NCBI RefSeq assembly: GCF_017875465.1 | Contig: NZ_JAGGMQ010000001.1 | Span: 806,001-870,000 of the forward strand | Source: Winslowiella toletana | GTDB taxonomy: Bacteria > Pseudomonadota > Gammaproteobacteria > Enterobacterales > Enterobacteriaceae | DNA length: 64,000 nt | Direction: 5' to 3' | In this document: in pieces, positions 1-64,000 of the stretch | Layout: each line of letters begins with the position of its first letter | How positions within the stretch are numbered: position 1 is the stretch's first letter | Program-made: the position numbers and the translations under genes | Notes under the pieces: generated by a model | Seen by the model: only the letters and a program-made list of their open reading frames with translations | What the model was told of the DNA's origin: nothing | Database searches by the model: none

Positions 1-1
1 C

Positions 2-700
2 CTCGACTATGCCGGTAATCCGCACGATCTTTTCACGCCGGAAGTGGGCGCGCCAAAAGGCAAAAGCGACAATCAGCCGGTACAGGTGTTCTGCCCTGCC
101 TGCGGCTTTGCCAATACCTTCTGGGGTAAAGCCACTGCCGACGGCGCCATCATTGAACACTTTGGCCGTCGTTGTCAGGGCGTGATGGAAGATGACGACG
201 GTGAGCGCGAGCAGTGCGACTACCGTTTTCGCTTTAAAAGCTGTCCGCACTGCAATGCCGAGAACGATATTGCCGCACGCCGTTGCCATCAGTGCGACGC
301 GGTGCTGGTTGATCCTGACGATATGCTTAAGGCCGCGCTAAAACTGAAAGATGCGCTGGTGCTGCGTTGCGGCGGGATGGAACTGACGCATGGCAGCGAT
401 GAAAAAGGCGAGTGGCTGAAAGCCAGCTATTTTGACGAAGATGGCACCAGCGTCAGCGAACGCTTCCGCTTAAAAAGCCCGGCGCAGCGTAAGGCTTTTG
501 AACAGCTGTTTATGCGTCCGCATCAGCGCGCGCCGGGCGTGCCGCTTGGCTGGCAAAGCGCCGCTGATGTGGTGGCGCTGCAACCGCTCTTGCGCCATCC
601 TGATTTTGTTGTCGCCCGTCAGCAGCGCCATTTCTGGCAGGTGCGCGAGAAAATTTTTGATTACCAGGGCCGCTTTCGCCGCGCCAACGAGCTGAGTTAA
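2..700 (+). CDS. radD: RadD (YejH) DEAD/DEAH-box helicase-like protein, C-terminal part
   Basis: The reading frame is open from the first bases of the window, so this is the 3' part of a gene that begins upstream. The visible 232 residues hold a cysteine-rich region with pairs CPAC, CPHC and CHQC and further single cysteines, as expected of the zinc-binding C-terminal part of RadD (YejH), a superfamily 2 helicase-like ATPase that helps resolve recombination and replication intermediates. The helicase motifs lie outside the window. The identity is backed by the next genes, rplY, yejK, yejL and yejM, in the same order as in E. coli. The GTG at 44 is only an internal codon. No terminator is seen before the rplY promoter. 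Confidence 0.85.
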
Positions 701-712
701 CGACGGTATTGT

Positions 713-741
713 TTGCCCGCACCGGCAAACGCGGCTATAAT
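713..741 (+). promoter_or_regulatory. Probable sigma-70 promoter of rplY
   Basis: A perfect -10 hexamer TATAAT (736-741) lies 17 bp after a -35-like TTGCCC (713-718). The spacer contains half of a small inverted repeat, TTTGCC (712-717) with GGCAAA (724-729), which could affect promoter access. It lies about 100 bp upstream of the rplY start and just after the radD stop. Confidence 0.65.
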
Positions 742-841
742 GCCGCCCGCTTTTGCGAAAGCCTGAGCACACTATAGTACGAACAATCCAACCTGTTACT
801 GGGTCGCCTGTAGCAGGAACATTTATTGAATGAGAAATAAC

Positions 842-1126
842 ATGTTCACTATCATTGCAGAAGAACGTAAACAGCAGGGTAAGGGTGCGAGCCGCCGCCT
901 GCGTACAGCTAACAAATTCCCGGCAATCATTTATGGTGGCGCGGAAGCAGCTGTAGCTATCGAACTGGATCATGACTCAGTGATGAACCAGCAGACCAAA
1001 CCAGGTTTCTACGACGAAGTTCTGACCCTGGTTGTTGATGGCAAAGAAGTTAAAGTTAAGATCCAGGCTGTTCAGCGTCATCCGTTCAAGCCAAAACTGC
1101 ACCACATCGACTTCGTTCGCGCTTAA
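842..1126 (+). CDS. rplY: 50S ribosomal protein L25
   Basis: A 94-residue protein beginning [10 protein letters not shown] and ending HIDFVRA, matching E. coli L25 nearly end to end. L25 binds loop E of 5S rRNA in the central protuberance of the large subunit. Single-domain (non-CTC) L25 of this length is typical of Enterobacterales. An in-frame ATG at 830 would add four residues (MRNN), but the family start is the ATG at 842, which has GAGAA five bases before it. The gene has its own promoter with a perfect -10 box, and a strong terminator directly follows, so it is probably monocistronic. Confidence 0.97.
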
Positions 1127-1142
1127 TTGCGAATCAGTTGAA

Positions 1143-1175
1143 GAAAAAACGCCGCATATGCGGCGTTTTTTTTTG
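1143..1175 (+). terminator. Rho-independent terminator after rplY
   Basis: The stem CGCCGCA/TGCGGCG (1150-1165) is preceded by a run of A and followed by nine T. This pattern could stop transcripts from both sides, ending rplY on the plus strand and yejK on the minus strand. Confidence 0.9.
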
Positions 1176-1177
1176 CT

Positions 1178-2182
1178 TTATTTACCGCCAGTGCGGCGCT
1201 GAAGCTGATCGCGCAGATTAGGCGGCGTGCCTTTAATGGTCAGCGTATCGGTCGCCGGATCCCAGAAAATACGTTCGCCCAGCAGCATGGCGTCAAAATT
1301 CAGCGTTAATCCGCCGCCGCTGCCGGCAAATTTGGTCAGCTGACGCAGGGTGCTGCGGTCCGCCGGGAAAGTCTCTTCCAGCTCATAGCCCTGATCCTGG
1401 GTAAAAGCCTGGAAACTCTTCTCACCTAATGGCGGCAGTTCGTTTGACAGATCTTCCAGCGCAATCTCTTCACCCGCCTGTAACTGCTCATTACAGTAGC
1501 TGTAAACCTGCTGACGATAGTTCTGCCGCTCGCCTTTATCCAGTTCGGACTCTGCACAGTAGTCATCCACCGCCTGCAACAGACCGCGGTTCTGCGCCTT
1601 GGTGTCCAGACCGACGCTGGCGCCGAGGAAATCCATAAAGAAGTCGGCAACTTTGCGCCCCACGCGTCCGCGCAGAAAAGTCAGATAACGGGTCGACTCC
1701 GGATTGGTTTCCCATTCAGTCAGATCGATACGCGCGACAATGTCCGCATGGTTGATATCGAGGTAGTGCGTCGAGCTGATATCCAGCTCTTCATTAACGC
1801 GCATACTGTTCTGGCTGCTCAGCACCGCAATCAGCAGATACTCCACCGCCAGGTAACGATAGTGGCAGAACAGCACCACTCCGCCTTCGGCAAACGGATA
1901 TTTGGCCAGTTCATCACGCAGACGTCCGGTGGCGGCGCGGCTAAAAGCGAGGAAATCATCCTCCCCTTTACGGCAGTTGCGCAGCGCATCGGCCAGCTCG
2001 CTCTCTTCGTTAAACAGGCCGTAGGCTTTGCTTTTTGCGCTATAGACGCGGTGTAACTCTTCCACCATCGCCTCAACTGTGGCGTTAGTCGGCAGCAACG
2101 ACGCGCGCAAAACCAGCTCCAGCGTCTGTTCATCGCGCTTAATCAGCTGGTGAAGGGCAATCTGATCGATATCCAGACTCAT
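1178..2182 (-). CDS. yejK: Nucleoid-associated protein YejK (NdpA)
   Basis: A 334-residue protein starting [16 protein letters not shown]. coli YejK is 335 residues. The family (NdpA, 37-kDa nucleoid-associated protein) is found on the nucleoid and binds DNA; its molecular role is poorly defined, and it has been linked to topoisomerase function. The sequence is soluble and acidic, with no signal peptide or membrane segment. It stands divergent from yejL-yejM, as in E. coli, and shares the terminator region with rplY. The start has an AGGAGA ribosome site just upstream on the minus strand (reading from about 2195). Confidence 0.95.
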
Positions 2183-2334
2183 GGTAAACTCTCCTTAATG
2201 GCTCAGGCGCGTATTCAATCACTGCGCGTCGTCGCGATCAACCAGCATTAACACGCCGCTTACGATAAAAGTGCGGAAAAAATCGCGCTGATACGGTAAG
2301 ATACCGCCCTTTAATACTTGAATAATTCGACGTT

Positions 2335-2562
2335 ATGCCACAATCATCCCGTTATAGTGACGAACGCGTGGAGAAAATCCTCGCAGAAATGGTCCAGGTG
2401 CTGGAAAAAAACCAGACGCCAACCGATCTTTCCCTGATGATCCTCGGAAATATGGTGACCAATTTAATCAATACCAGCGTGGCGCCTGCACAACGCCAGA
2501 TACTGGCACGTTCCTTCGCTGATGCACTTCAGGCTTCTGTTCGCGAAGATAAAGCCCATTAA
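2335..2562 (+). CDS. yejL: YejL family protein (DUF1414)
   Basis: A 75-residue protein starting [15 protein letters not shown], matching the small conserved YejL family of gamma-proteobacteria. It is mostly helical by eye, with no membrane segment. The function is unknown; members are small cytoplasmic, probably oligomeric proteins. It lies 21 bp before yejM in the same direction, so the two are almost certainly co-transcribed, as in E. coli. Confidence 0.93.
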
Positions 2563-2583
2563 TGTGATGATCCAGACCCCATT

Positions 2584-4338
2584 ATGGTAACCAACCGGCA
2601 GCGCTACCGTGAAAAAGTCTCCCAGATGATTAGCTGGGGGCACTGGTTCGCTCTGTTTAATATCATTTTTGCCTTTATCCTGGGCAGCCGCTTCCTGTTG
2701 CTTGCCGACTGGCCTGCATCGCTGGGCGGTCGGCTCTACGCCTTTACCAGCTGGATCGGCCACTTCAGCTTTCTGGTGTTTGCCGGTTATCTGCTGATTA
2801 TCTTCCCGCTAACCTTTATTGTGATGTCGCAGCGGCTGATGAGGCTCCTCTCCGCCATTGTCGCCACCACCGGAATGACACTGCTGCTGGTCGACAGCGC
2901 GGTGTTTAGCCGTTTCCATCTGCACCTTAATCCGGTGGTGTGGGAACTGGTGGTCAACCCCGATCAGAGTGAAATGGCGCGTGACTGGCAGCTGATGTTT
3001 ATCAGCCTGCCGCTGATATTCCTGGTGGAGATGCTGTTCGCCACCTGGAGCTGGCAGAAGCTGCGCAGTCTGAATCGCCGCAGCTTCGGCAAGCCGCTGG
3101 CCGCGCTGTTTATTACCGCCTTCTTTACCAGCCACCTGATGTATATCTGGGCTGACGCTAACTTCTATCGCCCGATTACCATGCAGCGCGCTAACCTGCC
3201 GCTCTCCTATCCGATGACCGCACGTCGTTTCCTTGAGAAGCATGGTTTGCTGGATGCGCAGGAGTATCAGCGTCGTCTGGTGCAGCAGGGGAATCCGGAA
3301 GCGCTGTCGGTAGCCTATCCGTTAAGCGATATCAGTTTCCGCGACGGCGGCACGCGCCACAATCTGCTGGTGATTACCGTCGATGGGCTTAATGAAGCGA
3401 CCATGGCGAAAGCGCTGCCGAATCTGCAACAGTTTGCACAGCAAAACGTACGCTTCAGCCAGCACTTTAGCGCCGGAAGCTCAGATGATGCCGGTTTGTT
3501 TGGTCTGTTCTACGGTATCTCGCCTAGTTATATGGATGGCGTGTTGTCCTCGCGCATCCCGTCAGCGCTGATAAATGCCCTGAGTCAGCAAGGCTATCAG
3601 TTTGGTCTGTTCGCCTCGGATGGCTTTAGTTCACCGTTGTACCGTCAGGCGCTGCTGGCAGATTTCTCCCTGCCCTCTTCTGAGAACCAGCCGAACGCAC
3701 AAACCACCAGCCAGTGGCAGCAGTGGCTGGATGGCCAGAAAGAAAATCGTGCACCGTGGTTCTCCTATATCTCTTACGATGGTCTGAGCGATCTGGCGGG
3801 CAATGCCGAGGATAGCAGCCGTCGTTATCTGCGCGGCGCGGCGCGGGTTGATCAGCAGATTCAGCAAGTACTGGATCGCTTAAAAGAGAAAGATCTGCTG
3901 AAAAATACCGTGGTGGTCATTACTGCCCAACGTGGTGTGGCGCTGGATGACAATACCAGCGACGGCAACCGTGCGCGTTTACAGGTACCGCTGGTAGTGC
4001 ACTGGCCAAATACGCCAGCGCAGCAGGTCAACAAACTGACCGACCATCAGGATGTGATGACCACATTGATGCAACGTCTGCTGCATGTCAGCACCGCATC
4101 AGGGGAGTATTCACAGGGTGAAGATCTGTTTGCCGCGCAGCGCCGTCATGACTGGGTCGCCAGTACCGGGGAAGATCGCCGTCTGGTGATCACTACACCG
4201 CAGAGCACGTTGATCCTTGATAATAACGGCAGCTATCAGGCATTTGGTCAGGATGGTAAGCCGCTGAAGAACCATAAACCGCAACTGGCGTTGCTGTTGC
4301 AGGTGCTGACGGAAGAGAAAAGATTCATTGCTAACTGA
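2584..4338 (+). CDS. yejM: Inner-membrane regulator of LPS synthesis YejM (PbgA/LapC)
   Basis: A 584-residue protein (586 in E. coli). About five membrane helices lie in the first 190 residues, followed by a linker and a large periplasmic sulfatase/alkaline-phosphatase-fold domain beginning near ITVDGLNEAT. YejM (PbgA, LapC) senses lipopolysaccharide at the periplasmic face of the inner membrane and restrains LapB (YciM), so that FtsH degrades less LpxC; this sets lipid A synthesis to outer-membrane demand. The domain is considered to lack normal sulfatase catalysis. The start with ATGGTAACCAACCG at 2584 fits the family. It ends just before tRNA-Pro, as in E. coli. Confidence 0.96.
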   Translation: MVTNRQRYREKVSQMISWGHWFALFNIIFAFILGSRFLLLADWPASLGGRLYAFTSWIGHFSFLVFAGYLLIIFPLTFIVMSQRLMRLLSAIVATTGMTLLLVDSAVFSRFHLHLNPVVWELVVNPDQSEMARDWQLMFISLPLIFLVEMLFATWSWQKLRSLNRRSFGKPLAALFITAFFTSHLMYIWADANFYRPITMQRANLPLSYPMTARRFLEKHGLLDAQEYQRRLVQQGNPEALSVAYPLSDISFRDGGTRHNLLVITVDGLNEATMAKALPNLQQFAQQNVRFSQHFSAGSSDDAGLFGLFYGISPSYMDGVLSSRIPSALINALSQQGYQFGLFASDGFSSPLYRQALLADFSLPSSENQPNAQTTSQWQQWLDGQKENRAPWFSYISYDGLSDLAGNAEDSSRRYLRGAARVDQQIQQVLDRLKEKDLLKNTVVVITAQRGVALDDNTSDGNRARLQVPLVVHWPNTPAQQVNKLTDHQDVMTTLMQRLLHVSTASGEYSQGEDLFAAQRRHDWVASTGEDRRLVITTPQSTLILDNNGSYQAFGQDGKPLKNHKPQLALLLQVLTEEKRFIAN

Positions 4339-4369
4339 TTATTTTTAAAGCGGTTAACGCATCAGTGGC

Positions 4370-4397
4370 TTGCAATCAAAAACGAAAACGGTACTAT
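4370..4397 (+). promoter_or_regulatory. Probable promoter of tRNA-Pro
   Basis: The -35-like TTGCAA (4370-4375) and -10-like TACTAT (4392-4397) are 16 bp apart and end 13 bases before the tRNA. The pair is plausible but not strong; an overlapping TATTAT (4395-4400) is an alternative -10. Confidence 0.45.
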
Positions 4398-4410
4398 TAT
4401 TGTACTGTGT

Positions 4411-4487
4411 CGGCACGTAGCGCAGCCTGGTAGCGCACGGTCATGGGGTGTCCGGGGTCGGAGGTTCAAATCCTCTCGTGCCGACCA
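4411..4487 (+). tRNA. proL: tRNA-Pro (anticodon GGG)
   Basis: A 77-base cloverleaf. The acceptor stem pairs CGGCACG (4411-4417) with CGTGCCG (4477-4483), followed by discriminator A and an encoded CCA. The D arm is GCGC-AGCCTGGTA-GCGC and the T arm is GGAGG-TTCAAAT-CCTCT. The anticodon loop ATGGGGT gives anticodon GGG. It is nearly identical to E. coli proL and sits next to yejM as in E. coli. The next 3 kb differ from E. coli, so this tRNA borders a variable region. Confidence 0.98.
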
Positions 4488-4501
4488 AAAAACCTTTTAA
4501 G

Positions 4502-4527
4502 AACCAGCCTTTTATGGCTGGTTTTTT
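4502..4527 (+). terminator. Terminator after tRNA-Pro
   Basis: The stem AACCAGCC (4502-4509) / GGCTGGTT (4516-4523) ends in a T run, directly behind the tRNA. Confidence 0.9.
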
Positions 4528-4629
4528 ATTGCCCGGGATTTGGTGATGGTTTCGTGCGTTAAGGAAGGCTTTATGGAATATAAGAGGATAGCGGGCAGTA
4601 AAACCCGCCGATACACGCCTTATTCGCCA

Positions 4630-5115
4630 TCAAAAACCTTCAAAGAGTTCTGGTGGCATAGCCTGCGTGTCAGTTTTCGCCCTGGCAAGTAAGGTGTCCC
4701 AGTCACTGGGCGGATCACCAAGCTTTAACATAGCTTCAAATATCTTGTAGGCGTCTGTCTTACTACCGTAAGCACGTAAGGTGTTTTCATCATTTACCCA
4801 TCCGATGACAATGGCTTTATGCTGCTCGCTGCAGCGATAAAACAGACGGTACTGCTGCAAAAATTTAGCGCGGAACCAGTTTTTATTATTTACTCCCAAC
4901 GTATCACCCTGCCGGAATTGCGATCCGAGAGGGTCAGAAGCGATCCGCTCTATCACCTGTACATACGCCGCTAACAACTTTGTCTGGCGCTTCTTGTGGT
5001 AATTATCTTGATGATTCGCTTTGAGTGCAGCCACCGCCTGATATAGCGGCGTTAACTGAGAGATGAAGCACGAGTAAAAATAAACCTTCCAGCCATTAAT
5101 TTCCAAAAAATCCAC
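4630..5115 (-). CDS. yhaV: YhaV-type toxin (type II toxin-antitoxin ribonuclease)
   Basis: A 161-residue protein beginning MDFLEINGWKVYF. Conserved stretches such as IGWVNDENTLRAYG and KTDAYKIFEAMLK align with E. coli YhaV (154 residues), a RelE-superfamily ribonuclease that cleaves mRNA and slows growth. It follows the antitoxin gene by 9 bp in the same direction, the usual PrlF-YhaV arrangement. The C-terminus is somewhat longer than in E. coli and ends MPPELFEGF. The pair lies on the minus strand facing tRNA-Pro, a position typical of accessory modules. Whether the toxin is active cannot be told from sequence. Confidence 0.9.
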   Translation of the reverse strand: MDFLEINGWKVYFYSCFISQLTPLYQAVAALKANHQDNYHKKRQTKLLAAYVQVIERIASDPLGSQFRQGDTLGVNNKNWFRAKFLQQYRLFYRCSEQHKAIVIGWVNDENTLRAYGSKTDAYKIFEAMLKLGDPPSDWDTLLARAKTDTQAMPPELFEGF

Positions 5116-5124
5116 ACCAGCCTC

Positions 5125-5466
5125 CTACTCGTCATCAGTAAGCGGCGCGTCTAAATCAACCATAACTCCAGCAGTAAGTTCTTTAATGTCCGCCCAGAAA
5201 GCCACCGGCACACGGTGAATATTCTGCGGGTTTTTCAGCATGTCATGCTCCATAAACATGAGAAATTGAGCTACCACCGGGTCACTCTGCTCCTCACTCT
5301 GCCGGGACATGATGACCTGACCACCTGACAGCAGGGAATATTTAATAACTTCGCCTGGCTTCAGATGCAGCGCATCTCGAATCGCTGCGGGAATAGTGGT
5401 CTGACTGCGCTCGGTGAGCCGCGATTCAGCGCGCAGTGACACTTCCGCCTGGTTTAAATCAATCAT
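5125..5466 (-). CDS. prlF: PrlF (SohA) antitoxin, AbrB/SpoVT-like
   Basis: A 113-residue protein with an N-terminal swapped-hairpin AbrB-type DNA-binding segment (SRLTERSQTTIPAAIRDALHLKPGE) and an acidic C-terminus ending DAPLTDDE. It matches the PrlF/SohA antitoxin that binds and neutralises YhaV and represses its own operon. GGAGT lies eight bases before the ATG on the minus strand. The antitoxin gene comes first and yhaV starts 9 bp later, so translation is probably coupled. The autoregulatory site should lie between 5467 and about 5520, but I could not define it. Confidence 0.9.
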   Translation of the reverse strand: MIDLNQAEVSLRAESRLTERSQTTIPAAIRDALHLKPGEVIKYSLLSGGQVIMSRQSEEQSDPVVAQFLMFMEHDMLKNPQNIHRVPVAFWADIKELTAGVMVDLDAPLTDDE

Positions 5467-5812
5467 TTTTAATACTCCGGTTTTGACACATCAGGCATTG
5501 ACCATCGCTGAGTTCAATTGCTCTCGACAGGCATAACATAATGCATATGCATTGCCAATGCAATCGCATTACTTCTCGCCAAAGTTGAATCAGAGAAATG
5601 CTCACCCGCCAGTCTTTTCACTAATGCCCTCCTCCGCACCCGGAATGCAGACCATTCTAATACAGTGCAAAATACTGGCAATAACGCTCCCACTAACAAC
5701 TGCTTAACATCCTTGCCCACCATGCAGAATTTAATCACGCAGCAAAACCACAGTGGCGGGTCAAAAATCTTGTTCTAAAATCATATCAGGCCAACCATAA
5801 CGGGATGATTGC
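5467..5812. other. Non-coding stretch upstream of prlF
   Basis: About 345 bases without a convincing gene. It should hold the prlF-yhaV promoter and operator on the minus strand and the start region of the tiny plus-strand gene at 5813. A 74-codon minus-strand frame (5514-5738) with a GTG start is not supported by a ribosome site or a recognisable family. Confidence 0.5.
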
Positions 5813-5896
5813 ATGAGCAAAATCGTTGTTTCCGTAAACATAATGGCGATAAGCGCCCTTATTCTGCTGATGAACTTTAAGTATGACTGGTGGTAA
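5813..5896 (+). CDS. Putative 27-residue single-pass membrane peptide
   Basis: ATG at 5813 with GGGATG (5802-5807) as ribosome site opens a 27-codon frame. Its product starts MSKIVVSVN, continues with a hydrophobic stretch (VNIMAISALILLMNF) and ends KYDWW. A terminator hairpin follows 46 bases after the stop, which suggests a small separate transcript. It resembles the many short membrane proteins of enterobacteria in form only; I do not recognise a family. Confidence 0.5.
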   Translation: MSKIVVSVNIMAISALILLMNFKYDWW

Positions 5897-5941
5897 TGCA
5901 GAAAAATAAGATCGCCTGATGCCAGAGGCGTTAATCTTCAA

Positions 5942-5967
5942 AGCCAGCTATTGCAGCTGGTTTTTTT
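5942..5967 (+). terminator. Rho-independent terminator after the 27-residue frame
   Basis: CCAGCT (5944-5949) pairs with AGCTGG (5955-5960), followed by seven T. Its sequence resembles the terminator behind tRNA-Pro at 4502-4527. Confidence 0.8.
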
Positions 5968-6159
5968 AGCGCAGCATCGCAACCAACAAGCCGGACCCGG
6001 CTTTAGCAACGATCAGCAATAACTGCCGTTTTGCCGCACAAAGCGTGCGCTGCGTTGCAAACTATGCTGGCATTAATCTTAATTCATCGACCTGAAATAA
6101 AATTGTCATATAAATTTCTTATTCTGGCGTCTCAAAATTGCCAACACGGAACCATAACC

Positions 6160-6366
6160 ATGGTTGTTATGAAAGCAAAAAACGACAAAGACGCAGAAGA
6201 ATTATTGCATTCAGGGATTAATAAAGTCGAACTGGCCTATGATATTGGCAGTGACGATTTCTTCCGCCTCGCCAGCCGCTGGTGCGAAAAAGGCGCCAAA
6301 ATCAGCAAAGGAAGCCAGCACTTTATTGTGTCGTTAAAGGGCTTCGCCATTCCGCCAAACGATTAA
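6160..6366 (+). CDS. Hypothetical small protein, 68 residues
   Basis: The open frame extends from 6031, but the ATG at 6160, with CGGAA nine bases upstream, gives a compact 68-residue product starting MVVMKAKNDKDAEEL and ending FAIPPND. It is charged and soluble, with alternating helix-like (DKDAEELLHSGINK) and strand-like (HFIVSLKGF) parts. I do not recognise the family. The ATG at 6169 is a possible alternative start. A short inverted repeat around 6389-6407 (AGGAGTG...CTCCTGAGTCACT) follows the stop. Confidence 0.55.
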   Translation: MVVMKAKNDKDAEELLHSGINKVELAYDIGSDDFFRLASRWCEKGAKISKGSQHFIVSLKGFAIPPND

Positions 6367-6487
6367 GTTACCCCCTGTTTGATGACTCAGGAGTGTGCTC
6401 CTGAGTCACTTCTCTTCCGCCACTTCATTGAATTTATCGACTATTGCTGCTGTAATTTGCCCACCGCTTACTCACACTGTGCAGGCC

Positions 6488-7222
6488 ATGCTCAACGATT
6501 TCATTAGCTTGTCTTATCCGCCGACGCCGTTTATCCGCACCTTGCGCGAGATAATGCTGCCGCAGTTCTCATGGCTGAGGCTGACAGAGATACGTTTTGA
6601 ACTGCACCATTTTGACGATTCGCTGTTCGCCCTGCTGGCGGTCGATCCCCCTGCGCATCTGAGTAAGTCGGTAAAAAAACGCCGTGCGGAATACCTTGCC
6701 AGCCGCTATGCCGCGCGCCGCGCACTGGCCGCTGCTGGAGTGGACGATTTTCTGCTGCTGAATGATGAACAGCGCGCGCCGATCTGGCCGCCAGGGTTCT
6801 GTGGCTCGCTAAGCCATACCACGCAGCGGGCGGTAATTGTTACCGCTGCGGCGCAACCGGGTCGCCAGATTGGCGTGGATGCGGAACAGACAATGCAGGC
6901 GCAGAGCGCATCTGAACTGAGTGAAATGATTGTCTCCGCCAGCGAATTGCAGGTATTAAAACAGTGCGGATTGCCGCTGGCGCAGGCGCTGACGCTGACG
7001 TTTTCTTTAAAAGAGAGTTTGTATAAAGCGCTGTTTCCGCTGCTGCGGCAATTTATGGATTTTCACAGTGCCGAAATTGTCGGGCTGGAGGGAGCTACGG
7101 GTCGCGCGCAGCTGAGGCTGACGCGCGATTTCAGTGCCGGACTGCAGGCCGGACGCCTGTTTAACGGCTATTTTCAACAACAGCAGGATGAGATCACCAC
7201 CTTGATTATTGATGAGCTCTGA
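6488..7222 (+). CDS. 4'-phosphopantetheinyl transferase, EntD-like
   Basis: The frame opens at 6395, but the ATG at 6488 (244 residues) or 6551 (223) fits EntD-type proteins better (about 206-235). Motifs of Sfp/EntD transferases are visible: GSLSHT in the middle, GVDAEQ (Mg-binding acidic pair, usually D-x-E) and FSLKESLYKA near the end. Such enzymes move the phosphopantetheine arm of coenzyme A onto carrier domains of siderophore or other non-ribosomal peptide synthetases. No synthetase gene is in the window, so the partner lies elsewhere. E. coli has no entD at this position. The neighbours are unrelated small genes. Confidence 0.85.
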   Translation: MLNDFISLSYPPTPFIRTLREIMLPQFSWLRLTEIRFELHHFDDSLFALLAVDPPAHLSKSVKKRRAEYLASRYAARRALAAAGVDDFLLLNDEQRAPIWPPGFCGSLSHTTQRAVIVTAAAQPGRQIGVDAEQTMQAQSASELSEMIVSASELQVLKQCGLPLAQALTLTFSLKESLYKALFPLLRQFMDFHSAEIVGLEGATGRAQLRLTRDFSAGLQAGRLFNGYFQQQQDEITTLIIDEL

Positions 7223-7249
7223 CCTGCCGTCGCCTGCGCCACGCTGTAA

Positions 7250-7414
7250 CTAGCGAGGTTCAATATCGTCGCGCTGCGAAGGCAGCCCATGAATATCAAC
7301 ACCGTACAGCTCGACCATCGGCATCATAGCTTCAATGATCCGACAACTATCCAGCGTTGCCATACCAGAGGGTACATGGAACATACGGGTAAAATGCAGC
7401 CATAAACCTTTCAT
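7250..7414 (-). CDS. Hypothetical 54-residue protein with strong ribosome site
   Basis: The minus-strand ATG at 7414 is preceded by GAGGAGT seven bases away, a far better start than the upstream in-frame codon at 7489. The product starts MKGLWLHFTRMFHVP and ends QRDDIEPR. It has an amphipathic first half and a charged end, with no clear membrane helix. It is convergent with the EntD-like gene and divergent from the monooxygenase gene. No family recognised. Confidence 0.5.
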   Translation of the reverse strand: MKGLWLHFTRMFHVPSGMATLDSCRIIEAMMPMVELYGVDIHGLPSQRDDIEPR

Positions 7415-7618
7415 CGTTTCACTCCTCTGTAAATGAAGGTTCATTAAAACCCGCGTAATCCCCCCCCGACAAATGCCAATTTGTGCCAACCAAATCTGCC
7501 AGCAAGCAATAGCGCTAATCCCGTTTAATCGCTACATAAAGCAAAATTTGTTGTTTTACAGGAATTGTTAGCGACTTCAATAATTGCCGACACCAACAGT
7601 AATTAAGGAATCGCTACT

Positions 7619-8617
7619 ATGGCCTATCGACTGAGCCTGCTGGATAAAAGCCCGGTTGCCGACGGCGAATCGCCGTCGCAGGCGTTAGCCCGTACCCTGG
7701 AACTGGCAAAGCGTGCTGAAGAGTGGGGTTTTCATCGTTTCTGGCTGGCGGAACATCATAATACCTTAGCGCTGGCCAGCCCGGCGCCCGAAGTGCTGAT
7801 TGCCTGGATTCTGGCGCATACCCGGCGTTTGCGCGTGGGTTCCGGCGGTGTAATGTTGCAGCACTACAGCCCGTATAAAGTAGCGGAGAACTTTAATCTG
7901 CTGGCGTCGCTGGCGCCTGGCCGCGTTGATCTCGGCGTTGGCAAAGCGCCCGGCGGTCTGCCGCTCGCCACCCGCGCGTTACAGCAGGGGTTGCATCAGG
8001 CGGAAAAAGGCGATTTTGCCGCCCAGCTGGAGCAGCTTGATCGCTGGCTGCGACCTGACAACAGCGCGCCGCAACAGGATAAGTTGCAGGCGACCCCGCT
8101 GCCCTCCCAGCCGGCGCAACGTTTTCTGCTGGGCGCCAGCGAAAACAGTGCCCGGCTGGCAGCCAGTCTTGACTGGCAGTTCGTCTTTGCGGCGCATATT
8201 AATGGCGATATTGATGAGCTGGCGCGCTCACTGGAGGCTTACCATCGCCACAGCGGTGGTCAGCGCGCATTGCTGGCGGTACAGGTTATTACCACCGACT
8301 GCGCGGCAGAGGCGGAACGGCTGGCCAGCGACCTGCAACATTATCGTGTACAGACCGCTGATGGCCAGAGTGTCACCGTCGGCAGCCTGGAGCAGGCCGA
8401 TGCCTTTATTCGCCAGTCTGGCGCAGAAAATTATCGTATAGAACCACGCGTCTCTTCCGTAATAAAAGGCAACGCCAGCGAAGTGCATCAACAGCTGGAT
8501 GCTTTACAGCGCCGTTTTAATATCGATGAATTTATTATCGATACACCAGTCAGTGACGGATATCGCCGTATCAGGTCGCTGGAATTACTCGCCGGTCATC
8601 AGTTAGCCACCGCATAA
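7619..8617 (+). CDS. Luciferase-like flavin-dependent monooxygenase (MsnO8/CmoO-like)
   Basis: A 332-residue protein beginning MAYRLSLLDKSPV, with GVMLQHYSPYKVAENF and GRVDLGVGKAPGG, typical of the bacterial luciferase-like (LLM) family that uses reduced FMN and O2. A good ribosome site (AAGGAA) lies ten bases before the ATG. An ABC importer for polar amino acids and a GNAT acetyltransferase follow in the same direction. This gene set resembles operons for uptake and breakdown of modified cysteines or organosulfur compounds (Bacillus subtilis ytm/cmo genes). The exact substrate cannot be read from the sequence. A 120-bp gap with a hairpin separates it from the importer genes. Confidence 0.85.
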   Translation: MAYRLSLLDKSPVADGESPSQALARTLELAKRAEEWGFHRFWLAEHHNTLALASPAPEVLIAWILAHTRRLRVGSGGVMLQHYSPYKVAENFNLLASLAPGRVDLGVGKAPGGLPLATRALQQGLHQAEKGDFAAQLEQLDRWLRPDNSAPQQDKLQATPLPSQPAQRFLLGASENSARLAASLDWQFVFAAHINGDIDELARSLEAYHRHSGGQRALLAVQVITTDCAAEAERLASDLQHYRVQTADGQSVTVGSLEQADAFIRQSGAENYRIEPRVSSVIKGNASEVHQQLDALQRRFNIDEFIIDTPVSDGYRRIRSLELLAGHQLATA

Positions 8618-8647
8618 CCATCAATAAATACCGCCCGGGAGGTTAAT

Positions 8648-8673
8648 GATGACGGCAATCGGTGGCCGTCATC
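8648..8673 (+). repeat. Hairpin between the monooxygenase and ABC genes
   Basis: GATGACGGC (8648-8656) pairs with GCCGTCATC (8665-8673) around an 8-base loop. No T run follows, so it is more likely an mRNA stability or processing structure than a terminator. Confidence 0.5.
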
Positions 8674-8737
8674 CGCGATACGCCCGGCGTTAAAAAATTC
8701 ACCTGCTGCTGCATCCTTCACACAATAAGAGTCTGAG

Positions 8738-9682
8738 ATGACAAAAACGAATCCACTATTTACCCTCGCACTGCTCTGCGGATTGCTGAGCAGCGGCTTC
8801 ACTGCTGCCGAAGAGGTCAATCTCAACGGCCAGGGCGTCAGCGTCGAAGCCAATAAAGTGCCGGTGAATACCGGGAAAAATCCGCAGGCCATCGCCAGTA
8901 TTCCGGCCGCTCACCGCTTTGCGGTACCGGGCAAATTTACCGTGGCGATTGCCGGGCTGAACTCACCGCCGTTAACGCTGTTTTCCGATGATAATAAAAC
9001 TCTGCTCGGCAGTGAGGCGGATATCGCCCGCCTGGTGGCTGACAGCCTTGGCCTGGAGCTGAATGTGGTCGCCACCTCGTGGGAAGACTGGCCGCTGGGC
9101 GTGGCATCCGGCAAATATGATGCTGCTATCACCAATGTGACGGTGACCAAAGATCGCAAGGAGAAATTCGATTTCGCTACTTACCGTAAAGATTCACTCG
9201 GTTTTTATGTCAAATCCACCAGCAAAATCAGCGCCATCACTAAAGCGGAAGATATTGCCGGGTTGCGGATTATCGTCGGTTCCGGCACTAATCAGGAAGC
9301 CATTTTGCTGGCGTGGGATCAGGCCAATCAGGCTAAAGGGCTGAAAGCCTTTACCCCGGTTTACAGCAAAGATGATGCGGCGCAGACGCTGGCCCTGCAG
9401 TCGGGCCGTGCGGATGCTTACTTTGGTCCGAATGTGATTGGCGCATGGAAAGCCGCGCTGACCGGCCAGACCAGACGCGTCGGCAGCGTTGACGGTGGCT
9501 GGCCAAAAGCGGCGCATATCGCCGTCACCCTGAAAAAAGGCAATGGCCTGGTGGATCCGGTCAATATTGCGCTGAATGGCGTGATTAAAAATGGCAGCTA
9601 CGACAAGGTGCTGAACCGCTGGGGTGAAGGCATTGAACGCCTCGACCATTCCGAAATCAATCCACCAGGCCTCGGCGATTAA
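8738..9682 (+). CDS. Polar amino acid ABC transporter, periplasmic binding protein (family 3)
   Basis: A 314-residue protein with a Sec signal peptide (MTKTNPLFTLALLCGLLSSGFTA, cleavage near residue 24). It has the type II periplasmic binding fold of family 3: ADIARLVADSLGLELN, the YDAAITNVTVTKDRKEKFDFA region and a second lobe around GSGTNQEAILLAWDQ. It delivers a solute to the permease and ATPase encoded downstream. The mature N-terminus has an unusual extension of about 40 residues before the first strand. The ligand may be a sulfur-containing or modified amino acid, by context only. The GNAT gene follows after 10 bp. Confidence 0.88.
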   Translation: MTKTNPLFTLALLCGLLSSGFTAAEEVNLNGQGVSVEANKVPVNTGKNPQAIASIPAAHRFAVPGKFTVAIAGLNSPPLTLFSDDNKTLLGSEADIARLVADSLGLELNVVATSWEDWPLGVASGKYDAAITNVTVTKDRKEKFDFATYRKDSLGFYVKSTSKISAITKAEDIAGLRIIVGSGTNQEAILLAWDQANQAKGLKAFTPVYSKDDAAQTLALQSGRADAYFGPNVIGAWKAALTGQTRRVGSVDGGWPKAAHIAVTLKKGNGLVDPVNIALNGVIKNGSYDKVLNRWGEGIERLDHSEINPPGLGD

Positions 9683-9692
9683 GGGGGTAACC

Positions 9693-10205
9693 ATGAGTCA
9701 GACACAATTTCGCGAGCTGTCGCCGGAAGCGGAGGAGCTGCAACCGATTCTTAGCGGCCTGTTTGGTGAATATGAAGCGCGTTACGGCGACTTTTTTTCC
9801 GCACAACAGGAGCAGGAGCTGACCGAGTGGTATCTGCCGCCGCAGGGACTGTTTATTGTGCTGGAGCGCGACGGCGAAATCATCGCCATGGGCGCCTATA
9901 AAGCGTTTGATGCGCAAACCGCCGAGCTGAAACGCATCTGGACGCGCCGGGATGTGCGCCGTCAGGGACTGGCGCTGGTGATCCTGCAGGAACTGGAGCG
10001 GCGCGCACTGCGCGCCGGTTATCAGCAGCTTTATCTGACTACCGGCTTTCGTCAGCCCGAGGCGGTACGGCTCTATCTGGCGCATGGCTATCAGCCGCAG
10101 TTTGATATTACCCGCGATGCGGAAAGCTACGCCCTGCCGCCTTATGATGGCCGTCTGCGTTTTACCAAACCGTTAACCGTTACGGCAAACGCCGATGCCA
10201 GTTAA
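9693..10205 (+). CDS. GNAT family N-acetyltransferase
   Basis: A 170-residue protein. The start at 9693 is chosen because AAGGGGG lies five bases upstream; the open frame from 9624 overlaps the preceding gene. The acetyl-CoA binding segment is visible as IWTRRDVRRQGLALVILQELERRA (motif A, R-x-x-G variant), followed by LYLTTGFRQPEAVRLYLAHGY. It is embedded between the binding protein and permease genes, so it probably acetylates the imported compound or its product, as SnaA/YtmI-type enzymes do. The stop overlaps the region just before the permease start (GTG at 10216). Confidence 0.85.
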   Translation: MSQTQFRELSPEAEELQPILSGLFGEYEARYGDFFSAQQEQELTEWYLPPQGLFIVLERDGEIIAMGAYKAFDAQTAELKRIWTRRDVRRQGLALVILQELERRALRAGYQQLYLTTGFRQPEAVRLYLAHGYQPQFDITRDAESYALPPYDGRLRFTKPLTVTANADAS

Positions 10206-10215
10206 GGAGCGGTCA

Positions 10216-11142
10216 GTGAAATTAACTACAAAATTACGCGTGGTGCCCGCACGTTATCCGCTGCGCCATTTCGGCGCATTACTGGCGCTATTTATCCTTG
10301 CAGCGGTGATCCAGTCGGTGGCGCTGAATCCGCGCTGGGAGTGGTCGGTGTTTGCCCGCTGGTTCTTTGATCCGGTGATTCTGCACGGGCTGGCGCAGAC
10401 CCTGCTGCTGACGCTGCTCGGCACTCTGTTCAGCATTCTGCTCGGATCGGCACTGGCGCTGGCGCGCCTCTCGCCTTCGTGGTTACTCTCCAGTCTCGCC
10501 TGGGGCTATATCTGGCTGTTTCGTTCGCTGCCGCTGATTGTGGTGCTGATCATTCTGTATAACTTCTCATACCTGTACGACACGCTGTCGCTGGGTATCC
10601 CGTTTACCCCGCTGGTATTCGCCAGTTATCAGACCATTGATGTGCTCGGCCAGTTTCCCACTGCGGTTATTGGCCTGACGCTGGTACAGGCGGCCTATAC
10701 CGCCGAAATTATTCGCGGCGGCATTCTCGGTGTCGATGAGGGGCAGTTTGAAGCGGCGATGGCGCTCGGCCTGCCAGCGCGCCGTCGCACCATGCGCATT
10801 ATTTTACCGCAGGCGCTGCGCGCGATTATTCCCACCGGTTTTAATGAGGTGATCAGTCTGGCGAAAGGCACCGCGATGGTTTATGTACTGGCGATGCCAG
10901 AGCTGTTTTACACCATTCAGATGGTCTATAACCGCACTCAGCAGGTGATCCCGCTGCTGATGGTGGGCGCGGTATGGTATCTGATCGTCACCACCGTGCT
11001 GTCGGTGATCCAGCACTACGTTGAACGCTGGCTGGCGCGCAGCGCCACTCGCAGCCAGCGACCGCCACTGTGGCGTCAGATCCGTCAACGCCTGCAACGG
11101 CGCAGCCTTGCTCAGGGAGTCAGCCATGTCAGAAGCCATTGA
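10216..11142 (+). CDS. Polar amino acid ABC transporter permease
   Basis: An integral membrane protein of the HisM/GlnP family, with the usual permease core GLAQTLLLTLLGTLFSILLGS, the loop EAAMALGLPARRRTMRIILPQALRAIIP and several hydrophobic helices. The open frame begins with an ATG at 10195, inside the GNAT stop region. I prefer the GTG at 10216 because AAGGAG lies five bases upstream, giving 308 residues. A hydrophilic basic tail of about 30 residues follows the last helix. It overlaps the ATPase gene by 17 bases, so the two are translationally coupled. One permease gene probably forms a homodimer. Confidence 0.88.
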   Translation: MKLTTKLRVVPARYPLRHFGALLALFILAAVIQSVALNPRWEWSVFARWFFDPVILHGLAQTLLLTLLGTLFSILLGSALALARLSPSWLLSSLAWGYIWLFRSLPLIVVLIILYNFSYLYDTLSLGIPFTPLVFASYQTIDVLGQFPTAVIGLTLVQAAYTAEIIRGGILGVDEGQFEAAMALGLPARRRTMRIILPQALRAIIPTGFNEVISLAKGTAMVYVLAMPELFYTIQMVYNRTQQVIPLLMVGAVWYLIVTTVLSVIQHYVERWLARSATRSQRPPLWRQIRQRLQRRSLAQGVSHVRSH

Positions 11143-11920
11143 TTACGCAACAAACACGGTGCGCGGTCAGATAAGCATTACCCAGGTCAGTAAAAGCTTC
11201 GGTCGCCATAAGGCGCTGGATGAGGTGTCGCTGGAGCTGGATCCCGGCTCGGTCACGGTGATCCTTGGTCCGTCAGGATCCGGCAAGTCGACGCTGCTGC
11301 GCGCCATTAATCATCTTGAGCGCGTGGATGAAGGCTATATTCAGATTGATGGTGATTATATTGGCTATCAGCGTAAAGGCGATCGCCTGCATGAGCTGAA
11401 AGAGAAAGCCATTCTGCGCCAGCGCACCGAAGTGGGCTATGTGTTTCAGAACTTCAATTTATTCCCGCATCTGACGGTACTGGAGAATATTATTGAAGCG
11501 CCGATTGCGCACAAAAAGCAGAGCCGCGCGCAGGCTATCGCGCTGGCGTATCAGCTGCTGGACACCGTTGGCCTGCGTGAAAAAGCCGATGCCTGGCCGC
11601 GCCATCTTTCTGGCGGCCAGCAGCAGCGTATTGCTATTGCCCGCGCGTTAGCACTCAATCCCCGTGTCATGCTGTTTGATGAACCAACATCAGCGCTGGA
11701 TCCCGAGCTGGTCGGTGAAGTGCTGGATGTGATTAAAAAACTGGCGCGTTCCGGCACCACTATGGTGGTGGTGACCCATGAGATTGGTTTTGCGCGCGAA
11801 GTGGCGGACCGGCTGGTCTTTATGGTTGATGGCAAGGTCGTCGAGCAGGGACAGGCGCAACAGGTACTGAATCAGCCGCAACATCCGCGTACCCGGCGTT
11901 TCCTCGCCAGCGTACTGTAA
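11126..11920 (+). CDS. Polar amino acid ABC transporter ATP-binding protein
   Basis: A 264-residue ABC ATPase of the GlnQ/HisP type: Walker A GPSGSGKST, Q-loop in YVFQNFNLFPH, signature LSGGQQQRIAIARAL, Walker B VMLFDEPTSALDPE and an H-loop in VVVTHEIGF. The start at 11126 lies within the end of the permease gene with GGGAG upstream; the frame from 11021 is only open. It energises uptake through the neighbouring permease and binding protein. It is the last gene of the cluster. Confidence 0.92.
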   Translation: MSEAIDYATNTVRGQISITQVSKSFGRHKALDEVSLELDPGSVTVILGPSGSGKSTLLRAINHLERVDEGYIQIDGDYIGYQRKGDRLHELKEKAILRQRTEVGYVFQNFNLFPHLTVLENIIEAPIAHKKQSRAQAIALAYQLLDTVGLREKADAWPRHLSGGQQQRIAIARALALNPRVMLFDEPTSALDPELVGEVLDVIKKLARSGTTMVVVTHEIGFAREVADRLVFMVDGKVVEQGQAQQVLNQPQHPRTRRFLASVL

Positions 11921-11935
11921 CTCTCCGCATTTTAG

Positions 11936-11972
11936 CGATAAAAAAGCCGGTTTATCAATGTGATAAACCGGC
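11936..11972 (-). terminator. Terminator of the leftward yojI operon (hairpin shared with the ABC cluster end)
   Basis: A perfect 12-bp stem GCCGGTTTATCA (11946-11957) / TGATAAACCGGC (11961-11972). The A run on its left side (11940-11945) becomes a T run on the minus strand, so it should mainly stop leftward transcripts. On the plus strand it lacks a T tract but may still define the 3' end of the ABC cluster. Confidence 0.75.
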
Positions 11973-12107
11973 GTTAACCATTTGGCAAGACGACAGAAAA
12001 GTTCAGGAAAGACGGCAGGCTGCTGATGCCCGGGTCTGAAAAGAGCTTAGCCTTTTGCTATCCCGCTGACTAATAACAATATCTTCAAAATAAATGCATT
12101 TAACTCA

Positions 12108-12935
12108 TCAGGACTCACCGCTACGCAGCATAATACGCAGCACCGGCGCAGACTGCTCTGGCGGCAGCGCCATCACGCGCTGATAAAGATCGCTGATAAT
12201 CCGGCACACCTGCTGATGATCGACATCATTACGCTGCGGTGGCACCAGCATTTTCAGGTCATCGCCATACTTCTGTCCCAGCTGTTGCGCAATCTGCTGC
12301 ATACGGGCATTAGCCTGCAATGTATCCTGCTTACTGTTGCTTTGCGGCTGCTGATAAGAGGCGAGCAGCAGATGGTTATCCGTTTCCACGCGCTGCATTA
12401 ACACTTCTGCCGAATTATATTTCGTCGGGTCAATGCCACCCGCGGTTTGTGGAAACAGGAACTGAAAGCACAGGCTACCGCCCTGCTGTTGCAGCTCGCC
12501 AAGCTGTAACAGCGTGACCGCCATATACTGATTGATATCACTGTCCGGCGCGTAATAGACCCGCCTGCCAATCACTTCGGCGATCTCAGCCTGCAACTGC
12601 CCCAGCGCCTGATGCCTGCTCATACCCTGCTCAATCGCCGCCAGTACCGACTGTTCCAGCGCCAGACGGGTTGCCGGATCCTGCTGTTGCAGGGTGACCA
12701 TCACCGGCAACTTATCGAGGCTTTCACTGACCTGCTGGTGCACACTGCGGGTGCTGTCAGCGTCTGAGTTAAGGAAATCACTGCGCGCCACCTGGCTGCA
12801 CACCAGCATCAGCGCGGTAAACAGCCCTGTCGCCAGCCACTTATCAATCTTTTTAGCTTTCACCAGCCAGCAGAGCCATGCGGCAGAAAGAGACCCTGTG
12901 GATATTAACAACACCATCTGTTGCATATTCATCAT
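12108..12935 (-). CDS. Hypothetical membrane-anchored protein co-transcribed with yojI
   Basis: A 275-residue protein I do not recognise. Two hydrophobic segments lie at about residues 5-25 and 33-50 (LISTGSLSAAWLCWLV and WLATGLFTALMLVCSQVA), then a soluble, glutamine-rich domain with only two cysteines (SLCFQF and QVCRII). Codons 1, 2 and 4 are all ATG; GAGGAG lies two bases before the first, so the second or fourth may be the real start. It begins 22 bp after the yojI stop, in the same direction, so it is probably translated from the yojI transcript. The E. coli yojI locus has no such partner. Confidence 0.75.
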   Translation of the reverse strand: MMNMQQMVLLISTGSLSAAWLCWLVKAKKIDKWLATGLFTALMLVCSQVARSDFLNSDADSTRSVHQQVSESLDKLPVMVTLQQQDPATRLALEQSVLAAIEQGMSRHQALGQLQAEIAEVIGRRVYYAPDSDINQYMAVTLLQLGELQQQGGSLCFQFLFPQTAGGIDPTKYNSAEVLMQRVETDNHLLLASYQQPQSNSKQDTLQANARMQQIAQQLGQKYGDDLKMLVPPQRNDVDHQQVCRIISDLYQRVMALPPEQSAPVLRIMLRSGES

Positions 12936-12957
12936 GTCTCCTCAGCAGGCAGAAACC

Positions 12958-14610
12958 TTAGTGTGCGGTATCGGTGCGTTTTACCGCGTCGAGCGTCGCC
13001 TGCTCACGTTCATGGCCGGTCAGCTCACTCAGCTGGCCATCGCGCATTTCCAGCAGACGGTCAGCATGGATAAAGTAGTGATCGTCATGGCTGATGGCAA
13101 ATACCGTTTTCCCCATTCCCTGTAACCACGGCAGCAGTTCGCGGTAGAAGATGCGGCGGAAATGCGGATCCTGATCGGCAGCCCACTCATCCAGCAGCAG
13201 AATATCGCGCTGCTCGGCGGTGGCCAGCAGTAGCGCCAGACGCTTGCTCTGTCCCTTGGACAGTTGCAGATTCAGCACCTTATTGCCTTCCAGCTTCAGT
13301 TTATCCTGCATTTTCAGGCGTTCCAGCCACTGTTGCACCAGCGCCGGATCGGCAGGCACACCGTCGCGGCCAATCAGGCGGTCAAACAGATGAACATCGG
13401 TAAACACCGCCGAGAATAGCTTACGGAATTCATCGAGGCGTTCGCTATCAATGACTTCGCCATCCAGTATCAGCGCACCGGAGGCGGGCTGATATAAACC
13501 GGTAAGCAACATCGCCAGCGTCGATTTACCGCTGCCATTGCCGCCAATCAAAAACACCAGTTCACCGCGCTTCAGGGTCAGATTGATCGGACCGACGGCA
13601 AAACCGCTGTCACCGTAATGGAACACTACATCGCGCAGTTCCAGCGTCTGCCAGTTTTTCGACGGCGGCAGTGTGCTGAACGCTTCACGGTAGTCCGCCA
13701 GCTTAAAGGTATTAAGCTTATTAAACGCTACCTGCGCACTCAGTAAGGTTGGCAACGCGCCCACCGCCTGCAACAGCGGCGTACGCAGAAACAGCAGCGT
13801 CAGTGAATAGGTGGCGGCCACGGCGGTATCTGCCCAGCCAAGACTGTTGGCCATAAAGAAGGCAAGGCCAATCGCGCCAAGCATCATAATATTCGACCAG
13901 TTGACCGCGCTCAGATGGAACGTATCGGCACGAACAATATGGTGACGGTAGGTTTTCGCGTCTTGCTGATAGACATCTTCGAAGATCTGTTGCGCGCGTT
14001 CGCGGTTCAGCGCCAGCTCTTTGCGGCCATCGATCACCGTCTGATAATCTTTATACAGACGATCTTCGGTTTCACGCAGCGTCGCCAGATGGCGGTAAAC
14101 CCGTGACACCAGCAACCAGCCGCCAACCACGGTGACCGCCACCCAGACAGTGGTCACCATCATCATTTGCGGCGAAAGCCACGCCAGATAAGCGGCGCAA
14201 CCGATGGTGATAATAATCCCCTGAATCAGCTCCGGCAGGCGCACAAACGCCAGCGTAATATTGCGCACATCGCTGGTTAACCCCGCCAGCAGCTGGGCGT
14301 TACCAATCTGTTCGATACGTTCAACGCGGGTATCCAGAATACGTTTTATAAATTCGCCGCGCAGACGATAAATAAAGTGATGTCCCAGCTGGGTAAGCGC
14401 CAGCTGAGCGCCAAAAGTGACCGCCATCAGCAGCAGCAATAAACCCAGGAACTGAGGAAGCACCAGCAGCGACGAGTTAACATTCACAATTAACTCACGG
14501 TTAATAAAAGCAATCAGTCCAATCCCCAGCACAGCACTGAGCAGACTGAGGATCATTACCAGGATAAACGGCCAGCGGTACTGCTTATAAACAACGTAAA
14601 GCAACTCCAT
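12958..14610 (-). CDS. yojI: YojI-like peptide-exporting ABC transporter (fused permease-ATPase)
   Basis: A 550-residue protein (547 in E. coli). The N-terminal six-helix membrane domain begins [15 protein letters not shown]; the C-terminal ATPase has Walker [10 protein letters not shown], the divergent signature [12 protein letters not shown] and Walker [15 protein letters not shown], as in the SyrD/YojI cyclic-peptide exporter family. E. coli YojI, with TolC, pumps out microcin J25. AGGAAG lies just upstream of the start. alkB lies upstream on the same strand, as in E. coli. A Fur-like site lies about 80 bp upstream, suggesting iron-linked control. Confidence 0.92.
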
Positions 14611-14690
14611 AACAACTTCCTGTGTTTTTTAAAATAATCAGAAAAACAAAAAGAACAAGCTGCCAGCAGTTTAATGAGAAGCGATTCGAT

Positions 14691-14709
14691 AGCAATAATA
14701 ATTCTCATT
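14691..14709 (-). promoter_or_regulatory. Fur-box-like site upstream of yojI
   Basis: Read on the minus strand, the 19-mer AATGAGAATTATTATTGCT resembles the Fur consensus: the first half-site differs at one of nine positions from AATGATAAT, and the second half is weaker. It is flanked by a perfect 8-bp inverted repeat, CGATAGCA (14687-14694) and TGCTATCG (14711-14718). It lies about 81 bp before the yojI start. Confidence 0.45.
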
Positions 14710-14734
14710 CTGCTATCGGTTTTCGGTTGTGGGG

Positions 14735-14805
14735 GCAATTATCGACACGGGCGGCGAGAACGCCGCCCCTACGATGTTGTGGGGGGGGGCCGTTATCGGC
14801 CCCGG
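14735..14805. repeat. GC-rich palindromic repeats between yojI and alkB
   Basis: GGGCGGCG-AGAA-CGCCGCCC (14749-14768), followed by CTAC, is one member of a palindrome family that recurs at 52297-52403 and 61595-61662. A second palindrome, GGGGCC-GTTATC-GGCCCC (14786-14803), abuts the alkB stop codon. Both could act as 3' end structures for alkB. Confidence 0.8.
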
Positions 14806-15447
14806 TCAATGCGCGCGACGAAAAGTAATATTGTAGCGATAAGCGCCGGCAAGGGGATGCACGCCGGCTTTAAGCGGCAGAATGCCATGAAAGCGCAGAC
14901 GGGACGGGCCACCCCATACCACCACATCGCCATGCTCCAGCAACACGCGCTGCGTGGCGTCACCACGCTCAAAACCGCCAAACTGGAACACCGCCGGCAG
15001 ACCCAGTGAAACCGAAACTATCGGCTGGCGCAGATCCTTTTCATCCTTATCCTGATGCAAGGTAAGTTTCGCGCCCGGCTCATAGCGGTTTATCAGGCAG
15101 GCGTCAGGCTGGAAATCAGCAAACCCCGCCTGTGCGGCAGCGGCGGTCGCCAGCTGACGAAAGCGTGGCGGCATCGGTGGCCAGTGTCGTCCGGTGGCCT
15201 GATCCTGTTCGGTATACTGATAGCCACGCGCATCGGTTGACCAGCCAAGATCGCCGCAATTGGTCATCGCCACCGACATGCGGTGGCCACCCGGCGTAAT
15301 GCGGTGATGAAACGGATTCTGCGCCGCCACGTCCAGCACCAGTGCCAGCAATTCCGCCCCCTCATCACGCACCAGACGACGTAATATCACCGCGCCCTCT
15401 GCCAGCGGCTCCGACCAGGGCGCATCATCAGCGAACAGATCCAGCAT
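14806..15447 (-). CDS. alkB: AlkB, oxidative DNA/RNA dealkylase
   Basis: A 213-residue protein, matching E. coli AlkB (216) throughout. It uses Fe(II), 2-oxoglutarate and O2 to remove methyl groups from 1-methyladenine and 3-methylcytosine. The iron ligands are visible in LTLHQDKDEKDL (H-x-D) and in RLRFHGI (distal H); the 2-oxoglutarate arginine lies in YRYNITFR. The open frame extends five codons to 15462, but the family start MLDLFADD at 15447 has AGGAG ahead of it. It lies 30 bp behind apbE in the same direction. In E. coli alkB is the second gene of the ada operon; ada is missing here. Confidence 0.96.
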   Translation of the reverse strand: MLDLFADDAPWSEPLAEGAVILRRLVRDEGAELLALVLDVAAQNPFHHRITPGGHRMSVAMTNCGDLGWSTDARGYQYTEQDQATGRHWPPMPPRFRQLATAAAAQAGFADFQPDACLINRYEPGAKLTLHQDKDEKDLRQPIVSVSLGLPAVFQFGGFERGDATQRVLLEHGDVVVWGGPSRLRFHGILPLKAGVHPLAGAYRYNITFRRAH

Positions 15448-15477
15448 ACTTTTCTCCTGCACCGCTTAGCGGCGGCG

Positions 15478-16515
15478 CTATTGTTTCTGAATAAAGGCCG
15501 CAAACTGCGGCGACATCCAGCTGGTGAAACCGTCATCCTGCTTACTGATCAGATATACCGCCAGTTTTTCGCGTATCGCCAGCTGTCTGGCTTTTTCCGT
15601 ACCCAGCACCATCAGTCCGGTATCCCAGCCATCCGCTTCCAGCGCGGTGGTGGCGATCACCGTTGCTGATACCAGCTTATGCTCAATCGGGCGTCCGCTC
15701 ACCGGGTCAATAACATGAGAAATACGTTTCCCGTCCAGCTCATAATAGTTGCGATAACTGCCGGAGGTGCTGATGCCATGCCCCTGTAAATCGACCACCG
15801 CCTGCACAGCACTCTGCTGATCGGTAGGTTTCTGGATGGCGACGCGCCAGGGTTTATCTTCGGCATTTCTGCCGCGCGTCAGCACCGCTCCGCCGACGGA
15901 GACCAGATAGTTATTAATCCCCTCTTTCTCCATCAGTCGCGCCAGATGGTCAGTGGCAAAACCCTCACCCATCGTCGAGAGATCGACATACAGCGCTGGC
16001 AGATCTTTTTGCAGCCATTGTCCTTCACCGGTCTGGATCACCTTCAGATGCTGTAAGCCGGTCAGCGCGCGCGCCGCATCAATCTCCGCCTGGTCTGGCG
16101 TATGAGTTGGCTGCCTGTCCGGCCCAAAACCCCACAGATTGACCAGCGGCCCGACGGTAATATCCATCGCGCCGCCAGTTTTAATGCCAATCCGCAGCGC
16201 CATGGTGATGATATGCGCCATATTGGCGCTGACCGGCTGCGGCTGCGAGCCGCGATACTGATTAAAACGGGACAGTACGGAATCGGTTTTCCATGTTGAC
16301 AACTGATGATCGTCCTCATCAAGTTGCTGCTGAATCGTCTGTTGCAGCGCGGCGCCACGCGTGCTGTCGACCCCCGCGAGGCTGACGCGCCAGAATGTGC
16401 CCATGGTTTTACCTTCCAGCACCAGCGGAGAAGCCGCCAGCGCCTGCGGCCTGTCACAGGACGCTACGGTTAAACATGCCAGTAAAAACGCCCCTCGCAG
16501 CAGATAACACTTCAT
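15478..16515 (-). CDS. apbE: ApbE, FAD:protein FMN transferase (lipoprotein)
   Basis: A 345-residue protein (351 in E. coli) with a lipoprotein signal peptide: hydrophobic LLRGAFLLACLTVASC, lipobox VASC, lipidation at Cys20. ApbE proteins transfer FMN from FAD onto threonines of periplasmic redox proteins such as RnfG, with Mg as cofactor. Characteristic segments are DLSTMGEGFATDHLARL, HVIDPVSGRP and TTALEADGWDTGLMVLG. The start has AGGGAAA a few bases upstream. ompC follows further on, as in E. coli, but here an importer and regulators stand in between. It is probably co-transcribed with alkB. Confidence 0.95.
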   Translation of the reverse strand: MKCYLLRGAFLLACLTVASCDRPQALAASPLVLEGKTMGTFWRVSLAGVDSTRGAALQQTIQQQLDEDDHQLSTWKTDSVLSRFNQYRGSQPQPVSANMAHIITMALRIGIKTGGAMDITVGPLVNLWGFGPDRQPTHTPDQAEIDAARALTGLQHLKVIQTGEGQWLQKDLPALYVDLSTMGEGFATDHLARLMEKEGINNYLVSVGGAVLTRGRNAEDKPWRVAIQKPTDQQSAVQAVVDLQGHGISTSGSYRNYYELDGKRISHVIDPVSGRPIEHKLVSATVIATTALEADGWDTGLMVLGTEKARQLAIREKLAVYLISKQDDGFTSWMSPQFAAFIQKQ

Positions 16516-16686
16516 ACTATTTCCCTGTTGTTGCTCTTTGTTAACAAAAATTGCCGCAGTTAAAGCATTTGTAAATCAGCCAACGCCCCCTTGACCCCAG
16601 CGCTTCGCCTGACCAGAATGAATGTCCGAGACAGCGATCTCACTCAAGCTATTTGCGTATGACAACAAGCTATAAAGGAGACTTAT

Positions 16687-16797
16687 ATGCAAAATATCGT
16701 GCTCCTCGTAGTGCTGATTGGTCTGGTGATTTACTCAGGCCATAAATATTATAAACAGACTCGAGCTAAAACTCTTACCCGCCAACGCCATCGCTAG
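16687..16797 (+). CDS. Putative 36-residue single-pass membrane protein
   Basis: The ATG at 16687 has a strong ribosome site (AAGGAG, 16675-16680). The product starts with a hydrophobic helix (MQNIVLLVVLIGLVIY) and ends in a basic tail (KYYKQTRAKTLTRQRHR), so the tail should face the cytoplasm. A terminator begins 10 bases after the stop, giving a complete small transcription unit. I recognise no family. Confidence 0.65.
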   Translation: MQNIVLLVVLIGLVIYSGHKYYKQTRAKTLTRQRHR

Positions 16798-16806
16798 CAT
16801 TCCATT

Positions 16807-16832
16807 AAGGCCCCGTTTATCGGGGCTTTTTT
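16807..16832 (+). terminator. Terminator after the 36-residue gene
   Basis: GCCCCG (16810-16815) pairs with CGGGGC (16821-16826), followed by six T. Confidence 0.85.
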
Positions 16833-16964
16833 GATCTCCGCACGCAAGCACCATTACGGAACAAGCTGCACCAAAGCGATGCTAGCAATCCGGTGCGCCA
16901 GCGATAAATCCCTTGTACAGCGCCAGCAGTAAACCTGGCACAACTTCTGCTTAATGTTTTTTAT

Positions 16965-16976
16965 CTTGTATACAAG
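16965..16976. promoter_or_regulatory. Palindromic operator-like site CTTGTATACAAG
   Basis: A perfect 12-bp palindrome lies 33 bases before the binding-protein gene start; TGTACACAA follows at 16978. TTGTATACAA-type palindromes are typical targets of GntR-family (FadR/FCD) regulators. No GntR gene is in the window. Confidence 0.5.
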
Positions 16977-17008
16977 TGTACACAACATTGAGAAGCTGGG
17001 AGCTGGCT

Positions 17009-18028
17009 ATGAGCGAAGATAAAAAAACGGTAAATATTGACCTGTTGCGCCGCCGCCTGATGAAGTACTCCGCCCTGACCCTCGGTGGCGTGGCGCTGGA
17101 GGGCATGCTCGGCAGTCAGCTGGCCTTCGCCGCCGAAGAAGAGATTCGCATCGGCTACTGGCCGATTGTCGGCGGTTTACCCCTATATGTCGGCGTCGAG
17201 CGCGGTCTGTTTAAGCAGGCCGGACTCAATGTTAAAGCGGTAAAATTCGCCAGCGCACAACAAGTGGTCGAGTCGATGATCACTGGCCGCATTCACGGCT
17301 GCGCCAACGGTACTGCTACTGGCGCACTGGGACTGGGTGAAATCACCAGTCCCAATCTGTTTAAAATCATCTGCGCCAATCCATCTAATGAAAAAATGGT
17401 GCTGGATGAATTTCTGGTGCCACTCAATAGCACAGTACAAAGCATCGCAGAACTAAAAGGCAAAAAAATTGCCTGCGGCCCCGGCATTCAGAACGTCACT
17501 ATGGCAAAAATCATTCTGGAAAAAAATGGTTTTACCGCGCCACAGGTGATGGAGCTGCCGGTCGGTCAGCATGCCCCTGCCCTTGCTGCCGGACAAGTCG
17601 ACGGTGTCTATACCCTCGAACCCACCGGTACCGTGGGCCGTATGAAAGGTCTGGCGCGGGTGCTGGAGACCGGCGTGATTTCCAGATATGTGCTGGGCGA
17701 TGCCGCCGCGCCATGGTTTGGCGGCGCTGCCGCGCTGACCAGCAGTTTTATCAGCAGTGAAAATGCGCAGGCTACAGCCTTTATCGCCGCCTATGGCAAA
17801 GCCGTTGAATTTATTCAGCAAAACCCGGATGCCGCGCGTGAAAACGTCGCAGGCTACACCAGCATTGAACCGGCACTGGTGAAAGAGGTGCCGCTGCCGG
17901 GCTTTGTGATGTACGACCAGCTTACGGGCAATAATCTGCAATGGTTCCAGAAATTTTATGACGTGTTTAGCGAGCGTAAAATTTTCCGTCAGCCAGTAGA
18001 CGTCGCCAAAATTATCTATCACGCCTGA
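17009..18028 (+). CDS. ABC transporter substrate-binding protein, NMT1/SsuA-like
   Basis: A 339-residue protein. The start at 17009 has GGGAG upstream; the open frame from 16976 overlaps the operator. The signal peptide looks like a Tat type: RRRLMK at residues 14-19, then ALTLGGVALEGMLGSQLAFA, cleaved near residue 39. The mature part begins EEEIRIGYWPIVGGLPLYVG, the pattern of nitrate/sulfonate/thiamine-precursor binding proteins (NMT1/SsuA). The ligand could be an alkanesulfonate, pyrimidine or similar small compound; the sequence does not decide. It is the first gene of a three-gene importer operon. Confidence 0.88.
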   Translation: MSEDKKTVNIDLLRRRLMKYSALTLGGVALEGMLGSQLAFAAEEEIRIGYWPIVGGLPLYVGVERGLFKQAGLNVKAVKFASAQQVVESMITGRIHGCANGTATGALGLGEITSPNLFKIICANPSNEKMVLDEFLVPLNSTVQSIAELKGKKIACGPGIQNVTMAKIILEKNGFTAPQVMELPVGQHAPALAAGQVDGVYTLEPTGTVGRMKGLARVLETGVISRYVLGDAAAPWFGGAAALTSSFISSENAQATAFIAAYGKAVEFIQQNPDAARENVAGYTSIEPALVKEVPLPGFVMYDQLTGNNLQWFQKFYDVFSERKIFRQPVDVAKIIYHA

Positions 18029-18040
18029 CAGGGAGGTTAT

Positions 18041-18805
18041 ATGTCATCACGCTGGTCACGTCGCCTGCTGCCGTTTATCGGCCCGGTGGTACTGTTTTTG
18101 CTGTGGCAAACGGCGGTAAGCGCCAGATGGCTTAATCCGGTGCTGCTGCCTTCGCCTGGTGAAACCCTTGGCTATCTGTTTTCGATGCTGGGTGACGCCA
18201 GCATGATGCAGGATATTGGCGCCACGCTGTATCGCACGCTAATGGCGTTCGCTTTTGCTGCGGTGATTGGCGTGCCGCTCGGCATCGTGTCAGGCAGCAG
18301 CGAAAAAGTCTACCGCAGCGTCGAGTTCCTGATCGACTTCTTTCGTTCTACCCCCTCGTCGGCGCTGATCCCGCTATTTATGTTAATTTTCGGCATCACC
18401 GACGCCAATAAAATCGCGATTGCCGCCTTTGCGGCGGTGCTGGTGATCCTGTTTAACAGCGCTTATGGCGTAATGAACGCCAAAAAGACCCGGTTAATGG
18501 CGGCGCAAGTGATGGGAATTTCACGCTGGCATATTTTTAAAGACATTATGCTGATGGAGAGCCTGGCGCAGACTTTTGTCGGCCTGCGTACCGGCGTCTC
18601 CATGGCGCTGGTGATCGTGATTGTCTCCGAGATGTTTATCGGTTCCGAAACCGGGCTGGGACACCGCATTATCGACGCCCAGCAGGTGTTTAATATCAAA
18701 GATATGTACGCTTCGATTCTGATTACCGGCGCTTTTGGCTACCTGCTAAATCTGGTTTTTCTGCTGATTGAGAAAAGTTTCGTCCACTGGAGTGGCAAAG
18801 CATGA
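18041..18805 (+). CDS. ABC transporter permease, SsuC/TauC-like
   Basis: A 254-residue membrane protein with about six helices and the SsuC/TauC permease loop (ARMGISRWHIF-like, here AAQVMGISRWHIFKDIMLMESL). GGGAGG lies seven bases before the ATG. It begins 12 bp after the binding-protein gene and overlaps the ATPase gene by four bases (ATGA). The binding protein and ATPase on either side complete an importer for a nitrate/sulfonate/pyrimidine-type solute. Confidence 0.9.
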   Translation: MSSRWSRRLLPFIGPVVLFLLWQTAVSARWLNPVLLPSPGETLGYLFSMLGDASMMQDIGATLYRTLMAFAFAAVIGVPLGIVSGSSEKVYRSVEFLIDFFRSTPSSALIPLFMLIFGITDANKIAIAAFAAVLVILFNSAYGVMNAKKTRLMAAQVMGISRWHIFKDIMLMESLAQTFVGLRTGVSMALVIVIVSEMFIGSETGLGHRIIDAQQVFNIKDMYASILITGAFGYLLNLVFLLIEKSFVHWSGKA

Positions 18806-19590
18806 CGACAACGGAAATGATCTATCCCGCCCGTAACACCCACGTCACTATTCGCGGCCTGTATAAATCTTTTGCCGGTCAGCCGCTCTATCAGAACCTC
18901 AATCTTGATCTGCCAAAGGGCAAGATTGTCTCGATTTTCGGCCCGAATGGTTGCGGCAAATCAACGCTGATGAATATGGTGGCCGGGCTGATCCCGCCCG
19001 ACCAGGGTGAAGTGCTGTTTGATGGCAAAACCCTTGCTGAAACCACCATTGGCTATGTCTTCCAGAACTATCGTGAGGCGCTGTTCCCATGGATGAGCGC
19101 ATGGAAAAATATTGCTTATCCGCTGCTGCGCCGCGGCATGAGTAAAAGCGCGGTGCAGGCGCGGGTGCAGGAACTGGCGCAGATGTTTGATATCCGCTTT
19201 GATTTGCAGCGTTATCCGTATGAGCTGTCGGGTGGACAGCAGCAGACGGTATGTATTATGCGTGCGCTGGCGCCTGGCCCGGAGGTGATGTTTCTCGATG
19301 AGCCTTTCTCCGCGCTGGATTTTGAAATGACGCTGTTTATTCGTGACAAGCTGCAGGAAGTGCAGCAGGCCACCGGGGTGACCATGCTGATTGTCTCTCA
19401 TGACCTTGAAGATGCGGTGTTTCTCGCTGACGAGATCCTGCTGCTGACCCGGCGGCCCACCAGCGTCGCCGAAATTGTGCCCTTTACCCTGCCGCGTCCA
19501 CGCGGTGCGGAAGCGATGAGCGATCCGGAGTTTATCCGCGTCAAAGCCCATACGCTGGCGGTATTTAAACGCGAAATGGCGGCAGGCTAA
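18802..19590 (+). CDS. ABC transporter ATP-binding protein, SsuB/TauB-like
   Basis: A 262-residue ABC ATPase: Walker A GPNGCGKST, signature LSGGQQQTVCIMRAL, Walker B VMFLDEPFSALDFE, H-loop IVSHDLEDAV. After LSGGQQQ, the usual RVAIARAL is replaced by TVCIMRAL, an odd but probably tolerated change seen in some members. It overlaps the permease stop by four bases, so the two are coupled. The last gene of the importer operon; a short GC hairpin (about 19602-19619) follows. Confidence 0.9.
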   Translation: MTTTEMIYPARNTHVTIRGLYKSFAGQPLYQNLNLDLPKGKIVSIFGPNGCGKSTLMNMVAGLIPPDQGEVLFDGKTLAETTIGYVFQNYREALFPWMSAWKNIAYPLLRRGMSKSAVQARVQELAQMFDIRFDLQRYPYELSGGQQQTVCIMRALAPGPEVMFLDEPFSALDFEMTLFIRDKLQEVQQATGVTMLIVSHDLEDAVFLADEILLLTRRPTSVAEIVPFTLPRPRGAEAMSDPEFIRVKAHTLAVFKREMAAG

Positions 19591-19628
19591 GCCATCTCAG
19601 GCTCTGTCGCTGGCGGCAGAGCTGATTA

Positions 19629-20087
19629 TTAACAACCCAGTTCACTTAATCCCGGATGTTCATCCGGGCGGCGCCCCAGCGGCCAGTGAAACAGACGATC
19701 GTCCGGCTGAATTGGCAAATCGTTGATGCTGGCGAAACGCTCGGTCATCAAACCTTCCGCATTAAAGCGCCAGTTTTCATTGCCGTAGCTGCGAAACCAG
19801 TTACCGCTGTCATCATGCCATTCATAGGCAAAACGCACCGCAATCACATCGTCGCTACAGGCCCACAACTGCTTGATTAAACGATACTGGTGCTCTTGCG
19901 CCCATTTACGGGTCAGAAAGGCAACGACCTGATCGCGACCATGGATAAACTGCGCGCGATTACGCCAGCGCGTGTCCGGCGCATAAACCTGCGCGACGCG
20001 TTGCGGATCGCGTGAATTCCACGCATCCTCGGCCATACGCACTTTTTTGCTGGCGCTGGCATTATCAAACGGGGGAACTAATGACAT
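19629..20087 (-). CDS. SnoaL/NTF2-like protein of the DUF1348 family
   Basis: A 152-residue protein starting [15 protein letters not shown], with AGGAGG a few bases upstream on the minus strand; the longer open frame to 20405 runs through the operators and the tetR gene and is rejected. The pattern [26 protein letters not shown] ... [15 protein letters not shown] is typical of small cone-shaped alpha+beta barrels of the SnoaL/NTF2 superfamily (DUF1348), whose members are often linked to oxidative or xenobiotic stress; no catalytic function is established. It stands divergent from a TetR gene with two operators between them, so that repressor very likely controls it. Confidence 0.88.
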
Positions 20088-20104
20088 ATGGCCTCCTGAA
20101 GTAA

Positions 20105-20159
20105 GTAGACAACTCTGTCTACCTGTATTACTCTGCCGTATGTAGACAGAGTTGTCTAC
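20105..20159. promoter_or_regulatory. Two TetR-type operators in mirror-image arrangement
   Basis: GTAGACAACTCTGTCTAC (20105-20122) and GTAGACAGAGTTGTCTAC (20142-20159) are exact reverse complements of each other, and each is itself a palindrome with arms GTAGACA/TGTCTAC. Centre-to-centre distance is 37 bp. They fill the gap between the divergent DUF1348 and TetR genes. Confidence 0.85.
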
Positions 20160-20177
20160 CACCATCTGAGGAATTTG

Positions 20178-20744
20178 ATGCTGATCTCCGAACCTTGTAA
20201 TGCGCAAGCCAGCGCCCACGATCGTATTCTTGCCAGCGCCCATCGCCTGTTTTATCAGGATGGTATTCGCGCGACGGGCGTTGACAAGATTATTGCGGCG
20301 GCTGGCGTCACCAAAGTGACTTTCTATCGTCATTTTCCGGCGAAAAACGATCTGGTTCTGGCTTTCCTGCAGTTGCGCCATCAGCGCTGGATCGCCGGTT
20401 TTCAACAGTTGCTGGCGGCAGAACAGTGCGCAAAAAATCCTGTCCGGGCGTTAACCGCGGCATTCCACCGCTGGTTTCAACAGCCCGACTTTCGCGGCTG
20501 CGCCTTTATCAATGCCGCCACCGAACTGGCCGATACGCTGCCAGAGGCGCTGGCTATTGTGCAACAGCATAAGCAGCAAATGTGCGCAGCGATTGCCGCG
20601 CATTTACCCGCAGAGCAGCAGAGCCGGGCGGAGCTGGTGGCGATATTAGTGGATGGCGCGATTGTGCAGGTGCAGATGGGTAAAGATATTGAGCGAACGG
20701 CGTTACTGCTGGAGGAGGCGCTGGGGGCGATACTGGCGCGATAG
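20178..20744 (+). CDS. TetR family transcriptional regulator
   Basis: A 188-residue protein with an N-terminal TetR helix-turn-helix ([47 protein letters not shown]) and a helical ligand-binding C-terminal domain. The ATG at 20178 with GAGGAA six bases upstream is chosen over the TTG at 20175. It reads away from the DUF1348 gene, and two identical palindromic operators in the shared promoter region suggest it represses both that gene and itself. The inducer is unknown. Confidence 0.92.
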
Positions 20745-20775
20745 CGATCAGTGCTTGTAAATATTGCAGGCCTGA

Positions 20776-20804
20776 TTCCCATCGGCCTGCTCAGAGTTTA
20801 TACT
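20776..20804 (+). promoter_or_regulatory. Probable promoter of the 60/187-residue gene pair
   Basis: TTCCCA (20776-20781) and TATACT (20799-20804) are 17 bp apart and lie about 28 bases before the start of the 60-codon gene. The -35 matches the consensus at four of six positions. Confidence 0.45.
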
Positions 20805-20831
20805 GCTCACGTAGATTAACGGAGGCTCTTT

Positions 20832-21014
20832 ATGAAACATTCTCCAAAGCAGAATGCTGCAATTCTTAGTCTCGATGCTCCGACTGTAAGGCTTACCGGG
20901 ACGCGTAAGCAGAAGACGGCTCAGCTGAGTAAAATGTTTGCTCAGGCTGAAGAAAGGATTCAGGGAGAAAACAAACATCGTGGCGATCGAGAAACGCTTT
21001 ATAGCAAAAGTTGA
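20832..21014 (+). CDS. Hypothetical 60-residue basic protein
   Basis: The ATG at 20832 has GGAGG seven bases upstream. The product starts MKHSPKQNAAILSLDAP and is rich in Lys, Arg and Gln, with no membrane segment. The end of the gene overlaps the start of the next frame by 35 bases in a different reading frame, an arrangement that suggests translational coupling, or one ancestral gene split by a frameshift. I recognise no family. Confidence 0.55.
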   Translation: MKHSPKQNAAILSLDAPTVRLTGTRKQKTAQLSKMFAQAEERIQGENKHRGDRETLYSKS

Positions 21015-21543
21015 GTTCAGCGAAGAATTTGCTTACGCCAGTGCCAGACTGGAATACGGCACTGAAAAAATGCATAAAATGAATTTTACTCTTGGTGAAA
21101 CACTTCTCCAGACGGTGATCAGGCTCACTGATCATATCGAAGACACTCACACAATCTCTCTATATTCTGGCGACGATTCACCCGGCTGGGGACGCGTTAA
21201 AGCCATGGATACCTTTGAAGCTGCTGACGGGCGTGTAGCTGCTGGCATCGGGTATTATGTTGGTTTTTTTCATGGCCGAATTATTGCTGGAAAACATGAC
21301 CCCCTGATCATTGTTTCGTTTCGCGGAAAGATGGTCGATATTCCCATTGGCTACGACAGCGCCTGGGAGGTAGCAATCTTCCATGGTGTCAGCGATCACA
21401 AGGTTCTGTTCGGTGAAGGTAGTGAAAAGTATGATGAAGATTTTATGCGCAAAAAGCGCGAGAAAATCTCAGACATCCTGAATTTTCACGCTCATTATCC
21501 AGGCTGCGATAGCGCAGCAGAAGATCATAACACTCAAGAATAA
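20980..21543 (+). CDS. Hypothetical 187-residue protein
   Basis: The open frame begins with a TTG at 20938; the best supported start is the GTG at 20980, with GGGAG 12 bases upstream, giving a protein that begins (V/M)AIEKRFIAKVEF. It is soluble, rich in aromatic residues in the middle (GIGYYVGFFHG) and acidic overall, with no signal peptide. The family is unknown to me. It overlaps the preceding 60-codon gene and is followed by a clear terminator, so the two form a small operon between tetR and ompC. Its A+T content seems higher than that of its neighbours, which may mean it was acquired. Confidence 0.65.
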   Translation: MAIEKRFIAKVEFSEEFAYASARLEYGTEKMHKMNFTLGETLLQTVIRLTDHIEDTHTISLYSGDDSPGWGRVKAMDTFEAADGRVAAGIGYYVGFFHGRIIAGKHDPLIIVSFRGKMVDIPIGYDSAWEVAIFHGVSDHKVLFGEGSEKYDEDFMRKKREKISDILNFHAHYPGCDSAAEDHNTQE

Positions 21544-21550
21544 ACAATGA

Positions 21551-21576
21551 TAAAGCCAGCAATGCTGGCTTTATTT
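21551..21576 (+). terminator. Terminator after the 187-residue gene
   Basis: AAAGCCAGC (21552-21560) pairs with GCTGGCTTT (21564-21572) around a 3-base loop, followed by a T-rich stretch. The A-rich 5' side means it may also serve the leftward ompC transcript. Confidence 0.8.
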
Positions 21577-21654
21577 ATATGAATCACCAGCTAATTACGC
21601 TGGCATTTTGGTTAAGGCAGGAGCGGGAGCGCACTGCGACGCCCCCGTTGACAC

Positions 21655-22758
21655 TTAGAACTGGTAAACCAGACCCAGCGCCACAATATCATCAGTATTC
21701 ACGCCAGCATCCTGGGTGAACTGATTGTCATCCAGCATATTGATCTGGTAATCAACATAGGTGGACATGTTTTTGTTGAAATAGTAAGTCGCGCCCACAT
21801 CGATGTATTTTTTCAGGTTCTGTTTGCCATAACCTTCAACATCGGTACCGCGTGAGGTGACGTAAGCCAGTGACGGACGCAGGCCGAAGTCGAACTGATA
21901 CTGCGCCACCAGTTCCCAGTTTTCTGCTTTATCCGCATAACCGTATGCGCCGGAACCACTGGTGCCGAAACGGGTTGCGTTATAGGACTTGGTATACATC
22001 GCCGCCAGGTAGATATTATTGGCGTCATATTTCAGACCACCGGTATAAGCGGTCGCTTTATCACCGCTACCCAGCGTGTCTGGGGCGTTCTGGTCTGTCG
22101 TACGGTCAGAGGAGAACATGGAGGCGCCGATACCGAAGCCAGAACCGATATCGTAAGTGGTGGACATACCCCAGCCATCGCCATTCTGGCCCAGAACATC
22201 ACGGCCGTTTGGCGATTCCGTGGCGCTGCTGTTTTTGCCCTGATACTGAACCGCGAAGTTCAGGCCATCGACCAGACCAAAGAAGTTGCTGTTACGGTAA
22301 GTGGCCATGCCATTACCGCGCTGGAACATAAAGTTGTCAGCGCCGTAGGTGTCGCCGCCAAACTCTGGCAGTACGTCGGTCCATGCGCCGATATCGTACG
22401 CCACACCGTAGTTACGACCGTAATCGAAAGAACCCGCATCACCGAATTTCAGACCCGCAAATCCGACACGGGTATAGCTGTTTGCGGTGCCTTCTGACTC
22501 CGCGTTGTTCAGTGCAGCCTGGTACTCCCACTGGCCGTAACCCGTCAGCTGGTCGGAAACCTGGGTTTCACCTTTGAAACCGAAACGAACATAGGACTGA
22601 TCGCCATCACTGCCGTCGTTATCGGAGAAATAGTGCAAGCCATCGACTTTACCGAAGAGATCTAATTTGTTGCCGTCTTTATTATAGATCTCTGCTGCAC
22701 CCGCTGAGCCGGCGATCAGCATCGCGGGGACCATCAGGGAAAGAACTCGAAGTTTCAT
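21655..22758 (-). CDS. ompC: Outer-membrane porin OmpC
   Basis: A 367-residue protein, the same length as E. coli OmpC, with a 21-residue signal peptide ([21 protein letters not shown]) and a mature start [17 protein letters not shown]. The constriction-loop segment PEFGGDTYG and the C-terminal ending LGLVYQF, with terminal Phe for BAM-dependent assembly, are typical of 16-strand trimeric porins. OmpC rather than OmpF is indicated by synteny (apbE to the left, micF directly behind the promoter) and by the 5' leader, which resembles that of E. coli ompC (AGAGGGTAATAA before the ATG on the minus strand). Expression should depend on OmpR. Confidence 0.93.
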
Positions 22759-23077
22759 TTTATTACCCTCTAGTTATGTGCCTTATTTGCCACTGCGTGC
22801 TGAACGTTTAAAATTCAGCCGGCAAGCTATTGTCAATTTGAGGGAACTAATATGCTATCGGGAAAATGCTACTGAATCTCCGAAACTGTTTCAAACTAAA
22901 TGATACATATTTCAAAATGTAATTTTTGCGGAACTTTTACACAGCACTCATAGCTAAAAAATATAGCACTTAATGCACCAAAATATATTAAACCTTATAA
23001 ATCATTGAATTACATAAAATTACATTTTAAGCACTGAATGATAAAAATAATCTGCCATCAGGTTATAGAATGTACCC
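22759..23077. other. Intergenic region between ompC and micF
   Basis: About 320 bases, strongly A+T rich from 22900 to 23060. It holds the ompC leader, the OmpR-like repeats and, at its right end, the micF promoter (-10 TATAGA, 23064-23069). No coding frame is credible here. Confidence 0.7.
22849..22925 (-). promoter_or_regulatory. ompC promoter with OmpR-box-like repeats
   Basis: On the minus strand TTACATTTTGAAATATGTAT is followed by CATTTAGTTTGAAACAGTTT, two tandem copies of the pattern TTTTGAAA/GTTTGAAAC seen in E. coli OmpR sites upstream of ompC. The sequence TAGCATATT (about 22849-22857) corresponds to the E. coli ompC -10 region. About 90 bases of leader separate it from the start codon. 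Confidence 0.65.
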
Positions 23078-23174
23078 GCTATCATCATTTTATTTGATTA
23101 TTACCTTCATTCACCCCGAATGAGATGTTATACCGTTATTTCCCGCCGAACGTTATTTGTTCGGCATTTTTTTT
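23078..23174 (+). ncRNA. micF: MicF small regulatory RNA
   Basis: Transcription should start at G23078, eight bases after TATAGA. The first bases GCTATCATCATT, then ATTATTACC and TTCATTCA, match the E. coli MicF 5' end that pairs with the ompF leader. A terminator closes it: GCCGAAC (23145-23151) with GTTCGGC (23159-23165) and eight T. Length is about 97 bases (93 in E. coli). It is divergent from ompC, as in E. coli. MicF blocks ompF translation with help from Hfq and is induced by SoxS, MarA and Rob. Confidence 0.88.
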
Positions 23175-23299
23175 GCCCGTTTTCCGCTGATTATCTGATC
23201 GTCATTAAACGTAAACCTGTTTTACACGCGAAAAATAACCGCTCTTTATTAGCGCATTATTTGCATCTTTTAGCACGCAATGCTCATTTATAAGCGGCA

Positions 23300-23332
23300 A
23301 TTATTTCCACTTATTTATTTTGTGGAAATAAT
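23300..23332. repeat. Long A+T-rich hairpin after the secretion operon
   Basis: ATTATTTCCAC (23300-23310) pairs perfectly with GTGGAAATAAT (23322-23332) around an 11-base loop. It lies 30 bases beyond the stop of the leftward HlyD-like gene and may mark its transcript end, although no T run follows on the minus strand. Confidence 0.55.
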
Positions 23333-23362
23333 CGACGTCTTAATTATTGCTGGCGCTATTTC

Positions 23363-24532
23363 CTAGCGTTCGCGCATTGATTCTTTAACTTTATTCAGCG
23401 GCTTAATCAGATAATCCATCACTGATTTCTGACCAGTTTTAATTTCAACACTGGCGACCATACCGGGCACTATCGGGAAGGTGCGTCCGGCGCGATTGGT
23501 TAATTCGGCCTTTTGTGTGCGTACATAGATGCGATAGTAGTATTGATCACGCTTCACCTCATCCTGCAGGGTGTCCGGTGAGACACTCTCCACATCGCCC
23601 GTCAGATTGCCGTAGATTGAGGAGTCATAAGCGGTAATTTTCACTGTCGCCGGCAGTCCTGGCCGGATATAGGCGATATCGCGTGGGTTGATGCGGGTTT
23701 CAATCAGCAGCTGATCCTCCAGCGGCACAATTTCCATCAGCTTGCCGCCCGGCTGGAGTACGCCGCCGACGGTGGTAACCTGAATATCTTTCACAATTCC
23801 GCGCACCGGCGAATAGAGCACCGCGTGATTCAGCTGATCCTGCTTACCGGTCAGCACCTGCAATTGCGCATCAAGATCGGCGTTATTCTTCACCTGCTCT
23901 TCACGCGCGCGCACCGCATAGTCATTGGTCGCTTCATCGATTTTACCGCGCAGTTCTGCCACCTGGCGCTGCAACCGAATCACCTCAACCTGTCCGGCCG
24001 CTCCTTTGGCGACCAGCGGCTGCGTCATCCGCAACTCATCCTGCACCAGTTTCATCGACTGCTGCAGATTTCTGACGGTCTCTGTCAGATTACGGCGACG
24101 TGACTGATAGAGCTGTGTTTCGCGCGCCACCAGCTCCGGCTCCTGCAGGGTTTCAGCACTAAACTGCAACGGCGCGCCGGTAAGTTCTGAACGCAGGCGC
24201 TCAGCTGAGGCGCGTAAAGTGCGCGCTTTGGATTGCGCTTCGCCAAAGTTGGACTGAAAACGGGTCGGATCCAGTCGTCCAAGAACCTGGCCCTTCTCGA
24301 CAATATCCCCTTCATGCACATTCAGTTGTTCCACAATACCGCCATCGAGACTTTCAATCACCTGCGCGCGGGTGGAAGGCGTCACTTTACCGGTGCCCAC
24401 TGTCACTTCATCGAGGATGGCGAAGTGCGCCCAGACCAGAAACAGCACCAGCGCGGCGGTCGAAATCCAGATAATCGCCGAAGTGCGTTTTTCATTTCGC
24501 TTTAGATCGCGGTCAATCAGAATCAGGCTCAT
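23363..24532 (-). CDS. Type I secretion membrane-fusion protein, HlyD family (LapC/BapD-like)
   Basis: A 389-residue protein: a short cytoplasmic start (MSLILIDRDLKRNEKR), one membrane helix at about 19-39, a lipoyl-like segment (VHEGDIVEKGQVLGRLDPT), a long coiled-coil hairpin at about 95-230 and a beta-barrel C-terminal part (IETRINPRDIAYIRPGLPATVKITAYD), as in HlyD and LapC. It bridges the ABC transporter in the inner membrane and the TolC-like channel in the outer membrane. Its start overlaps the ABC gene stop by four bases (ATGA). Together with the two genes upstream and the giant adhesin it forms a complete type I system. Confidence 0.93.
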   Translation of the reverse strand: MSLILIDRDLKRNEKRTSAIIWISTAALVLFLVWAHFAILDEVTVGTGKVTPSTRAQVIESLDGGIVEQLNVHEGDIVEKGQVLGRLDPTRFQSNFGEAQSKARTLRASAERLRSELTGAPLQFSAETLQEPELVARETQLYQSRRRNLTETVRNLQQSMKLVQDELRMTQPLVAKGAAGQVEVIRLQRQVAELRGKIDEATNDYAVRAREEQVKNNADLDAQLQVLTGKQDQLNHAVLYSPVRGIVKDIQVTTVGGVLQPGGKLMEIVPLEDQLLIETRINPRDIAYIRPGLPATVKITAYDSSIYGNLTGDVESVSPDTLQDEVKRDQYYYRIYVRTQKAELTNRAGRTFPIVPGMVASVEIKTGQKSVMDYLIKPLNKVKESMRER

Positions 24533-26682
24533 GCGGCATCTCCCGCCCTGGTGGCGCCGGGATTAGTTGGGGTGACCGCACGCAGAATCTCATCGCGCGG
24601 ACCGTCGGCAATAATCCGCCCGTTATCCATCACCACAATACGGTCAACCAGCTTCAGCAGCGCCGGACGGTGGGTAACCAGCACCAGCGTGCGTCCGGAA
24701 AGCCAGCCCTGCATCTGACGAATCACATGCTCTTCCAGCTGCTCATCCATTGACGCGGTCGGCTCATCCATCAACACCACCTGCGGCTGACGCAGGATCA
24801 TGCGGCTTAACATCACCATCTGCCGCTGCCCGCCGGACAGCCCGCGCCCGCCCTCATTAATAATGCGGTCAAGACTGGCGGCATCCTGCTGCACCAGACT
24901 CAGCGCGCCGCTGATGCGCAGCGCCTGCAACATCTCCTGCTCGCTGGCATGCGGATTGCCCAGCATCAGGTTCTGCCGCAGGGTGCCAAAGAATAAGCGC
25001 GAATCCTGCGATAACCAGCCCAGCTGGCGACGCAAATCCACCGGATCAATCCGGCCAATATCCACGCCATCCACCACCACTTTGCCCTGGGTGGCGCTGG
25101 CCTGACCGGCCAGCAGTTTCAGCAGCGTTGATTTGCCGGCTCCCACCTTGCCGAGCAGGGCGATACGTTCACCCGGCTTAATTTGCAGCTTCGCCACATT
25201 GAGCACGTTTTTCACGTTCTCTTCATCATAGGTGTACTGCACATTGCGCAGATCGTAGTGGCCGGTCAGGGTTGGGCAGTGGGCAACTTCGCCCTCTTCC
25301 GGCTGATCCAGCGGACGTTTTAACAGCTCATCAAGACCGTTCATCGCGCTTTTCGCATGTTGCCAGCGCGAGAACACCATCGTAAGCTGCATCAGCGGTG
25401 CAATCGTCCGTGATGACAACAGGCTGCTGGCCACCAACGTCCCGGTGGTGATATCGCCACTCAGCACCAGATAGGTGCCGAACACCAGCATGCCGGCATA
25501 AGTCAGCTGCTGCACCGATGATGCCCAGCCGGTAAGGCGCGCGCCCCACAGCCGCTGTTTCATCCCTATCGCCGCGCTGACTTCGTGCGTCTGCTCCCAC
25601 TGGCGCTGGAAGTAAGGCTCAGCCTGCAACGCTTTGATATCTTCAATCCCTTCAATGGTTTCCACCAGCACCGCATTACGCAGCGCCCCTTCGCGCATCC
25701 CCTCTTTCGCCAGCTTAGCCATCGGGATCTGCAACAGCAGGCCGGGGATCACGATTAACGGGATGGCCAGCAGCGGAATAATCACCAGCGGGCCGCCGAT
25801 AAACGCCATAATAAACAGGAACAGGATCACAAACGGCATATCCGCCGCCGCCCCGACGGTGGTGGAGGTCAGCAGTTCACGTACCTGGTCGATTTCACGT
25901 AGCTGCGAGATAAAGGAACCGGTGGATTTCGGTCGCGCCTCGTTGCGAATATTCATCGCGCGGGCAAACAGCATTGACGACACTTTTAAATCGATGCGCT
26001 TACCCATCACATCCGACACCTGGGTACGCATCAGGCGGATCAGGTATTCAATCGCCGCCGCAATCAGCACGCCGACAAACAGCACCCACAGCGTCGATTC
26101 CGACTGCGCCGGGATCACCCGGTCATAGACCTGCATCGAAAACAGAATACCGGCCAGCGCCAGCACATTACCGACGATAGACGCCAGTGAGATCTCGGCA
26201 ATACGCCGTCCCATGCCGCGAAAGTTATGCCAGAACCAGTGCTTTTTATAGGGCTGCACAAATTCGTCGATACGCGCATCACGCCCGCGCGCCGCGACAC
26301 CAATAATCGCCACCTGCTCCTTACTCTGCGCCAGCAGCAGCGCCAGTTCGGTTTCGCGCACCACATCGCCGCCGTCGCTGATCCAGTAACGCGCATTGCC
26401 TTCCGCATCAATGGCTTCGACCACCGCCACGCTGCCGTTTTCCAGAATCAGCACCACCGGCGTCACTTCCTGACGCCAGCGAATTTTATCGCGCGGCATC
26501 ATCGTCAGGTGCAGACCAAGCAGGCCCGCCAGTCGTTCCAGCTGCTGGCTGGCGCTCAGATGCTCAAACCAGCGCATCTGCTGGCGCAGGGTGTGACCTT
26601 CGGCCGGTTTACCAAAGCGGGCGGCTACGCGCAGCATCGCCTCAATCCAGTTTTCGGTGCTTGCGGTTTGTGTCGTCATCAT
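24529..26682 (-). CDS. Type I secretion ABC transporter (LapB/BapC-like)
   Basis: A 717-residue fused exporter. An N-terminal C39-peptidase-like domain of about 140 residues contains no cysteine, so it cannot process a leader and should act as a docking domain, as in HlyB and LapB. A six-helix membrane domain (about 165-440) and an ATPase domain follow, with Walker A GKVGAGKST, signature LSGGQRQMVMLSRM, Walker B VVLMDEPTAS and H-loop VTHRP. It drives unfolded adhesin from the cytoplasm through the trans-envelope channel. It starts 34 bp after the TolC-like gene and is coupled to the HlyD-like gene. Confidence 0.94.
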   Translation of the reverse strand: MMTTQTASTENWIEAMLRVAARFGKPAEGHTLRQQMRWFEHLSASQQLERLAGLLGLHLTMMPRDKIRWRQEVTPVVLILENGSVAVVEAIDAEGNARYWISDGGDVVRETELALLLAQSKEQVAIIGVAARGRDARIDEFVQPYKKHWFWHNFRGMGRRIAEISLASIVGNVLALAGILFSMQVYDRVIPAQSESTLWVLFVGVLIAAAIEYLIRLMRTQVSDVMGKRIDLKVSSMLFARAMNIRNEARPKSTGSFISQLREIDQVRELLTSTTVGAAADMPFVILFLFIMAFIGGPLVIIPLLAIPLIVIPGLLLQIPMAKLAKEGMREGALRNAVLVETIEGIEDIKALQAEPYFQRQWEQTHEVSAAIGMKQRLWGARLTGWASSVQQLTYAGMLVFGTYLVLSGDITTGTLVASSLLSSRTIAPLMQLTMVFSRWQHAKSAMNGLDELLKRPLDQPEEGEVAHCPTLTGHYDLRNVQYTYDEENVKNVLNVAKLQIKPGERIALLGKVGAGKSTLLKLLAGQASATQGKVVVDGVDIGRIDPVDLRRQLGWLSQDSRLFFGTLRQNLMLGNPHASEQEMLQALRISGALSLVQQDAASLDRIINEGGRGLSGGQRQMVMLSRMILRQPQVVLMDEPTASMDEQLEEHVIRQMQGWLSGRTLVLVTHRPALLKLVDRIVVMDNGRIIADGPRDEILRAVTPTNPGATRAGDAA

Positions 26683-26716
26683 TACTGCCTTTTATTCGTG
26701 GTACGCAGGTGAACCA

Positions 26717-28069
26717 TTACAACGCAGGCAGGGTTTGCCCGCTGTTCGCTTCGCGATCGATCCCCATAATATCGAGCAGATTGTCTACCGCCGCGGCATA
26801 GCGTACGGTGGCGTCCCAGCCGTCATAGAGCGCTACAGTGCGCATACTGTCGGCCTGGAAGACATCCTGTTCGACGCTAAGCAGATCGTTCAGGCTGCGT
26901 TTATTCAGTTTGTATTCATCGGCATAGACCGAGCGGGTATGATCGGCGCTGGCCAGCTGATCCTCCCCCGCCTGCTGACGCTGCTGGGCGCCAATCATAT
27001 CGGCATACGCGGTGGATGCCCGCTGGTTGATATCCAGCTTTGACTGTTCAATCGCCGCCAGTGCGGCTTCGCGTTCGCCTTGCGCCGAACGCGTTTTGGC
27101 GTTAACTAAACCGCCCTGATAGATCGGCGCTTCAACCCGTAACTGCAGCTGATCGTCCCAGTAAGAGCGGTTGTCGTTTTCATAGCGGGTGCGCCCCGCC
27201 TCAACTTTGATGGTGGGCCAGTGGTTGGACTGCGCCTGACGGACACGATCGCTGGCCGCTTCCTGTTTGGCCTGCGCACTGCGCACTGCGGCGCTTTTTT
27301 CGTAGGCAATTTTGTCCAGCGTGACCTGCTGTTGCAGCAGGCTTTGCGGCAGTTCCGGCAGATTGTCCGAAACCACCCCGGTCAGCACCGTCAGCTGCGC
27401 CTGCGCCGAGCGCTGCTGCGCACGATACTGTTCCAGTGTGGCGCGCATCCCGGCGATACGGGTTCCCGCCTGCAATACATCGGATTGCGAACTGAGTCCG
27501 GCATCGGCGCGCATCTGGGCAATATCGCGCACATGTTCCAGTGAGGCGATATTGCTGCGCGAGGCGAGTGTCAAAGCCTGATAGCGCTTCACCTCGAGAT
27601 AGGCCTGCAGGGTATCCTGCGCCACGGTGGTCATGGTGTCGTACAGACCAAAGCGATAAGCATCAGATAATGCATGCTGTTCATCGATCGCCCCGCCGGT
27701 ACGGCCAAAGTCATACAGCAGCTGGCTGAGCGTCAGCCCCCCGGAGGCATTATTATTCAGGCTGCCCGCCGAGTCGGTCTGGTTGGAGCGTCCGCCGCTG
27801 GCCTGCAGCGAAATTTGTGGATACCAGGCGCTTTTTGCCGCATCCAGATCGGCCTCACCGACGCGGATCTGCGCAGCGGCTTCGGCAATTTTAGGGTTGC
27901 GCGCAAAGGCGCGCAAAATCGCCTCGCGCAATGTCAGGGTGGCAATTTGCTCCTCGGTGGGCGCCGCTCGCCAGTTAAATTCTGCCTTGGGTTCTGCCGC
28001 CGCAACGGCATACTGTGTCGACAGGCTGCAAAACGCGCCAACACACAACGAAACCAACACTCTGTTCAT
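26717..28069 (-). CDS. TolC-family outer-membrane channel of the type I system (LapE/BapB-like)
   Basis: A 450-residue protein from the ATG at 28069 (the frame also opens at a GTG at 28081). Signal peptide MNRVLVSLCVGAFCSLSTQYAVA, cleaved near residue 24-26. Two OEP repeats follow: TLREAILRAFARNPKIAEA near the start and ASDRVRQAQSNHWPTIKVEAG in the second half, with long heptad-like helices that build the periplasmic tunnel. No good ribosome site precedes the ATG; a 28-codon frame with a strong site ends two bases upstream, so initiation may depend on coupling. It forms the outer-membrane exit for the giant adhesin. Confidence 0.92.
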   Translation of the reverse strand: MNRVLVSLCVGAFCSLSTQYAVAAAEPKAEFNWRAAPTEEQIATLTLREAILRAFARNPKIAEAAAQIRVGEADLDAAKSAWYPQISLQASGGRSNQTDSAGSLNNNASGGLTLSQLLYDFGRTGGAIDEQHALSDAYRFGLYDTMTTVAQDTLQAYLEVKRYQALTLASRSNIASLEHVRDIAQMRADAGLSSQSDVLQAGTRIAGMRATLEQYRAQQRSAQAQLTVLTGVVSDNLPELPQSLLQQQVTLDKIAYEKSAAVRSAQAKQEAASDRVRQAQSNHWPTIKVEAGRTRYENDNRSYWDDQLQLRVEAPIYQGGLVNAKTRSAQGEREAALAAIEQSKLDINQRASTAYADMIGAQQRQQAGEDQLASADHTRSVYADEYKLNKRSLNDLLSVEQDVFQADSMRTVALYDGWDATVRYAAAVDNLLDIMGIDREANSGQTLPAL

Positions 28070-28071
28070 GA

Positions 28072-28158
28072 TTAACACCACAGCTTTAGCGTTTGTTGTC
28101 GGCTGTTAACGGTATAGCCCGTCTCAGCAAAAATGGGGAGCAGCGAGGTTTGCATCAT
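28072..28158 (-). CDS. Putative 28-codon leader frame coupled to the TolC-like gene
   Basis: Minus-strand ATGATG at 28158, with AAGGAA eight bases upstream, opens a frame MMQTSLLPIFAETGY... that stops at 28072, two bases before the TolC-like start codon. The downstream gene lacks its own ribosome site, which points to a leader whose translation brings ribosomes to it. It could also be chance. Confidence 0.4.
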   Translation of the reverse strand: MMQTSLLPIFAETGYTVNSRQQTLKLWC

Positions 28159-28587
28159 GCCTGGTTCCTTATACAGCGATAAGTCCATTACGGACGGTTA
28201 GCAAAGTATCAAACGCATCCATTCGATAAATTAAATTAACTTTTCAGCGTTGTTTCCCTGTCCCGGGAAATTTTCACTACCATTAAATTAATAGAACAGT
28301 TTGGCCAATTTTTCCTGTCCAAACAGCCTGTTATTTTGATATCACCCGCACTCCGGCAGCACAGAGTCGCCCGCCACAGGCTAAAAACGGGCGCTTTTCC
28401 GCTAAAATTCAGCCAGTACCGTTTAAATCAGGCGTATTAACCAGTTTTAGCGGGTTACTGTTTATTAACTGCCACGCTTTTTTTTTCATATGGCGCAAAC
28501 AGTTAAACCAGATTCATCAAATTTACCGTTGGTGAGAAAAAAAAGGGCCACGCCTGGCGTGACCCTGTTAAGTACTGCATTAATCCA
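28159..28587. other. Region between the adhesin gene and the secretion genes
   Basis: About 430 bases, A+T rich around 28200-28330, without a credible gene of normal size. It holds a terminator right behind the adhesin stop, and by inference a separate promoter for the secretion genes, which I could not place. Confidence 0.5.
28536..28566 (-). terminator. Terminator directly after the giant adhesin gene
   Basis: AGGGCCACGCC (28544-28554) pairs with GGCGTGACCCT (28556-28566, one G-T pair). On the minus strand the stem is followed by a run of eight T (28536-28543). It begins 22 bases past the adhesin stop codon. Confidence 0.85.
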
Positions 28588-31500
28588 TCAGACGACATGC
28601 ACCTGCAGATTATGTTGCACCAGCACATCACCAAGGCTGTTATCGCTGGTCAGGGCTGAATTGTGATAAACATCAAATACCTGACCATCGACGGTACGCT
28701 GACCTACCGTCGCCCATACGCCGCCATCGGTATTGCTCAGGGTCACCTGGCTGCCATCCGCACCTTTAATCAGCAGATCCTCATTTTGCGTATCCGTCAG
28801 TTTCAACGCTTCATTCAGATCCAGCTTGACGCTGTTGGTGCCCGATGCGCCGAGATCCAGCACTTCGATATGCTCCACTTTCAGACCCAGCGCCGTCAGA
28901 TCGAGCGCCATATGCTCACCGCCCAGCACCAGCGTATCGGTACCCGCCCCGCCATCGATATGCTCGAAGTTAAGGTTATTAACGGTGACGGTATCATCAC
29001 CCAGACTACCGGTGACCGTTGCCCCCTCATGGGTGGTGCCATCCGCCAGCGTAATCACCACGCCGCCGATGGTATAACTGCTGTCATCAGCCGCCGTGCT
29101 GGCCGTTTCATCTGTAGTGGCAGTGGTGCTTTCACTACTGGTGGCCGTTGCCGCGCTGGTTGCGCTATCCGCATCGGTGGTTAGCGTCGACTCAACCGTG
29201 GTGGTAGCCGAGGTTTCGGTGCTGCTGCTCGCTTTAGCGGTTTCCTCATGGCTGGCCGCGGTGGCGGCTAACGCATGTGTATCGACCGAGGTCGCATCAT
29301 CGGCCGCCACCGAGAACAGCGCCAGCGATGAGGTTGCCGCTGTGGCAACCGGCAACAATGAACCCAGCAACAGGGTGGTAGTGGTCGATGCCGGGTTACC
29401 CGCGACGTCAACTGCCGTCACCGTGACAATCGAATTCAGATTCAGCGCGGTTAACAGTCCGCCAGCGAATTTAACGCTGTAGCGGCCCAGCGCATCAGTG
29501 GTGGCCTGCATGGTTGAACCATTCAGGGTCACATTAACGCGCGTACCCTGCGCCAGATTCAGTGTGCCGCCGGAAACTGTCAGACCATTCAGCAGCACAT
29601 TAACCAGCGCAAGCACCGGATCGACGCCGACAACCGGCAGATCGTGGGTTTTCGCGGTAAAGCTGCTGCCCGCCACCGATGTGTTACCTACCGGGTCGGT
29701 CAGCGTCACCAGTACCGTGTGGCTGCCATCAGAGATGCCGCGCAGTGTCGAAGATGGCACGTTGACGCTCCAGGTGCCATTTGCCAGCACCGTGGTGGTG
29801 TACACCGTGCCCGCCACATCAACCGATACCCGGCTGCCGACCGCATTGGTCGACGTCCCGGTGATGGTTTCAGTGGCAGAGGCTTCTGACAGATTCAGAT
29901 AGCCGTCGGTGAACAGCACGCCCAGCGCGACCGATGGCAGACTATGCGTAATCACACTGGCGCTGCTGCTGCCACTGCCGCTGTTACCTGCGGCATTGGT
30001 CACCGTAGCCGTGACGTTTTGCGTACCATCAGCCAGCGCAATCAGGCTGGCGGACGGCACACTGACGCTCCAGGTACCATTCGCAGCGACCGTCCCCGTC
30101 AGAGTTAACGAGCTGCCGACTTTCACCGTCACCGTCGACCCTTCAGCATTGGTGGTGGTACCGGTAATGGTCTGCGCACTCTGCGCATCCGTAGCATTCA
30201 GCAGGCCATCGCCAAATACCGCGCTGATACTGACCGTTGGCGGCGTATTGGTAATCACACTGACGGAACCACTCTTCGTCGCCACATTGCCGTAAGCATC
30301 GGTGGCCGAAGCATTTACCGTCAGATTACCGTTGCTCAGTAACGCGAGATCCGCTTTAGACACGCTGACTGACCAGGCGCCACCGCTGGCCACCAGGGCG
30401 CTGTAGCTTTTGCCGCCAAGCGTCACGCTGACCGTTGAACCAACCGCCAGATTACTGCTGCTGCCGCTGATGGTTTGCGTCGAGTTCAGATCGGCGGCGC
30501 TCAGTACGCCATCGCCAAATACGGTATTCAGCGTCAGGGTCGGTGGATTACTGATACCCACCTGTACGCCAGCACTGACACCGGTGGTATTGCCTACCGC
30601 GTCAGTCACGGAAACACCGACGGTCAGGTTACCGTTCAGCAGCGTACCGAGAATATCGGGCGCTACCGTCGCACTAAATTTACCGTCGCTACCGACCTGG
30701 GCGGTGACGGTGGAATTACCGATATTGATTCTTACTGTCGAGCCAGCCGCATTGGTCACCGTACCGGTAATCGTCTGAGTTACCAGTGATTCCACCAGAT
30801 TCAGAATGCCGTCGCCAAACAGCGGATTAAGCGTAATCACCGGCAGATTATGAATACCGACGATGGCGCCGGCCGTCGCGCTACCGGTATTTCCGGCGCT
30901 ATCGGTTACCGCCACACCCACCGTCAGGTTGCCATCCAGTAATCCCTGCAGAATCGCTGGCGTCAGCGCCAGGCTGAAGCTATTACCGGTGGTGGCGGTA
31001 ACAAACTGTTGCCCACCGATGGTCACCACTACCCGGGAACCGGCTTCCGCACCGCTGACCGTACCGGTGATGGTCTGGGTTAACAGCGCATCAGCCGCAT
31101 TCAGCAGTCCGTCGCCAAACAGTGTGGCAAGGTTCACCACCGGACGGATAACGTCAACCACCAGTCCCTGTGAAGCGGACGCGGTATTGCCCGCTGCATC
31201 GGTCACGCTGGCGGAGATGGTTAAATTGCCGCTGGTTAAAGTGCCGAGAATATCCGGCGAGACGGTAGCGCTAAAGGCGCCATTGGCACCGACCTCCGCC
31301 GTCACCGTATTGCCGCCAATGCCCAGCGTAATGGTGCTGCCCGCAGCCACATTATTCACCACACCGCTAATAATCTGACCGGTGGCAAGGTCGGCAATAT
31401 TCAGAATGCCATCGCCAAAGATCGGGCTGAGGGTAATAGAAGGCTGCGCGGTAAAGATGCCGACATCAACCGAGGTCGAGGTGGTATTACCGGCCGGATC

Positions 31501-34500
31501 CACCACTTTCACCCCCAGCGCGAGGGTGCCATCGGTCAGTGCGCCGAGATCCAGCGGCGGAATTTTGATACTCCATTCACCCAGCGCATTGACCGTCGCC
31601 GCGTAGGATTTACTGCCCAGGGTTACGGTGACCGTTGAGCCGGTCGCCGCCGTCACTACCCCTTTCACGGTCTGTTCCACGGTGGATTCGACAATATTCA
31701 GCAGATTATCACCGCCAAACAGGCCGGTCAGCGCGCCGATCTGCGGCAGGTTATCAACAATCGCGGTAAAGGTTTTATCGACAGTACTGGTGTTGCCGTA
31801 GGCATCGGTTAGCGTCAGCTGGAGTGCGATATTGCCATCGTTAAACACATCCAGCAGCGTTGGCGGTACAACAATCGCCCACTTACCATCCTGCCCCACC
31901 GCTGCGGTAAGCGTGGTGCCGCCAATGGTCAGCGCCACAGTAGCGCCGACCCCGGCAGAGGTGGTGATGCCGCTGATCGTTTGCGCGACTGCGGTATCGG
32001 CGGCATTAAGGAAGCCGTCGCCGAACAGCGTATCCACCACCAGATTCAGCGCGCTGTTAACCACTTTATTAACGGTTAACGTCGCGTCCGTCTGGTTACC
32101 GGCCGCATCACTGACCCGCACGCCAAATACCAGCGCGCCGTCTGTCAGTGAGCCAAGCACTTGCGGTGTCAGGTCAATCGAGAAAGTGCCATTGGCATTG
32201 ACCACTGCGGTGGCAATTGGCGCGCCGTCACCAAGATAGAGGCCGATGGTCTGCCCTTCGGCGCCAGTCGCACGGCCGGTTAAAGTCTGAGTTAACAGAA
32301 TATCGGCCGCATTCAGCACGTTATCGCCAAGCAATGCATCCACCTGCAGCAGCGGTGCGCCAGTATCGACAGTAATCGCATGGGTCGCGGTGCCGGGATT
32401 GCCCGCCGCATCACTCAGGGTGGCGCTGATGGTCTGCGCCCCCTGTCCCAGCGCCTGCAAATCAGCCGCCGGTACTGCAGCCGACCAGCTACCGTTGGCC
32501 TGCACCACGGCAGTGTAGGTTTTGCCGTTTAAAGTGACACTCACCGTGCGCCCTGCTTCACTCAGCGAGGCGGTGCCATTAATGGTCTGCGTGGCGGTGG
32601 CTTCACTGCCATTCAGCACATTATCGCCGGTGAAAGCGCCAATGGTCAGCACTGGCGGCACGCGATCCACCACCACGGTTGAGTTGCTGGTGGCGGAGCC
32701 ATCCAGCCCGCTGGCGGTAACACTGACCACCGCATTGCCGTCAATAAAGCTGGTATTTGGCACGCTGATGCTCCAGCTGCCATCATCAGTGGAAACCACG
32801 GCTGTACCGGCCAGCGCACCATTGATGGTTACGGTGACGGTGCCGCCCGCGGTACCGATATTGCCGTAGGTCCCTGCCAGCGTCACATTACCGGTGCCAT
32901 CGGCCACATTGATGATATTGTCGCCGCCAACTGGCGTCAGCGTAACCAGCGGTGCTGGCGGCGGCGTCAGATCGACCGTCACCGTCGCGCTGGAATTACC
33001 GACGTTACCGGCGATATCACTGACCGAGGCGCTGATGGTGCCGCTGGTGGTACCCAGCTGCAGCATCGCCGCCGGCGTAACATTCACCGTCCAGCTGCCA
33101 TTCGCCTGCACCACTCCGCTCAGGGTTGCAGTGCCAATGGTTACCGTCACTACCGAGCCGATGCTCGCGCCGGTCGTGGTGCCGCCCAGGGTCTGAGTGG
33201 TTAAACTTTCCAGATAAGTCAGCGCGTTATCGCCGGTAAATGGCGTAATGGTGATGGTCGGTACTTGCGTATCCACCGTAAAGCTGCCATTAATCGCGCC
33301 GACGTTACCCGCGCTGTCGGTAGCCTGCACCGCCACGCTGGCCGTACCCTGGCCCAGCGCAGAGAGCACGCCGCTGCCGACATTCAGCGTCCAGTTACCG
33401 TTATTGTCAACGGTAGCGCCGGTATAGGTGGTACCGGCAATGGTGACACTGACGGACTGACCCGCGCCGGTGACGCCGGTTTTACCACTTAACACGCCTC
33501 CTGCCAGCGCTTCGGCGGCGTTAAGGTAACCGTCGGTAAACGGCAGATTCAGCGTCGGCACCGGCGCCGTCAGTGAGGCGGTAAAGTTCAGGCTCTCGCT
33601 GTTGGTATTACCGGCACTGTCGGTGACCGTCACGTTGATAGTGTGGGTTCCGTTGGTTAATCCACTTAATGCCCCGGCCGGAATATTCACCGACCAGTTA
33701 CCACTGGCATCGACGGTGCCGGTATAGCTGATACCGTTAACATCGATTTTCAGCTGTACGCCCTGATTAAGTCCATCCACCCCGGTTCTGCCGGTTAAGG
33801 TCACCGCCGCTCCCGCTTCAGTGATATTCAGTACGCCATCAATAAACGGCGTATTGATCACCGGTTCCGGCAGGGTCAGCGCAGTGGTGACATTCAGCGT
33901 CTCCACATCACTGTTGCCTGCGGCGTCTCTGGCGGTCACGGTAATGCTGTGTGTACCATTCGCCAGTGTCGCCAGCTGGGTTGGCGTAAGCGACAACGAC
34001 CAGTTGCCATTAGCATCAACCGTGGCGTTGAGCGGATTATCACCATTAAAGCCGCTAATCAGTACGCTGACGCTTTGACCCGCGCCCACCACGCCGGTTT
34101 TACCGCTAATCAGCTGACTGACTGCGGCCTCGTCAATATTCAGTGCGCCATCGCCAAATGGCAGATTGATGGTCGCATTGGGCAGACTATTTACCGCTAC
34201 TGTCAGCGAACCACTGGTGTTGCCGACATTACCAGCCGCATCGGTTACCACCACGCTGATCGGCAGATTGCCATCCTGCAGGCTCTGCAACAGACCGCTG
34301 CTCAGCGGCAAATTCCACGCGCCGGTCGTGGCATCCACGGTGGCGTCATAGGTGGTGCCGTTTAGCGTAACCTTCACGGTTTGCGCACCGGTGATACCGG
34401 TGGTGCCGGTCAGTGCTCCATTAACTGCCGCTTCCGCTGCATTCAGGAAACCATCAACAAACGGCGTCGCCAGCGTTGGCTGCGGCAGACCGGTGATAAT

Positions 34501-37500
34501 GGCGTTGAAGCCGAGCGTCGTACTGTCGCTGTTCTGCGCGCGGTCAGTTACGGTGACGTCAATGGTATGGGTGCCGTTGCCCAGCGCCGCCAGCTGCGTT
34601 GGCGTCAGGGTGGCGCTCCAGTTGCCATTTTGATCGACGGTGGTGGTAAAGGTGGTGTTATCAATTTTCAGCGTCACCGTCTGGCCGCTACCCGTGATCC
34701 CGGTAGTGCCGCTGATCAGCTGATTAACGCCTGCTTCCGCCGCATTCAGTAAGCCGTCAACAAATGGCGTCAGAATGGTGGCATCCGGCAAGGTATTGAT
34801 CAGCACATCGGCGCTGACCGTGGCGGTCGCCGGGTTACCGGCAGTGTCAACCGCACTGACTTCAACCTGTAGCTGGCCATCGCTCAGTCCCGCCAGACTG
34901 CCCGCCGGGATATTGACACTCCAGACGTTATTCGCAGTGACCGTGCCATTAAAGGTCAGTCCGCCAATGGTGACCACCACCGCAGTACCCACCGCAAGAT
35001 TGCTGGATGTGCCAGTGATGGTCTGTGCCACCAGCGATTCCGCCGCGTTTAACAGGCCATCGACAAACGGAGTGGTAATATTCAGCACTGGCAGCGCATT
35101 AATCAGCACATCAAGATTGACCACGTCGGTGCTGGTATTGCCCGCACGGTCAGTAACCGATACGCCAACCCCCAGCTCGCCATCCTGCAATAACAGCAGG
35201 TCGCCGGATGGAATGGTCAGGCTCCAGGCGCCATTAACGTCCGCCGTGGCGCTGTACTCTTTATTGTTCAGCGTGACCGTGACGGTTAATCCCGCTTCGG
35301 TCTGGCCGCTGACCAGCAGTCCGGCCAGCGCTTCCGCCAGATTCAGCACATCACCCGCATCCAGCGTGACGCTCAGCAACGGCTCGACCGTATCAACGGT
35401 AAAGTTGTGGCTGGCGTTAGCCGGGTTACCGGCGACATCGGCCGAACTGGCGGTGACGGTATTGCTGCCCTGATCCAGTGCGCGCACATCGGCAGCCGGC
35501 ACAGTGGTGCTCCAGTTGCCGTTAGCATCCACCGTGGCGTTGTATGTTTTACCATCCAGCGTCACCAGCACGTTGCCGCCAGCGGGTATACGCTGACTGG
35601 TGCCGCTGATAATCAGATTACTGTTGGATTCCTGGGCATTGATAATGTCATCGCCGCTGACCGGATTAAAGTTCAGCGTTGGCTGGTCCGCCGCCGCCGC
35701 AATCACCGTAACGTTATGGGTATTGCTGGCCGGATTGCCTGCGGTGTCGGTGGCTGAGGCGGTAATGGTTTGCGCACCGTCGGCCAGCGCGCCTGCATCG
35801 GCGGCCGGTACATTGGTGCTCCAGCCGCCGCTGGCGTCGACCGTCGCGGTATAGGTTTTGCCATTCAGCACCACGCTCACCGTACGACCCGCTTCCAGAT
35901 TGGTGCTGGTGCCCGAGATCGCCAGCACCTGACCAGCCTCAGCCTGATTAATATAGTTATCGCCAGACACCGCGCTGATGGTCAGCGTTGGCAAAGTTGC
36001 CGGGCTGGCATCAATGGTGATGTTCTGCGTCACGCTGGTGCTGTTCAGCGCTTTATCACTGAGTTCGGCGCTAACCGGATAGCTGCCATCCGCCAGCCCC
36101 TGCAACGCACCCGCTGGCAGGTTGACGCTCCAGCTGCCGTCACTCTGCACCAGCGTCTGATAGCTGACGCCATTAAAGGTCACGGTCACCTGCTGACCCG
36201 CCTCAGTTACCGAGGCAGTACCGCTGACTGCCACTACCTGCTGGTACTCGGCGGCATTAATAATATTATCGCCAGCAATGGTGCTGATAGTCAGCGTCGG
36301 CGCCTGGAAATCCACACTGGCGGTGCTGTCGATCACCCCCTGATTGCCGGACCCATCGGTTACCGTCACCACAATCGGCAGATTGCCGCTGCTCAGATCC
36401 TGTAGCGTGGCTGGCTGCAACACCAGTGACCAGTTACCGCTGGCATCTACCTGCGCGTTGTAATCAGTGCCGCCAATATTCACCACCACCGATTGTCCGG
36501 CGCCGCTAGCGCCGGTGGTGCCAGTCAGCGTCTGCGGCTGCTGAGCTTCAGCACTGTTCAGATAGCCATCAGTAAATGGCGTATTGAAGGTTGGCACCAG
36601 CGCGGCGGTTTCCACCGTCACCGCACTGCTGCTGCTGGTCGGATTGCCCGCCGCATCAGTGACCGTCGCAGTCAGGGTATAACTGCCATTACTGATCCCG
36701 GCCAGCGCGCCAGCAGGCAGATCCAGTGACCAGACACCGCTGGCATTAACGGTGGCGGTATAGCTTTGTCCATTAAGGGTAATGGTAACAATCTGCCCCG
36801 CCTGTGCAGTGGTGGTGCCGGAGATGGCGATCGCCGCCACCGATTCCGCTGCATTGACCCGGCCATCACCGGCAATGGTATCGATGGTTAAGGTTGGTGG
36901 AATAAGATCGACACTAAACGGCGCGCTGACCTGATCCTGGTTACCCGCAGCGTCAGTGACCGTCACCACCATACTGCCTGCGCCCAGTGTCTGTAGCACC
37001 GTCGGTGACAGACTGACCGTCCAGTTGCCATCGCTGTCTACCAGCCCGTTGTAGTCAACACCGTTAATATTGACGCTGACCTGCTGACCGTCCCCCGCTT
37101 TGCCGGTGCTGCCACGCAGGGTCTGCGTGCTGCCCGCTTCCGCCGCATTCAGGATGCTGTCGCCAAATGGCGGCAGAATGGTGGCATCTGGCAGTTCATT
37201 AATCTGCACATTCAGGGTGGCATCACTGGATACCGGATTACCCGCCGCATCGGTAGCGCTGACGTTGACGGTCGTCGGGCCATCCGTCAGACCTGCCAGC
37301 GCGGCCGGTGGGATCGCCACGCTCCAGACGCCATTGGCGCCCACTTCAGCGGTAAAGGTCTGATTATTAAACTCGATGGTTACCGTACTGCCGGTCGCCA
37401 CATTTTGTGAAGTCCCGCTGATCAGCAGATCCTGCCCGGCTTCCGTGGCATTCAGATAGCCATCGCCGCTGACTGGATCGACGGCCAGTCCGGACAGCGC

Positions 37501-40500
37501 ATTGTTTACGCTAAAGTCGAGAGTGTTGCTGATACTGTTACCTGCAGCATCACTGACTGCCACTACCAGGCTGTTGTCGCCATTAGCCAGATCCTGTAAA
37601 GCGGACGCCGGAATCGCTATGCTCCACGCGCCGCTCGGCTGCACAATCGCGGTATAGATAGCGCCATCAAGAGTAATGGTCACCGTCTGACCCGCTTCAA
37701 CGTTAGTAGTAACCCCCGAGAGAGTCTGCGCCGTTTGCTGCTCGGCGCCATCCACCACATTATTCCCGGCAAAGGCGTCAAAGCTGATGGTCGGCAACGA
37801 GGCCGCGTCGGCTTTCACCGTAAACGAGGCTGGCTGCTGCGTGCTGTTGCCCGCGCTGTCGGTAGCGGTCACCGTCAGATCGTAACTGCCGTTAGTCAGA
37901 CCGCTCAGGGCATCAGCCGGGATATTAAGCGTCCAGCTACCGTTGGTGTCTACCGTAGTGGTATATGGCGTGCCAGCAAAGCTGACGACAATAGTCGCGC
38001 CATTTTCACCGGTGCCGCTGACTGCCAGCGGCTGGCCCAGTTCGGTGGCATTAACCACGCCATCACCGGACAGCACCCCCACCAGCAGAGCTGGCGGCAG
38101 CGTATCCACCAGCACGCTGCCGTTGCCGGTCGCGGTATTACCCGCTACATCGCCGACGGTAACGGTAAAGCTGGTGGTGCCCTGTTGCAGCTCCTGCAAC
38201 GCCGCAGCAGGAATGGAGATGGTCCAGCTACCGTCGCTGGCTACGGTTCCGTTGTAAGTCGTACCGTCAAAGTTAACGCTAACCGTCTGACCCTCACCGG
38301 CAACGCCGGTGCTGCCGGTCAGCGTGCCGTTCGCCGCGATATCATCGGCATTCAGCGAGCCATCACCAAATGATGGATTAATGGTTACCGTCGGCAGGGT
38401 ATCTGCCAGCACCGTTACGCTGCTGGTGCTGGTAACCGGATTACCGGCCGCATCGTTTACCGTTGCGCTGATCGCTAACGGACCGTCGGCCACCAGGCTC
38501 AGCGCACCGGCTGGCACCGTTGCTGTCCAGCTGCCATCGGCGTTCACCGTTGCGTTATAATCAACCCCATTCACCGTGACGACCACGATGCTGCCAGCAG
38601 TGACATTGGTGCTCTGGCCGCTGATGCTTAGCGCTGCCCCTTGTTCACTGGCATTCAGATAACCATCGCTGACTGGCGCAATCGCCAGGCTGCTGCCGCT
38701 GGTGTTAATGGTGTAGTTGTCGCTAACGCTGGTGCTGTTACCGGCGGCGTTTGTGACGCTGACCGCCAGCGTCTGGCTGCCATCGTTTAAGCCAGCCATT
38801 GCCCCCGCCGGGATGGTGACATTCCACGCGCCCCCCGCCAGCACCAGACCGCTATAGCTGACGCCATTAAGCGTCACGGTTACCGTTTGCCCGGCCTCTG
38901 CGTTGGTGGTGCCACTCAGAATCTGATCGACCGCGCGCTCTGCGCCATCAACAATGCCATTACCGGCAAAGGTATTAATCGCTACCGTCAGTGTTGGCGC
39001 AGTGGTATCCAGCGTCAGGCTGCTTTGTACCGTGGTGATATTGCCTGCGCTGTCGCGGGTGGTGACGCTAAGCGGATTAGCCCCTTCGCTTAACCCTGCC
39101 AGATCGACGGCAGGCACTTCCAGCGACCACTGGCCATTTACGCCAACTGTCGCCTGATAGCTTTTACCGTTAAGGCTGACGGTGATGTTATCGCCAGATT
39201 CTCCGCTACCGTTAAGCAGCAGCGGCTGTCCCTGCTCTGCGCTGCTGAGAATGCCATCACCGGAAGGCGGATTCAGCGTCAGCGCCGGAGGGGTAATATC
39301 TACCGGCAGGCTGACCTGCTGGGTGGTGCTGTTACCTGCGGCATCGCTGACGGTGATGCGAACCGGATAAACGCCATCCGTCAGGGTTGCCAGATCGGCC
39401 GCCGGAACATTGACAGTCCACTGGCCATCCGCCCCCACGGTGGCGCTATAGCTGTTGCCATTCAGGATCACACTGACGCTGTCACCGGCGACGCCGGTAC
39501 CATTGATCGCCAGCGGTTGTGCCTGTTCGCTGGCATTCAGCGTGCCGTCACCGGCAATAACCGCGACGGTAAAGGCTGGCGCACTGGTATCCAGCGTGAC
39601 CGGCGTCAGCACGGTGGCGCTGTTGCCATTCGCATCCGTGGCAGTGATGCTGATATCGTATTTGCCGTCGGTCAGCGCCTGCAATGCGCTGGCCGGAACC
39701 GTGGCGCTCCAGCTGCCACTGGCCGCCACAATCGCCGGATAAGCGATGCCATTCAGGGTCACCACCACCGTGCTACCCGCTTCGGTGCTGCCGCTGATCG
39801 CCAGCGGCAAGCCCTGTTCAGTGGCGTTAATTATGCCGTCGCCAGAGACCGGGTTAAGCGCAATATCCGGCGGCGTGCTGTCCACCACCACCGGCGTGGT
39901 TAAGGTATCGCTGTTACCAGCCACATCGCTGACCACCACTACCACCACATTGGCGTTGCCGTCAGGCAGATTTTGCAGCGTGGCGGGCGGGATAGTGACG
40001 GTCCAGTTACCCTGGCCATCGACCAGCGCCGCATACTGCACACCGCCGACGGTGACAAACACTTGCTGCCCATCGGCAATCACGCCGGTGGTGCCGCTCA
40101 GCGTCTGCGGATTCTGCGCTTCATCCGCACTGAGCACGCCATCACCAAACGGCGTATCCAGCGTCGGCTGCGGCAGCGTATTGATCGCCACATTTAGCGT
40201 ATTTTCGCTGGTCACCTGGTTGTTGTTGCTGTCAGTGCTGGTAGCGGTAACCGTCAGCGGGCCATCCGGCAGCACCTGCAAATCCGCGGTCGGGACGATG
40301 ATGCTCCATTTGCCGTCTGCATCAACGGTGCCGGTGTACGCAATGTTATTTAACGTAACCGTTACGGTCGTGCCCTCGGCAACATTATTTGAACTGCCAC
40401 TGATGGTAAGATCGGATTGCGCCTCAATGGCGTTGAGGTAATCATCGCCACTGATAATGCCAATCGCCAGTGCGCTGAAGCTGTTATCGACGGTAAAGGT

Positions 40501-43500
40501 TTCACTGCCGGTGGCAGGATTGCCGGCGAGGTCACTGACGCTGACATCAAAGGTTTGCGTACTGTTTTGCAGACCGGCAAAAGCGCTGGCCGGGATATTG
40601 ACACTCCAGGCGCCACCGGCTTTTACCTCGCCGGTATACGGCACACCGTTAAGGAGCACAGTTACCAGCTGTCCGGCCTGCACATTAGTGGTGGTACCGG
40701 TCAGAATCTGACTTTCGCCCTGCTCCGCGCCGTTCAGCTGGCCATCACCGGTAAACGGATCGACACTGATGGTCGGCAGATTAGCCGGATCGGCGGCGAC
40801 GATTAACGGGCTGGTGCTGGTATTGGTGTTACCCACCGCATCCACTACCGTCACGCTGACGGTATAAGGACCATCCGGCAGCAACGCCAGCACCGCAGGC
40901 GGGATTTGCACCGACCAGTTACCGTCACTGTTTACCACCGCCGGATAATCGACATTATTCAGCGTCACCGTGACATTATCGCCAGCGTCGCCGGTGCCGT
41001 TAATCGTCAGGTTTTCGTCGCGCTCCTGATTATTGAGGTAACCATCGGATACCGGCTCCACGGTTAACGCTGGTGTAGCGGTATCAAAGGTCAGATTACT
41101 GCTGGTGCTGCTGCTGTTGCCGCTGGCGTTAGTGGCGGTCACGGTAAGCGGATAAGTGCCATCGGCGATAGCCCCCAGCGCGGAAACCGGAACACTGACG
41201 CTCCACTGGTTATCACTGCCAACGGTGGCGGTGTAGTTCTCACCATTAAGGGTGAGGCTAATTATATCCCCGGCGCTGCCACTACCACTGATCAGCAGCG
41301 GCTGCCCCTGTTCGCTGGCATTTACCGTGCCGTCAACCGCAATCGGATTCAGTTCCAGCGCTGGCGCGGCGGTATCAACCAGCAGGTTGGTGCTCTGCGT
41401 GCTGGTATTGCCCGCCGGATCGCGCGCCTCCACCGTCAGCGGGTTATTGCCGCCGGGCAGGTTCGTCAGGTCCGCCGCCGGAATTGTCACCTCCCACTGA
41501 CCGTTCTGGCCAACAACCACACTATATTCGACCTGATTCAGGGTGACGGTAATCGTATCGCCCGCCGTGCCGTTGCCACCGACAATTAACGGCTGCGTCT
41601 GTTCGCTGGCATTCAGTATGCCATCAACCGCAACCGGATTAAGTGTGACGACCGGCGCGCTGGTATCAATTACCAGCCCGGTTTGCTGCGAGGCGCTGTT
41701 GCCTGCTGGATCGGTGACGGTGACCGCCACGGTGTAGCTGCTGCCGTTATTCAGCGCCGCCAGATCGCCGGTCGGGACATTGACCGACCAGTTGTTATTG
41801 CCATCGACAATGGCGCTGTAACTTTTGCCATTCAGCGTAACCTGCACGCTGTCGCCCGGCGTACCGGTGCCGTTCAGTTCCAGCGGCACGCCCTGCTCAA
41901 TACTGTTAAGCATGCCATCACCGGCGACTGGCGCGAGAGTAAAGGCCGGGGCGCTGGTACTGAGAATAATGCTGCTAAGTTGCGTGGTGCTATTGCCAGC
42001 GCTATCACTGGCGGTGACGCTGACCGGGTAGGTGCCATCAATCAGCCCCTGCAATACCGCAGACGGCACATTGACCGTCCAGTAGCCGCTGGCATCAATA
42101 GTCGCCGGATAGTCGACGCCATCAAGGGTAACGATGACTGTCGATCCTGCTTCCGCATGACCTTCAATCAGCAGCGGCTGATTCTGTTCGCTGCCATTAA
42201 CCCGGCCATCTTCGGAAATTGGCTCAATATCCAGCGCTGGCGGCAGCGTATCCACCCGCACCGTGGTGGTTGAGGTATTGCTGTTACCCGCCGCATCGCT
42301 GACCGCCACCACGATGGTAGTCGGGCCTTCCGGCAGGTTCTGCAAGGCGGTCGACGGCACCAGCAGGCTCCAGCTGCCATCTGTCGCCACCTGCACGGGG
42401 TAATCGACGCCGCCAATGGTCACCGTCACCGTCTGTCCGTCACCGGTCGCGCCGGTGTTGCCGGTCAGCGTCTGATCGCTCCTCGACTCATCGCCGCTCA
42501 GGATCGCGTCAGTAAACGGTGTATCGATATTCGCCTGCGGCAGATCGTTAATCGCCACATTTAATGTCCCGTCCGCGCTGATCGTGGCGCCGTTTGCCCC
42601 CGGGGTGGTAGCGGTAATGGTTAACGGACCATCGGGCAGATTAGCCAGGACAGTGGACGGAACCGTGGTGCTCCAGCTGCCATTGGCCTGCACAATCGCC
42701 GTATAGGTGGTGGTGCCAATCACAAAGCTGACGGTACTGCCCGCCGCCACATTGCTTGAGGTGCCGCTGACGGTCAGATCGCTTTCCGCCTCCAGCGCAT
42801 TGAGATAGCCGTCGCCACTCAGGGGATCAAGCGCAATCGCGCCGACGGTGTTATCCACCACAAAACTGCCCGTGTCGCTGGCATTGTTGCCCGCTGCATC
42901 GTCGACGCTGACGGTATAGTTCTGCGTGCCGTTAGTCAGCCCCTCCAGCGCGCTGGCCGGGATACTGACTGACCAGGCACCGCTGGCCTGCACCACGCCG
43001 GTGTAGCTCTCGCCACCCAGCGTAACGGTAACCACTTGTCCGTGCTGTACATTGGTGGTGGTACCGGTAAGGAACTGTTCGGTTTGCTGCTCTGCGCCAT
43101 CCAGCACCCCGTCGCCAGTCAGCGGATCGACCGTGAGGGTCGGCTGATTAGCCGGGCTGGCAATAACCGTCAGCGGGCTGTTAACCGTAGTGGCATTACC
43201 CGCACCGTCGGTGGTGGTGATCGCCACGTTATAGCTGCCATCGCCCAGCGTATTTGCCGGGACGGTGACTGACCACTTGCCGTCACTGTCCACCGTAGCA
43301 GGATAATCAACCTCATCAAGGGTGACGACGATATTCGCGCCCGCTTCACCGCTGCCGGCAATAATTAACGGTTCGGCCTGCTCCTGCTGGTTAAGATAAC
43401 CATCACCGGAAATTGGCGTAGTCAGCGCCAGCGGAGGCGACTGGGTATCCACCACCAGCGGCGCGCTGGTGGCGGTGGTATTGCCCGCCGCGTCGCTGGC

Positions 43501-46500
43501 GACAATACCAACGCTGTAGTTACCATCGGCGATATTCGCCAGATCGGCCGCCGGAATGGTTACCGTCCACTGACCGCCGCTGGTGACCGTGGCCGGGTAA
43601 TCCACCCCATTCAGCGTAACCACAATGCTGGTATCGGCTTCGCCGCTGCCCACAATCACTAACGGCTGCCCCTGCTCCAGCGCATTCAGATAGCCGTTAC
43701 CGGAAATCGGATCGTCGAGTCCCAGCGCTGGCGCCACCGTATCCACCAACAGCGGCGTAGTCGAGGTGCTGGTATTTCCTGCTGCATCAGTAACCGCCAC
43801 CACCAGCGGATTGTTGCTGCCCTGCGGCAGATCGCCCAGATCCGTAGCCGGGATAGTCACTGACCAGTTGCCGTCGCTGCCCACCAGCGCGGTGTAATTA
43901 TTGCCGCCGAGGGTAACCTGCACCGTCTGACCGGGCGCATTCACCCCGGTATTACCGCTGATAGTCTGATCGGTACTGACTTCGTTGCCGTTCAGCGCGC
44001 CGTCACCGCCAAATGGCGGATCGATAGTGGCCGCAGGCTGACTGGCGATCACCACATTCAGCGTGCCGTCCGCCGTAATAGTGGCGCCGTTAGCGCCCGG
44101 CGTGGTGGCGGTAATGGTTAACGGACCATCGGGCAGATTAGCCAGAACGGCAGACGGAACCGTGGTGCTCCAGCTGCCATCAGCCTGCACAATCGCGGTA
44201 TAGGTTGTAGCGCCAATCACAAAGCTGACCACACTGCCCGCCGCCACATTGCCTGAAGTACCGCTAACGGTCAGATCGCTGGTCGCTTCCTGCGCATTGA
44301 GATAGCCGTCGCCACTCAGTGGATCAAGCGCAATCGCGGCGAGAGTGGTATCGACGTCAAAACTGCCATCACTGGTGCTGGTGTTGCCTGCCGCATCGTT
44401 AACGCTGACGGTGAAGTTCTGCGTGCCGTTGTTCAGCCCCGCCAGCGCGCTGGCGGGAACGCTGACCGACCAGCTGCCATCCGACTCGACAATGCCGGTA
44501 TAGCTGGTATTGCCCAGCGTGACGGTAATGGTCTGCCCCTGCGGCGCATCAGTGGTACCGGTAATAAACTGCTCAGTCTGCTGTTCAGCGCCATCGAGTA
44601 TGCCGTCGCCGGCAAACGGATTAAGGGTGATAGTGGGGAAATTAGCCGGATCGGCAATGACCGTCAGCGGGCTGTTAACCGTGGTGGTATTGCCTGCGCC
44701 GTCGGTTGCGGTGATCGCCACCGTATAGCTGCCGTCAGCAAGGGTATTGGCAGGAACAGTGACCGACCACTGACCCGTGCTGTCCACCGTTGCCGGGTAG
44801 TTAACCCCCGCAAGGGTAACCACAATGCTGGCGTTGGCTTCTCCGCTGCCGCCAATAATTAACGGCTGAGCCTGCTCCTGCTGGTTAAGATAGCCGTCAC
44901 CAGAGATCGGTACACCTGGGGTCAGCGCCGGTGGCAAGGTATCCACCACCAGTGGCGTCGTCGAGGTGCTGGTATTGCCCGCCGGATCGGTAACTACCAC
45001 TATGATCGGGTTAGCGCCGCCCTGCGGCAGGTTACCCAGGTCTTGCGCCGGAATGGTGACGGTCCAGCTGCCGTCATTAGCCACCGGCGCGTTGTAATCG
45101 TTGCCGCCAATGGTCACCACTACCGTCTGGCCGGGGCCGGTCACACCGGTATTGCCACCGATGGTCTGATCGTTACTGGCCTCATCGCCATTCAGCGTGC
45201 CGTCGCCGCCAAATGGCGGATCGATGGTGGCGTCCGGTGAGCTATTGATCAGCACATTGAGCTGACCACTGTTGCTGATCAGATCGCCATTGCTGTCGGT
45301 GACGCTGGCGCTGACCGTCAGTACACCATCAGGCAGTGCGCTCAGCGCCGGGGAAGGAATGGTGGCGCTCCAGCTGCCATCGGCATTGACGATGGCGGTA
45401 TAATTATTGCCGTTGAAACTGACAGTCACGATGCTGCCCGCAGTGACACCGGTAGTGGTGCCGCTAATCACTAACCCGGCGGCCACTTCCCCGGCGCCGA
45501 GATAGCCATCATCGCTAATCGGCTCCAGCGCAATACTGCCTGCAGTATCCGGCTGAACCACCAGAGCACTGCTGTCACTGGCGCTATTGCCTGCAGCATT
45601 GCTGACGCTGGCGCTGATAGTGGTGGTTCCCGCCGTCAGCGCTTCCAGCGCGGCTGACGGCACCAGTACACTCCAGCTGCCGTTAGCCTGCACCAGCGTG
45701 CTGTAAGTCTGACCACCCAGCGTAATCGTAACGGTTCGGCCTGCCTCGACATTGGTCGTCGTCCCGCTAAGCAACTGATCGATTTGCTTCTCTGCGCCAT
45801 CAAGCACATTGTCGCCAGCAAAATCATTCAGGGTAAGTGTGGGTTGCTCATTATCACCACCGGTCACCGTAATCGCCTGGCTGTCGCTGGCGGTGGCGCC
45901 CGCGCTGTTGCTGACGCTGGCATTGATGGTGGTGGCGCCTTCGGCCAGCGCCTGCAAGGCGGTGGAAGGTACGTTGACGCTCCAGCTGCCATTGGCCGCC
46001 ACGGTGGTGGTATAGGTCACACCACCAAGCGTAATGGTGACCGTGCGTCCGGCTTCAACATTGGTCGTGGTGCCGGAAATCGCCTGGCTGCTGCCTTTTT
46101 CATCGGCATCAAGAATATTATCACCGGCAAAGGCGCCGATAGTGATGGTGGGAACCTCCACTACCGGACCGGTGACGGTAATCGCCTGGGTGTCGCTGGC
46201 GGCAGTACCGGCAGCATCGGTAACGCTGACAGCAATGGTGGTGCTGCCGTTGGCCAGCGCCTGTAACGCGGCCGGAGGAACCGCGACGCTCCAGCTGCCA
46301 TCGGCCGCTACCGTAGTGGTGTAGGTCACGCCACCGAGCGTAATGGTTACCGTACGGCCCGCTTCAACATTGGTGGTAGTACCGGAAATCGTCTGGCTGC
46401 TGCCTTTTTCACCGGCATCAAGAATATTGTCACCAGCAAAGGGATTGATGGTAATCGTTGGCTGAACCGGTGTTGGCGTTGTGTCGCCCCCACCTCCGCC

Positions 46501-46989
46501 ACCACCACCTCCGCCACCCGCTGCGGCGACTCCCAGCCCAACCAGGCCCAGCGCGCCGATACCGGCGGCGGTGATTACACCACCGGAAATTTCGTTATCG
46601 GCCAACAACAGCGGTTCAAGGTTACCCAGTGATTCGTACGTTGGGGTAATCGCCATCGCGGTCGTCGCATCAGTCATCTCGGTGGTGACCGGGAACAGCG
46701 CATGTTCAGGCGGGTTGACGCCGTCATCGAACACCAGCTCACTGTGTGAACCATCGACGTCATCGAAGAAGAACTGCTGGTAACGCACAACGCTTCCATC
46801 GCGCATGTGCAGGATCAGATCGTTTCCCTGCCGCTCAAACTCCACGACCATCGCACGAGTGCCGTTTATCTTCACCACGCTAGGCTCAGTCAGCATTACC
46901 GTATGGTTAGCGCCGCCAGTCGCCTGGGAGATCAGCGTTCCGTTATCGCGTGAGATAATATCGACGCGGCCTTCATTGAGCTGTGCCAT
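28588..46989 (-). CDS. Giant repetitive type I-secreted surface adhesin (BapA/SiiE/LapA-like, 6133 residues)
   Basis: Domains in order: a BapA-type prefix domain (about 1-130, VDIISRDNG ... VVRYQQFFFDD); a hydrophobic helix (about 136-157) ending VAAAG and 11 Gly (158-168); about 57 tandem Ig-like repeats of about 100 residues (178-5877), each starting like FAGDNILDAGE and containing GxWSVxVP; a Ser/Thr/Ala-rich linker (about 5887-5970); and a C-terminal domain with one RTX-like GGAGTDTLVLGG and an end LGDVLVQHNLQVHVV that should carry the uncleaved secretion signal. There is no cysteine in the parts I checked. The N-terminal part probably plugs the TolC-like channel and holds the fibre on the cell. 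AAGGGG lies nine bases before the ATG. The secretion genes follow downstream. The likely role is biofilm or host/plant attachment. Confidence 0.93.
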   Translation of the reverse strand: MAQLNEGRVDIISRDNGTLISQATGGANHTVMLTEPSVVKINGTRAMVVEFERQGNDLILHMRDGSVVRYQQFFFDDVDGSHSELVFDDGVNPPEHALFPVTTEMTDATTAMAITPTYESLGNLEPLLLADNEISGGVITAAGIGALGLVGLGVAAAGGGGGGGGGGGDTTPTPVQPTITINPFAGDNILDAGEKGSSQTISGTTTNVEAGRTVTITLGGVTYTTTVAADGSWSVAVPPAALQALANGSTTIAVSVTDAAGTAASDTQAITVTGPVVEVPTITIGAFAGDNILDADEKGSSQAISGTTTNVEAGRTVTITLGGVTYTTTVAANGSWSVNVPSTALQALAEGATTINASVSNSAGATASDSQAITVTGGDNEQPTLTLNDFAGDNVLDGAEKQIDQLLSGTTTNVEAGRTVTITLGGQTYSTLVQANGSWSVLVPSAALEALTAGTTTISASVSNAAGNSASDSSALVVQPDTAGSIALEPISDDGYLGAGEVAAGLVISGTTTGVTAGSIVTVSFNGNNYTAIVNADGSWSATIPSPALSALPDGVLTVSASVTDSNGDLISNSGQLNVLINSSPDATIDPPFGGDGTLNGDEASNDQTIGGNTGVTGPGQTVVVTIGGNDYNAPVANDGSWTVTIPAQDLGNLPQGGANPIIVVVTDPAGNTSTSTTPLVVDTLPPALTPGVPISGDGYLNQQEQAQPLIIGGSGEANASIVVTLAGVNYPATVDSTGQWSVTVPANTLADGSYTVAITATDGAGNTTTVNSPLTVIADPANFPTITLNPFAGDGILDGAEQQTEQFITGTTDAPQGQTITVTLGNTSYTGIVESDGSWSVSVPASALAGLNNGTQNFTVSVNDAAGNTSTSDGSFDVDTTLAAIALDPLSGDGYLNAQEATSDLTVSGTSGNVAAGSVVSFVIGATTYTAIVQADGSWSTTVPSAVLANLPDGPLTITATTPGANGATITADGTLNVVIASQPAATIDPPFGGDGALNGNEVSTDQTISGNTGVNAPGQTVQVTLGGNNYTALVGSDGNWSVTIPATDLGDLPQGSNNPLVVAVTDAAGNTSTSTTPLLVDTVAPALGLDDPISGNGYLNALEQGQPLVIVGSGEADTSIVVTLNGVDYPATVTSGGQWTVTIPAADLANIADGNYSVGIVASDAAGNTTATSAPLVVDTQSPPLALTTPISGDGYLNQQEQAEPLIIAGSGEAGANIVVTLDEVDYPATVDSDGKWSVTVPANTLGDGSYNVAITTTDGAGNATTVNSPLTVIASPANQPTLTVDPLTGDGVLDGAEQQTEQFLTGTTTNVQHGQVVTVTLGGESYTGVVQASGAWSVSIPASALEGLTNGTQNYTVSVDDAAGNNASDTGSFVVDNTVGAIALDPLSGDGYLNALEAESDLTVSGTSSNVAAGSTVSFVIGTTTYTAIVQANGSWSTTVPSTVLANLPDGPLTITATTPGANGATISADGTLNVAINDLPQANIDTPFTDAILSGDESRSDQTLTGNTGATGDGQTVTVTIGGVDYPVQVATDGSWSLLVPSTALQNLPEGPTTIVVAVSDAAGNSNTSTTTVRVDTLPPALDIEPISEDGRVNGSEQNQPLLIEGHAEAGSTVIVTLDGVDYPATIDASGYWTVNVPSAVLQGLIDGTYPVSVTASDSAGNSTTQLSSIILSTSAPAFTLAPVAGDGMLNSIEQGVPLELNGTGTPGDSVQVTLNGKSYSAIVDGNNNWSVNVPTGDLAALNNGSSYTVAVTVTDPAGNSASQQTGLVIDTSAPVVTLNPVAVDGILNASEQTQPLIVGGNGTAGDTITVTLNQVEYSVVVGQNGQWEVTIPAADLTNLPGGNNPLTVEARDPAGNTSTQSTNLLVDTAAPALELNPIAVDGTVNASEQGQPLLISGSGSAGDIISLTLNGENYTATVGSDNQWSVSVPVSALGAIADGTYPLTVTATNASGNSSSTSSNLTFDTATPALTVEPVSDGYLNNQERDENLTINGTGDAGDNVTVTLNNVDYPAVVNSDGNWSVQIPPAVLALLPDGPYTVSVTVVDAVGNTNTSTSPLIVAADPANLPTISVDPFTGDGQLNGAEQGESQILTGTTTNVQAGQLVTVLLNGVPYTGEVKAGGAWSVNIPASAFAGLQNSTQTFDVSVSDLAGNPATGSETFTVDNSFSALAIGIISGDDYLNAIEAQSDLTISGSSNNVAEGTTVTVTLNNIAYTGTVDADGKWSIIVPTADLQVLPDGPLTVTATSTDSNNNQVTSENTLNVAINTLPQPTLDTPFGDGVLSADEAQNPQTLSGTTGVIADGQQVFVTVGGVQYAALVDGQGNWTVTIPPATLQNLPDGNANVVVVVVSDVAGNSDTLTTPVVVDSTPPDIALNPVSGDGIINATEQGLPLAISGSTEAGSTVVVTLNGIAYPAIVAASGSWSATVPASALQALTDGKYDISITATDANGNSATVLTPVTLDTSAPAFTVAVIAGDGTLNASEQAQPLAINGTGVAGDSVSVILNGNSYSATVGADGQWTVNVPAADLATLTDGVYPVRITVSDAAGNSTTQQVSLPVDITPPALTLNPPSGDGILSSAEQGQPLLLNGSGESGDNITVSLNGKSYQATVGVNGQWSLEVPAVDLAGLSEGANPLSVTTRDSAGNITTVQSSLTLDTTAPTLTVAINTFAGNGIVDGAERAVDQILSGTTNAEAGQTVTVTLNGVSYSGLVLAGGAWNVTIPAGAMAGLNDGSQTLAVSVTNAAGNSTSVSDNYTINTSGSSLAIAPVSDGYLNASEQGAALSISGQSTNVTAGSIVVVTVNGVDYNATVNADGSWTATVPAGALSLVADGPLAISATVNDAAGNPVTSTSSVTVLADTLPTVTINPSFGDGSLNADDIAANGTLTGSTGVAGEGQTVSVNFDGTTYNGTVASDGSWTISIPAAALQELQQGTTSFTVTVGDVAGNTATGNGSVLVDTLPPALLVGVLSGDGVVNATELGQPLAVSGTGENGATIVVSFAGTPYTTTVDTNGSWTLNIPADALSGLTNGSYDLTVTATDSAGNSTQQPASFTVKADAASLPTISFDAFAGNNVVDGAEQQTAQTLSGVTTNVEAGQTVTITLDGAIYTAIVQPSGAWSIAIPASALQDLANGDNSLVVAVSDAAGNSISNTLDFSVNNALSGLAVDPVSGDGYLNATEAGQDLLISGTSQNVATGSTVTIEFNNQTFTAEVGANGVWSVAIPPAALAGLTDGPTTVNVSATDAAGNPVSSDATLNVQINELPDATILPPFGDSILNAAEAGSTQTLRGSTGKAGDGQQVSVNINGVDYNGLVDSDGNWTVSLSPTVLQTLGAGSMVVTVTDAAGNQDQVSAPFSVDLIPPTLTIDTIAGDGRVNAAESVAAIAISGTTTAQAGQIVTITLNGQSYTATVNASGVWSLDLPAGALAGISNGSYTLTATVTDAAGNPTSSSSAVTVETAALVPTFNTPFTDGYLNSAEAQQPQTLTGTTGASGAGQSVVVNIGGTDYNAQVDASGNWSLVLQPATLQDLSSGNLPIVVTVTDGSGNQGVIDSTASVDFQAPTLTISTIAGDNIINAAEYQQVVAVSGTASVTEAGQQVTVTFNGVSYQTLVQSDGSWSVNLPAGALQGLADGSYPVSAELSDKALNSTSVTQNITIDASPATLPTLTISAVSGDNYINQAEAGQVLAISGTSTNLEAGRTVSVVLNGKTYTATVDASGGWSTNVPAADAGALADGAQTITASATDTAGNPASNTHNVTVIAAAADQPTLNFNPVSGDDIINAQESNSNLIISGTSQRIPAGGNVLVTLDGKTYNATVDANGNWSTTVPAADVRALDQGSNTVTASSADVAGNPANASHNFTVDTVEPLLSVTLDAGDVLNLAEALAGLLVSGQTEAGLTVTVTLNNKEYSATADVNGAWSLTIPSGDLLLLQDGELGVGVSVTDRAGNTSTDVVNLDVLINALPVLNITTPFVDGLLNAAESLVAQTITGTSSNLAVGTAVVVTIGGLTFNGTVTANNVWSVNIPAGSLAGLSDGQLQVEVSAVDTAGNPATATVSADVLINTLPDATILTPFVDGLLNAAEAGVNQLISGTTGITGSGQTVTLKIDNTTFTTTVDQNGNWSATLTPTQLAALGNGTHTIDVTVTDRAQNSDSTTLGFNAIITGLPQPTLATPFVDGFLNAAEAAVNGALTGTTGITGAQTVKVTLNGTTYDATVDATTGAWNLPLSSGLLQSLQDGNLPISVVVTDAAGNVGNTSGSLTVAVNSLPNATINLPFGDGALNIDEAAVSQLISGKTGVVGAGQSVSVLISGFNGDNPLNATVDANGNWSLSLTPTQLATLANGTHSITVTARDAAGNSDVETLNVTTALTLPEPVINTPFIDGVLNITEAGAAVTLTGRTGVDGLNQGVQLKIDVNGISYTGTVDASGNWSVNIPAGALSGLTNGTHTINVTVTDSAGNTNSESLNFTASLTAPVPTLNLPFTDGYLNAAEALAGGVLSGKTGVTGAGQSVSVTIAGTTYTGATVDNNGNWTLNVGSGVLSALGQGTASVAVQATDSAGNVGAINGSFTVDTQVPTITITPFTGDNALTYLESLTTQTLGGTTTGASIGSVVTVTIGTATLSGVVQANGSWTVNVTPAAMLQLGTTSGTISASVSDIAGNVGNSSATVTVDLTPPPAPLVTLTPVGGDNIINVADGTGNVTLAGTYGNIGTAGGTVTVTINGALAGTAVVSTDDGSWSISVPNTSFIDGNAVVSVTASGLDGSATSNSTVVVDRVPPVLTIGAFTGDNVLNGSEATATQTINGTASLSEAGRTVSVTLNGKTYTAVVQANGSWSAAVPAADLQALGQGAQTISATLSDAAGNPGTATHAITVDTGAPLLQVDALLGDNVLNAADILLTQTLTGRATGAEGQTIGLYLGDGAPIATAVVNANGTFSIDLTPQVLGSLTDGALVFGVRVSDAAGNQTDATLTVNKVVNSALNLVVDTLFGDGFLNAADTAVAQTISGITTSAGVGATVALTIGGTTLTAAVGQDGKWAIVVPPTLLDVFNDGNIALQLTLTDAYGNTSTVDKTFTAIVDNLPQIGALTGLFGGDNLLNIVESTVEQTVKGVVTAATGSTVTVTLGSKSYAATVNALGEWSIKIPPLDLGALTDGTLALGVKVVDPAGNTTSTSVDVGIFTAQPSITLSPIFGDGILNIADLATGQIISGVVNNVAAGSTITLGIGGNTVTAEVGANGAFSATVSPDILGTLTSGNLTISASVTDAAGNTASASQGLVVDVIRPVVNLATLFGDGLLNAADALLTQTITGTVSGAEAGSRVVVTIGGQQFVTATTGNSFSLALTPAILQGLLDGNLTVGVAVTDSAGNTGSATAGAIVGIHNLPVITLNPLFGDGILNLVESLVTQTITGTVTNAAGSTVRINIGNSTVTAQVGSDGKFSATVAPDILGTLLNGNLTVGVSVTDAVGNTTGVSAGVQVGISNPPTLTLNTVFGDGVLSAADLNSTQTISGSSSNLAVGSTVSVTLGGKSYSALVASGGAWSVSVSKADLALLSNGNLTVNASATDAYGNVATKSGSVSVITNTPPTVSISAVFGDGLLNATDAQSAQTITGTTTNAEGSTVTVKVGSSLTLTGTVAANGTWSVSVPSASLIALADGTQNVTATVTNAAGNSGSGSSSASVITHSLPSVALGVLFTDGYLNLSEASATETITGTSTNAVGSRVSVDVAGTVYTTTVLANGTWSVNVPSSTLRGISDGSHTVLVTLTDPVGNTSVAGSSFTAKTHDLPVVGVDPVLALVNVLLNGLTVSGGTLNLAQGTRVNVTLNGSTMQATTDALGRYSVKFAGGLLTALNLNSIVTVTAVDVAGNPASTTTTLLLGSLLPVATAATSSLALFSVAADDATSVDTHALAATAASHEETAKASSSTETSATTTVESTLTTDADSATSAATATSSESTTATTDETASTAADDSSYTIGGVVITLADGTTHEGATVTGSLGDDTVTVNNLNFEHIDGGAGTDTLVLGGEHMALDLTALGLKVEHIEVLDLGASGTNSVKLDLNEALKLTDTQNEDLLIKGADGSQVTLSNTDGGVWATVGQRTVDGQVFDVYHNSALTSDNSLGDVLVQHNLQVHVV
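29359..46458 (-). repeat. About 57 tandem coding repeats (about 300 bp each) in the adhesin
   Basis: Counted by eye from the recurrent motif pair GD(G/N)xLNxxE...(I/L)SG. The spacing averages 100 codons. Repeats 3-35 show a higher-order order A-B-C-D. Repeats 1-3 are nearly identical in the segment SGTTTNVEAGRTVTITLGG. The last unit (about 29.4-29.65 kb) is degenerate. Confidence 0.85.
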
Positions 46990-47792
46990 CTAAGTAACCC
47001 CTTACACACCAGTTGGGTAAACGCCACGCAAGAAACTACAGAAAATCTGCAGAATCCTGGTGATTACGAAATCATTAACTTTCACCTTCGTGAATATTTA
47101 TTGACCTGGTGTTTATCAGCGAAAAAAAGCAAAAAAAGTCGTGCAAATGGCTTAAACAGTGCTATGAGGTGTTATTTCCTCTTTCTTTCATTATCCAGAT
47201 ATAAGCAATTAAGCGGCACTAAGTCGTGATGAATATTTATCTTATCGATAAATTAATTTAATTTCACAGTTTAGAAAAAATTATCATATTGCTCCAATTA
47301 TTTCTGAATAAATAATAAACTACACACCTAATGATTTGATTTTAATCAGGCTGGCGACGATGACTTAACGCCGATGGCAGAGCGAAACCATGGTGAAAAA
47401 TACCAAATTCCACATAATTTACAGGGGAAAATAATGAATATAATTCACAAGGATTTGTGATTGCCCGCACAAGCAGAGCATGCTCTGGGTGGCGAAAAGT
47501 TAAGCGGCAGAAGCGAAGCGCGGGAAAGGGTTAAAAATAAACGTTTTCAATAGCTGACCTCTTATTTTCGTTTTACGAACCTTTATGCCCCTGCCAGGAA
47601 ATATCTGGAAATTGGCCTTAGTGCGGAGAATTAAGTTAACACTGCCGTTTTTATCGGTTAATTACTCTCTGGCTTACATTAAATGCCTGCTGGCTGCGGG
47701 TGGCAAAAGGTTCACTACGACTGTTTACATTCTAAACGCGCCATTTATATGGTAAAAAGAGCACCTGAATAGTTGAAAATAAAAGCATATTA
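46990..47792. other. Long A+T-rich intergenic region between adhesin and MFS genes
   Basis: About 800 bases, strongly A+T rich from 47080 to 47340. It must hold the adhesin promoter (leftward) and the MFS/rcsD promoter (rightward). Visible details: a perfect 14-bp palindrome CAGAGCATGCTCTG (47474-47487), and an 8-codon frame (47433-47459) with AGGGGA upstream. No longer gene is credible. The length and base composition suggest complex control, for example by H-NS, but no specific site could be assigned. Confidence 0.6.
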
Positions 47793-48947
47793 ATGACCAG
47801 TACGGACTCCGTCATTCCGCGGCAACAGTCGCCCGCCACGCAGCTGGCCACCCGCGTGATATTTTTTATTGCCGGGCTGGGCATGTCCGCCTGGGCGCCG
47901 CTGGTTCCCTACGCAAAAATCCGTATTGGCCTGAGTGATGCCTCACTGGGCGCGTTGCTGCTGTCGCTGGGCTTCGGCTCGCTGGTCGCCATGCCGCTGA
48001 CCGGCAAGTTAGTGGCCAGGTATGGCTGCAAGGCGCTGATTGTCTTCGCCAGCCTGACGGTGATGTTGCTGCTGCCGCTACTGGCCACGCTGTCGACGTC
48101 AATTGCGCTGGCAATCACGCTGATGATTTTTGGCGCCGCCATCGGCGTACTGGATGTGGCGATGAATATTCAGGCGGTCGAGGTGGAAAAAGCCTCCGGT
48201 CGCGCCATGATGTCAGGTTTCCACGGCTTCTTTAGTATCGGCGGCATCGCCGGCGCCGGTCTGGTCAGCGCCCTGCTGTGGACGGGCCTGATGCCGTTGC
48301 ATGCGGTGCTGATGGTGGCGGCACTGATCTTTCTGCTGCTGTTAAGCAGTCAGAAGCATCTGTTAAGCCAGCGTCTGCATCAGCCTGATACGCCGCTGCT
48401 GGTGCTGCCGCGCGGCTGGGTGCTGTTCCTCGGCATCTTGTGCTTTATTCTGTTTCTTACCGAAGGGGCGATTCTCGACTGGAGCGCGCTGTTCCTGACT
48501 AACAGCCGCGGCATGCCCGCATCGCAGGCCGGTCTGGGCTATGCAGTGTTCTCCGTCGCGATGACCATTGGCCGTCTGACCGGCGATCGCACCGTCAGTC
48601 GCTTCGGCAGCACCACGATTCTGTTCTGTGGCAGCCTGAGCGCTGCGGCCGGGATTTTCCTTGCGGTCAGCGTAAACGACGTGACAGTGACATTAGTGGC
48701 GCTGTTTCTGGTGGGGCTTGGCGCATCGAATACCGTACCGATCCTGTTCAGCGCGGCCGGAAAACAGGATGCGATGCCGGTCAACCTGGCGATTTCGGCC
48801 ATGACAACCATCGGATATGCAGGTATTCTGGCAGGTCCGGCACTGGTCGGGTTTGTTTCCCAGTGGTTTAGCCTGACGACGGCCTTTACAGCCATCGCGG
48901 TACTGCTTTTAGCTGTTGCTGCCAGCGCCCGGCTGGTTACACGATAA
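47793..48947 (+). CDS. MFS transporter, YbjJ-like
   Basis: A 384-residue protein with about 12 membrane helices and the two-half MFS layout. It resembles E. coli YbjJ: GMSAWAPLVPYAKIRIGLSDASLGALLL near the start, the loop GKLVARYGCK after helix 2 and EGAILDWSALFL in the second half. The substrate is unknown. The start ATG at 47793 has no good ribosome site, so a start slightly further on is possible. It ends 21 bp before rcsD, so rcsD may be partly transcribed from this gene's promoter. E. coli has no such gene before rcsD. Confidence 0.85.
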   Translation: MTSTDSVIPRQQSPATQLATRVIFFIAGLGMSAWAPLVPYAKIRIGLSDASLGALLLSLGFGSLVAMPLTGKLVARYGCKALIVFASLTVMLLLPLLATLSTSIALAITLMIFGAAIGVLDVAMNIQAVEVEKASGRAMMSGFHGFFSIGGIAGAGLVSALLWTGLMPLHAVLMVAALIFLLLLSSQKHLLSQRLHQPDTPLLVLPRGWVLFLGILCFILFLTEGAILDWSALFLTNSRGMPASQAGLGYAVFSVAMTIGRLTGDRTVSRFGSTTILFCGSLSAAAGIFLAVSVNDVTVTLVALFLVGLGASNTVPILFSAAGKQDAMPVNLAISAMTTIGYAGILAGPALVGFVSQWFSLTTAFTAIAVLLLAVAASARLVTR

Positions 48948-48968
48948 TTTTGGGTGTCACGTTAAGCT

Positions 48969-51629
48969 ATGGTGCCATATAAGTTTCCCCTCACCTCAGG
49001 CAATGTCACGCGCTTCTTTGTGATGTTCATTTTGGTGCTACTGCTGGCGTTAGGATTTATGATCCATAACGCGGTTAACGCGTGGCTGACGGAAAAGCGC
49101 TACGCGATGTCCGATATCACCCACAGCATGCAAAAACGCATCGACACTTATCGTTTTGCCACCTGGCAAATCTATGAAAATCTCGCGGCCAGCGCCGCCG
49201 GGACGCCGCCAAACAGTTTGCAGGAGACGCGGCTGCGCCAGGATGTTTATTATCTGGAAAAGACGCGCCGTAAAACTGAAGCGCTGATTTTTGGTTCTCA
49301 CGACAGCAGCACGCTGGATATGACCTTGCGCATGTCCAACTATCTCGACACGTTGTGGGGGGCGGAAAACAGCACCTGGTCGATGTATTTCCTTAATGGT
49401 CAGGACAACAGCCTGATTCTGGTCTCCACGCTGCCGTTAAAAGATATGGCCACGCGTTATAAAGAGAGCGCCATTAACAGTATTGTTGATGCACGCCGTG
49501 CAGAGATGTTGCAGCAGGCCAATGCGCTGGACGAGCGCGAAAGCTTCTCGCCACTGCGCCGCTTTACCTGGCAGAACGATAACTATTTTACCGTGCGTAC
49601 CACCTTTAATCAGCCGGGCCATCTGGCGACGGTGGTGGCGTTTGATCTGCCGGTAAACGATCTGATCCCGCATAATATGCCGCTGGAAAATTTCCAGCTG
49701 AAACAGGACAGCACTGTCACCAGCGAAGGCACGCAAAGTGATGATGATGCGCAGAACACCCGGATCTCGCTGGTTAATCCGAATGTCGAGATTGCCTCTT
49801 CGCTGACCAGCACCCCACTGCAGCTGGTGTATCGCGTGCCGATTAGCAGCCTGGTGTTCGATACCTTACGTAATCTGATGTGGCCACTGCTGGCTAATCT
49901 GCTGTTGCTGCTGATGTCACTGGCCGGACTGTTTCTGCTGCGACACCAGTCGCTGCGTCCGAGTGAGAATCAGAGCGCCGAACTTGATGCGTTGCGGGTG
50001 CTGAATGAAGAGATTGTCGCCAGTCTGCCGGTCGGCCTGCTGGTGTATGACTTTGCCACTAACCGCACCATTATCAGCAATAAAATTGCCGAACATCTGC
50101 TGCCGCATCTGAACCTGCAAAAAATCATTAATATGTCTGATCAGCATCAGGGCGTGCTGCAGGCGACGGTCAATAATGAAGTGTATGAAATCCGCCATGC
50201 GCGCAGCGTAGTGTCGCCGCATACTCAGCTGTTTATGATGCGTGACCAGGACCGTGAACTGCTGGTAAATAAAAAGCTGCAAAAAGCGCAACAGGTGCTG
50301 GATAAGAACCATCAGATGCGGCAACAGCTGTTGCAGAATCTCGGTCATGCGCTGTATCGTCCGCTGGGTAATGTGGTGGAGCATATCCAGCAGCTCAGCA
50401 TACACAGTGAAGATGACGCACAGCTGGACATATTGCAGGAAACCCAGGCGCTGCATCGTCTGGTCGAGGATATTGTGCTGCTGAACCGGCTGGAAACCCA
50501 TGACTGGACGCCGGATGCCACCTCTTTCAATCTGCAAACATTGCTGGATGATGTGGCATTAGAGATGCTGCCGCTGACGCGCCGTAAAGGGCTGACGCTG
50601 CTGGTGCGCAACCGCCTGAGCAGCGACGAAATGCGCTTTGGCGATCAGCGCGCCATTCGCAAGGTACTGACCACGCTGCTGCACTATTCACTGACCACCA
50701 CCAACTGGGGCAAGATTACGCTGGATATCGACTCGCCGGCAGAGCGCCCCGATCGTCTGACGATTCAGATCGTCGATACCGGTGCCGGTTTAACCGTCGA
50801 TGAACTGGGTAATACCGATTTCCCGTTCCTTGGCGAAACCTCGCAGGATCGCTTTGGTCAGGCATCCGGCCTCGCCTTCTTCCTGTGCAAGCAGCTGTGT
50901 AAGCAGCTGGGCGGCCATTTAGAAGTGCATGCCAAACCGGATATTGGCACCCGCTACAGTATTAATTTGCAGATGCCGCTGGAAAACCAGCAGCCGCAGG
51001 AAGAGAAACTGCTGGAGGGGCTGACCGCATTAATTGAAATTACTGTTGATGACGTACGCAAAATTGTCTGTCATCAACTGGAGAACTGGGGCGCCAACTG
51101 CATTACGCCGGATGAGCGCTTCTCCGGCCAGGATCATGATGTTCTGGTCACTGACGATCCGGCGCGTTTAACGCCGTGGTCACTATTGCTCACGGATGAT
51201 GAGATGGGGTTCCGGGCGATTAGCGATAATCAATACCGGGTCAACTTCAATATCAGTAGCGCAGTGCTGGATGCATTGTTGCAACTGATTGAACAACAAC
51301 TGGCGCAGGATGTGCCTGGTGATGAACCTGTTGAAGAACAGGATGACACACCGCTGTTAAATAGCGGTTATTACCAGCTATTTGTCGACACAGTACCGGA
51401 TGATGTAAAGAGATTGTATAATGAGTCGGCGAACAGAGATTACAGTTCGCTTGCTCAGACAGCGCATCGCCTGAAAGGCGTGTTTGCCATGCTCAATCTG
51501 GTACCAGGCAAGCAGCTTTGTGAAACGTTAGAACAGCACATTAAAGAGTGTGACGATTCAAACATTAAAAATACCACCAGTAACATCGACGCTTACGTCG
51601 ATGAACTGCTGCAGCAAGGTAACCAATAA
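48969..51629 (+). CDS. rcsD: RcsD, histidine phosphotransfer protein of the Rcs phosphorelay
   Basis: An 886-residue inner-membrane protein (890 in E. coli). One helix at about 15-35, a periplasmic domain (about 36-300), a second helix at about 305-325, a degenerate kinase-like module without the phosphorylatable His, an ABL domain that binds RcsB, and a C-terminal HPt domain with AQTAHRLKG (His833). It passes phosphate from RcsC to RcsB. The start MVPYKFPLTSGNVTRFF fits the E. coli protein. rcsB begins one base after its stop, and an rcsB promoter inside rcsD is known in E. coli. Located after the MFS gene instead of after micF. Confidence 0.96.
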   Translation: MVPYKFPLTSGNVTRFFVMFILVLLLALGFMIHNAVNAWLTEKRYAMSDITHSMQKRIDTYRFATWQIYENLAASAAGTPPNSLQETRLRQDVYYLEKTRRKTEALIFGSHDSSTLDMTLRMSNYLDTLWGAENSTWSMYFLNGQDNSLILVSTLPLKDMATRYKESAINSIVDARRAEMLQQANALDERESFSPLRRFTWQNDNYFTVRTTFNQPGHLATVVAFDLPVNDLIPHNMPLENFQLKQDSTVTSEGTQSDDDAQNTRISLVNPNVEIASSLTSTPLQLVYRVPISSLVFDTLRNLMWPLLANLLLLLMSLAGLFLLRHQSLRPSENQSAELDALRVLNEEIVASLPVGLLVYDFATNRTIISNKIAEHLLPHLNLQKIINMSDQHQGVLQATVNNEVYEIRHARSVVSPHTQLFMMRDQDRELLVNKKLQKAQQVLDKNHQMRQQLLQNLGHALYRPLGNVVEHIQQLSIHSEDDAQLDILQETQALHRLVEDIVLLNRLETHDWTPDATSFNLQTLLDDVALEMLPLTRRKGLTLLVRNRLSSDEMRFGDQRAIRKVLTTLLHYSLTTTNWGKITLDIDSPAERPDRLTIQIVDTGAGLTVDELGNTDFPFLGETSQDRFGQASGLAFFLCKQLCKQLGGHLEVHAKPDIGTRYSINLQMPLENQQPQEEKLLEGLTALIEITVDDVRKIVCHQLENWGANCITPDERFSGQDHDVLVTDDPARLTPWSLLLTDDEMGFRAISDNQYRVNFNISSAVLDALLQLIEQQLAQDVPGDEPVEEQDDTPLLNSGYYQLFVDTVPDDVKRLYNESANRDYSSLAQTAHRLKGVFAMLNLVPGKQLCETLEQHIKECDDSNIKNTTSNIDAYVDELLQQGNQ

Positions 51630-51630
51630 G

Positions 51631-52281
51631 ATGAATAATTTGAATGTAATTATTGCCGATGACCATCCGATTGTTCTTTTTGGCATTCGTAAGTCACTTG
51701 AACAGATTGAATGGGTAAACGTTGTTGGTGAGTTCGAAGACTCCACAGCATTGGTTAACAGCCTACCGAAGTTAGATGCAAATGTACTGATAACCGATTT
51801 GTCGATGCCAGGCGAGAAATATGGCGACGGCATTACTCTGATCAAATATATCAAACGCCACTACCCGGATCTGTCGATTATCGTTCTGACGATGAACAAC
51901 AACCCGGCGATCCTCAGCGCAGTACTGGATCTGGATATTGAAGGGATCGTGCTGAAACAAGGCGCGCCAACCGACCTGCCGAAAGCGCTGGCAGCCCTGC
52001 AGAAAGGCAAGAAGTATACGCCGGACAGCGTGGCGAAACTGCTGGAGAAAATCAGCGCGGGTGGCTATGGCGATAAGCGTCTGTCACCAAAAGAGAGTGA
52101 AGTTCTGCGTCTGTTTGCAGAAGGTTTCCTGGTAACAGAAATTGCCAAAAAACTGAACCGCAGTATCAAAACCATCAGTAGCCAGAAGAAATCAGCGATG
52201 ATGAAACTGGGCGTGGAAAACGATATTGCACTGCTGAACTATCTCTCTTCAGTCAGCTCAATGCCGGTCGAGAAAGACTAA
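51631..52281 (+). CDS. rcsB: RcsB, response regulator of the Rcs phosphorelay
   Basis: A 216-residue NarL/FixJ-type regulator, same length as in E. coli. The receiver domain begins MNNLNVIIADDHPI and has Asp56 (LITDLSMPG) as phosphate acceptor; the C-terminal LuxR-type helix-turn-helix is SPKESEVLRLFAEGFLVTEIAKKLNRSIKTISSQKKSAMMKLG. The start at 51631 is the family start; the longer open frame from 51550 runs through rcsD. It controls capsule, motility, envelope stress and surface genes, alone or with RcsA, BglJ and others. It ends in a field of palindromic repeats and is convergent with rcsC. Confidence 0.98.
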   Translation: MNNLNVIIADDHPIVLFGIRKSLEQIEWVNVVGEFEDSTALVNSLPKLDANVLITDLSMPGEKYGDGITLIKYIKRHYPDLSIIVLTMNNNPAILSAVLDLDIEGIVLKQGAPTDLPKALAALQKGKKYTPDSVAKLLEKISAGGYGDKRLSPKESEVLRLFAEGFLVTEIAKKLNRSIKTISSQKKSAMMKLGVENDIALLNYLSSVSSMPVEKD

Positions 52282-52296
52282 GTTCTGATGATCACG

Positions 52297-52403
52297 GGCG
52301 GCGATAACGCCGCCCCTACCCAGAACCATCCGTAGGGGCGGCGTTATCGCCGCCCGTATTGCGAATTTTGCACCATCTGTAATGACGGCGTTATCGCCGC
52401 CCT
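52297..52403. repeat. Three palindromic repeats between rcsB and rcsC
   Basis: GGGCGGCGATAACGCCGCCC (from about 52296), then its inverted copy GTAGGGGCGGCGTTATCGCC (from 52332), then a partial third copy GACGGCGTTATCGCCGCCCT (52384-52403). The first two units are arranged head to head and can form a large cruciform. They fill the gap between the two convergent stop codons and may serve as 3' end structures for both genes. Confidence 0.9.
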
Positions 52404-52407
52404 GGTT

Positions 52408-55257
52408 TTACCCTTCCCTGCCCTTTCTTACCCGCTCCGCATAAAACGACAAGGTCTTCTGTAGCGTATCCAGCGTCACCGGTTTCGACAGACAGTTATC
52501 CATCCCCGCTTCCATACAACGCTGCTTCTCTTCCGCCAGCGCATTTGCCGTCACCCCAATCACCGGGAACGTCTGTCCCAGCTGGCGTAACCGTTGCGTC
52601 AGGCGATAACCATCCATATTCGGCATATTGACGTCGCTCAGTACGATATCAATCTCGCTACGGCTAATCACATTCAGCGCATCGACACCGTCCTGCGCAG
52701 TTTTCACCCGGAAGCCCAGCGAGGCTAACTGATCGGACAGCAGCATACGGTTGATCGGGTGATCGTCGACAACCAGGATCAGAATATCCTCGTTATTGAC
52801 GCTCTCTTCCGCTGCCGGCATCAGCGCCAGACCTTCCGGCACATCGAGCGGTACGCGATAGATACGGCCCAGCAGCGCCGGTAATTCGTGAGGCGTGGCG
52901 GTGCTGTATACCCAGCGTCCGCTGCTGACTTCCTGCGGCATATCAATATGCAGGCCATCAAACTCAATCACCGCCCGCACCTGACGCTGTGCGACAAAAT
53001 CATAGTCGGTAATAATCACATCATCGCTGCCATAACGGCTTTCGTCATAGCGATAAACCTGAATACCGTGCTCATGCAGCAGGCTTTCAAGGAAGCTGGC
53101 GAGATACTCATTGCGCAGTTCCAGCCAGACCTGTTTATCCTGCAAACCTTCATGCAGCGGTGGCGCTACTACCTGACTGTTATACAACGGAATGCGGATA
53201 ATAAACTGGCTGCCCATCCCCGGCTCGGAATCCACCTCGATATCGCCATCCATCATATTGATCAGCTTTTCACAGATCGCCAGCCCTAAGCCGGTGCCCT
53301 GGAAGTTACGCTGCACACCGGTGCCGACCTGGAAGAAAGGATCAAACAGGCGGGTAATCTCTTTCGCCGGAATGCCGACGCCGGTATCGCGCACACGAAA
53401 CGCCAGATACCCCTCTTTGACATAGGCGTGGAGAATAATGCAGCCGGTATGGGTAAATTTAATCGCGTTATTCAGCAGATTAGAGATTACCTGCTGTAAG
53501 CGCAGCGGATCGCCATCCAGTGAAATCGGCACTTTACTGTCGATAAAACAGTAAAGTGTCAGGCGCTTTTTCACCACCAGCGACAGATAGTTGGAGGCGA
53601 TATGGGTAATGATCTCGCGCGGTGAGAATTCGCGCGGCTCAATACGCAGCTGTTCAGATTCGATTTTCGAGAAATCGAGAATATCGCTGATAATTTTTAG
53701 CAACAGGCTGGAGGAATTCGTCATCGCGGTAACCAGCGATTCAACGCCTTTTGGCAGCGCTTTGGTCTGTAACAGATCGAGGTTACCGATAATGCCATAC
53801 AGTGGGGTGCGCAGTTCATGGCTGACGGTAGCAAGGAACATCGATTTCGACTGGCTGGCCTGCTCTGCCGCCTGCGCCATCTCCTGCAGCGACTCTTCCA
53901 TTTTCACGCGTGCGCTGACATCCACCAGTACGCAGATCGCTACATTTTCATTGCGATAGCGGGAGTGCACAAAGCTGATTTGCAGATTGGTATTGCTGCC
54001 GGTCAGCACATCGACAAAGTTAACCTGCTGGCCGCAAATAATCTCGGTCAGGCGCTGGCGATCTTCCTGGGTCAGCAAACTCAGATAGTTATGCGCCAGT
54101 TCATTACTCAGGATATTGGTGCCGTCGCTGGTGCGCAGAATACAGATCCCGACCGGCGCCGAGGCAACGATCTTACGGTTAAACTGCTCATGCTCTTCCA
54201 GCCGGTGAGCATTATCCTCCGCGGGCAGAAACATGCGGCGCTCAAACAACCACGCCAGTGAAAACAGCACAATACCGCTTAATAAATTCAGCAACAGCGC
54301 ATTGATAATCAGCATTTTCAGCTGACTGACCAGCACATCAGTGGAGATGGAGTAGACCACGCTCAGTGATGAGGGCTGTAGCGTTTTCTTCATAACCAGC
54401 TGCTTATAACCATCGAGGTAGCCGAACCACGCTTTATCTTCCGGCAAACTATCGGTAGCAAAGCTGGCGCCATTGCGCGCCGACGAAAGAATCGGCTGAT
54501 TATTCTGGTCAATAATGGTGGCCACCACCGGCAGATTGCCCGGCGCAATAAAGTCATCCAGCCGGATATTCTGCTCAATCCCCAGCAGCGCTTCCAGTTT
54601 ATTGGCGACATACACCGGGGTGATCATATAGAAGTAGCCGACGCCTGGCTGGGTAGCAGAGGCGATCCAGTACAGGCTGTTTTTACGCTCATCGGTATTA
54701 CTGTTGCGGTAGCGCAAGATGCGCTCATTCAGTGATTTCAGCGCCCGCTCACGATCGATCGAAGCGCTGCCGATAGCGAAATCCGCCAGACACAGGCTTT
54801 CGCCGCCGATAAAGAACACCCGGTTCAGTTCATAAGCAGATGAGAAATTGGTTTTCCAGTAATTCAGAAAATAACTCAGTGACTCCAGCGAGCTGCGCCA
54901 GCTGCTGCTCATCGATGAACAGTCGGAATCCGCATACAGCGGGTAAAACTGTGGCAGCGTAGTTTTGCCGGGGAATACGCCATTCAGCATACCGAGGCCG
55001 TTGGCGGAAGCGTTAAGACGGTTTTCCGCAATATATTTCAGCTCGCGCGTGACGTCGGTGGAGTGATGGATATACCACTGCGCCTGATCGTAGTTGGCGC
55101 TGAACTCCTGACGCACCTGCGACTCTTTCTCGTGTAAGACGTTAATGATAAAAAAGGCGGTCAGCAGCGCGCCCAGCGTCCATAGCATTAATGCCAGCGC
55201 CCGAAACAGGTAGCGGGAGATCCTTAACGTAGTGCGAAACGAGACAAGATATTTCAA
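52408..55257 (-). CDS. rcsC: RcsC, hybrid sensor kinase of the Rcs phosphorelay
   Basis: From a TTG at 55257 the product is 949 residues, equal to E. coli RcsC, beginning (L/M)KYLVSFRTTLRISRY. Two membrane helices (about 20-42 and 314-335) flank a periplasmic domain; then come a PAS-like linker, the kinase core with SHELRTPLYG (phosphorylated His, about 479), the ATP site DTGVGIPAKE and GTGLGLAICEKL, the RcsC-ABL domain, and a receiver with DIVLSDVNMPNMDG (Asp about 875). The ATG at 55401 lies inside the AraC-type gene and is not a family start; the codon equal to E. coli Met17 is Leu here, which supports the TTG. It phosphorylates RcsB through RcsD. Confidence 0.95.
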   Translation of the reverse strand: MKYLVSFRTTLRISRYLFRALALMLWTLGALLTAFFIINVLHEKESQVRQEFSANYDQAQWYIHHSTDVTRELKYIAENRLNASANGLGMLNGVFPGKTTLPQFYPLYADSDCSSMSSSWRSSLESLSYFLNYWKTNFSSAYELNRVFFIGGESLCLADFAIGSASIDRERALKSLNERILRYRNSNTDERKNSLYWIASATQPGVGYFYMITPVYVANKLEALLGIEQNIRLDDFIAPGNLPVVATIIDQNNQPILSSARNGASFATDSLPEDKAWFGYLDGYKQLVMKKTLQPSSLSVVYSISTDVLVSQLKMLIINALLLNLLSGIVLFSLAWLFERRMFLPAEDNAHRLEEHEQFNRKIVASAPVGICILRTSDGTNILSNELAHNYLSLLTQEDRQRLTEIICGQQVNFVDVLTGSNTNLQISFVHSRYRNENVAICVLVDVSARVKMEESLQEMAQAAEQASQSKSMFLATVSHELRTPLYGIIGNLDLLQTKALPKGVESLVTAMTNSSSLLLKIISDILDFSKIESEQLRIEPREFSPREIITHIASNYLSLVVKKRLTLYCFIDSKVPISLDGDPLRLQQVISNLLNNAIKFTHTGCIILHAYVKEGYLAFRVRDTGVGIPAKEITRLFDPFFQVGTGVQRNFQGTGLGLAICEKLINMMDGDIEVDSEPGMGSQFIIRIPLYNSQVVAPPLHEGLQDKQVWLELRNEYLASFLESLLHEHGIQVYRYDESRYGSDDVIITDYDFVAQRQVRAVIEFDGLHIDMPQEVSSGRWVYSTATPHELPALLGRIYRVPLDVPEGLALMPAAEESVNNEDILILVVDDHPINRMLLSDQLASLGFRVKTAQDGVDALNVISRSEIDIVLSDVNMPNMDGYRLTQRLRQLGQTFPVIGVTANALAEEKQRCMEAGMDNCLSKPVTLDTLQKTLSFYAERVRKGREG

Positions 55258-55349
55258 GAGGAACCTATGGCGGCAAAGTGTCGGCGCGGTTTTTGCGATC
55301 CCGATACAGTAGCTGCACTGGTAATAAAAAGCCAGAACTGGCGCTGCTG

Positions 55350-56339
55350 TCAGCAGCGGGTTCCGGATATATTGCCCGCCACAAACTGTGCAGTGCGCCA
55401 TTGCGATGGCGTTTTACCGGTAATACGCAAAAACTCGCGATTAAAATTCGATTTAGTGACAAATCCTGCCGCTTCCATAATCTCGATAATCGGTAATGAA
55501 CTGTGACTTAGTAGTCGACAGGCCTCTTCAATACGCCACTGATTGACGTATTGCGATACGCTCTGTTGACGCATCAGATTGATCGCGGCTGACACTTTAC
55601 GTGACGGAATACCGCTTTTGCGTGCCAGCTTCGCCAGATTTAGCCCGCTATCGCGATAGAGTGCATGGTCGCGCATTAACTGCTCGACGGCCGCGAACAC
55701 CTGCTCATCATTTTCGTCAGCCTCGCGCGATGAACTTTCCGGCTTAGTCAGTGAAACAACGGGGGTAATGGCCAGCGCCAGGCCGATAACCAGACAGAGC
55801 AGCACCTGACCCGTCAGCAATAATGCGCGCTGCCACAGACCATCGGACAGCGAAATATCGGCGGTGACCGCCAGATCCAGCAGCGCACAGCAAATCAGCA
55901 TCACCGCGATCAGACGCCAGCTGCTAAGCGCCAGCGTCTGTGGCGCAAAAGCAGCCTCGCCTTTGGCTAATCCGGACAGCATCGCCGCGGCGCAGGCCAG
56001 ATAAGTCACCAGCAGCAACGCATCAATGCCCTGCGGCCATTGCCAGACACAAAGCGCCATCAGGCTGAGCGGCGCCTGCAGCCATAACAGCGGCGCCGAC
56101 TGCGCGCCAGCCTGACGTAATGCCAGCCAGCATAATAACGGCAGCGCCATCGCTGTCACCGGCAGTAAGCGCACCACGAAAGCATGCGGACAGATTTCGC
56201 GAACCCCTGCCAGCAGGTAATGCAGTATGCAGAGCACCAGCAGCGCAACAAAGAATCGCGCGTCCCGCTGGCGTAATAACGTACGCAACAGCAGCAACAG
56301 AAAACAGAAGCTCAGCATAAAATTGACAGGAATCAGCAT
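55350..56339 (-). CDS. AraC-type regulator with N-terminal membrane domain
   Basis: A 329-residue protein from the ATG at 56339 (the open frame begins at a TTG, 56354). The first 215 residues form about seven hydrophobic segments (MLIPVNFMLSFCFLLLLLRTLL and later ones), then a soluble linker and a C-terminal AraC helix-turn-helix pair (LNLAKLARKSGIPSRKVSAAINLM ... IIEIMEAAGFVTKSNFNREFLRITGKTPSQWR). Such membrane-bound AraC proteins sense a signal at the envelope. It is divergent from an exported hydrolase gene, its likely target. It ends 92 bp before rcsC. No E. coli counterpart at this place. Confidence 0.87.
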   Translation of the reverse strand: MLIPVNFMLSFCFLLLLLRTLLRQRDARFFVALLVLCILHYLLAGVREICPHAFVVRLLPVTAMALPLLCWLALRQAGAQSAPLLWLQAPLSLMALCVWQWPQGIDALLLVTYLACAAAMLSGLAKGEAAFAPQTLALSSWRLIAVMLICCALLDLAVTADISLSDGLWQRALLLTGQVLLCLVIGLALAITPVVSLTKPESSSREADENDEQVFAAVEQLMRDHALYRDSGLNLAKLARKSGIPSRKVSAAINLMRQQSVSQYVNQWRIEEACRLLSHSSLPIIEIMEAAGFVTKSNFNREFLRITGKTPSQWRTAQFVAGNISGTRC

Positions 56340-56424
56340 ATTTCCAGGGTGCAAATCGTGATCGAGGACGAGGATTAATCGGATTCACGGGATGATAACG
56401 CTTTAACCTGAAGGAATTAAAGCT

Positions 56425-57441
56425 ATGCGTATTATTTGTCTCCTCTTTACCCTGTTATTCAGTCACTGTAGCTGGAGCTATAGCGTCGGTAACCAGACAC
56501 AGACCATCACTACCGCCGATCTACAACGCAACCTGTCGCTGCGTTGGTTCTATCCCACTGAATCCGGCGCGTTGCCGACCCCCCAGGCAGCCAATGCCGT
56601 ATTCCAGGGTTTCTCTGCCATCCCCGCAGCCTCGCTGGCCGCCGGTAAGTTTCCGCTGGTGATACTGACGCACGGTAGCGGCGGCAATAATACCAGCCTC
56701 GCCTGGCTGGCGACGCAGCTTGCCGCCAGGGGCATGATAGTGGTGGCTGCCAGTCACCCCGGCAGCACCACTGGCGACTCCAGGCCCACGATTGATATCA
56801 CCCTGCAAACCCGCGATATCAGCCTTATGCTGAATGCGATACTCGGCAGTAAACAATGGGGCAGCGCCATTGATGCACAGAGAGTCGGTGTTATTGGTCA
56901 CTCTAAAGGCGGCTATAGCGCGCTGGCGCTGGCTGGCGGCAGAATTACCCGCCAGCGTTTTGTTGATTACTGCCGCACTATGCCGCAAATGCCGGACTGC
57001 CAGTTTTACGTACAGGGTAAACTGAACCTTCAGCAGCTGGACGTTGCACGGCTGGCGGCCAGCTATCGCGATCAACGGGTAAAATTTGTTATCGCGCTGG
57101 ATCCGGGAATGGCTTATGTCTTTACGCCACCAAGCCTCGCCAGCATTGATATACCGGTGCTGGTGCTGGCTGCCGGATATTATATTCACGCCGCAAAACC
57201 GCTAAATCTGGGGAGCGATACGCTGCGTTTACCGCAGCAGAAGCTGACCGATGCCGGACATTTTGATTTTCTGCCATTGTGTCAGCCACAGGCGGCGCAT
57301 ATTCTGGCGGAAGATGGCGAAGCCTTTATCTGCGACACGGCGACAAGCCAGCGTACCGCCATTCATCAGCAGGTGATTGCCGCCGTGGAGAATTTTTTGC
57401 AGCACAACCGGATTATAGTGATTAGCGACGCGTCTCGCTGA
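56425..57441 (+). CDS. Exported alpha/beta-hydrolase (dienelactone hydrolase/PAF-acetylhydrolase-like)
   Basis: A 338-residue protein with a signal peptide (MRIICLLFTLLFSHCSWS, cleaved near residue 18). The nucleophile elbow is GHSKGG (Ser in the middle); the oxyanion-hole region LTHGSGGNNTSLAWLA and a C-terminal His (DAGHFDFLP) complete a serine-hydrolase triad. It should act on esters or acyl groups in the periplasm or outside; the substrate is unknown. GAAGGAA lies about ten bases before the ATG. It is divergent from a membrane AraC-type regulator at 86 bp, an arrangement that suggests induction by that regulator. Confidence 0.85.
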   Translation: MRIICLLFTLLFSHCSWSYSVGNQTQTITTADLQRNLSLRWFYPTESGALPTPQAANAVFQGFSAIPAASLAAGKFPLVILTHGSGGNNTSLAWLATQLAARGMIVVAASHPGSTTGDSRPTIDITLQTRDISLMLNAILGSKQWGSAIDAQRVGVIGHSKGGYSALALAGGRITRQRFVDYCRTMPQMPDCQFYVQGKLNLQQLDVARLAASYRDQRVKFVIALDPGMAYVFTPPSLASIDIPVLVLAAGYYIHAAKPLNLGSDTLRLPQQKLTDAGHFDFLPLCQPQAAHILAEDGEAFICDTATSQRTAIHQQVIAAVENFLQHNRIIVISDASR

Positions 57442-57509
57442 TACCGAGCCACTGGGTAACATTTAACAAACATAGAAAACAGGGTTTACAGTCAATTTAA
57501 AGGGATTTA

Positions 57510-57587
57510 ATGCAGATATATAGCCCTGTACAGGAAGTGCAGGATGTGGCGCAGATAGTCTGGTGCAGAAATTACAAGGTAACGTAA
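57510..57587 (+). CDS. Tiny 25-codon frame before the HTH gene
   Basis: ATG at 57510 with AAGGGA five to eight bases upstream; product MQIYSPVQEVQDVAQ... of 25 residues. Its TAA overlaps the ATG at 57587 (TAATG). It may be a leader, or the remnant of a longer gene such as a toxin; nothing in the sequence decides. Confidence 0.3.
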   Translation: MQIYSPVQEVQDVAQIVWCRNYKVT

Positions 57588-57651
57588 TGACCCAGTTAAG
57601 CTGGACGGGTAAAGCCGCGATATTACTAACGCCAAAGGTGAGCGAATTTCC

Positions 57652-57978
57652 GTGGTTATTCCCGTCGCATTTTTCGAAATACTGATTGCAGAGCGGGAAC
57701 GGGACGAACGCTATGAATCCATCCAGGATGAAGCTGGCGCAAGCGATAATGTTAAATATCCCAATGAGGTGATTAACATTTTCTCCGCTAAAAATTGCAC
57801 TATGCAGGCCGCCTGGCGCCTCTACCGCGGCATGACGCAAAAACAGGTTGCGGAGAAACTCGGTATCACCCAGGCATCAGTATCCGTGTTTGAGAAATCG
57901 GAGAAACCACGTAAAGAGAATCTTGAGCGCCTTGCCGCCCTGTATCAATGCACGCCTGAACAGCTGACACTTGAATAA
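57652..57978 (+). CDS. HTH (Xre-type) antitoxin-like protein, possibly frameshifted at the 5' end
   Basis: The open frame of 108 residues starts at a GTG with no ribosome site. The C-terminal half is a clear Cro/CI-type helix-turn-helix (MTQKQVAEKLGITQASVSVFEKSEKPRKENLERLAALYQ). The N-terminal part (VVIPVAFFEILIAERERDERYES) resembles the end of a Phd/YefM-like antitoxin domain. Upstream, in another frame, an ATG at 57587 with AAGG starts MTQLSWTGKAA; adding one base near 57618 would join both parts into one protein of about 130 residues with ITNAKGE at the joint. So the gene may be broken by a one-base deletion, or it may start later. No toxin partner is seen. Confidence 0.6.
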   Translation: MVIPVAFFEILIAERERDERYESIQDEAGASDNVKYPNEVINIFSAKNCTMQAAWRLYRGMTQKQVAEKLGITQASVSVFEKSEKPRKENLERLAALYQCTPEQLTLE

Positions 57979-57989
57979 CTCAGCCCCAT

Positions 57990-58022
57990 AAAAAAGGCCA
58001 GCAATCAATGCTGGCCTTTTTA
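57990..58022. terminator. Bidirectional terminator between the HTH gene and gyrA
   Basis: A perfect 13-bp stem AAAAAGGCCAGCA (57991-58003) / TGCTGGCCTTTTT (58009-58021) with a 5-base loop and T runs for both directions. Confidence 0.92.
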
Positions 58023-58037
58023 TCTCACGCTTAACGA

Positions 58038-60674
58038 TTACTCGTCGTCGCCTTCCGGGATATCGTCATCGCTTTCCACTTCTGGCGCGATCTCGTCATC
58101 ACCTTCCGCCACGCTGCCGTCGATAGCATCAAGTTCTTCTTCTGCTACCGGCTCTGCCACACGTTGCAGGCCCACGACGTTTTCATCTTCTGCGGTACGA
58201 ATCAGGATCACGCCCTGGGTGTTACGCCCCACGACGCTGACCTCAGACACGCGGGTACGCACCAGCGTACCGGCATCGGTGATCATCATAATCTGATCGC
58301 CATCGACCACCTGCACCGCACCGATAACCGGTCCGTTACGTTCGGTGACTTTGATCGAGATAACGCCCTGAGTGGCACGCGACTTGGTCGGGTATTCGCT
58401 GTTACTGGTACGTTTACCGTAACCGTTCTGCGTTACCGTCATAATCGCGCCCTCTTCACGAGGAATGATCAACGACACAACGCGGTCGCCTTCTGCCAGC
58501 TTGATACCACGCACACCAGAAGCGGTACGGCCCATGGCGCGTACTGCCTGCTCGGCGAAGCGCACCACTTTACCGGCGGCGGAGAACAGCATCGCTTCAT
58601 CGTTGCCATCAGTCAGCGCTACGCCAATCAGTTCGTCATCGTCACGCAGATTGACGGCGATAATACCGGCGCTGCGTGGACGGCTGAACTCGGTCAGCGC
58701 CGTTTTCTTCACGGTGCCGCTGGCGGTCGCCATAAAGATATTCAGACCTTCCGCATATTCGCGCACCGGCAGGATCGCCGTAATACGCTCATTCGGCTCC
58801 AGCGGCAGCAGGTTGACGATTGGACGTCCACGCGCACCACGGCTGGCTTCCGGCAGCTGATAGACCTTCATCCAGTAGAGACGGCCACGGCTTGAGAAGC
58901 AGAGGATGGTGTCATGGGTGTTGGCCACCAGCAGACGATCAATAAAGTCCTCTTCTTTAATACGTGCGGCCGATTTACCTTTACCGCCACGACGCTGCGC
59001 TTCGTAATCAGTCAGTGGCTGATACTTAACGTAGCCCTGGTGCGACAGGGTAACCACAACATCTTCCTGATTAATCAGGTCTTCGATATTGATATCGGCG
59101 CTGTTAGCGGTGATTTCGGTGCGGCGCGCATCGCCAAACTGATCGCGGATCAGTTCCAGCTCTTCACGAATCACTTCCATCAGGCGCTCAGCACTTTCCA
59201 GAATGTGCAGCAGCTCTGCAATCTGCTCCAGCAGCGCTTTGTACTCGTCCAGCAGTTTTTCATGCTCAAGACCGGTCAGTTTCTGCAGACGCAGATCCAG
59301 AATCGCCTGAGCCTGCTGCTCGGTCAGATAGTATTGACCGTCGCGAATACCAAATTCTTCTTCCAGCCACTCCGGACGTGCAGCGTTATCACCGGCGCGT
59401 TCCAGCATCGCCGAAACGTTGCCCAGATCCCATGGACGGGCAATCAGGCCAGCTTTGGCTTCAGCTGGGGTTGCAGCACCACGGATCAGCTCGATAATCG
59501 GATCGATATTCGCCAGCGCAATCGCCAGCGCTTCAAGGATATGGGCGCGATCGCGCGCTTTGCGCAGTTCGAAAATGGTACGACGGGTCACCACTTCACG
59601 ACGATGGCGCACAAAGGCGACGATAATATCCTTCAGCGGCATAATTTTCGGCTGGCCCTGGTCCAGCGCCACCATATTGATACCGAAAGAGGTCTGCAGC
59701 TGCGTCAGCGAGTAGAGATTATTCAGCACCACTTCGCCAACCGCATCGCGTTTAATTTCAATCACAATGCGCATGCCGTCTTTATCGGACTCATCGCGCA
59801 GCGCGCTGATGCCTTCCAGACGCTTCTCTTTCACCAGCTCGGCGATCTTCTCGATCAGGCGCGCTTTATTCACCTGATACGGAATTTCATTGATGATGAT
59901 GGTTTCGCGACCGGTCTTCGCATCGGCTTCCACCTGGCCACGGGCGCGGATATAGATCTTGCCGCGACCGGTGCGATAGGCTTCTTCGATCCCGCGACGA
60001 CCATTAATAAAGGCTGCGGTCGGGAAGTCTGGTCCGGTGATGTGTTCCATCAGCCCTTCAACGCTGATGTTTTCATCGTCGATATAGGCCAGACAACCGT
60101 TAACCACTTCAGTCAGGTTATGTGGAGGAATATTGGTCGCCATACCGACAGCAATCCCCGACGCGCCGTTAATCAGCAGGTTGGGTACTTTAGTCGGCAT
60201 CACTTCCGGGATCTGCTCGGTGCCATCGTAGTTAGGCACATAATCGACAGTCTCTTTTTCCAGATCCGCCAGCAGTTCGTGGGCGATTTTCGACATGCGA
60301 ACTTCGGTATAACGCATCGCAGCCGCGGAATCGCCGTCGACGGAACCGAAGTTACCCTGCCCATCGACCAGCATATAGCGCAATGAGAATGGCTGCGCCA
60401 TACGCACGATAGTGTCGTACACCGCGGTATCACCATGTGGGTGATATTTACCAATAACGTCGCCGACCACACGGGCAGACTTTTTATAAGCTTTATTCCA
60501 GTCGTTACCGAGAACGTGCATGGCGAAAAGCACACGACGGTGGACCGGTTTCAGTCCATCCCGAACATCTGGTAATGCGCGGCCAACGATGACCGACATG
60601 GCGTAATCAAGGTAAGAGTTCTTTAACTCTTCCTCAATATTGACCGGTGTAATTTCTCTGGCAAGGTCGCTCAT
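58038..60674 (-). CDS. gyrA: DNA gyrase subunit A
   Basis: An 878-residue protein (875 in E. coli), starting [17 protein letters not shown]. The catalytic Tyr122 is in AMRYTEVRM; the GyrA box QRRGGKG and the six-bladed C-terminal wrapping domain follow; the tail is acidic ([12 protein letters not shown]). With GyrB it introduces negative supercoils. In the quinolone-resistance region the sequence is [10 protein letters not shown]: Thr at position 83 (codon ACC, 60426-60428), where E. coli has Ser, and Asp at 87. The gene order rcsC, gyrA, ubiG is as in E. coli, apart from the inserted genes. Confidence 0.98.
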
Positions 60675-60719
60675 AGAGCCGCTATCCCTCTACATTAGTC
60701 CCGGATTCAAAGGTGCGAA

Positions 60720-60748
60720 AGTATATCACATTGCGCCGAAACGGTGAA
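60720..60748 (-). promoter_or_regulatory. Probable gyrA promoter
   Basis: On the minus strand TTCACC (60748-60743) and TATACT (60725-60720) are 17 bp apart, about 45 bases before the gyrA start codon. The -35 differs from TTGACA at two positions. Confidence 0.55.
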
Positions 60749-60857
60749 TGGAAAGCGTCGTAATGCCGCGCTTTATTCCCGTCAGGGCGGCTTCGTGCCC
60801 TTCGCTGGCGAAAAGGTTATACTGAGGAGAAAATTTTGTAGCCGGAGTCCAGATTCG

Positions 60858-61589
60858 ATGAATGTAAAGCCAAAACCCGCCGCACCTAATGTTGATCATG
60901 CTGAAATCGCCAAGTTTGAAGCGGTCGCCTCGCGCTGGTGGGATATGGAAGGTGAATTCAAGCCACTGCACCGCATTAACCCGCTGCGTCTCGGCTATAT
61001 TGCGCAGCACGCCGATGGCCTGTTTGGTAAAAAGGTGCTGGATGTGGGCTGCGGCGGCGGGATTCTGGCGGAAAGCATGGCGCGTGAAGGCGCGGTGGTG
61101 ACCGGTCTGGATATGGGCGCCGAGCCGCTGGAAGTGGCGCGCCTGCATGCGCTGGAAAGCGGCGTTAAAATTGATTATGTGCAGCAAACCGTTGAAGAGC
61201 ATGCGGAGCAGTTTGCCGGTCAGTACGATGTGGTGACCTGCATGGAGATGCTGGAACATGTGCCGGATCCACGCTCCGTGGTGCACGCCTGCGCGCGTCT
61301 GGTAAAACCGGGCGGCGAAGTGTTTTTCTCCACCCTGAACCGCAACAGCAAAGCCTGGCTGATGGCGATTTTCGGCGCGGAATATATCCTGCGCATGGTG
61401 CCGCGTGGCACCCACGATATTAAGAAGTTTATCCGTCCGGCTGAACTGCTGAACTGGGTGGATGAAACCCCGTTGCGCGAACGTCATATTATTGGTCTGC
61501 ATTACAACCCACTGACCAATAAATTCCGTTTAGGGCGCGGTGTGGATGTCAATTATATGCTGCATACCCATCGCGTAGTTGAATCCTGA
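60858..61589 (+). CDS. ubiG: UbiG, ubiquinone O-methyltransferase
   Basis: A 243-residue class I SAM-dependent methyltransferase (240 in E. coli). The motif [16 protein letters not shown] binds SAM; the conserved [13 protein letters not shown] and [18 protein letters not shown] follow. It methylates both hydroxyl groups during ubiquinone synthesis at the inner membrane. The start [13 protein letters not shown] at 60858 is preferred over the open frame from 60744, which overlaps the gyrA promoter. It is divergent from gyrA, as in E. coli. Confidence 0.97.
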
Positions 61590-61594
61590 TCCTG

Positions 61595-61662
61595 CGGGCG
61601 GCGAGAACGCCGCCCCTACAGGTTATGATGGTTTTTACAGGGGCGGCGTTCTCGCCGCTCGC
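61595..61662. repeat. Inverted pair of palindromic repeats after ubiG
   Basis: GGGCGGCGAGAACGCCGCCC (61596-61615) followed by CTAC, and an inverted second copy GGGGCGGCGTTCTCGCCGCT (61640-61659). This is the same family as at 14749-14768 and 52297-52403. It lies 6 bases after the ubiG stop. Confidence 0.9.
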
Positions 61663-62055
61663 TCCCCTGACATCCAGCTGTCATACTTTTTTCTTAGCTT
61701 ATCCCCCGCCAGCCAGATCTTTTTCCTTCTGTACGCATACCAGCCTAAATTATAGGGTGTTTATGACTGGCGATAAAATCGTCTGTCTTATGTTAGCGGA
61801 GCGATAAAATCGCCCTGCTTAGACCACTTTTGCGACAAAGAAAAGTGGCTGGAATAAGCAATGGATAGAAAACCAGCGTTCGATCAAATAATTCATTTTT
61901 TTATCATAAGGATTGACAGGCCGACGAGCCTTGAGAAACGTGGACTTAGGAAAAAAGCCAGCCCCTGAACCGCAAATCCATTCAGAAATCAACTCTTGTT
62001 ATACGCGCATAACTTACTAGAATACTCACCATCTAGTTACACATTCATCCCCTAC

Positions 62056-62080
62056 CCCCTATATGTAGTGTTTATCCACA
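62056..62080 (+). promoter_or_regulatory. NrdR-box-like site and DnaA box upstream of nrdA
   Basis: CTATATGTAGTGT (62059-62071) fits the NrdR consensus CwAtATaTwGtgt at all but one position. TTATCCACA (62072-62080) is a perfect DnaA box directly behind it. In E. coli, nrdAB is repressed by NrdR and controlled by DnaA, so both sites make sense here. Confidence 0.7.
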
Positions 62081-62146
62081 GAGTTACTCACAATGAGATT
62101 TCTGTGTATAAACCGGGGATAATTTCACGGACAGGTAAAACGCGAC

Positions 62147-64000
62147 ATGAATCAGAGTCTGCTCGTCACTAAACGCGATGGCCGCACAGAACGTATTAAT
62201 CTTGATAAAATCCACCGGGTTCTCGACTGGGCGGCGGAAGGCCTGCAAAACGTCTCTGTTTCTCAGGTTGAACTGCGTTCGCACATCCAGTTCTACGACG
62301 GCATCAGAACGTCCGATATCCATGAAACGGTGATCAAGGCGGCTGCCGACCTGATCTCGCGCGATGCGCCTGACTACCAGTATATGGCCGCGCGCCTGGC
62401 GATTTTCCATCTGCGTAAAAAAGCCTACGGCCAGTTTGAACCGCCAAAACTGCTCGATCAGGTCACGCGAATGATCGAGATGGGTAAATACGACAAACAT
62501 CTGCTGGAAGACTACACGGAAGAAGAGTTCGGGCAGATGGACGGTTTTATCGACCACTGGCGTGATATGAACTTCTCCTATGCCGCAGTTAAGCAGCTGG
62601 AAGGCAAATATCTGGTGCAGAACCGCGTCAGCGGTGAAATCTACGAGAGCGCGCAGTTCCTCTATATTCTGGTCGCCGCCTGCCTGTTCTCCGGCTATCC
62701 GCGCGAAACCCGTCTGGATTACATTAAGCGTTTCTACGATGCGATCTCCACCTTTAAAATCTCGCTGCCAACGCCAATTATGTCCGGCGTGCGTACGCCG
62801 ACCCGTCAGTTCAGCTCCTGCGTACTGATTGAGTGTGGCGACAGCCTCGATTCAATTAACGCCACCTCCAGCGCAATTGTGAAATACGTTTCGCAGCGCG
62901 CCGGTATCGGCATCAACGCTGGCCGCATTCGTGCGCTGGGCAGCCCGATTCGTGGCGGCGAAGCGTTCCACACCGGTTGTATCCCGTTCTACAAACACTT
63001 CCAGACGGCAGTGAAATCCTGTTCGCAGGGCGGCGTGCGCGGTGGCGCGGCGACGCTGTTCTACCCGATGTGGCATCTGGAAGTTGAAAGCCTGCTGGTA
63101 CTGAAAAACAACCGTGGCGTGGAAGGCAACCGCGTACGTCATATGGACTACGGCGTGCAGATCAACAAGCTGATGTACACCCGTCTGCTGAAAGGTGGCG
63201 ATATCACCCTGTTCAGCCCGTCAGATGTGCCCGGCCTGTACGATGCCTTCTTTGCCGATCAGGATGAGTTTGAGCGTCTGTACACCAAATATGAGAACGA
63301 CGACAGCATCCGCAAACAGCGGGTTAAAGCGGTCGATCTGTTCTCGCTGATGATGCAGGAACGCGCTTCAACGGGTCGTATCTATATCCAGAACGTCGAT
63401 CACTGCAACACCCACAGCCCGTTCGATCCGGCTATCGCGCCAGTGCGCCAGTCCAACCTGTGCCTGGAAATCGCGCTGCCGACCAAACCGCTGCTGGATG
63501 TGAATGACGAAAACGGTGAGATTGCGCTCTGTACTCTGTCGGCGTTTAACCTCGGCGCGATTAACAGCCTCGACGATCTGGATGAGCTGGCAACGCTGGC
63601 GGTGCGCGCGCTTGACGCCCTGCTGGATTATCAGGACTACCCGATTCCGGCCGCGCAGCGCGGGGCGATGGGTCGTCGTACCCTGGGTATCGGCGTCATC
63701 AACTATGCCTACTACCTGGCGAAACACGGCGTACGTTACTCCGATGGCAGTGCCAACAACCTGACGCACAAAACCTTCGAAGCGATTCAGTTCTACCTGC
63801 TGAAAGCCTCGAACGAACTGGCGAAAGAGCAAGGCGCATGCCCGTGGTTCAATGAAACCACCTATGCGCAGGGCATCCTGCCAATCGACACTTACAAGAA
63901 AGATCTGGATGTTATCAGCAACGAGCCGCTGCATCTGGACTGGGAAGCGCTGCGTGAGGAGATTAAAACTCACGGCCTGCGTAACTCCACGCTCTCTGCG
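62147..64000 (+). CDS. nrdA: Ribonucleoside-diphosphate reductase class Ia, alpha subunit (5' part)
   Basis: The frame runs from ATG 62147 to the window edge, 618 codons without a stop (E. coli NrdA has 761), so the 3' end is cut off. The N-terminal ATP-cone (MNQSLLVTKRDGRTERINLDKI) senses ATP/dATP. Active-site residues are present: the Cys in RQFSSCVLIECGDS (Cys225 in E. coli numbering) and NLCLE (Asn437, Cys439, Glu441). It reduces NDPs to dNDPs together with NrdB, which should lie downstream. Upstream DnaA and NrdR-like sites indicate control by replication and nucleotide state. Confidence 0.97.
   Translation, partial: MNQSLLVTKRDGRTERINLDKIHRVLDWAAEGLQNVSVSQVELRSHIQFYDGIRTSDIHETVIKAAADLISRDAPDYQYMAARLAIFHLRKKAYGQFEPPKLLDQVTRMIEMGKYDKHLLEDYTEEEFGQMDGFIDHWRDMNFSYAAVKQLEGKYLVQNRVSGEIYESAQFLYILVAACLFSGYPRETRLDYIKRFYDAISTFKISLPTPIMSGVRTPTRQFSSCVLIECGDSLDSINATSSAIVKYVSQRAGIGINAGRIRALGSPIRGGEAFHTGCIPFYKHFQTAVKSCSQGGVRGGAATLFYPMWHLEVESLLVLKNNRGVEGNRVRHMDYGVQINKLMYTRLLKGGDITLFSPSDVPGLYDAFFADQDEFERLYTKYENDDSIRKQRVKAVDLFSLMMQERASTGRIYIQNVDHCNTHSPFDPAIAPVRQSNLCLEIALPTKPLLDVNDENGEIALCTLSAFNLGAINSLDDLDELATLAVRALDALLDYQDYPIPAAQRGAMGRRTLGIGVINYAYYLAKHGVRYSDGSANNLTHKTFEAIQFYLLKASNELAKEQGACPWFNETTYAQGILPIDTYKKDLDVISNEPLHLDWEALREEIKTHGLRNSTLSA

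Follow-up and report, generated by a model that had tools for sequence, protein, structure and literature searches.

A BapA-type giant adhesin and its type I secretion operon in Winslowiella toletana: turnover of repeats in arrays of similar number

Introduction

What use has a bacterium for a protein of 6133 residues built mainly of one repeated fold, is such a length out of the ordinary, and by what means might so long a molecule be kept at the cell that made it? These questions are raised by one locus in a window of 64,000 nucleotides from Winslowiella toletana (the window being the whole stretch of DNA that was analysed), in which a preliminary description, made from the letters alone, had picked out a giant gene as the most unusual object present and had assigned it to a BapA/LapA type of adhesin. 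The gene is a well-formed, conserved member of the known BapA kind. The locus recurs in relatives with different proximal repeats and often with similar repeat numbers, which makes it a natural test of length selection on giant adhesins and of the means by which a BapA-type adhesin is kept at the cell surface when there is no LapG switch. A literature search on repeat number and concerted evolution of type I-secreted adhesins gave no BapA paper by title, and in one on adhesins or biofilm of Winslowiella the genus name was absent among the best matches.

The gene and its product

The frame is uninterrupted, as had been stated: on the minus strand it opens with ATG and its translation has zero internal stops over 6133 codons (Table 1). 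The product begins with a BapA_N prefix, after which come a hydrophobic segment and 11 glycines; the 57 Ig-like repeats are next, and a Ser/Thr-rich linker leads from the last of them to a conserved C-terminal region. In this order the prefix domain, the glycine spacer, the some 57 repeats of about 100 residues and the linker after the last of them all stand where they had first been read.

Table 1. Features of the adhesin locus, with positions in the window
Feature	Position	Strand	Basis or detail
BapA-type giant adhesin gene	28588..46989	minus	6133 aa, 606.6 kDa, pI ~4.05, cysteine-free
BapA prefix-like domain, aa 9-133	46591..46965	minus	PF22783 E 6.6e-19, NF033677 E 8.5e-24
Hydrophobic segment, aa 138-156, adjoining the prefix domain	46522..46578	minus	Kyte-Doolittle
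11-glycine spacer, aa 158-168	46486..46518	minus	translation; TRF match 46490-46518
57 Ig-like repeats, aa 176-5877	29359..46464	minus	own-protein profile and NF033510
Ser/Thr-rich linker, ~aa 5878-5969, boundaries approximate	29083..29358	minus	follows last repeat
Conserved C-terminal region from ~aa 5970, presumed T1SS signal, one RTX-like stretch	28591..29082	minus	alignments
Terminator-like hairpin, 10 pairs then T run, 21 bases past adhesin stop	28544..28566	minus	
TolC-type outer-membrane channel gene, 454 aa	26717..28081	minus	TIGR01844 E 3.3e-88, above cut-off
T1SS permease/ATPase gene, LssB type, 717 aa	24529..26682	minus	TIGR03375 E 1.3e-254, above cut-off
HlyD-type periplasmic adaptor gene, 389 aa	23363..24532	minus	TIGR01843 E 6.9e-96, above cut-off

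Might so repetitive a gene be a product of assembly, or its frame a matter of chance? The longest exact direct repeat within it is 38 bp, the mean identity between pairs of its repeats is 38.6% and the window lies on a 5.16-Mb contig of a 5.30-Mb genome in 2 contigs, so that assembly collapse is unlikely; the shortness of that longest repeat, the 57 matches to a curated model and the existence of orthologues led both an artefact and a chance open reading frame to be rejected. The GC content of the gene (59.5%, against 53.5% for the rest of the window) is more likely an effect of the repeat sequence than of recent acquisition. Recent acquisition had been entertained and was set aside, since 54 of 74 relatives' loci have both the exporter genes and the neighbouring ompC.

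Two routes lead to the same repeat number. A profile built from the adhesin itself finds 57 repeats (one further sub-threshold match was left out), spaced 97-104 residues apart with a median of 100, in an array that is uninterrupted, the largest gap value being 4, and the curated model NF033510 (Ca_tandemer) has 57 matches genome-wide, all of them in the adhesin frame and 56 above cut-off, the sole one below it being the last, degenerate repeat. Acidic residues are conserved across the 56 full repeats, one Asp being kept in 53 and another in 48, while at a further position Glu stands in 48 and gives way to Asp in the remaining 8; these side chains would be expected to bind calcium. Both the profile and the model of aa 1-278 match solved adhesin extenders by way of the first repeat (4p99, 5irb, 4kdv, 6xi3 and, from SiiE, 2yn3), and the best PDB sequence match to aa 1-1000 is to the RII repeats of MpIBP (4p99, E 2.1e-36).

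At the N-terminus both prefix models, PF22783 and NF033677, score above cut-off, and an AF2 model of aa 1-135 is all-beta, with a mean pLDDT of 81.5 and a pTM of 0.77; across aa 131-171 AF2 pLDDT is below 50. The hydrophobic segment next to the prefix recurs in relatives. In all 89 homologues (query included; their selection is given below) the most hydrophobic run of 19 residues within aa 91-230 averages at least 1.48 on the Kyte-Doolittle scale, which is the value for the segment in the least hydrophobic homologue, and in 88 of the 89 this run begins at aa 131-144, the exception being P0077, labelled partial, with its start at aa 95. That the segment is a sharp signal by value was considered, and is weakened by a control with stretches of 140 aa taken from other parts of these proteins, of which 376 of 3175 reach 1.48 as well (median 1.14). 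It is fixed position, not the hydrophobicity value, that marks it.

The type I signal region proposed for the other end fares less simply. The C-terminal region is strongly conserved, both over the part examined of an alignment of 29 C-termini and in the last 25 residues of 18 orthologues, but no curated T1SS C-terminal model scores above threshold in the last 254 aa; near the C-terminus there is one RTX-like stretch, with 11.3 bits for PF00353 against a cut-off of 23. Among the families that had been named as expected, profile models thus recognise the BapA prefix and the Ig-like repeats but not a T1SS C-terminal domain.

Exporter genes and their expression

Directly downstream of the adhesin gene, and on one strand with it, come TolC-, ABC- and HlyD-type genes, the last two overlapping by 4 bases, and then ompC, with an MFS gene and rcsD on the opposite side. 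The locus is a bapABCD-type type I secretion operon. Its ABC protein is 99% identical to the counterpart in Winslowiella arboricola, which, with the relatives recovered, very likely places the genome in the Erwiniaceae. Of 74 relatives' loci, all picked up through the ABC protein, all 74 have an HlyD match, 66 have a TolC-type match and 54 have ompC at over 50% identity.

Several variations on this arrangement were seen. Loci L062, L063, L065, L068, L079, L080 and L106 have ABC and HlyD genes between ompC and rcsD matches, with neither a TolC-type match nor a recognisable adhesin end at the locus, and possibly hold an orphan exporter. Several relatives carry, between the exporter genes and the gene for the giant adhesin, another and shorter BapA_N gene with a frame of 552-1975 aa (loci L035, L036, L038, L044, L081, L098 and L108; genomes G032, G015, G033, G019, G025 and G027), the C-terminus of which is similar in L081 and L108; in the W. 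toletana genome itself BapA_N is matched once. The exporter locus or a close adhesin homologue is also present in records under the names Enterobacter ludwigii, Serratia marcescens and Pseudomonas (L065, L095; P0008, P0023), which are either mislabelled or cases of transfer. Elsewhere in the window are a tRNA-Pro(ggg) gene (4411-4487) and an L25 ribosomal protein leader (792-817).

How would one operon supply a giant substrate and its exporter? A terminator-like hairpin follows the adhesin gene. Hairpins were counted if they reached -10 kcal/mol or better, had at least four T behind them and lay within 120 bases of the last substrate stop that could be recognised. Of the 59 loci compared (the window together with 58 of the 74 relatives, the 16 that had no recognisable adhesin end being left out), 29 have such a hairpin, against 0-3 in ten shuffle rounds. 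It is absent from the other 30, which include 8 of 9 Rahnella, 7 of 7 Pectobacterium with recognised ends and several Erwinia. In L081 and L108, where the end of the second adhesin is recognised, a strong hairpin comes after the second gene and none that strong after the first. The terminator had also been tried as a stand-alone signal and rejected, the 8 sites in 22700-28700 against 6.5 (sd 2.3) in shuffled sequence being an uninformative count; the case for the hairpin rests on its position and its recurrence across loci, not on site count. Such a hairpin 3' of the adhesin gene would probably allow adhesin mRNA to be plentiful and exporter mRNA to be scarcer. There is no RfaH ops element in 46990-49045 (window-wide, 30 near-matches against 13.7 expected), and promoter scans were near expectation, with 5 against 5.2 and 4 against 2.4 (sd 1.6).

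Spread and size among relatives

BapA_N matches are present in 26 of 37 genomes of the genus and in 117 of 295 genomes of the family (61 of 154 genera), and in the family set their open frames reach 11324 aa among the matches listed. The 26 are made up of the W. toletana genome itself, 18 whose orthologues were compared, G006, with a different adhesin, and six left out; a second locus in G005 was set aside as different. A close exporter gene (86-99%) was matched in 17 of the 18 orthologue genomes, G060 lying outside that search. Five of the orthologues have 58 repeats, two have 57, seven have 56 and one has 55; of the remaining three, two have 47 and one has 39. A wider protein search with aa 1-170, in which entries were clustered at 90% identity and candidate lengths held to 0.55-1.75x that of the query, brought together 89 proteins (again with the query) of 30-58 repeats and 3511-6270 aa. 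The lower end of the range in repeat number, unlike the upper, may have been truncated by that bound on length. In 46 of these 89 the repeat number is 53-58, and in none does it exceed 58.

The adhesin is of a size normal for its group and is not unusually large. Of the 18 orthologues, 15 have 55-58 repeats and 5973-6267 aa.

Turnover within the array

If number varies little among many relatives, do the repeats themselves stay the same? The arrays of the 18 orthologues were compared with each window repeat by alignment, with ad hoc gap costs and with repeats above 15 bits. All 57 are reciprocal best matches in G031, whose array is longer by one repeat, at its N-terminal end. In G018 the same is true of 49 of the 56 repeats aligned, and in the 16 orthologues that are more distant of just 15-32. 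In comparison with those 16, repeats 47-57 have a median identity of 65.0% to the positional orthologue versus 48.0% to the best paralogue in the window protein, and for repeats 1-15 the figures are 47.5% versus 72.5%. Repeats 5-8 recur as 9 and 11-13, the pairs being 73, 80, 67 and 87% alike in the window, 71, 76, 71 and 78% in G031 and 98, 100, 97 and 96% in G018. The membrane-proximal repeats have been duplicated or homogenised within lineages and the distal repeats kept by position. Further afield, in seven homologues picked by hand, best-paralogue identity across the N-terminal, middle and C-terminal thirds of the array is clearly tilted in P0051 (58/48/46) and P0069 (56/46/46), the tilt is small in four (54/53/50, 54/53/49, 56/52/50 and 48/46/45) and it is absent in P0082 (46/47/43).

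Proximal turnover and distal conservation, yet a number often near 56, together suggest selection on stalk length. The repeat-number counts were made over related homologues without phylogenetic correction, and 3 of the 18 orthologues and 43 of the 89 homologues lie outside the common range. A fuller proposal joins several parts: a ruler of about 56 domains under selection, a fixed distal tip, gains and losses that cancel, and a retention plug free of LapG. We put this forward tentatively, as a conjunction that may well fail in one part or another. On its terms repeat gains and losses would cancel to give constant reach, the distal repeats would be the functional tip, and the prefix, hydrophobic segment and glycine spacer would be a LapG-free plug common to Enterobacteriaceae BapA_N adhesins. 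Data on Salmonella BapA have been read by their authors as length being critical for binding one kind of leaf (PMC9927257).

Proposed function and its alternatives

With high confidence, though short of certainty, the product can be taken for a BapA-family adhesin that is the substrate of the adjoining three-gene type I system, is exported C-terminus first, is stiffened by calcium, is retained without LapG and serves adhesion. In type I secretion a channel of ABC, HlyD and TolC components reads the C-terminus of its substrate and exports the chain with that end leading. Here the channel would read the conserved adhesin C-terminus, which would be first out, and calcium outside the cell would fold and stiffen the 57 repeats into a rod of at least 170-200 nm, if each domain measures the 3.0-3.5 nm given for SiiE (PMC7493085). 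The N-terminus would leave last, and most likely the prefix, hydrophobic segment and glycine spacer keep the rod anchored, either within the exporter or at the outer membrane, with no part for LapG, a role to which their position and conservation point, but not the low-confidence AF2 model of aa 131-171 or the hydrophobicity value. The rod would then provide for surface attachment and cell-cell adhesion, as Salmonella BapA does, and by this analogy a part in biofilm or attachment is probable.

The Salmonella evidence is itself mixed. Expressed BapA is reported to give surface filaments and more biofilm (PMC5583245), and its induced expression more adhesion to lettuce leaves; deletion of bapABCD left the latter without change, which counts against the adhesin explanation, and BapA minus one BIg domain adhered less to one leaf species, not lettuce (PMC9927257). 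Truncated genes of an EHEC T1SS adhesin with two Ig-like domains partly restored adherence (PMC12758282).

Pfam scans spanning the whole chain gave, among the matches listed, no separate ligand-binding domain, no family of the kind in which a ligand-binding domain projects from a split domain, and no VCBS domains. Could the protein instead be released, as a SiiE-like adhesin that contacts eukaryotic (insect or plant) cells rather than building biofilm? Many genera with the exporter locus live on plants or insects, and SiiE repeats are among the structure matches. Size and repeat number are near those of SiiE too (53 BIg; PMC5466336), but the N-terminus is a BapA prefix, not the beta-sheet and coiled-coil described for SiiE, and at the locus solely TolC-, ABC- and HlyD-type genes were identified between adhesin and ompC, so that we consider this unlikely. 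A passive acidic surface coat or spacer, acting through charge, hydration or as a calcium store and without specific adhesion, is a shade more doubtful again: it would suit a pI of 4.05, with 522 D/E against 79 K/R, and the want of a ligand-binding domain among the Pfam matches listed, but the conservation of distal repeats by position (65.0% versus 48.0%, as above) would be unneeded in a bare spacer. Very improbable indeed is a LapA-type adhesin with a LapG-cleavable retention module under c-di-GMP control through LapD, for although the overall plan is alike, the exporter is of the LssB family and a TAAG string, with a di-alanine motif like that at which LapG cuts, stands at aa 140-143 (and within aa 126-175 in 40 of the 89 homologues), the string is absent from 49 of the 89, the prefix matches the BapA family and LapG family matches number 0 in 37 genus genomes (own included), Caulobacter, one of 14 control genomes, having been matched as positive control. 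The search for LapD gave no match in the genome, but no control genome matched either. From the original BapA/LapA assignment, then, the BapA side survives, by prefix, Ca_tandemer/Big_13 repeats and T1SS genes, and LapA-type control by LapG finds no support in these genomes.

Comparison with known systems

The BapA-family adhesin preferred here has obvious kin. Proteins of Erwinia, Pantoea and Mixta that go under 'Ig-like domain-containing protein' or 'hemagglutinin' have N-termini of up to 86% identity and repeats of the same kind, and differ in repeat number and membrane-proximal repeats, not in kind; a BapA gene of Erwinia billingiae was already noted in 2010 in a genome paper (PMC2897811). 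Salmonella BapA, whose name the prefix family bears, is alike in having tandem Ig-like repeats and a dedicated exporter beside its gene, a likeness established via family models and not by direct sequence comparison, and type I calcium-site Asp residues have been reported in it (PMC5466336). It differs in having 28 BIg and 3 VCBS domains against 57 repeats here (PMC9927257) and a mass of 386 kDa against 606.6 kDa, and is described as loosely cell-associated (PMC3796261); the window locus lies between ompC and rcsD, unlike Salmonella bapABCD.

SiiE is likewise a giant protein exported by a T1SS; its Ig-like repeats are about as numerous and it has calcium sites, the latter reported as needed for normal secretion of this protein of 595 kDa and 53 BIg domains (PMC5466336); by its description it differs in N-terminus and in accessory proteins. 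Pseudomonas LapA, a large adhesin exported by a T1SS, serves attachment and biofilm (PMC3796261), and the window exporter is of the LssB type; the difference lies in the LapG/LapD release of LapA (PMC12077191), the W. toletana genome being without a LapG match. MpIBP (MpAFP) of Marinomonas, source of the RII repeats that best match aa 1-1000 in the PDB, has about 120 repeats and 1.5 MDa (PMC7493085), and its 104-residue copies are identical (PMC4083281) where those of the window adhesin are diverse and come with no ligand domain among the matches listed. In mass the window adhesin is, as the preliminary description had it, larger than BapA and SiiE, by the figures in these accounts, with a bare margin over SiiE, and it is smaller than LapA, given as 888 kDa, and MpIBP.
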